A stretch of DNA of 20,558 nucleotides from a virus. Positions 1-20,558 of the stretch are shown in pieces. Numbering within the stretch: position 1 is the stretch's first letter; every line of letters starts with the position of its first letter. The notes beneath the pieces are model-generated. The model did no database searches, was not told the DNA's origin, and saw only the letters and a list, made by a program, of their open reading frames with translations. Where the stretch lies: the IMG/VR virus record IMGVR_UViG_3300024520_000594, positions 1-20,558 of that record; one strand, given 5' to 3'. A program made the position numbers and the translations under genes.

Positions 1-45
1 CTCATCTATCCGTGCGTTTCGCGGAGTACCTAAGAGGGGGGAGGG

Positions 46-318
46 TCATCCGTGGTTCCCTCGACCGGATCCCGGCGTCAGTTGGTCTTTAAGCGTGGGG
101 AATTCGGCCGCTAATGCCCTTCTGCGCTGTCCAACGGCTTGCGGCGTATACTTTAGCCTCATACGGCCTCCAACGTCTCCTAGCGTCTTAGAGAGAGCCA
201 AGTTTGTCACTTGCGTTCCTTCTTCTGTCGGGAGAGCGAGGAGGAGCACCAGCAGTTGGATCGGGTCGTCATGCGCCATGTGTATTAGCGGACGCAGTAC
301 ATCGAGCGGGTCGGTCAT
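46..318 (-). CDS. Hypothetical protein, 90 aa
   Basis: I do not recognise this protein. The ATG at 316-318 is preferred over a longer upstream reading: it overlaps the TGA of the upstream gene in an ATGA junction and has a GGGGAG ribosome-binding site about 6 nt before it. The N-terminal half is hydrophobic and helical (residues 5-33, with a Leu-rich run). The middle (about residues 42-72, with KYTPQAVGQRRRAL) is basic and could form a helix-turn-helix-like DNA-binding unit, but this is only a pattern guess. The C-terminus is Gly/Pro-rich. It is the last complete gene of the leftward transcription unit in the window. In the 45 nt beyond it I see no supportable gene. Confidence 0.55.
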   Translation of the reverse strand: MTDPLDVLRPLIHMAHDDPIQLLVLLLALPTEEGTQVTNLALSKTLGDVGGRMRLKYTPQAVGQRRRALAAEFPTLKDQLTPGSGRGNHG

Positions 319-515
319 AGCGACTCCCCGGAGACGTCGAACCATAGGCCGATCAGCGCCAGTAGGGTAACGAACGCAACGAACGCCAGCACCTCCCATA
401 CGCGCTTCCCTATCGACGGCCTAGAGTCTTGGGCCAGCGCGCCGTGAGTAGCGGTTGGCTTCGGTCGGAGGAACGCCTTGGGCGTTCTAGGAGGTTGAGG
501 CAGAACGTATCCCAT
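315..515 (-). CDS. Small single-pass membrane protein, 66 aa
   Basis: Function is unknown. The N-terminal 40 residues are Pro- and Lys/Arg-rich. They are followed by one clear membrane segment near the C-terminus (about residues 40-60, VWEVLAFVAFVTLLALIGLW) and a short polar tail. A positive cytoplasmic side followed by a TM segment suggests N-in topology. The ATG at 513-515 is chosen over the GTG at 516-518 because the AGGGGG motif then has better spacing and forms the TGATG stop/start overlap also seen at the next junction. The 3' end overlaps the following gene by 4 nt. Confidence 0.6.
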   Translation of the reverse strand: MGYVLPQPPRTPKAFLRPKPTATHGALAQDSRPSIGKRVWEVLAFVAFVTLLALIGLWFDVSGESL

Positions 516-712
516 CACCGCCCCCTCATGTTGTAGTTAACAAAGTTTGCGATCATTAGTTTCCGCGGCTCATCGGTTCGTTTCTCATCCGGTTTCATAT
601 AGTCCCAATCCCGGCTGACCTTAGTCTTTTTCCAGAAGTCTCGCGAGCCTTGATCCACCAACGCTTTTAGATCTTCGGAGCCGCCCAGCCGGTTTAGTTC
701 TAGCAGGCTCAT
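515..712 (-). CDS. Hypothetical protein, 65 aa
   Basis: Short, charged and soluble-looking protein of unknown function (MSLLELNRL start, basic MRGR end). It has many Asp/Lys/Arg residues and no membrane segment. The ATG at 710-712 is favoured over the in-frame GTG at 713-715 because the G-rich ribosome-binding site (GGGGG) sits about 6 nt upstream. It overlaps the upstream gene by 1 nt (TGATG) and the downstream gene by 1 nt in the same way, so it is translationally coupled on both sides. Confidence 0.55.
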   Translation of the reverse strand: MSLLELNRLGGSEDLKALVDQGSRDFWKKTKVSRDWDYMKPDEKRTDEPRKLMIANFVNYNMRGR

Positions 713-942
713 CACTCGCCCCCTTTCACTCGTTCGTCAACGCCAACGTTCACCCGTTTTTGCATCGCCATCAGCGCCGCGTTGGACTGGGCTCGATCGG
801 CCACGGCCATCCGAATAGCACCGGCAATAATTTTATCAACATCCGCGCTCGTTACGCAATCCGCTTCGACGTCTCCGGGAACGTCGACCCATAGCCGGTT
901 CTCAATCCACTCGGCCATCCACTTCTCGACTGGCCTGTTCAT
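712..942 (-). CDS. Hypothetical protein, 76 aa
   Basis: Unknown function. The start is placed at the ATG at 940-942, giving MNRPVEKWMAEWIENRLW. It has a GGGAGA ribosome-binding site and forms an ATGA overlap with the stop of the upstream gene. A longer reading to about 1152 would run through the upstream gene in another frame and is not supported. The protein is predicted mostly helical, with an Ala/Met-rich helix around residues 38-62. There are no recognisable catalytic motifs. Confidence 0.6.
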   Translation of the reverse strand: MNRPVEKWMAEWIENRLWVDVPGDVEADCVTSADVDKIIAGAIRMAVADRAQSNAALMAMQKRVNVGVDERVKGGE

Positions 943-1169
943 ATCGTTCTCCCGAATACGTCCCGCACAACGTCCCGGAACGAGCGACACGGCGCAGTCC
1001 CTTTGTTCTGGTTGTCGGCCAGTCCCGCTTCGTAGAAGGCACGGCACGTTTTCTTGAATGCGAGCTTCGGCAAGGCCACCATCTCCTTCTTTCCTTCTTT
1101 CCGTTTCCCTTGGCGCTTGAGTCCGGGAGTCCGGGTGCTGATCTGGCTCCATCGTTTATGAAAGCTCAT
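939..1169 (-). CDS. Small basic hypothetical protein, 76 aa
   Basis: Unknown function. The first 30 residues are strongly basic (KRQGKRKEGKKE), which would suit nucleic-acid contact. The rest (ALPKLAFKKTCRAFYEAGLA, then APCRSFRDVVRDVFGR) looks like a compact helical domain. The ATG at 1167-1169 has GGGAGG about 7 nt upstream and overlaps the stop of the 161-aa gene as ATGA. The downstream gene overlaps it by 4 nt in the same style. I cannot place it in a family. Confidence 0.6.
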   Translation of the reverse strand: MSFHKRWSQISTRTPGLKRQGKRKEGKKEMVALPKLAFKKTCRAFYEAGLADNQNKGTAPCRSFRDVVRDVFGRTI

Positions 1170-1651
1170 TTCGCGGCCTCCCGTTTGGCTAGGTCGTGGG
1201 CGTCCAGATCGGCCTCAGTCGCGTGCCAACTTCCGTCCCAATTGGATCGCCACCGCACCGCCAGACGTTCCCGGAGCGAATCTATACAAGCGCGCGCATC
1301 GTGCGCCAACTCCTCTACATCGTAGTGACAACCTTCATCGAACAGGTGGCTGTAATCGCACCCCGCTTTGATCACCTCGCCGTCCATGCAATCGTAGTAG
1401 GTGATGCCGCCGTGCCAAACGAGATCTGCCCAGCGCGATTCTGTATAGTCATACCGCGCCCAGGGCTTGACGTCCATGTCGGCCTCCACTACCCACGCGC
1501 CGCGTTCCGCTTCCGGGATCGCTTCGATGGGCAACAGGATATAGAAGCACCAGCAACTTTCCCTGTCGTGATTCGAATGGCGCGAGATTAGGAACGTGAT
1601 GCCCTCGTGCTCGCCGCGCCATTCCTCTTTGTACTCAAGTTTCTTTTTCAT
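1166..1651 (-). CDS. Conserved-looking phage protein, 161 aa
   Basis: I do not know the function. The protein has a highly basic start (MKKKLEYKEEWRGEH), a hydrophobic strand-like segment (CWCFYILLPIEAIPEAERG, about residues 34-52) and a Trp/Tyr/Cys-rich middle. A distinctive block AGCDYSHLFDEGCHYDVEEL (about residues 96-115) is followed by a helical HDARACIDSLRERL. That block resembles a family of small proteins I recall from phage early regions, but I cannot name it. An AGGAGA ribosome-binding site lies about 9 nt before the ATG at 1649-1651. It starts 4 nt after the helicase stop, so it is probably co-transcribed with the replication genes. Confidence 0.7.
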   Translation of the reverse strand: MKKKLEYKEEWRGEHEGITFLISRHSNHDRESCWCFYILLPIEAIPEAERGAWVVEADMDVKPWARYDYTESRWADLVWHGGITYYDCMDGEVIKAGCDYSHLFDEGCHYDVEELAHDARACIDSLRERLAVRWRSNWDGSWHATEADLDAHDLAKREAAK

Positions 1652-1655
1652 CGTT

Positions 1656-3098
1656 CTAGTCTCCTTTCTTTAAGTCCATCGCCAGCGGTCGCTTGACCAG
1701 CTCGCTTTGGATGGTAGTTAATTGATCTGCGAATGTTACGTCGCGTTGAACGAACGCCATCCGCGTTCTAAACTTTCCGTGGCGCCACTCCGCGGCCTCC
1801 GGGTTTCGAACGAGGTCATACCCGCGGTCGGCCATCTTGAAGTGGAAGTGTTTCGTATTGAGTTGTTTGATCAGCGCCTCCGCATCGTCAAAGACGCCTT
1901 CGGCCGCTTGAACGAACTGGGTGAGATCCCGGTGGAAGATCACGGCCGGTTTCTTCTTCTCAAATACCGTTTCAATATACTCTTCAAGGAGGTTGTCCAC
2001 GATCGTTCGCCGCACCTGCGTGGAGCTTTCGATGACGGCCTGTTTTCCTCGCGTCATCGGAGGCGGCGCGGAGACGTTGAACTTGGATATATCGCGAACG
2101 AGGAGCCACTTGATTACATGGGCCGTTCCCGCGCCCTCTAGCCACTTGTACAGCTTCTCAAAATAGTCCGGTTCAAAGAAGTTGCCCAGCTTCGGATCCT
2201 TCGCGGCGCTCGTCATAACGAACAGCCGCCGATCTTCGGCCGGGATATACATGCCCAGTGGATCGTTCGTCGTTAGGATAACGTGGCACAGGTTTCGAAT
2301 GTGAATCGTGTTCGCGTATTTGAGCGTCATCGGTAGCATCTCCGGGGGCGAGGCGAGGAGCGGCTTCAAGACGTTATAAAAGTTGCTTGCTTTATGATCC
2401 TCATCGTGGGGTCGCACCTCGTTGATCACGAGGAGAACGGACTTGAGGAAACCGTTGTATGAGGCGGTGATCGTATCCGGGTCCACCTCCGCGGAATTCC
2501 ACTCACCCACGCCGCGGCGAATCGGGAGCAACGCGGTATCCTTCCCGATGCCTTGGGAACCGGCCATCACGATTCCGTGGTTCACTTTCTCATCCGGCCG
2601 CTGGAGCGCGTGGGCACAGAAGTCGAAAAAGCGTTCATGCTCGATCGGATCCGGGTACAGCTTTTTTACATGGTCCGTCCACGGCGTAGGATCGGCCTTG
2701 CCCTTGGGGAGATCGTGGACCGGTTCGATATACGAGTTGAAGCAGATCGCGCCCTTGATCCGTAGCGCGCCGCGTTCGGTCATGACGACATTCTCCACGA
2801 GCCGCGGCAATCCCGGCCACCACGTCGATCCCTCGACCGTCAAGCCGGTGTCCACGTCGTTTATCGCCGCGGAGGGGGCGAACTGTTTTGGCTCTCCGCT
2901 TCGGCCGTCCGGTCGCGTGGGCCATTCGCTTTTCGGGATCGCTCCGTCAACGCTCTTGGAGGCGAGGAGGTGGCCGGTAGTTACGTCCCAATATTTTTCC
3001 TGTTGTTCGTCGTATCGAAAATCATTCATGGTTCGAACGCGGCGCTGGAATTCACCCTCGCACTCCGCCGCGATCGCTTCAAGTTCACTATCGTTCAT
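1656..3098 (-). CDS. SF3/VirE-like replicative helicase (primase-associated)
   Basis: Probable ATP-dependent replicative helicase acting at the phage fork with the primase encoded just upstream. Visible motifs are the Walker A GSQGIGKDT at residues 180-188, the Walker B-like LLVINEV at 222-228, the sensor-1-like ILTTND ending at 279, and the arginine-rich EDRRLFV near 288-294. This order fits the phage VirE/DUF5906-type SF3 helicase group. The 170-residue N-terminal part has no clear catalytic motif and may contact the primase. About 180 residues follow the ATPase core, with a Lys-rich end. The 480-aa length is normal for the group. The gene overlaps the primase stop by 11 nt, so the two are translationally coupled. 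Confidence 0.85.
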   Translation of the reverse strand: MNDSELEAIAAECEGEFQRRVRTMNDFRYDEQQEKYWDVTTGHLLASKSVDGAIPKSEWPTRPDGRSGEPKQFAPSAAINDVDTGLTVEGSTWWPGLPRLVENVVMTERGALRIKGAICFNSYIEPVHDLPKGKADPTPWTDHVKKLYPDPIEHERFFDFCAHALQRPDEKVNHGIVMAGSQGIGKDTALLPIRRGVGEWNSAEVDPDTITASYNGFLKSVLLVINEVRPHDEDHKASNFYNVLKPLLASPPEMLPMTLKYANTIHIRNLCHVILTTNDPLGMYIPAEDRRLFVMTSAAKDPKLGNFFEPDYFEKLYKWLEGAGTAHVIKWLLVRDISKFNVSAPPPMTRGKQAVIESSTQVRRTIVDNLLEEYIETVFEKKKPAVIFHRDLTQFVQAAEGVFDDAEALIKQLNTKHFHFKMADRGYDLVRNPEAAEWRHGKFRTRMAFVQRDVTFADQLTTIQSELVKRPLAMDLKKGD

Positions 3099-4044
3099 AT
3101 TCGGTCCAGCTCCCTGCGTTGTGATTTATCAATTCTAAAAGTTCTGTCTGTTCGTCGGCCAGCCATTCGGTAAGCTCCCGCCACCCTCGATCCTGGCACG
3201 CGCCGTGGAAGCATTTGAACGCTCCAAACCATCCGTTGTCGCCGTCCGGGATCCGAATGGCCGCGCCGTTATCGACGGAGCCGGTGTGCTCTCCGACCCA
3301 CGGGCAAATACAGTCAGCCCAACCGGCCATATCCGCTTCCCGCTTCATCATCCCCGCGCCTTTCAACGCGCCGCGGACGGAAACGAACGCGCGTATGTTA
3401 TCGGCCTTGGCCGCTGTAGCTCCCCTAGGCACCCTAGGACCAGCCACCTTTAGGTCGAGGCCGAAAGCCGTTGCGAGCTTTTCGACGCTGTAGCGGCGCT
3501 CTGGCGCCCATTCTTCGCACCTCACCGCCCACCCTCCGTGCTTCGGCTTTCCGTTGACGCCGATCGGAGGCCGGAACACCCGATTCACTCCGGCCATCCC
3601 GGTATCCTGTCCCAGAAACTCCTTCGCGATAAAGGCGCGGATGAGAGCCTCAAAGCGGACCAAGCTCAATTCGGGTTTGTCGAATATGTAAACGGCCTGG
3701 AAATTATCCTTCGACGTTTCGATGAGGGCGGTGGGAGGAGCCGCGGCGATCGTACTCAGCGGAAACTTAGCGGCCGCGCCGTCGCCTAGGTCATCGATCA
3801 TGAGGAGCAAGCCACCCGCGAAATTCTCCTTGCGCCTCCGGTACTCGCCGCGCGCGTTCTGCTTCATCGCGCTCACGCACACGTAGATGTTCGCTTTATC
3901 ATCGAGGCAGTCAACGCGGTTTAGGATCCGCGCGCGCCACTTCCCTTTCTGGTCGCCGTTCGGATCGCCGCGGAACGAGCATTCCATGACCCTCGACCCT
4001 TCCGGGCAGAGGTTCTTCATCGCAGTTAAAAATTCATCTATCAT
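3088..4044 (-). CDS. AEP-like DNA primase with C-terminal zinc motif
   Basis: Probable primase that makes primers for phage replication. The core resembles archaeo-eukaryotic primase/RepB-type proteins: a hydrophobic strand ending in acidic residues (LLLMIDDLGDG, D84/D85/D88) and a downstream block with NRVFRPPIGVNGKPKHGGW (about 154-172). The C-terminal part holds a putative zinc site, CICPWVGEHTG with C247 and H253, then KCFHGAC with C278 and C283. I recall this arrangement from phage primases paired with VirE/SF3 helicases. The start is uncertain: a TTG at 4057-4059 would add five residues, but the ATG at 4042-4044 is preferred. Neither has a strong ribosome-binding site. The helicase gene overlaps the 3' end by 11 nt. 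Confidence 0.75.
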   Translation of the reverse strand: MIDEFLTAMKNLCPEGSRVMECSFRGDPNGDQKGKWRARILNRVDCLDDKANIYVCVSAMKQNARGEYRRRKENFAGGLLLMIDDLGDGAAAKFPLSTIAAAPPTALIETSKDNFQAVYIFDKPELSLVRFEALIRAFIAKEFLGQDTGMAGVNRVFRPPIGVNGKPKHGGWAVRCEEWAPERRYSVEKLATAFGLDLKVAGPRVPRGATAAKADNIRAFVSVRGALKGAGMMKREADMAGWADCICPWVGEHTGSVDNGAAIRIPDGDNGWFGAFKCFHGACQDRGWRELTEWLADEQTELLELINHNAGSWTEYER

Positions 4045-4112
4045 AGATCGGTCTTTCAAAAATTAGGGCAGACTATTTCAAGCGGCCTGCCAGCGCCTTC
4101 GACTAGGGAAGT

Positions 4113-4142
4113 CCACCGGGAGCCAAGGGGGCTATCCGGTGG
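4113..4142 (-). other. Intercistronic RNA hairpin between SSB-like gene and primase
   Basis: On the transcript strand there is a 7-bp outer stem (CCACCGG with CCGGTGG), a 1x2 internal loop, a 4-bp inner stem (AGCC with GGCT) and a 5-nt loop. It sits in the 112-nt gap between the SSB-like gene and the primase, one of the larger gaps in the early region. There is no U-tract after the stem, so a classic Rho-independent terminator is unlikely. It could instead be an RNA-processing or attenuation hairpin that lowers primase/helicase expression relative to the SSB-like protein. Confidence 0.45.
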
Positions 4143-4156
4143 TGAGTTTCCCCAAC

Positions 4157-4987
4157 CTAGAATTTTCCGTCAGCCTCCTCGCCTTCGGCCGGTTCGTAAT
4201 TCGCTTTGGCCTCGCCCGCGATGATCTGATCGTGGAAGGCTTTCCCCGCGGCGTACAAGTCGCCATCTTCGATGAAGCCATCGGCCTCAAAGCGAACGCC
4301 GTACCACGATCCTTGGTCATTACTTTCCAGCACCGTAGTGATCTTGATTTTGCTCATCCACGTGGGAGGAGACTGGAGGCCGTTTGCCGTCTCAACGCGC
4401 GCCTCCGTCAAGATCGACATCAACTGCTTCGACTTCTTGATCTGGGTCGAGACTAACGAGAGGAGAACGGGTGACGCTTTCCCATCCTCGACCAACAGAC
4501 CGAAGTGGCCGCGGGTGTCGGCGTATCGTGACGACTTCTTCGGGTTCACCTTCCCGTTATCATCGGGCTGGTACAGCGCGCCGTCGACCAACACAGCCTT
4601 TCCTTCGGCGCGTAACGCGGCGACATCTTCCGGCAGGTACTCTCCGCCAAATCCGCCATCCTCGTTGCGAGGAGCCCAAAGCAGGAAGCGGCGTTGGAAG
4701 GCGCAAGGGAGAAAAGTCACACCCTTCTTCTTTCCATCGTACAACCGGCCGGTGACCGTATTGAGTAGCATCCCCGGCGCGGCGTTCGCATCGTACTCCG
4801 GCGCGGCTTCATCGACTTGAGGCGAGGTCTTTTGGATCACCCGGAGGAACGGAATCGCAAATGATTCCTTATCCGCTCCCTCCATCCCCGCGCCCGCGTC
4901 GCCTGCGAAGTCGATCGGTGCCGCGGGGAGGTTTGTCTTGCCGGCCTTTGCCGGCGTTTTCTTGCTAGTAGCTTTCTTAGTAGCCAT
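4157..4987 (-). CDS. Probable ssDNA-binding protein, 276 aa
   Basis: Likely a phage single-stranded DNA-binding or related replication accessory protein; this is an inference. The first 18 residues are Lys/Ala/Thr-rich (MATKKATSKKTPAKAGK). The core has a conserved-looking FAIPFLRVIQKTSPQVDE segment (about 43-60), Gly/aromatic-rich beta-like stretches (LLWAPRNEDGGFGGEY) and SLVSTQIKKSK. The end is acidic and finishes in Phe (EPAEGEEADGKF). An acidic tail with a final aromatic residue is typical of bacterial SSB and T7 gp2.5-like proteins. Start choice: the ATG at 4985-4987 has AAGGAGA about 6 nt upstream; the longer in-frame reading runs into the upstream gene. The position just before primase and helicase supports a replication role. 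No RecT or Erf signature was seen. Confidence 0.6.
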   Translation of the reverse strand: MATKKATSKKTPAKAGKTNLPAAPIDFAGDAGAGMEGADKESFAIPFLRVIQKTSPQVDEAAPEYDANAAPGMLLNTVTGRLYDGKKKGVTFLPCAFQRRFLLWAPRNEDGGFGGEYLPEDVAALRAEGKAVLVDGALYQPDDNGKVNPKKSSRYADTRGHFGLLVEDGKASPVLLSLVSTQIKKSKQLMSILTEARVETANGLQSPPTWMSKIKITTVLESNDQGSWYGVRFEADGFIEDGDLYAAGKAFHDQIIAGEAKANYEPAEGEEADGKF

Positions 4988-5012
4988 GTCTGTCTCCTTG
5001 TTCTGGTTTCGG

Positions 5013-5510
5013 TTAATTGATTTTTGCTTTACTGAAGGGGCGCACGTTGAACAGGTCCGCGGGTACAGGTTCGCCCGCGGCCATCCGTTCTTTGACGAAC
5101 GCCTTGAGGGTCGAGGGGTGGACTTTCTCCAACAACTCCACATCGTCGTAATGGGCGGCGATCTCCTCCCGGACGGCCTCCGCTTTGTTCCGATCGCCGC
5201 GGCCGAATTCGATGGACACGACCGTCTTAATCAAGCCGCCAAAGTTATTTGCCAGCAGCCACCGCAGAGCGCCATAGCGCGTCTTTTCAGTGATCGCCGC
5301 TTCGACGTCTTTCACCACCGCGATCTTCTCACCGGTCGACAGGGTGAAATCCTTCAGCCCCAACTCCTCCATCAGCGCGGGTAGATCCTCGCGCTCAAGC
5401 GAAAGCAGTTCTTTTTTATGAGCCTTCAATTCGTCATCGAGGCGCTTGACCACCGCTTGTTTTTCCACCAGCAGTTTCGCCAGCTTCTGTACTCGTTCTA
5501 ATTCACTCAT
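5013..5510 (-). CDS. Conserved phage coiled-coil protein, 165 aa
   Basis: Function unknown. Residues 1-45 form a likely coiled coil with heptad-like Leu/Val spacing (MSELERVQKLAKLLVEKQ). A mixed alpha/beta part follows (FTLSTGEKIAVVKDVEAAI). The C-terminal block VSIEFGRGDRNKA ... KVHPSTLKAFVKERMAAG resembles a phage family usually found next to ssDNA-binding and helicase genes; this is from memory and not searched. The ATG at 5508-5510 is chosen because AAGGAA precedes it at good spacing, whereas the longer reading starts inside the leader. The downstream SSB-like gene follows after a 25-nt leader with its own strong ribosome-binding site. Confidence 0.75.
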   Translation of the reverse strand: MSELERVQKLAKLLVEKQAVVKRLDDELKAHKKELLSLEREDLPALMEELGLKDFTLSTGEKIAVVKDVEAAITEKTRYGALRWLLANNFGGLIKTVVSIEFGRGDRNKAEAVREEIAAHYDDVELLEKVHPSTLKAFVKERMAAGEPVPADLFNVRPFSKAKIN

Positions 5511-5536
5511 GCTCGTTCCTTTCTTTTCTTCGGTTC

Positions 5537-5884
5537 TCAAAAATTGATTTCAGATACGTTGTAGCGTTGCTCGATCCGATCCCACCGGAGGAGGCTGATG
5601 AAGCCGTGGTGATCTTGGATGTAGTGCGCGGCCGCGGCGATCAACGGGATGTCCCCAACGCACAGCAGGTAATACTCTCCAAGGGGATCCGTCAACTCAT
5701 CGTCAATCCCCGTTTCGATACGCTCGATTTGGCTTTGGATATCGGCTCCGGCCGCGGCTTCATCGACCAGCAGGATCAGATCGCCGAATTGGGAAGCGGC
5801 GTTCACGTCGATCGTCGGCACGCGCGTCGACGTCGCCTTGTCCCAGCGGGTGGGGATGGATGGTATAAAAACTTTCTTCAGCAT
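5537..5884 (-). CDS. Conserved small phage protein, 115 aa
   Basis: Unknown function. The C-terminal half carries EYYLLCVGDIPLIAAAAHYI followed by a segment with LLRWDRIEQRYNV. This pattern (a GDP/GDI turn, a small Ala-rich helix, then a conserved W-D-R) occurs in small phage proteins near helicase genes, though I cannot name the family. Of two in-frame ATGs 6 nt apart, the downstream one (5882-5884) is chosen because the AGGAGA site is about 6 nt before it and almost touches the upstream one. It follows the SNF2 helicase across a gap that holds a REP-like palindromic element. Confidence 0.7.
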   Translation of the reverse strand: MLKKVFIPSIPTRWDKATSTRVPTIDVNAASQFGDLILLVDEAAAGADIQSQIERIETGIDDELTDPLGEYYLLCVGDIPLIAAAAHYIQDHHGFISLLRWDRIEQRYNVSEINF

Positions 5885-5902
5885 AGTCATTCTCCTTTTT
5901 CT

Positions 5903-5957
5903 CTCTACCCCAACCCTCCCCTAAATCCTCGCCGGAGGAAAGGGGAAAGAAGGGGCG
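5903..5957. repeat. REP-like palindromic intergenic element
   Basis: The gap between the SNF2 helicase and the next gene contains a CCCCAACCC-type pyrimidine stretch, a stem-loop and then a GGGGAAAGAAGGGG-type purine stretch. The hairpin is CCCC/GGGG (5918-5921 with 5942-5945) around TCCTC/GAGGA (5926-5930 with 5935-5939), with a GCCG loop. This architecture, and its characteristic frame translation PLSSGEDLGEGWG, closely resembles the extragenic palindromic elements spread through many bacterial chromosomes. Only one copy is visible here. It may have been picked up from a host genome. Confidence 0.5.
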
Positions 5958-5973
5958 CGGGGTATCTTTCGTT

Positions 5974-7440
5974 TCACAGGTGGTCGAGGATCGCCGCGGC
6001 AACTTCCTCTTTCGCTTGGAGGGAATTTGCTACATGTTCATCGATGGTATCGCGCGCGACGATATTGACGATGACGACGTTGCGCTGGGTTCCGATCCGG
6101 TGGGCGCGATCCTGGGATTGTAAATATCCCTCCAGCGAATATCCCCAGCTGTAATAGATCACCGTGCTGGCCGCGGTAAGCGTCAACCCCGTCTCCGCGG
6201 CGCGGGTCGCGAGGAAGATATCAGCCGCGCCGTTTTGGAACGCCTCCACCGCCTCCTCCCGGTCGCGATCTTTCGTGGGGCCGTAGTATTCCGCCACGAC
6301 AAACCCATCCTTTCGGAGCGCCGCGCCCACCGTTCGAATCTCCTCTTGGAATTGGCACCACACAATGATCTTCCCGTCCGGGTTGGCGTCCGCGATCGCG
6401 CTCATCAGCGCCGTCATCCGCGGCTTTGCTTCATCGGCCTGGATCGTCGTGGCCTCGCCGTCCACCATGATAAATCCGCTGGTGATCTGTTGGAGTTTAT
6501 TCACCATCGTTAGGGCTGTGAAGGTATCAATCTCCCCATCGTCGCGTTCATACCGCATCTCCGTTTTGATCTGGTCGTGGAGGCGGCGTTGCTTCGGCGA
6601 TAGCTCATAGGGCAACGTCTGATAAATCTTCTCCGGGAGATCGAGGCAGTCAGCCTTCAGAACGCGGTAGGTGTAGGGAGCCATCAGCCCCCGTAGCTTG
6701 TCCAGGTTCTTATACTTCGGCCTCCCTTCGCGATCCTTGGCGACGATCTGAGGGTTGCCGCGGCCGCGGCTCCGTTCCCGGATCTCTTGGACCAGTCGGT
6801 GGTTCGCCGGTAACAACTCCGCATACTCCGCGGTGAAGGATCGGAAGGAGGTGGTGCCTAGTAAACCGGCCGCGAGGAATTCGAATTGGCCAAACAAATC
6901 CAACGGGCTGTTCGCGACCAACGTACCGGAGGCGATGCGACGGCTGGTGGCGAATTCGGATAACACCAGCACCTTCTTCGATCGCGCGGCCGATGGGTTT
7001 TTAATCCGCTGGCTCTCATCCACGATAAGCATACAGCGCCGGATCTTCAGGAAGCGCATCGCCATCGCGAATCCAGCTTTGGTATTTACCGCATCGACGT
7101 TCATCGCGAAGATCGCCAACGGCTCCTCCTCGATGTTCGCTTCCACCGCACGCTCCATCGCACGGCCGTGGCGCTTCCCGGATCCCGAAAGCCAGAAGGA
7201 GGTGATGGCCGGCGTGGACATATGGGTCGGGATCTCGCGAGTGATCCAGTTGGTGTGGACTCCTTTGGGGGCGATGATAAGAGCGCCGTTGATTTTCCCG
7301 GCCGCGAATTGGCGTTCAATATCGTCAATGAGCATCCACGTTTTCCCGGTGCCCTGTTCGGCTCCTAGCGCGTAGAATTCCGGGTTGGCGGTAAGACGGC
7401 GCGCGCCCTCCTTCTGGTGATCGAACGGTTGGGTGCGCAT
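5974..7440 (-). CDS. SNF2-family SF2 DNA helicase/translocase
   Basis: ATP-dependent DNA translocase of the SNF2/SF2 type, probably acting in phage DNA replication, recombination or repair. Motifs in order: Q-motif-like FDHQKEGA (6-13), motif I GAEQGTGKTW (26-35), motif Ia LIIAPKGVHTNW (54-65), motif II VDESQRIKNP (DESQ in place of DEAH, 140-149), motif III-like RIASGTLV (168-175), then the second RecA lobe with KIIVWCQF (357-364), TRAAETGLTLTAA (412-424) and motif VI QSQDRAHRIGT (441-451). The 488-aa length fits the compact phage version without accessory domains. The start codon overlaps the upstream TAA as TAATG. The VRR-NUC nuclease gene lies two genes upstream, a common phage pairing. 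Confidence 0.93.
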   Translation of the reverse strand: MRTQPFDHQKEGARRLTANPEFYALGAEQGTGKTWMLIDDIERQFAAGKINGALIIAPKGVHTNWITREIPTHMSTPAITSFWLSGSGKRHGRAMERAVEANIEEEPLAIFAMNVDAVNTKAGFAMAMRFLKIRRCMLIVDESQRIKNPSAARSKKVLVLSEFATSRRIASGTLVANSPLDLFGQFEFLAAGLLGTTSFRSFTAEYAELLPANHRLVQEIRERSRGRGNPQIVAKDREGRPKYKNLDKLRGLMAPYTYRVLKADCLDLPEKIYQTLPYELSPKQRRLHDQIKTEMRYERDDGEIDTFTALTMVNKLQQITSGFIMVDGEATTIQADEAKPRMTALMSAIADANPDGKIIVWCQFQEEIRTVGAALRKDGFVVAEYYGPTKDRDREEAVEAFQNGAADIFLATRAAETGLTLTAASTVIYYSWGYSLEGYLQSQDRAHRIGTQRNVVIVNIVARDTIDEHVANSLQAKEEVAAAILDHL

Positions 7441-7622
7441 TAGCCGACCGCCGTGACGAAACGGAACGGCGAACTGGCTTGGGGATCGACGGCGTTGGGC
7501 GCGTTGTAATAATTGTTAAGCAACTTCACCATCGTCTCCGCGAAGATCGGCGACACGTTTGTCGCGATCGTTTGCGAGTGCTTTGCGTCAGGGTTGTTAG
7601 CATCTTGGCAGATGATTTTCAT
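7440..7622 (-). CDS. Small hypothetical protein, 60 aa
   Basis: No function recognised. The protein is MKIICQDANNPDAKH at the start, a helical middle around residues 25-41 and a C-terminal FRFVTAVG. The ATG at 7620-7622 comes one base after the VRR-NUC stop and has AAAGGAAAA in front of it; that ribosome-binding site is itself the coding end of the nuclease gene. The stop shares a base with the SNF2 helicase start (TAATG), so the small gene bridges two DNA-processing genes and is probably real. Confidence 0.65.
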   Translation of the reverse strand: MKIICQDANNPDAKHSQTIATNVSPIFAETMVKLLNNYYNAPNAVDPQASSPFRFVTAVG

Positions 7623-7623
7623 T

Positions 7624-8043
7624 TCATTTTCCTTTCTTCGGGTTCATTAGTTCTGTGAAAATTTCTGGCCAGTCGGAGGCGATCGTTTCATGAAGGATCT
7701 CCTCCCGCGGCATATCGTTAAGATACCGCGCGAGGGATCCGGGAACGAGATAAAACGCGCCGTGGTTATCCTTTATCAAGACATAGGTCACGATGGCTTT
7801 AGTCGCGGCCTTCAGGTGCCAATTGATCTGTCCCGGACGCAAGCCGCGGGATCCTAGAAAGCGGGTTGATTCTCGCTTCGGTCGGAGCGCATACTTCAGC
7901 TCCACCCAGCACTCGCTCTCCGGCCCACTAACGTGGACGTCAGGCATCCCCTCCGCCACTAGGTTTTCAATTCGTTGGAGCCAGACCGGAGTTGGCTTAT
8001 GGCGCTTCATCGCGTCGTATAGTTTTTGTTCAGGCTTTCTCAC
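7624..8043 (-). CDS. VRR-NUC domain nuclease
   Basis: Predicted PD-(D/E)XK-type nuclease of the VRR-NUC family, which in phages usually stands alone beside an SNF2 helicase and is thought to act on branched or flap DNA. The signature is clear: a glutamate early in the first helix (MRKPEQKLYDAM), then EGMPDVHV (catalytic Asp) and ECWVELK (Glu and Lys), followed by LRPGQINWHLKAATKA as the Q-containing helix. The 139-aa length matches the stand-alone form. It uses a GTG start (8041-8043) in a GTGA overlap with the upstream membrane-protein gene. Its last codons (NPKKGK) double as the ribosome-binding leader for the next gene. Confidence 0.9.
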   Translation of the reverse strand: MRKPEQKLYDAMKRHKPTPVWLQRIENLVAEGMPDVHVSGPESECWVELKYALRPKRESTRFLGSRGLRPGQINWHLKAATKAIVTYVLIKDNHGAFYLVPGSLARYLNDMPREEILHETIASDWPEIFTELMNPKKGK

Positions 8044-8465
8044 GACTCACCCCCTTTCTGTTCTGAACAAGTCGAGTCGATGGATGAACCGTCGCTCTCC
8101 GCGTTCGCCTTACTGATTTCCTCCTTTTTCTGCATATAGCAGAGGAATGGAATAAACGGCCACGCAAGGATCATCATCGCACCCATAAGAATGCAGAAGA
8201 TGGCGACGACTGGAGCGACAAAGAATGCCCCGATACCATACCAAAAAGGCGAACAAGTCGTTTCAACTGGTTTCGTTTCACTCACCGTGCGCTCCCCGTT
8301 CTGAACCTTGGCAAACTTCACAAGCATTGCTCCCTCCGATCCGATTTCTGGATCTCCCCAACACACGTTTACATCTTCTCTAATTGCCGACTCAATGTAC
8401 TTCTCAATGTCGTGGGGAATCCAGTCGCCATATACATCGAACTCTACCTCTACCATGACCTTCAT
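8040..8465 (-). CDS. Membrane protein, 141 aa
   Basis: Unknown membrane protein. Residues 1-70 form a soluble, acidic alpha/beta-like domain (MKVMVEVEFDVYGDWIPHDI). Residues 73-111 are hydrophobic and long enough for two passes with a Pro-containing turn (WYGIGAFFVAPVVAIFCILM then MILAWPFIPFLCYM). The last 30 residues are polar. Both ends would then be cytoplasmic. The ATG at 8463-8465 overlaps the upstream stop as TGATG after a run of seven Gs; the longer reading is an extension through the upstream gene. This gene and its three upstream neighbours lack the GGATCC/CCGCGG richness of the rest of the window. Confidence 0.6.
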   Translation of the reverse strand: MKVMVEVEFDVYGDWIPHDIEKYIESAIREDVNVCWGDPEIGSEGAMLVKFAKVQNGERTVSETKPVETTCSPFWYGIGAFFVAPVVAIFCILMGAMMILAWPFIPFLCYMQKKEEISKANAESDGSSIDSTCSEQKGGES

Positions 8466-8773
8466 CACGCCCCCCCTTCCGAACCAATCGAGGCAGGAGG
8501 ACTTTCGCCCCTGCTCTCCCCGTTCGGCTGAATAGGTCCGTCGATCCTCACAGCGCAAAACGGGCAATGAGGGAAGATCATTCCGCGCTCGGTGTGATCC
8601 CCGCTCTTAAAGCCGAACACTGTCCGCGTCGGTCCCTCAATCGTGGATAAAGCCCAGCACCAAAGACCACGCTTCTTACCCTTCGGGTGTCCGTACTCGC
8701 AAGATTCACGGAGCAGGGAGCAGGGCTTAACGTGCTGACCCTCAACCGTGCATTTCAACTTTCGTTCACTCAT
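8465..8773 (-). CDS. Cys-rich small protein, 102 aa
   Basis: Unknown function. Cysteines at residues 8, 18, 25 and 39 and a C-x2-C pair in FPHCPFCAVRID (about 68-79) suggest a small metal-binding fold. The sequence has the look of small Cys-rich proteins often seen in phage early regions. The last 25 residues are Gly/Ser/Pro-rich and probably disordered. The start ATGAGTGAACG overlaps the end of the upstream gene by 8 nt and has AAAGGAGAAG in front. Its stop is coupled to the membrane protein through TGATG. Confidence 0.6.
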   Translation of the reverse strand: MSERKLKCTVEGQHVKPCSLLRESCEYGHPKGKKRGLWCWALSTIEGPTRTVFGFKSGDHTERGMIFPHCPFCAVRIDGPIQPNGESRGESPPASIGSEGGA

Positions 8774-9017
8774 ACTCTTCTCCTTTCAACAAATCGGTTG
8801 AGCGATCTTCGTCGCTCACCTCCGCGTTCTCCAAAATAAGTGCCTTCAATTCCTCCAGCTTGTCGAGGTTGTCGGCGTGTCTATCCTTGACGAGATCCCA
8901 CTCACGACAACCGTTAAGTTCCGCATCTGCCGTCAACTCCTCCTCAATCCACACTATTTCTTGGCGCAGTTCGTCCAAAGAACAAGCCGCTTCAAGAGAT
9001 TCGCTTTGCTCACTCAT
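8766..9017 (-). CDS. Small acidic coiled-coil protein, 83 aa
   Basis: Unknown. Residues 10-65 are Glu/Asp/Leu-rich with heptad-like spacing (SLDELRQEIVWIEEELTADA; RHADNLDKLEELKALILENA), so a helical hairpin or coiled coil is likely; the protein is strongly acidic. The ATG at 9015-9017, with GGAGAAGATC in front, is preferred to a longer GTG-initiated reading because a separate Cys-containing gene occupies that upstream stretch in another frame. An acidic helical protein of this size could be a DNA mimic or adaptor, but nothing specific supports that. Confidence 0.6.
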   Translation of the reverse strand: MSEQSESLEAACSLDELRQEIVWIEEELTADAELNGCREWDLVKDRHADNLDKLEELKALILENAEVSDEDRSTDLLKGEEYE

Positions 9018-9159
9018 GATCTTCTCCGTTCTTACAATCAGGGCAAACGCAATCAAAGCGGGTGCCCGAAAATGCCTTGCGGCAATATATGCAATTCCTT
9101 CGGTACGCCTCTCGTTGGCGTCCAATAAACTTTTCAAAATCTCTCTGTTCCTCACTCAT
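9010..9159 (-). CDS. Zinc-ribbon microprotein, 49 aa
   Basis: A 49-codon ORF missed by a longer length cutoff. The protein starts MSEEQRDFEKF and holds a metal-binding pattern: C-x2-C at residues 23-26 (NCIYCRKAF), then C-x-C-x2-C at 37-42 (FDCVCPDC). Four of these Cys could bind zinc, as in small zinc ribbons or HNH-like treble clefs. Its ATG overlaps the DnaE stop (GAATGAGTGA) and its TGA lies inside the start of the next gene, so it fills the space exactly. The competing longer ORF in this stretch has no such support. Confidence 0.6.
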   Translation of the reverse strand: MSEEQRDFEKFIGRQREAYRRNCIYCRKAFSGTRFDCVCPDCKNGEDHE

Positions 9160-11945
9160 TCGAACATCCCCGGATTGGTTAGGCATTTAACTTTCTGAAC
9201 GAGCAACATCGAGAAGTCGGCGAGCCACCGGCCGCGAACGAGGAACCAATCTTGCCCCGGCACCGCTTTGTCCGCCATCGGTTCGCCGATCGCTCGCCAT
9301 AGGCGCGGGTTGGTTCGGATCCGCGCGGGCTTGCTTATGGAATCATCGACCACAAAGCTGTCTAGGAATAACGTCTGCCCCTTCATCCGATCGCCTCCGC
9401 GCTTCGCAACTAACATCGCCTCATTCTTGTCGCGGCGATCGTTCTTCACGAGCATACAAATCATCACAGCCTCCTCACCTTCGACCAGCTCCCCAAACTC
9501 CTTCACCCCTCCCCGGATATTGTAGGTGTCCGGGTTGGAATAATAATCCTGCCAGAGCGTATGGGCCGGGGAAAGGTCGTGGTGCTTGACCTTCCTCGCG
9601 AGGAGCGCGGTGACTTCCTTTTCCGTTAGGCCGGTGGACTCGCGCTTGAGGATATATTGTTCCGACTTTACCGGCCCAATGCCGTGGAGATTAGTGAAGC
9701 CACCGATGACCTTCCCGGCCGCGGCCGTCCACGTCGCTTGCGAATGTACCGGATCAAACGGAACGTACTCAACGCCCTCATCGCGTAACTCCCGGAGGAT
9801 CTCCACCGCTTGCTCGTCATCCTTCGCGGTTCGTAGGCAAGCCGCGGCATATTCCAGCGGGTGGTATCGCTTCATGTACGCGCACCAGTAGCTGATGATC
9901 GCATAGCTAACCGTGTGGCTCTTATTCATCCCCCACGATCCGAATGAACAAATCTCCTCCCACGCGATCGCCGCCTCATCCGCGGTCATCCCAGACTCCT
10001 CTGCGCCCTTCGCAAACTTCGCGCCGTAGCTATCGAAAAACTCTTGGCCGATCGACTTGGACATGATGCGCCGGATCGCGGCTGTATCGGCCCAGCTGAA
10101 CCGGCCGATCTCCCGGCAGATCCTCATCACCTGCTCTTGGTAAAGAACAACGCCGTGCGTCTCGCCTAGGTACTCGGCCATGGACTCGTGGCGGTAGGTG
10201 ATCGGCTCCTCGCCGCGGTCGCGGTTTAGGTACGCCGTGGCCGCGCCGCCTCCCAGCGGTCCCGGTCGAGCGAGAGCGGTGATGTGGTCGATCTGTTTGA
10301 AACTTCGGATCGGAATTTGAACCGCTACTCGCCGTTGGGCCGCGCCTTCGAATTGGAACAGGCCGGAGAATTTGTGCTCATTAAATATCGCCAGCACCTC
10401 CGGGTCATCCAGCTTCATATCGTAAAGCTCTTGCGGCGTTATACAGCCGGTGTCCTCGATGACGCCTAGCGTTCGGAGGCCCAGCGCGTCGATCTTCAGA
10501 AGGTTCAAATATTCCGCCTCCTTCTTATCGATGTGGGCTATCCCGTCGCGCACCGTACAGTACTCGATCACCGGAACATTCGCGACGATGATACCCGCGG
10601 CGTGCTGGCCGGTATGGCTCGCGTGTTCCTCTAACTCGCCGATGAGCGATGCCTCTGGATAGCTCTTTATGAAGTCGCGTCCCGGTTGCGTTCCCTCCAT
10701 CGTATCCTCCATGGCGTGGCCATAGCGTGCGTCGCCGGAGCTGTGTTCAACTAGGACGTTAAGAACGCTGAAGGTGGCGCCGGCTGAAATCCCTAACTTC
10801 TTCCCGACGTGCGCCATGACCGATCGCGGCTTGAGCCGGTTCACGGATCCGATCCGGGCAACATTCTCGCGACCGTACTTCACCGCGAGATAGTCGAGAA
10901 CCAGATGGCGTTTCTTATCGTTAAAGTCAACGTCAATATCCGGGAGGTCATCGCGGTTGACGTCAATGAATCGTTCGAACAGCAGGCCGTGAACGAGCGG
11001 GTCCACTTCGGTAATTTCCATCAGGTAGCAAACGAGCGAACCGGCCGCGGATCCTCGTGCCGGTCCAACCAGCATCCGTTCCTTAGCCCACAGGATCATA
11101 TCGGCGACCACGAGGAAGTATGAAACATAATCCTTCTCAGCGATCAGTACCATCTCACGCCGGAGTCGCGCTTCATATTCTTCAGTCCACTCCTCGATGT
11201 GCCCGCGCTCTAGTCGGTACGCCTTCCCCGCGGCGATCGCGCCTTCAAAATCCCCGTCCACTTTAATGATCGGAGCCTGCTTCATAACCAACGCCGGGAT
11301 CCGTTCCCCGACTTCGATGGTGTTCGCGATCGCCGCGGCCAACTCCTTCTCCGTCAGCAGGCCGGTATCCCGGAACCGTTCAACCAGTTCCTCTCCGCTC
11401 ATTATGTACTGGGGTGTCATGCGCTTCGAATCGTTCCACGCTAGGAAGCGGCCGCGATCCTCCGGCGCGGGGTAATCGTTCAACCCCGTTAGCACCATCG
11501 GCTTGCCCGTCTCCCGGTGAAGGTCGATGGCGTTGCGGAGTTGGAGGCGGGAGGAAGGGTTGATGTCGATGTAATCGAACGCGGCCGGATCCCGGAGCGC
11601 CGCGCCCGCGAACCGGATCACCCCGGTCAGCTTCATCGCTTCTTCTTCGGATCGCGGAGGGGTGGAGGAGATCCGATAGAAGGCCGCGAGGTCAAGCGCG
11701 AGGATCCAGAATGTAGGTTTCCGGCCGTCGATCATCTCAATCGGAAACTCAGCGCCGTACATCGCTTTCACCGGACTATCCTTCAACGCTTTCTCCCACG
11801 CTACGTGGCCCCACGTTCCTAGGGTATCTACTAGCCCAGCCGCGGGGCAGGTCAGCCCTTCTAGGCGGCTTAGGATTCGCGGAATAGGTCCGTATGCGGA
11901 TCGGAAGCTGTACTCGCTCCTCGTTCGGAGGTTCGGGAGGTTCAT
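9156..11945 (-). CDS. DNA polymerase III alpha subunit-like, DnaE type
   Basis: Replicative C-family DNA polymerase encoded by the phage, 929 aa against about 1160 for E. coli DnaE. Catalytic and structural motifs: GPARGSAAGS (294-303), PDIDVDF (335-341, with D338 and D340 as the metal-binding pair), LLKIDALGL with the third Asp at D486, ARPGPLGGG (559-567), LYQEQVM (601-607) and FGSWGMNKSHTVSYAIISYW (about 668-687). A probable OB-fold lies near the C-terminus, and the tau-binding tail appears to be missing. The N-terminal PHP domain is recognisable (RTRSEYSF, then LVDTLGTWGHV) but the usual HxHS and TDHG metal ligands are absent, so PHP nuclease activity is unlikely. The exonuclease gene directly upstream overlaps by 4 nt and probably supplies proofreading. 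Confidence 0.95.
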   Translation of the reverse strand: MNLPNLRTRSEYSFRSAYGPIPRILSRLEGLTCPAAGLVDTLGTWGHVAWEKALKDSPVKAMYGAEFPIEMIDGRKPTFWILALDLAAFYRISSTPPRSEEEAMKLTGVIRFAGAALRDPAAFDYIDINPSSRLQLRNAIDLHRETGKPMVLTGLNDYPAPEDRGRFLAWNDSKRMTPQYIMSGEELVERFRDTGLLTEKELAAAIANTIEVGERIPALVMKQAPIIKVDGDFEGAIAAGKAYRLERGHIEEWTEEYEARLRREMVLIAEKDYVSYFLVVADMILWAKERMLVGPARGSAAGSLVCYLMEITEVDPLVHGLLFERFIDVNRDDLPDIDVDFNDKKRHLVLDYLAVKYGRENVARIGSVNRLKPRSVMAHVGKKLGISAGATFSVLNVLVEHSSGDARYGHAMEDTMEGTQPGRDFIKSYPEASLIGELEEHASHTGQHAAGIIVANVPVIEYCTVRDGIAHIDKKEAEYLNLLKIDALGLRTLGVIEDTGCITPQELYDMKLDDPEVLAIFNEHKFSGLFQFEGAAQRRVAVQIPIRSFKQIDHITALARPGPLGGGAATAYLNRDRGEEPITYRHESMAEYLGETHGVVLYQEQVMRICREIGRFSWADTAAIRRIMSKSIGQEFFDSYGAKFAKGAEESGMTADEAAIAWEEICSFGSWGMNKSHTVSYAIISYWCAYMKRYHPLEYAAACLRTAKDDEQAVEILRELRDEGVEYVPFDPVHSQATWTAAAGKVIGGFTNLHGIGPVKSEQYILKRESTGLTEKEVTALLARKVKHHDLSPAHTLWQDYYSNPDTYNIRGGVKEFGELVEGEEAVMICMLVKNDRRDKNEAMLVAKRGGDRMKGQTLFLDSFVVDDSISKPARIRTNPRLWRAIGEPMADKAVPGQDWFLVRGRWLADFSMLLVQKVKCLTNPGMFE

Positions 11946-12505
11946 ACCAGCACCCCGCTCGCCTTACAAATTTCCAAAAGCGCCTTCGCGTCATCCATCG
12001 CGCGGTGGGTCTGGTCAAGCGGCACCCCGGTATAGTATTCATACAGATCTTTCTCCCGGATCCGATAGCCAAACATCTGTAGGTGCTCCTCGACCGTACA
12101 AGTCAAGCGATCCGGCCAAGGCCATCCCTCGATCCCGCACCGTTCATTCTCCAACTCGACCATCGAGTGATCGAACGGGAGGTTGTGGGCGATGACTTGA
12201 TCCGCTTTCTCGTAATAGGGGCGGATGGTCGCGGCCGCTTCGCCCCACGTCGGCTCCTCCGCGAGATCCTCAACGACAATCCCGGAGATCTTTAGCACGC
12301 CCGCGGCATCCAATAGTTTTCCGATCTTCTCGCCGTCCGGGATAACGTACTCAGGGTTCACTAGCATTCCGAATTCCTCAAGGATCTCGCCGCGGGAGTT
12401 CACGAGGATCCCGCCCCACTCCACGATGCGCGGTTGTACCTCCGGCCGCGCGGTCGGGTGAAGGGGGATGCCGGTCGTTTCATTATCGAATATCAGGCTG
12501 ATCAT
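11942..12505 (-). CDS. DnaQ-like DEDDh 3'-5' exonuclease (proofreading)
   Basis: Predicted 3'-5' exonuclease of the DnaQ/epsilon type, a likely proofreading partner for the polymerase encoded next. Exo I is IFDNETTG (D7 and E9), Exo II is AHNLPFD (D112) and Exo III is HRAMDDA (H167 and D172, the HxAxxD form). All four catalytic acids and the histidine are present. The 187-aa length is close to the catalytic core of epsilon; the extra C-terminal alpha-binding segment of E. coli epsilon is missing. The ATG overlaps the glycosyltransferase stop and its own stop overlaps the polymerase start, both as 4-nt ATGA overlaps. Confidence 0.92.
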   Translation of the reverse strand: MISLIFDNETTGIPLHPTARPEVQPRIVEWGGILVNSRGEILEEFGMLVNPEYVIPDGEKIGKLLDAAGVLKISGIVVEDLAEEPTWGEAAATIRPYYEKADQVIAHNLPFDHSMVELENERCGIEGWPWPDRLTCTVEEHLQMFGYRIREKDLYEYYTGVPLDQTHRAMDDAKALLEICKASGVLV

Positions 12506-13338
12506 TCGAACACATCCATGGATCCGCCAGCGGCGATATACCGGCGCTCAATCTCTTTGTTCCACTGGCGACCGATCTTCATGAAACCGTTTTTGTAGGT
12601 GAATTTGAAGGGGCGCAAAAACTCCTTTTCAAACCAAGGCAGAAAGCTCTCCTCAAGCAAGTGGTCGTGAAGCAAATTGTCCGACTCCGCGGCATTATAC
12701 GTCGCGGTGGTTTGCTTATCGCGGTGTTGGGTGAAGTGGTTGAAACTCTTGGCGAAATAATAACCGGCGCACAACGCGTTGATGGTGACGATACAATCGG
12801 CGAATGGCCCGACCTGACGGCACTGCTCCTCAGTATAGATCCGGCCGTCATTAATGTTGCGGAATAATATGCCGCGCGCGGTGGATGAAAAATAACTCTT
12901 CACCGGTACGATGCGCTCACCGAAAGGCGAGCCGCCAAGGTGGCCGGTGAACTGGATGGAGCCGCACCGGGGTTGGGCGTCCATATAATCCACAGCTTGT
13001 AGAATCCTCCGGCCGGAATCCTTTCTGAATTCCAGGTTATCATCCACCATCAAGTAGTGTTCCGAATCGCGCGCGGCGATAGCTCCAATTTGGTTCAGCA
13101 AGTTGAATCTGACAGGGCGCTCCGGCGCTCGTTTCGTAAACTGATAAGAGGCAAAGCCGCGGCCGTCGATTGCGCCGGCAAATTCCGGTTCGGTCATCCG
13201 TTGGGATATCAAGCTGATCCCAACGGGGTGCTTTTCCAAGAGGGGTTTTAGCGCCTCTGTGCTGGAGGGTTTCAAAAGAAAATCTTGAATGTATTCCACA
13301 GGCTTGTTCGTTGGTACTAGCAAGGTGACTTTCATCAT
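12502..13338 (-). CDS. GT-A-like glycosyltransferase
   Basis: Probable nucleotide-sugar glycosyltransferase. The N-terminus KVTLLVPTNKP looks like the first strand of a GT-A Rossmann core. A helix FNLLNQIGAIAARDSEHYLM leads into VDDNLEF with D99-D100-N101, a DxD-type metal/nucleotide-sugar motif. A later HFTQHRDK (about 201-208) could give the C-terminal metal histidine common in GT-A enzymes. The 278-aa length fits. It has AGGAGGT before the ATG at 13336-13338 and 4-nt overlaps with both the HAD/Nmad1-like gene and the exonuclease. The acceptor is unknown. Its place between nucleotide-metabolism and polymerase genes favours a DNA base over a surface glycan, but this is inference. Confidence 0.6.
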   Translation of the reverse strand: MMKVTLLVPTNKPVEYIQDFLLKPSSTEALKPLLEKHPVGISLISQRMTEPEFAGAIDGRGFASYQFTKRAPERPVRFNLLNQIGAIAARDSEHYLMVDDNLEFRKDSGRRILQAVDYMDAQPRCGSIQFTGHLGGSPFGERIVPVKSYFSSTARGILFRNINDGRIYTEEQCRQVGPFADCIVTINALCAGYYFAKSFNHFTQHRDKQTTATYNAAESDNLLHDHLLEESFLPWFEKEFLRPFKFTYKNGFMKIGRQWNKEIERRYIAAGGSMDVFE

Positions 13339-14117
13339 CGCGCTACCTCCTCTTTTGTTATTTCGCTTTCGATCATCGCGGCGTACACCGCGAGGTCGTG
13401 AATAGAATCGGCGTGCGTTAGATCGCTCGCTACAAAGCGGGTGAGCTTCCCCACGACCATCTCCAGCAGGCCGAAGCGAGGAGCGTGGTACAACTCCGCG
13501 GGTACGCCGTCCGGGAATAGCGCGGCCATGATCGCGGACACCGTTTTGTAGTTGTCTTTATAGACCGCGTTGCGCTCCTCAAAAGTCGACGCCATTGACC
13601 GGAGGATCCCCGGAACGCCGGTGTGTTCTTTCGGCTCCTCCGGGTACGCCTTGAGGAGTTGGGTGGGGATATTTAGCGCGGCGTATGCGTCCAGTATATC
13701 TTGGCGATTGTCGTGGGCCATAACGATCGCTTGGCGAGCCATTAACGTCATCGCCATGTCTGTCATCGCCTTGGCGAGCAACCCCGCCTTCAATCCCGGC
13801 GACGGCCGCGCGTCTCCTCCCGGTCGCATGGTGAGAAGGAAGTCCGCCGCGGCTAGGCCGAAACGCTTCGCCAGCCACTGCCGCGTTTCGGCCACGAACA
13901 TCACCGGCCGCGAGGTAATGATCCAGATGCGGTGGCCTGAGTTTATGTAGCCTTGAACCTCATCGACGTTCCGCGGCTCATCCAACGGCGCGGCGTTATG
14001 GTACGGGAGCCAGTCGCCTTTCGGATCCTCCGGCCGGAGGTGGAGGCGGTGGCGATCGTCGCTGATACAACCGTCGAGATCGAACACCACGAGCTTGCGC
14101 GGGATAGCTATGCTCAT
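13335..14117 (-). CDS. HAD phosphatase fused to Nmad1/DUF1599-like domain
   Basis: Two-domain protein. Residues 8-160 are a HAD-superfamily phosphatase resembling the 3'-phosphatase half of phage polynucleotide kinase: motif I VVFDLDGCISD (D13, D15), motif II WIITSRP (T68), a Lys near 110 (GLKAGLL) and motif IV VMAHDNRQDI (D136, D140). Residues about 175-255 have STFEERNAVYKDNYKTVSAI, then MVVGKLTRFVAS and ADSIHDLAVYAAMIES. This is the pattern I recall for DUF1599, also called nucleotide-modification-associated domain 1. A nucleotide or modified-nucleotide phosphatase role is inferred. Coupled to thyX upstream by an ATGA overlap and to the glycosyltransferase downstream. Confidence 0.75.
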   Translation of the reverse strand: MSIAIPRKLVVFDLDGCISDDRHRLHLRPEDPKGDWLPYHNAAPLDEPRNVDEVQGYINSGHRIWIITSRPVMFVAETRQWLAKRFGLAAADFLLTMRPGGDARPSPGLKAGLLAKAMTDMAMTLMARQAIVMAHDNRQDILDAYAALNIPTQLLKAYPEEPKEHTGVPGILRSMASTFEERNAVYKDNYKTVSAIMAALFPDGVPAELYHAPRFGLLEMVVGKLTRFVASDLTHADSIHDLAVYAAMIESEITKEEVAR

Positions 14118-14863
14118 ACGGTCGCTCGCATCTGGTCGATGAGTTTGATCACCGCGGTTCGCGCTTCGGAGTCGGGCATGATCCCCATCACCTTTCCCTC
14201 CAACTCCGCGGCCGCGGCATCGAACGTGCGATCAAAGAAAAGCGTTGCCCAAGGGTGGACTCGCTTCACCTCCTCTAACATTAGGTTGAGCACCGTTCGG
14301 TACTCGCCTTGGGTCCGGGATGACGCGCGCTTTCTCGCGACGTCCGCCAGCGTTCGGAGATCGAATTTGGCGACGATGTTTGTATGGATGTTCGTCGGGA
14401 GAACGCCGCGCGCATCTTCGATCTTCGCGCCCATAGCGATGAGGTCGCGATAGGCGTGCGTGATGTCGGTCATACACTCATCGTATCGCTCTTGGCAACC
14501 GTCGTTATCGGCAACCGTGGGGCCGGTTCCGTAGGTCCAGCCGTCGACGTTAAGAACACGCATTGTTTGCTGGGCGTAGGATCCCGTCCGGGTACGAACG
14601 AACTGGTGGGTGAATCCGCGGGTGACGTTATTTATCATGAACGTGTAATCGACAAACTCCCAGCTGGAGGGAATCGTATTGGCCATGTATTCTAACTGCT
14701 CCCGGATCGCGTGCGCAGACCACCCTTCGATGTCCGATAGTAGATCAGGATTCATTTCCAATCGCGTCTGCTTAGTGAACACTAATAGGTTCGCCGCGGC
14801 GCGTGCGGGATCCGGCGAACCGGCACCGGTGTAGTTGACTAGTTGTACTTCTGGTTTCTTCAT
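14114..14863 (-). CDS. thyX: Flavin-dependent thymidylate synthase ThyX
   Basis: Converts dUMP to dTMP using methylene-tetrahydrofolate, FAD and NADPH. The diagnostic region is HQFVRTRTGSYAQQTMR (86-102), which corresponds to the RHRx7S signature but with Thr91 for His and Thr100 for the usual Ser. EDARGVLPTNIHTN (147-160), FDLRTLADVARKRASSRTQ (165-183) and GEYR (184-187) match the C-terminal nucleotide-binding part. The 249-aa length is usual for ThyX. GAAGGAGAAAG precedes the ATG at 14861-14863. It is separated from the upstream microprotein by a short leader with a tandem GAACT-type repeat. The next gene overlaps by 4 nt. The substituted signature residues leave some doubt about whether it makes dTMP or a related base. 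Confidence 0.9.
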   Translation of the reverse strand: MKKPEVQLVNYTGAGSPDPARAAANLLVFTKQTRLEMNPDLLSDIEGWSAHAIREQLEYMANTIPSSWEFVDYTFMINNVTRGFTHQFVRTRTGSYAQQTMRVLNVDGWTYGTGPTVADNDGCQERYDECMTDITHAYRDLIAMGAKIEDARGVLPTNIHTNIVAKFDLRTLADVARKRASSRTQGEYRTVLNLMLEEVKRVHPWATLFFDRTFDAAAAELEGKVMGIMPDSEARTAVIKLIDQMRATV

Positions 14864-14897
14864 CTTTCTCCTTCTTTCGTTTCTGTTCAGTTCAGTT

Positions 14898-15041
14898 CTA
14901 GTTGCGGCCTAGGTTCCAGTCCAATATTTCGATTGCGACTAGCACCGCCACCGCGGCAAAGGCGAGGAACAACAACAGCTCTCCCGCCATCCGTTTATCT
15001 ATAAGCGGCGCGGCGCTCCGGTTCGATCTTTTTCGTTTCAC
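14898..15041 (-). CDS. Single-TM microprotein, 47 aa
   Basis: A short ORF below the usual length limit. It starts at GTG (15039-15041), overlapping the oxidoreductase TGA as GTGA, with AAGGAG 6 nt upstream, which is an excellent ribosome-binding site. The product begins MKRKRSNRSAAPLIDKRM (positively charged) and continues into one membrane segment, ELLLFLAFAAVAVLVAIEIL (21-40), ending DWNLGRN. Charge distribution suggests N-terminus in the cytoplasm. No function can be assigned; it lies between the FAD oxidoreductase and thyX. Confidence 0.6.
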   Translation of the reverse strand: MKRKRSNRSAAPLIDKRMAGELLLFLAFAAVAVLVAIEILDWNLGRN

Positions 15042-15961
15042 GTCAACTCCTTCGGAAGCGCCGCGAGCGTCCGCGCGTAATCGCCGGAATGGATAAGCCG
15101 CTTGACCATTGCGGCGTCGTGAGCGACGTCATCCAAAAGGATGTTCCGCCAAGTAGCGAACCGGCCCACGGAGTAGATGTTATGTTTTGTCGTGAGCTGG
15201 CTGATAAGGCCGCGGCGCGTGGGCTCCTCGATCGGCGCAATCTTCCCGTACTGTTGTTTGATTTCATCGAGCGGTGCGGGCGGGTCGATCGCCGGGAGGC
15301 CGAATACATCGAGCGTATCGGTCAGCCAATCGTGCGGGATCTCGCGATCATATCCGCTTACAAATTCGCAGATGAGTAGATCGCCGGTGACGCTCGCCCG
15401 ATATAACGGGTGGCTATGGTCCGGGAAATAAACAGTCTGGTGGATGTCGCAATCCTCGATCCGAAAGCGCTGGACGGTAATCGGCGCGCGATCAAATTCC
15501 AGCTCTGGTATTCTCCAGCCTAGCAACTTCATCACTACCGGGAGCGGCGCGGTGGTGACTACCGGATCCGGCCCCGCGAGGTCCGCGCCTCCGATCGCCG
15601 TGCCCCAAGTAATCCGATGGCCCACGGAATTGATGAGTTGTTCATAGAAGTCGGGCGGCGCTATGTAGCGGGTGACGGGATCGACATTCCAGATAGATCG
15701 GTCAAGCGCCTTCCCAAGCACCTTTGTCGAATAGAGATTGGCGAGCCGCGGCGAGGGGGCGTGGTAGGATCCGTCACTCCAGATCCCTTTACGAACGGTC
15801 ACCGGTTTGAATTCAACTCCCGTAAGATCGGCGACGGCCGTGGATCGAAACCGGAGGAGCGCCTTGTGGATCTCCGTTGGCTCCGACATCGCCTCCAAGA
15901 TCGGTTCGCGAGGAAGGGCGTGGGCCGTTATCAGACCGGCCAGACCGGCTCCGACGATCAC
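15038..15961 (-). CDS. FAD-dependent oxidoreductase, amine-oxidase/UGM-like fold
   Basis: Predicted flavoprotein. The protein starts directly with the dinucleotide-binding motif MIVGAGLAGLITAHAL (GxGxxG at residues 4-9), followed by an acidic residue at the end of the second strand (E23) that would bind the FAD ribose. Near the C-terminus NIYSVGRFATWRN and LLDDVAHDA resemble the second FAD-contacting motif of the UDP-galactopyranose mutase/protoporphyrinogen-oxidase group. At 307 aa it is shorter than those enzymes (about 370-480 aa). It has a GTG start (15959-15961) with GGAGGTGG upstream and a GTGA overlap. The substrate is unknown; neighbours suggest nucleotide or base chemistry. Alternatives are a sugar mutase feeding the glycosyltransferase or a generic reductase. 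Confidence 0.75.
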   Translation of the reverse strand: MIVGAGLAGLITAHALPREPILEAMSEPTEIHKALLRFRSTAVADLTGVEFKPVTVRKGIWSDGSYHAPSPRLANLYSTKVLGKALDRSIWNVDPVTRYIAPPDFYEQLINSVGHRITWGTAIGGADLAGPDPVVTTAPLPVVMKLLGWRIPELEFDRAPITVQRFRIEDCDIHQTVYFPDHSHPLYRASVTGDLLICEFVSGYDREIPHDWLTDTLDVFGLPAIDPPAPLDEIKQQYGKIAPIEEPTRRGLISQLTTKHNIYSVGRFATWRNILLDDVAHDAAMVKRLIHSGDYARTLAALPKELT

Positions 15962-16209
15962 TTGCCCACCTCCAACCAGCCGGTTCGAATTAAGGAGTGG
16001 ATGTATCGGGTCGTGTCGTATCCGAAGTGCTTGTTGACCTCGCCGATAGTCGCGACGCCGCGGGTGTTCAGGATCATTAGGATGATCGCCTTGCTAACGG
16101 ACTCGCTCTGAAGCTTGGTCGCGCCACGCGGCCGGATCCGTACCACCGTCTCAGTCGTGTAACTCCGCGGCCGTCCCGCCGTTTTCTTGCTATGTTTAGC
16201 CATGTTCAT
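15958..16209 (-). CDS. Small DNA-binding-like protein (AT-hook plus HTH-like), 83 aa
   Basis: Possible DNA-binding regulator. The basic N-terminus KHSKKTAGRPRSY contains the GRPR core of an AT-hook. The C-terminal half, AIILMILNTRGVATIGEVNK followed by HFGYDTTRYIHSLIRTGWLE, has the helix-turn-helix-wing layout of a small winged helix. A GGAG ribosome-binding site precedes the ATG at 16207-16209; a second ATG two codons later is possible. It is the first gene after the hairpin at 16227-16257, so it heads the thyX/polymerase transcription unit and may regulate it. This is pattern-based; no named family. Confidence 0.6.
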   Translation of the reverse strand: MNMAKHSKKTAGRPRSYTTETVVRIRPRGATKLQSESVSKAIILMILNTRGVATIGEVNKHFGYDTTRYIHSLIRTGWLEVGK

Positions 16210-16226
16210 TTTCTCCGTTAAATTGA

Positions 16227-16257
16227 AAGCGCCGCGGGATCTCTCGCCGCGGCGCTT
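16227..16257 (-). terminator. GC-rich hairpin, probable terminator
   Basis: A perfect 11-bp inverted repeat (AAGCGCCGCGG with CCGCGGCGCTT) around a 9-nt loop lies 6 nt after the stop of the 154-aa gene. On the transcript the stem runs into a weak U-rich stretch, CGCTTTCAATTTAA. This fits a Rho-independent terminator, or an attenuator with partial readthrough into the downstream unit. It separates the small-gene cluster from the oxidoreductase/thyX/polymerase genes. Confidence 0.65.
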
Positions 16258-16263
16258 GGGGGT

Positions 16264-16728
16264 TTACTTCTTTACCTTCGGCACGTTGACCCACTTGCGG
16301 CCTTCGCTGTCCGTCTCTTTCCCGTTCGCCTTCAGGATCCCGCGGAATTGGATACACCCTTTCAGGTCGATCCCCAGAGCGCGAAACGCCGCGGGGCAGG
16401 ATTTGTAGGGTACGCCGTCGACGGTAACGGATGACCGTTCCGATCGCGCCGCGCGCACGGCCGGATCCTGCCAGCTAAGGGCGATGCCCGCGGAACGCTT
16501 CCCGGATTCGCCTGCGCCGTTCCCCTCGCCGCCTTCTTCTTCCGTAGCGAGAGCGCCAAGAGCGCCCAGCTCATCCTGTAGGACGTCGATGCGTGTCTCA
16601 GCTACGCCGCGGGAGGAAAACTTCACCACCTTCTTCCGGCCGATCTTCGCGGCGTGCTTGTTCCAGAATTCAACAAGCTCTTTAGTCGGGGTGGCGGGAG
16701 TTACTTCAATGCTTTTTACTTTCTTCAT
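16264..16728 (-). CDS. Two-domain hypothetical phage protein, 154 aa
   Basis: No firm function. Residues 10-50 (TKELVEFWNKHAAKIGRKKV then KFSSRGVAETRIDVL) match a short module I recall from many phage and plasmid proteins: a helix with N, then VKKFxSRxxAxxRI. An acidic Gly-rich linker follows (64-79). The C-terminal module, residues 86-149 (WQDPAVRAARSERSSVTVDG, YKSCPAAFRALGIDLKGCIQ and FRGILKANGK), is basic and helical and may bind nucleic acid. The ATG at 16726-16728 is preceded by AGAGAAAGAAA. It is the last gene before the hairpin terminator. Confidence 0.65.
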   Translation of the reverse strand: MKKVKSIEVTPATPTKELVEFWNKHAAKIGRKKVVKFSSRGVAETRIDVLQDELGALGALATEEEGGEGNGAGESGKRSAGIALSWQDPAVRAARSERSSVTVDGVPYKSCPAAFRALGIDLKGCIQFRGILKANGKETDSEGRKWVNVPKVKK

Positions 16729-16766
16729 TTTCTTTCTCTTTTGGTTTTGGTTTTGTTTCGGGTGAA

Positions 16767-17027
16767 TTAGTTTGTTACGTGGAAACCGGCTAAGCAGATC
16801 TGGGTTGCGAGGAACGTGGAGGTGTTATCTAATACGTACAGCGCGGTCCAGCGCGCCGCGGCATCCGGCATCCGAAAAATCATTTTGCGAACGGAGCTGG
16901 CGCGGACATTCATATTTTCCATCGAGGCCGTTAGCGACAGATCCAACGCGGCGGTTCCTTTCGTCAGGTTCGCTTCGGTCGCGTAGGTTTTCCTGTAGGG
17001 GCTTTCTTTTATTTGGATGACTTTCAT
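16767..17027 (-). CDS. Hypothetical protein, 86 aa
   Basis: Unknown. The ATG at 17025-17027 gives MKVIQIKESPYRKTYATEAN; a longer in-frame reading would run through the promoter block upstream and is rejected. The protein looks alpha/beta, with a helical C-terminal half (about 44-75) and a hydrophobic LATQICLAGF end. The leader GAAAGAAAGAACGAAA replaces a strong ribosome-binding site. It is the first gene downstream of promoter candidate P1. Confidence 0.6.
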   Translation of the reverse strand: MKVIQIKESPYRKTYATEANLTKGTAALDLSLTASMENMNVRASSVRKMIFRMPDAAARWTALYVLDNTSTFLATQICLAGFHVTN

Positions 17028-17069
17028 TTTCGTTCTTTCTTTCGGGGTTGGGGTTCTTTCTCTACACCC

Positions 17070-17097
17070 GTTATAGCTACATTTCTCGTTAAGTCGA
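17070..17097 (-). promoter_or_regulatory. Promoter candidate P1 (sigma-70-like)
   Basis: On the minus strand, TCGACT (17092-17097) and TATAAC (17070-17075) are separated by 16 bp, which fits a sigma-70-like promoter. An A/T-rich AAATAAATACCCC stretch lies about 15 bp upstream. The same elements with identical 16-bp spacing recur at 18165-18192, which is the main reason to believe it. It would give a leader of about 36 nt before the 86-aa gene. Confidence 0.6.
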
Positions 17098-17127
17098 TAC
17101 CTAATAGCGGAAAAGGGGTATTTATTT

Positions 17128-17370
17128 TTACACCTCCGCGGGCGCGCTTTCGAAGTCTCCGCTTGCCGTATATACGATACATACCGTTGCGACTTCGAAA
17201 CCATAGAAGTGGTCGTGGGGTAGTGTAACCTTCCACACGCCGGCCACCACGGGATCCGGTACGGCGAACGCGGCGCGGGTATCGTGGTCGCTCTCCCGGT
17301 CGAGGATCGCGATGGCTCCCGCTTCCGTATCGGGATCGGCCGCGGCCGTCGCGAGCTTGGGGCGGTTCAC
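17128..17370 (-). CDS. Hypothetical protein, 80 aa
   Basis: Unknown. It has an acidic, Ala-rich N-terminus and a beta-like second half with KVTLLHDHF-type strand patterns (VAGVWKVTLPHDHFYGFEVA and TVCIVYTASGD). Translation starts at GTG (17368-17370), which overlaps the upstream TGA and has a strong GGGGAGGA site 4-5 nt before it. The TAA is directly followed by the A/T-rich upstream part of promoter block P1. Confidence 0.6.
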   Translation of the reverse strand: MNRPKLATAAADPDTEAGAIAILDRESDHDTRAAFAVPDPVVAGVWKVTLPHDHFYGFEVATVCIVYTASGDFESAPAEV

Positions 17371-17570
17371 AGTTCCTCCCCGGAGTCGATGTCCATCCGC
17401 TTTGAGGTTCCGGTATAGTACCAGAGCGTGACTTCAAATCCTTCCGACTTCGGGAACCGTTCGCGAAGATCGCGCGCTAGGTCGTATGCCTTGTCCCCGT
17501 TCGTCGCCGATCGCTCGTGGGTTCCGAAGTAGTGTTGGCCGTTTAGTGAAACATTTATTTCGTAGTGCAT
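17367..17570 (-). CDS. Hypothetical protein, 67 aa
   Basis: Unknown small alpha/beta protein: strand MHYEINVSLNGQHYFGTHER, helix DKAYDLARDLRERFPKSEG, strand FEVTLWYYTG. The fold pattern resembles small phage beta-alpha-beta proteins but no function follows. The ATG at 17568-17570 is used; the longer in-frame extension reads through the shared purine-rich leader. Its stop is coupled to the 80-aa gene by a GTGA overlap. Confidence 0.65.
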   Translation of the reverse strand: MHYEINVSLNGQHYFGTHERSATNGDKAYDLARDLRERFPKSEGFEVTLWYYTGTSKRMDIDSGEEL

Positions 17571-17596
17571 TTTCTTTCTCCGTTCTTTCGGGTTTG
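17571..17596 (-). promoter_or_regulatory. Shared translation leader, copy 1
   Basis: After the upstream TAA the transcript reads CAAACCCGAAAGAA, then CGGAGAAAGAAA and the start codon. The same CAAACCCGAAAGAA block follows the TAA of the next upstream gene. It contains a GGAG core plus a GA-rich run and probably acts as the ribosome-loading site. Confidence 0.55.
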
Positions 17597-17836
17597 TTAA
17601 AGGTTCATTCCAAGGAGGCCGTCGCGATCCATCGCGATGTCCGCGTGTTCGCAAAGCTCTTTCGCGTCGACCGGGAGAGCGGGCTTGCCGCGGCTTTCCA
17701 TGTAGTCGATATAATCAGCCGCGGCATCCGCGGCGATCTTCGCGGCCTTCTCATCGGAGAGCGGCGCGTGGGGGAGGTAACGGGGATCTTGAATGATCCG
17801 TTGGGCGGCGTTCGTTAGTAATTCTAGTGTCGTCAT
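17597..17836 (-). CDS. Hypothetical protein, 79 aa (paralogue of upstream gene)
   Basis: Unknown, mostly helical protein (MTTLELLTNAAQRIIQDPRY; AAKIAADAAADYIDYMESRG). It shares a spaced pattern with the 83-aa protein encoded just upstream: L-S/T-D, then AAD-x-YI-D/E, then LPVD and a later acidic helix. This suggests an old tandem duplication. It starts at the ATG at 17834-17836 after the GAGAGAAAGAAA leader. Confidence 0.6.
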   Translation of the reverse strand: MTTLELLTNAAQRIIQDPRYLPHAPLSDEKAAKIAADAAADYIDYMESRGKPALPVDAKELCEHADIAMDRDGLLGMNL

Positions 17837-17863
17837 TTTCTTTCTCTCTTTCTTTCGGGTTTG
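17837..17863 (-). promoter_or_regulatory. Shared translation leader, copy 2
   Basis: This leader follows the TAA of the 83-aa gene and reads CAAACCCGAAAGAA, then AGAGAGAAAGAAA before the ATG. It is nearly the same as the leader at 17571-17596. Related versions (CCCCGAAAGAAAG) precede the ATGs at 17027 and 18115. Confidence 0.55.
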
Positions 17864-18115
17864 TTAACCGTGGTAGTGTTCGCCGTAAGCTCCGGCCGAA
17901 TCTAAAACTTCACCGACGATCTCGCGCATGTCGATCTCATCCACCGGGAGGATAGGAAAGTACATATCAGCTTCAGCGCGTTCCTCGATATAAAGATCAG
18001 CCGCGCGGCCGGAGTGGAGAGCCACGTCTGCGTCCGTTAGGGAGAGCAAGCGCCCTTCCACATTCGTTCGGAGGATTGCCGCGGCCGCTTCGGTTACAGT
18101 TTCTTTATCCGTCAT
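17864..18115 (-). CDS. Hypothetical protein, 83 aa
   Basis: Unknown. It is an acidic protein with a helical N-terminus (MTDKETVTEAAAAILRTN) and the block SLTDADVALHSGRAADLYIE, then FPILPVDEIDMREI, which matches the downstream 79-aa protein in pattern. It ends in a His-rich GEHYHG. The ATG at 18113-18115 is chosen because the longer reading extends through the promoter and the inverted-repeat arm, which is clearly non-coding. It is the first gene downstream of promoter candidate P2. Confidence 0.6.
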   Translation of the reverse strand: MTDKETVTEAAAAILRTNVEGRLLSLTDADVALHSGRAADLYIEERAEADMYFPILPVDEIDMREIVGEVLDSAGAYGEHYHG

Positions 18116-18164
18116 TTTTCTTTCTCTTTCTTTCGGGGTTTCTTTCGTTGCTTTCACTACCACC

Positions 18165-18192
18165 GTTATAGCTACATTCTCCGCTAAGTCGA
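18165..18192 (-). promoter_or_regulatory. Promoter candidate P2 (sigma-70-like)
   Basis: On the minus strand, TCGACT (18187-18192), a 16-bp spacer and TATAAC (18165-18170). Sequence AATGTAGCTATAACGG around the -10 is the same as in P1, and the upstream AAATAAATACCC block is also shared. It would drive the small-gene cluster beginning with the 83-aa protein, with a leader of about 42 nt. Confidence 0.6.
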
Positions 18193-18231
18193 GAACCTTT
18201 CGCGGTAAAAGGGTATTTATTTTCGACGGCC

Positions 18232-18368
18232 TCCGGCGCGGGTCGCGCGGGTCGCGCGGGTTTGGCATCCTCCCGGTAAATAAAACAAACCTTTTTAGAT
18301 CAGAGGAGGGAAGGGAATAGTTTAGGGGAGGATAGGAAACCCGCGCGACCCGCGCGACCCGCGCCGGA
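18232..18368. repeat. Perfect 32-bp inverted repeat with tandem 9-mers, 73-bp spacer
   Basis: The arms at 18232-18263 and 18337-18368 are exact reverse complements over 32 bp. Each arm is GC-rich and contains three tandem copies of the 9-mer GCGCGGGTC (last copy ending in T). The 73-bp spacer is very different: A/T-rich (TAAATAAAACAAACC) plus a polypurine stretch (GAGGAGGGAAGGGAATAG). The arrangement can extrude a cruciform or form a long RNA hairpin. Candidates are a replication origin with iteron-like protein sites, a binding site for a regulator, or a strong bidirectional transcription barrier. Confidence 0.85.
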
Positions 18369-18475
18369 TCCCGACCAAGGAGCCGCGGCTGTACGTTCCC
18401 GGCCTCGCGTAACGGCGCAGGCGGCGCGATCTCCCGGAACGCGGGCGCTAGGGTAGGTCAACCGCGCGCGGCTTT

Positions 18476-19111
18476 CTAGGCGGGCAGGCGAGAGTCGCAA
18501 ACCGCATACGGCCGCTCCGACTCTTTAAGCCATCGGCCGATCTGCTCAGCCCACCGGCGCGCCTCTTGGCGAGAATGCCAAGGGTTGTGGAAATTCTTTC
18601 CTTCACGGAACGGGTTTTGGACATTCTCAATCCGGCGATCGCGCGGCCCATCGTATCCAGTCCGACCGAAGTCACCGAAGATATGCTCACGCCGGATCCA
18701 CCGCGCGCGGCTCCCCCACTTGAGTGCCTTGTCGTGAGGGTTGTAGATATTGAAGGCGCGGGTGAACCCTTCGGTCGGCCACGGGTATCCCGCCCGCATC
18801 GCGCCGTTGAATAGGAAAAGGGTATCAAATTGGATGGTGGGTTGCCACATGCTCCGGTACGTCGATGGGACTCCGTTGGAATGGGCGATGACATTTATTC
18901 CGCGGCCGTCCGGGAACGCGCGCAACGCGGCATCGGCCACCATCCGGCCGTTCGTCATTTGCGTTTTCCGGGAGGCCGCGGCGAACGCGCCGATCACCGG
19001 CAAGCCTAGGTCGATGACCTCGTGGCCCAGCGCGCGTAACTCCTCCGTCAACCGATCGATGTTATCAACACCGTTGGTTCGGATCCCGTTCACCGCGATG
19101 AAGCGAGCCAT
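18476..19111 (-). CDS. Alpha/beta-hydrolase fold serine esterase/lipase-like protein
   Basis: Predicted serine hydrolase, 211 aa. The N-terminal FIAVNGIRTNG resembles the oxyanion-loop start of hydrolases. INVIAHSNG (72-80) is the nucleophile elbow (S78; AHSNG instead of GxSxG). FNIYNPHDKAL gives a likely catalytic Asp127, and FHNPWHS (174-180) the likely His. The enzyme could cleave lipid or ester bonds of the host envelope during lysis, comparable in principle to LysB of mycobacteriophages, but sequence alone does not show the substrate. It starts 5 nt after the lipoprotein TAA with only a weak ribosome-binding site, suggesting translational coupling. It could also be a depolymerase or a metabolic esterase. 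Confidence 0.7.
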   Translation of the reverse strand: MARFIAVNGIRTNGVDNIDRLTEELRALGHEVIDLGLPVIGAFAAASRKTQMTNGRMVADAALRAFPDGRGINVIAHSNGVPSTYRSMWQPTIQFDTLFLFNGAMRAGYPWPTEGFTRAFNIYNPHDKALKWGSRARWIRREHIFGDFGRTGYDGPRDRRIENVQNPFREGKNFHNPWHSRQEARRWAEQIGRWLKESERPYAVCDSRLPA

Positions 19112-19116
19112 GGCGA

Positions 19117-19560
19117 TTAGGGAGTTGGAACGAGGAACGGAATCTGTTGCTCAACAACTAATGGCGCCGGCTGATTTACGACGGTGGGGCCAGCGGCCGC
19201 GTCCGCGAAAGCGCCGCCCACAATCCACCCAAGGCCAATCCGCCCCAGCCACTCGATGCCGGTGTTGACTACGTTCGGATCCTTCGGGATGGAGGCAAGC
19301 TCGCGCAACGGCATCGAGCGGGTGACGGTGACTGGACCTTTGATGATGAGGGAATACTCGCCGCCAACGCCCACCACGATCTTCTCGGTGTCGCCCGTTC
19401 GCGGTTGCTCCATGTAATTCTTGTGCGCGAGATAGCCGTACTTACCCGCATTGGGATTGGTGCACCCGGTGGAGGCCAGCATGACAAAGCAAGCTCCCAG
19501 CACTATGGCTGAGATGGGTAGGAGGTGCTTCCACGTTAAGGATTCTTCTTGTCGGTTCAT
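19117..19560 (-). CDS. Predicted lipoprotein, 147 aa
   Basis: Short cytoplasmic N-terminus (MNRQEESLTWKHLL), a hydrophobic signal (PISAIVLGACFVMLASTG) and a cysteine at residue 33. ASTGC is an acceptable though not ideal lipobox. The mature part is Pro/Val-rich with a Gly-rich hydrophobic stretch (IEWLGRIGLGWIVGGAFADA, about 103-122) and ends in PLVVEQQIPFLVPTP. The TM-protein gene overlaps it by 4 nt upstream and the hydrolase follows. One reading is an outer-membrane spanin subunit pairing with that TM protein; it may simply be an unknown virion or host-envelope lipoprotein. Confidence 0.65.
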   Translation of the reverse strand: MNRQEESLTWKHLLPISAIVLGACFVMLASTGCTNPNAGKYGYLAHKNYMEQPRTGDTEKIVVGVGGEYSLIIKGPVTVTRSMPLRELASIPKDPNVVNTGIEWLGRIGLGWIVGGAFADAAAGPTVVNQPAPLVVEQQIPFLVPTP

Positions 19561-19889
19561 TTTTCTTTCCAGTCGTTTATGCGGTGGTATTCCAGTTCGC
19601 GGGTGAAGTCTCGAAACATCTCACTCTGTTCTTTCAGAGCTACTGCCATAGTATTCATAGCGTCGGATGTCTGTTGAGCGGTTGCTACCTGTACAGCATG
19701 GCATTGACTGATACGCAATGCTGTTGAGTGATCCTTTACGGCTAGGGCGGCAAGGTCTTGCTGTCCCTCTGCCCATAGGAATACTACAAATGACACCACA
19801 ATTAGCAGGACAGCTACCCATTGGGGTGCGCCTGTAGCCATGCTCTTTGCCGCTTCAGTAGCGTTCTCTAGCGATTTATCAACTGACAT
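19557..19889 (-). CDS. Single-TM protein with helical ectodomain, 110 aa
   Basis: The membrane segment WVAVLLIVVSFVVFLW lies at about residues 24-39, followed by a helical domain with Ala/Gln/Met heptads (QVATAQQTSDAMNTMAVALK, EQSEMFRDFTREL). N-in topology with a periplasmic coiled coil is the layout of inner-membrane spanins; holin or tail-related roles are possible too. The ATG at 19887-19889 shares a base with the upstream stop (TGATG); a GTG one codon earlier is an alternative. The downstream lipoprotein gene overlaps by 4 nt. Confidence 0.6.
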   Translation of the reverse strand: MSVDKSLENATEAAKSMATGAPQWVAVLLIVVSFVVFLWAEGQQDLAALAVKDHSTALRISQCHAVQVATAQQTSDAMNTMAVALKEQSEMFRDFTRELEYHRINDWKEK

Positions 19890-20416
19890 CACAACACCGC
19901 CTCGACCTGCTCGCGGGTAACAGGTACGCCGCCATTATATACGTCCACCCACAAGCTCGTTTTGGTCTGCGTCTCTGCTACGCTCGCCTCTGCGAAGTTC
20001 GGGTCAGAGAACCCCGTGCCGGTCGTCTTTTCTGCATGGTTTGCTTCGTCGCGTACTGCAAGGATTTCGGTCCATGCGATGGCGCGTTCAAGCCTGCCGT
20101 CTGCCGTCGCTCCGTTGCGGATGTAGTTTTTAGCTACCGAGTTAACCTGCTTATGCGGAAGCTGTTGAAGGATCGTCCATACTTCGGCGTTGGTCTTGTT
20201 GCTTCCAAGATCCTTTACAAGTTGAATAGCTCGATCCTTCATGTCGGCTTCGGCAAGAACGGTTGCCGCCTCGCGTGGTACAACGACCTGATCGGTTGCG
20301 GATATGAATTGATAGCCGTTTACAGCGTTCAAAAGTGCGCCAAGGTTCCGACGTAGCTTGGGGCGTCGGGAGATTGCCGCCGCAACTGCTTCTCTAATTG
20401 TGGTTGGTGTACTCAT
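19889..20416 (-). CDS. Hypothetical protein, 175 aa
   Basis: Function not recognised. The protein looks helical and soluble (MSTPTTIREAVAAAISRRPK, then LRRNLGALLNAVNGYQF, DMKDRAIQLVKDLGSNK and ILQQLPHKQVNSVAKNYI). The C-terminal VDVYNGGVPVTREQVEAVL might be a small interaction tail. AGGAGA lies about 9 nt before the ATG at 20414-20416, in the last codons of the LamG-like gene. It sits at the border between the structural side and the putative lysis genes, so a virion or assembly role is possible. Lower GC than the replication genes. Confidence 0.65.
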   Translation of the reverse strand: MSTPTTIREAVAAAISRRPKLRRNLGALLNAVNGYQFISATDQVVVPREAATVLAEADMKDRAIQLVKDLGSNKTNAEVWTILQQLPHKQVNSVAKNYIRNGATADGRLERAIAWTEILAVRDEANHAEKTTGTGFSDPNFAEASVAETQTKTSLWVDVYNGGVPVTREQVEAVL

Positions 20417-20422
20417 AATTTT

Positions 20423-20558
20423 TTATCTCCTGCCTTGTTGGTAGACGGTGGCGACTTCGTTGGCTGTCAAAACGCGGTTCGCGACTATCTGCCCGTCAAC
20501 AAACCCCTCCACCGACTCACCTGTATTCGTTATGGCGTTTGTCCGGACGCTACCATTA
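20423..20558 (-). CDS. C-terminal fragment of LamG/concanavalin-like protein (partial)
   Basis: The reading frame is open from the window edge to a TAA at 20423-20425, so the start lies outside. The 44 visible residues include TNTGESVEGFVDGQIV and NRVLTANEVATVYQQGRR. The ending (a polar strand, L-T/S-x-x-E-V, then Y) is characteristic of the last strand and helix of laminin-G/concanavalin-like sugar-binding domains found in phage tail and adsorption proteins. Evidence is limited to this short piece. Confidence 0.6.
   Translation of the reverse strand, partial: NGSVRTNAITNTGESVEGFVDGQIVANRVLTANEVATVYQQGRR

Follow-up and report, generated by a model that had tools for sequence, protein, structure and literature searches.

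A conserved phage gene module with a non-canonical ThyX and a flavoprotein partner, and its likely role in thymine modification

The window analysed here, the whole stretch of 20,558 nucleotides of IMG/VR virus record IMGVR_UViG_3300024520_000594, carries a block of genes that we read as a thymine-modification module, with a probability of about 0.6. The module consists of ox (PHROG_4828), a ThyX-like protein, a HAD phosphatase, a DUF6378-like domain, a variable gene, an exonuclease and a DNA polymerase III alpha subunit, and it probably replaces or decorates thymine in phage DNA. Its core is conserved, the signature of its ThyX is changed, its group-transfer enzymes are exchangeable, and the module-carrying records searched have no ThyA-type enzyme. 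DNA modification is supported by the altered ThyX without a ThyA, by the group-transfer and redox enzymes of the variable slot, and by published restriction resistance that is otherwise unexplained. An earlier note on this DNA had proposed a pyrimidine-modification cassette tied to replication genes. Comparative support for that proposal is strong and it fits the restriction resistance of cultured relatives, but the cassette is not specific to the window phage, and the Nmad1/DUF1599 part of the proposal failed.

The gene block and its distribution among phages

All genes of the block are open frames on the minus strand of the window, as read from the sequence. The first, ox, encodes an FAD-binding oxidoreductase (15038..15961) with a GTG start and an FAD GxGxxG N-terminus. 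It is followed by an ORF for a 47-residue microprotein with a single transmembrane segment (14898..15041), probably accessory, by the gene of a ThyX-like relative of flavin thymidylate synthases (14114..14863), and by that of a HAD phosphatase similar to the T4 Pnkp phosphatase (13335..14117), which ends in an all-alpha, DUF6378-like domain (about residues 165-260). A gene for a GT-A-fold glycosyltransferase (12502..13338) occupies the variable, or tailoring, slot. The cassette genes listed in the earlier note are thus open frames, and their order recurs in other phages. The block also runs, as described there, into a proofreading exonuclease and a polymerase: a DEDD 3'-5' exonuclease (11942..12505) forms the downstream border of the module, and the Pol III alpha subunit (9156..11945) is its fixed downstream partner. 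The genes had been called contiguous with mostly 4-nt overlaps; six junctions do overlap by 4 nt (upstream ORF/ox, ox/microprotein, ThyX/HAD, HAD/glycosyltransferase, glycosyltransferase/exonuclease and exonuclease/polymerase), but the microprotein and ThyX are separated by a gap of 34 nt.

The matches of ox to PHROG_4828 (2.7e-83) and of the ThyX-like protein to Thy1 (PF02511, 3e-32), together with the recurring gene order, argue that the block is not due to chance. The window order ox-ThyX-HAD-exonuclease-Pol III alpha-nuclease-SNF2 is that of a Lindbergviridae-type replication block. A neighbourhood search for the same order in other phages, which the earlier note had suggested, recovered ox-ThyX-HAD-X-exonuclease-polymerase in isolated phages and in 101 complete loci, these being non-redundant and spanning ox to the exonuclease or polymerase. 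Module carriers include Pbunavirus, Wifcevirus, Myosmarvirus, Carpasinavirus and podoviruses. A diverged version is present in mycobacterial and Gordonia phages, and Troll4 and Terapin are built on the same logic from parts that have diverged, one of them, in Troll4, an NT5C nucleotidase. A cassette unique to the window phage is therefore rejected, the module being conserved in several hundred phages; what is special about the copy in the window phage is the glycosyltransferase alone.

Ox lies upstream of ThyX in 119 of the 122 non-redundant ThyX loci. Of the 101 complete loci, 91 contain HAD and 84 the all-alpha domain. In 63 of them ThyX comes directly after ox; the microprotein thus does not belong to the conserved set of module genes. 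The C-terminal domain of HAD had been taken for a DUF1599/Nmad1-like domain. The fused domain is real but DUF6378-like: a search of 17 module-carrying records with PF07659 yielded nothing at E<=1 while two control genomes rang, and the nearest Pfam family is DUF6378, with a best match (5e-5, in a relative) below the cut-off. Four relatives (4 of 32 records) do carry a different domain, Nmad5, inside the module or adjacent to it.

A ThyX without its signature histidine and the flavoprotein ox

The module ThyX resembles canonical ThyX in belonging to the Thy1 fold family and in keeping several conserved active-site arginines. It differs in three respects. First, RTRTGSYAQQTMR stands in the window protein where the RHRX7-8S signature is expected; the RHR histidine is absent in nearly all of 164 ThyX copies, and T, S or N takes its place in all module sequences read but one (L153). 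Second, the upstream Glu-His pair is changed to Glu/Asp-Phe. Third, the protein is nearly constantly paired with ox. The altered histidine had been overlooked in the earlier note, which found no hydroxymethylase in the block; a ThyX-like protein without the canonical RHR histidine is a candidate for that enzyme. Loss of this histidine alone is no proof of a new reaction, which counts against the modification reading. Phage phiXF1 gp88, considered as a further ThyX-like protein, scored 0.025 at first and then failed the profile search.

A ThyA-type enzyme (PF00303) is absent from 12 module-carrying records, in a search whose positive controls rang in 9 of 14 control genomes; these records thus lack the ThyA-family dUMP hydroxymethylase expected of 5hmdU-type thymidine hypermodification. 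TET/JBP dioxygenases (PF12851) gave no match in 12 records, though no control genome rang either. In phages with 5hmdU (SPO1/SP8) and in thymidine-hypermodified phages (M6, ViI, PhiW-14) the pathway begins with a dUMP hydroxymethylase of the ThyA family, and a 5hmdU DNA kinase acts in the hypermodified group. The module would be like these systems in joining phage nucleotide enzymes to later decoration of the uracil 5-position, with restriction resistance as a result, but it has a ThyX variant and a new flavoprotein instead of a ThyA-family enzyme. The T4-type glucosyl-5hmC and 5hmC carbamoyltransferase systems (PMC8670742) likewise pair a pyrimidine enzyme with a glycosyl- or carbamoyltransferase, whereas theirs acts on cytosine via a ThyA-family dCMP hydroxymethylase.

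The predicted fold of ox is of the UDP-galactopyranose mutase/renalase/PHBH type, with a TM-score of about 0.65-0.69 between its model and UDP-galactopyranose mutases, but ox shares no sequence relation with these flavoproteins beyond the FAD motif. That ox is a UDP-galactopyranose mutase feeding the glycosyltransferase is unlikely, since ox is present in essentially all modules and the glycosyltransferase in few. Ox accompanies every kind of tailoring gene, which argues that it is not a simple sugar-donor enzyme, unlike UDP-galactopyranose mutase. No bacterial relatives of ox turned up when genome contigs were scanned with a pattern.

The variable slot, restriction resistance and competing explanations

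The model of the window glycosyltransferase (pLDDT 65, with low confidence in the C-terminal half) gave Foldseek matches to SpsA and other GT-A enzymes at E about 1e-5, and its DD pair at residues 99-100, an acidic DxD-like motif, is invariant. Across the loci, the variable positions hold a glycosyltransferase, a carbamoyltransferase, methyltransferases of two families (Methyltransf_11 and FkbM), a sulfotransferase, a radical SAM protein, or an SDR with a VOC-like protein. Activity on 5-hydroxymethylcytosine is proven for a phage carbamoyltransferase that has the same Pfam domains (PMC8670742). The module carrier JG024, a Pbunavirus, encodes a methyltransferase, gp13, that is 45% identical to a slot methyltransferase; against the modification reading, this methyltransferase is found in only 58 Pseudomonas phage records, versus 291 for ox.

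Cultured relatives show restriction resistance. JG024 DNA is uncut by ScaI, NdeI and BsaI (PMC10913387), which have 2, 10 and 5 sites in its genome, respectively, and Wifcevirus isolates are insensitive to the tested RM systems except EcoP1_I, with no known protection (PMC11990801). DNA of the Pbunavirus AA20 resists 10 of 16 enzymes (PMC11945000), although sites for some of these may simply be missing, as they are for SmaI and XhoI in JG024. Other enzymes do cut: XbaI and SacII digest JG024 DNA (PMC10913387, PMC3008698), HindIII and MspI digest that of AA20 and AC20 (PMC11945000), and HindIII, EcoRI and XbaI served to map SCUT-S1 (PMC6521218). Any DNA change must therefore be partial, small or context-dependent, and the cutting by SacII and MspI, whose sites consist of C and G alone, speaks against a bulky change of cytosine in Pbunavirus. 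The resistance pattern of JG024, where XbaI (TCTAGA) cuts and ScaI (AGTACT) does not, departs from the TG/TC dinucleotide rule that holds for known bases derived from 5hmdU. Two further points count against the modification reading: bare 5hmdU DNA withstands only about 8% of enzymes (PMC7653180), and nucleoside chemistry was found for no module carrier.

It is conceivable, if unlikely, that the module serves plain nucleotide metabolism, in which the ThyX-like protein would make dTMP, the flavoprotein would supply or recycle its cofactor, and HAD with its all-alpha domain would clean the dNTP pool, the transferases being passengers in an insertion-tolerant gap. The ThyX, HAD, MazG-like and polymerase genes all handle nucleotides, HNH endonucleases and other unrelated ORFs likewise lie in the gap, and Pbunavirus, where no slot gene adjoins HAD, manages without one, which also counts against the modification reading. 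Passengers, however, should not be predominantly enzymes of group transfer or redox chemistry when the genes around the module are of other kinds: the 81 intramodule non-core proteins are transferase-rich, and none of 70 sampled flanking proteins is a transferase. Moreover, the change in the ThyX signature is consistent, and the restriction resistance of JG024 and Wifcevirus would be left unexplained.

It is improbable that the glycosyltransferase and other slot enzymes act off DNA, for example on glycans of the host surface, on a protein of the phage or on a small molecule, with their adjacency to replication genes incidental. Glycan synthesis is indeed the most frequent task of GT-A enzymes, the structure searches matched SpsA, collagen LH3 and wall-glycan enzymes best, and in RHph_TM30 the copy has further sugar genes in its vicinity, among them one for a nucleotide-sugar epimerase. 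Yet quite different chemistries share one place between the nucleotide enzymes and the polymerase, the close glycosyltransferase relatives recovered by the scans all come from the module itself or from genomes that carry it (narrower profile searches returned almost only already known loci), and a distant relative adjoins QueC/QueD/QueE-like (7-deazaguanine) genes. Finally, a role of HAD in DNA end repair, as a 3'-phosphatase that partners the phage ligase in the manner of T4 Pnkp and has unrelated neighbours, is very improbable: its profile can be aligned with the phosphatase domain of T4 polynucleotide kinase (4.7e-6) and PHROGs label it a polynucleotide kinase, but it has no fused kinase domain, its Troll4 counterpart is an NT5C deoxypyrimidine nucleotidase, and ox, ThyX and the tailoring genes would be unaccounted for.

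Proposed route and implications

The best reading of the thymine-modification module is a flavin-based route to a 5-substituted deoxyuridine, perhaps hydroxymethylated, that would be O-glycosylated in the window phage; we infer the identity of the base. The non-canonical ThyX and its obligate flavoprotein partner would produce a 5-substituted dUMP, most likely 5-hydroxymethyl-dUMP. HAD and its all-alpha domain might then remove dTMP/dTTP or process the modified nucleotide, which, judging from the fixed gene order, would be incorporated by the Pol III alpha and exonuclease that the phage itself encodes. Gene exchange at the slot suggests that the slot enzyme would cap the new group before or after incorporation, the cap being donated by the GT-A glycosyltransferase here and by carbamoyl-, methyl- or sulfotransferases or an SDR/VOC pair in relatives. 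More tentatively, the ThyX variant and the flavoprotein of UDP-galactopyranose-mutase fold may place a reactive 5-substituent on deoxyuridine to which a plug-in slot adds glycosyl, carbamoyl, methyl, sulfo or oxidised caps, giving an undescribed family of DNA bases in hundreds of phages, including therapeutic Pbunavirus.

The module points to an unstudied pair of flavoenzymes, and it may explain the puzzling restriction resistance of Wifcevirus and of Pbunavirus, the latter used in phage therapy. The predicted bases, glycosylated, sulfated, methylated or carbamoylated 5-substituted uracils, can be sought by routine nucleoside LC-MS of cultured phages.

A conserved gene order around ThyX

All of the genes listed in the earlier note, which read them as a cassette for an oxidised and/or glycosylated pyrimidine, are real and lie on the minus strand, mostly joined by 4-nt overlaps. 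They include an FAD-binding oxidoreductase (ox, 15038-15961; PHROG_4828, 2.7e-83), a ThyX relative (14114-14863; Thy1, 3e-32), and a HAD phosphatase (13335-14117) whose nearest match is the T4 Pnkp phosphatase domain and whose C-terminal domain looks all-alpha. The call of a GT-A-like glycosyltransferase (GT, 12502-13338) stands on the predicted model, which matches GT-A glycosyltransferases and is poor in its C-terminal half; profile searches gave it no significant family match. The window, a fragment from IMG/VR, is 20.6 kb long; the ox, ThyX and GT proteins of another contig, L006, are identical to its own.

This block is not a one-off but a module found in many phages. The search for the same order elsewhere suggested by that note recovered it by tblastn and in annotated records: ox, ThyX, HAD, a variable slot, exonuclease, Pol III alpha, a small nuclease/helicase gene and an SNF2-type helicase follow each other in Pbunavirus, Wifcevirus, Carpasinavirus and Luteibacter phage Pluto, and in Myosmarvirus the order matches up to the polymerase. 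Cronobacter phage Ss1 and Vibrio phage VA-RY-3 carry a close variant; their HAD genes match the HAD family, the Ss1 gene also matching DUF3310. RHph_TM30 encodes ox, ThyX, the HAD-alpha protein and the GT, the last located about 40 kb away. We found no description of the module as a modification system in open PMC papers.

Loci were collected from phage records and from two IMG/VR scans with ox and ThyX alignments, which covered the best 80 of 483 and the best 80 of 563 matching stretches, so that the true total is larger. At least 164 ThyX loci were obtained, or at least 122 once near-identical copies were removed; they are related by descent and do not count as independent events. Among the matches listed, ox lies upstream of ThyX in 119 of the 122, and 101 reach the exonuclease or polymerase. 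HAD was called in 91 of these complete loci and the all-alpha domain in 84, again among the matches listed; gene calls were mechanical ORF choices, unreliable for single small genes.

Some other proteins deserve mention. Pyrimidine-dimer DNA glycosylase-like proteins (PF03013) lie within the module or close to it in several phages (L161:8423-8989, L168:9269-9763, L055:2448-2948, L187:9312-9899). In the window, an 83-aa protein overlapping the ox start (15958-16209, minus strand; weak AbiEi_4 match, 0.0012, below cut-off) is possibly a regulator, and the N-terminus of a 154-aa protein (16264-16728, minus strand) resembles by eye module-adjacent proteins of other phages (such as L065:7268-7969 and L067:9222-9704). 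A 211-aa protein (18476-19111, minus strand) carries an AHSNG motif resembling the nucleophile elbow of alpha/beta hydrolases; with the adjoining lipoprotein-like (19117-19560) and TM (19557-19892) ORFs, it is possibly part of a lysis region.

Exchangeable tailoring enzymes

Slot enzymes vary between phages and are located between HAD and exonuclease or elsewhere in the block. An SDR with a VOC-like protein, the latter read from a weak Glyoxalase_4 match, was found in 35 of the 101 loci among the matches listed. The other variable genes encode carbamoyltransferases with both Pfam domains (E down to 1e-55), a small Methyltransf_11 family, FkbM methyltransferases, radical SAM/SPASM proteins and GT-A glycosyltransferases. 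Pfam scans of 81 non-core proteins from inside the module and of 70 flanking proteins drawn at random served as a control. The former yielded 10 Methyltransf_11, 2 FkbM, 6 carbamoyltransferases, 1 sulfotransferase and 2 Nmad5, besides HNH endonucleases and other domains; the latter gave no transferase of these types and no Nmad5, but did include helicases, ligases and Pam3-like proteins. Of 32 module records, 4 contain Nmad5; after coordinate conversion, three of these hits map within the module and the fourth a short way upstream.

It is this variable content that suggests DNA modification. Glycosyl-, carbamoyl-, sulfo- and O-methyltransferases often cap a hydroxyl group, a logic that the slot enzymes would share. 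For one phage carbamoyltransferase of this type, activity on 5-hydroxymethylcytosine has been proven (PMC8670742). The main rival explanation, ordinary thymidylate metabolism with passenger genes in an insertion-tolerant gap, appears unlikely to us. The locus L170 carries genes that by inspection are QueC-, QueD- and QueE-like (1399-4008, 7620-8669), and a protein distantly related to the window GT is encoded no more than about 6 kb from them. QueC, QueD and QueE are the gene set for 7-deazaguanine DNA modification, and glycosylated 7-deazaguanine is a possible product there.

A divergent ThyX and its flavoprotein partner

Whereas canonical ThyX is defined by RHRX7-8S, the histidine is replaced by T, S or N in all 141 module sequences fitting the main pattern, and among 19 others examined by eye only one (L153) keeps it. 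The upstream Glu-His pair has become Glu/Asp-Phe in 9 of 9 aligned sequences. None of 12 module-carrying records encodes a ThyA-type synthase or hydroxymethylase. Catalysis by ThyX involves a methylene intermediate, which can be trapped in the form of a 5-hydroxymethyl compound, and a variant releasing a 5-hydroxymethyl product is thus chemically reasonable.

The ox model is confident (pLDDT 92), with a fold of the UDP-galactopyranose mutase, renalase and PHBH type. No solved protein is related to it in sequence outside the FAD motif, and no bacterial relative turned up when genome contigs were scanned by pattern. Since ox accompanies ThyX whichever tailoring gene is present, it is most likely part of the core chemistry rather than of sugar supply.

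We favor, with a probability of about 0.6, a DNA pyrimidine-modification module; our confidence in the exact base is lower. ThyX would let go a 5-hydroxymethyl product, HAD would act as a phosphatase, the phage polymerase would incorporate the hydroxymethyl-derived nucleotide, and the base of the window phage would be glycosylated.

Cultured relatives

JG024 virion DNA is reported not to be cut by ScaI, NdeI and BsaI but to be cut by XbaI (PMC10913387) and SacII (PMC3008698). Its genome contains 2, 10 and 5 sites for the first three, and the authors proposed methylation (PMC10913387). Site usage in this genome is skewed: BsaI (5 vs 39 expected) and SacII (3 vs 31) sites are rare, SmaI and XhoI sites are absent, and EcoRI (39 vs 12) and EcoRV (33 vs 12) sites are common. 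DNA of Pbunavirus AA20 resists 10 of 16 enzymes and that of AC20 resists 7, with MspI and HindIII cutting (PMC11945000); some of these enzymes may simply have no sites. Cleavage at G/C-only sites, with several T-containing sites uncut, is consistent with a change in thymine or adenine and speaks against a bulky one in cytosine, and cleavage by XbaI and HindIII implies that such a change must be partial, small or context-dependent. Only about 8% of enzymes fail on pure 5hmdU DNA (PMC7653180), so bare 5hmdU by itself would explain little; ViI DNA, with decorated 5hmdU, is NdeI-resistant like that of JG024 (PMC6449724).

The Pbunavirus slot is empty. Far from the module, JG024 encodes the methyltransferase gp13 (L184:6792-7292), 45% identical to a slot methyltransferase. 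Through relatives of gp13, a diverged actinophage form of the module came to light in mycobacteriophage Troll4 and in Gordonia phage Terapin. There, a FAD-type protein is found together with a gp13-family methyltransferase, Pol III alpha and a ThyX bearing RQR or RTR. The end motif of this FAD-type protein resembles ox by eye, and the ox profile does not detect it. Troll4 also encodes an SDR and an NT5C deoxypyrimidine nucleotidase. Known thymine-replacing phages remove competing dTMP, and by analogy this nucleotidase suggests that HAD may do the same.

Since gp13 was found in 58 Pseudomonas phage records vs 291 with ox, the DNA base may vary between Pbunavirus isolates. VA-RY-3 carries a sulfotransferase (PF13469, 5.8e-7; L012:8336-9091) between its HAD gene and exonuclease, and a sulfated base would be expected in this phage if our reading of the module is true.
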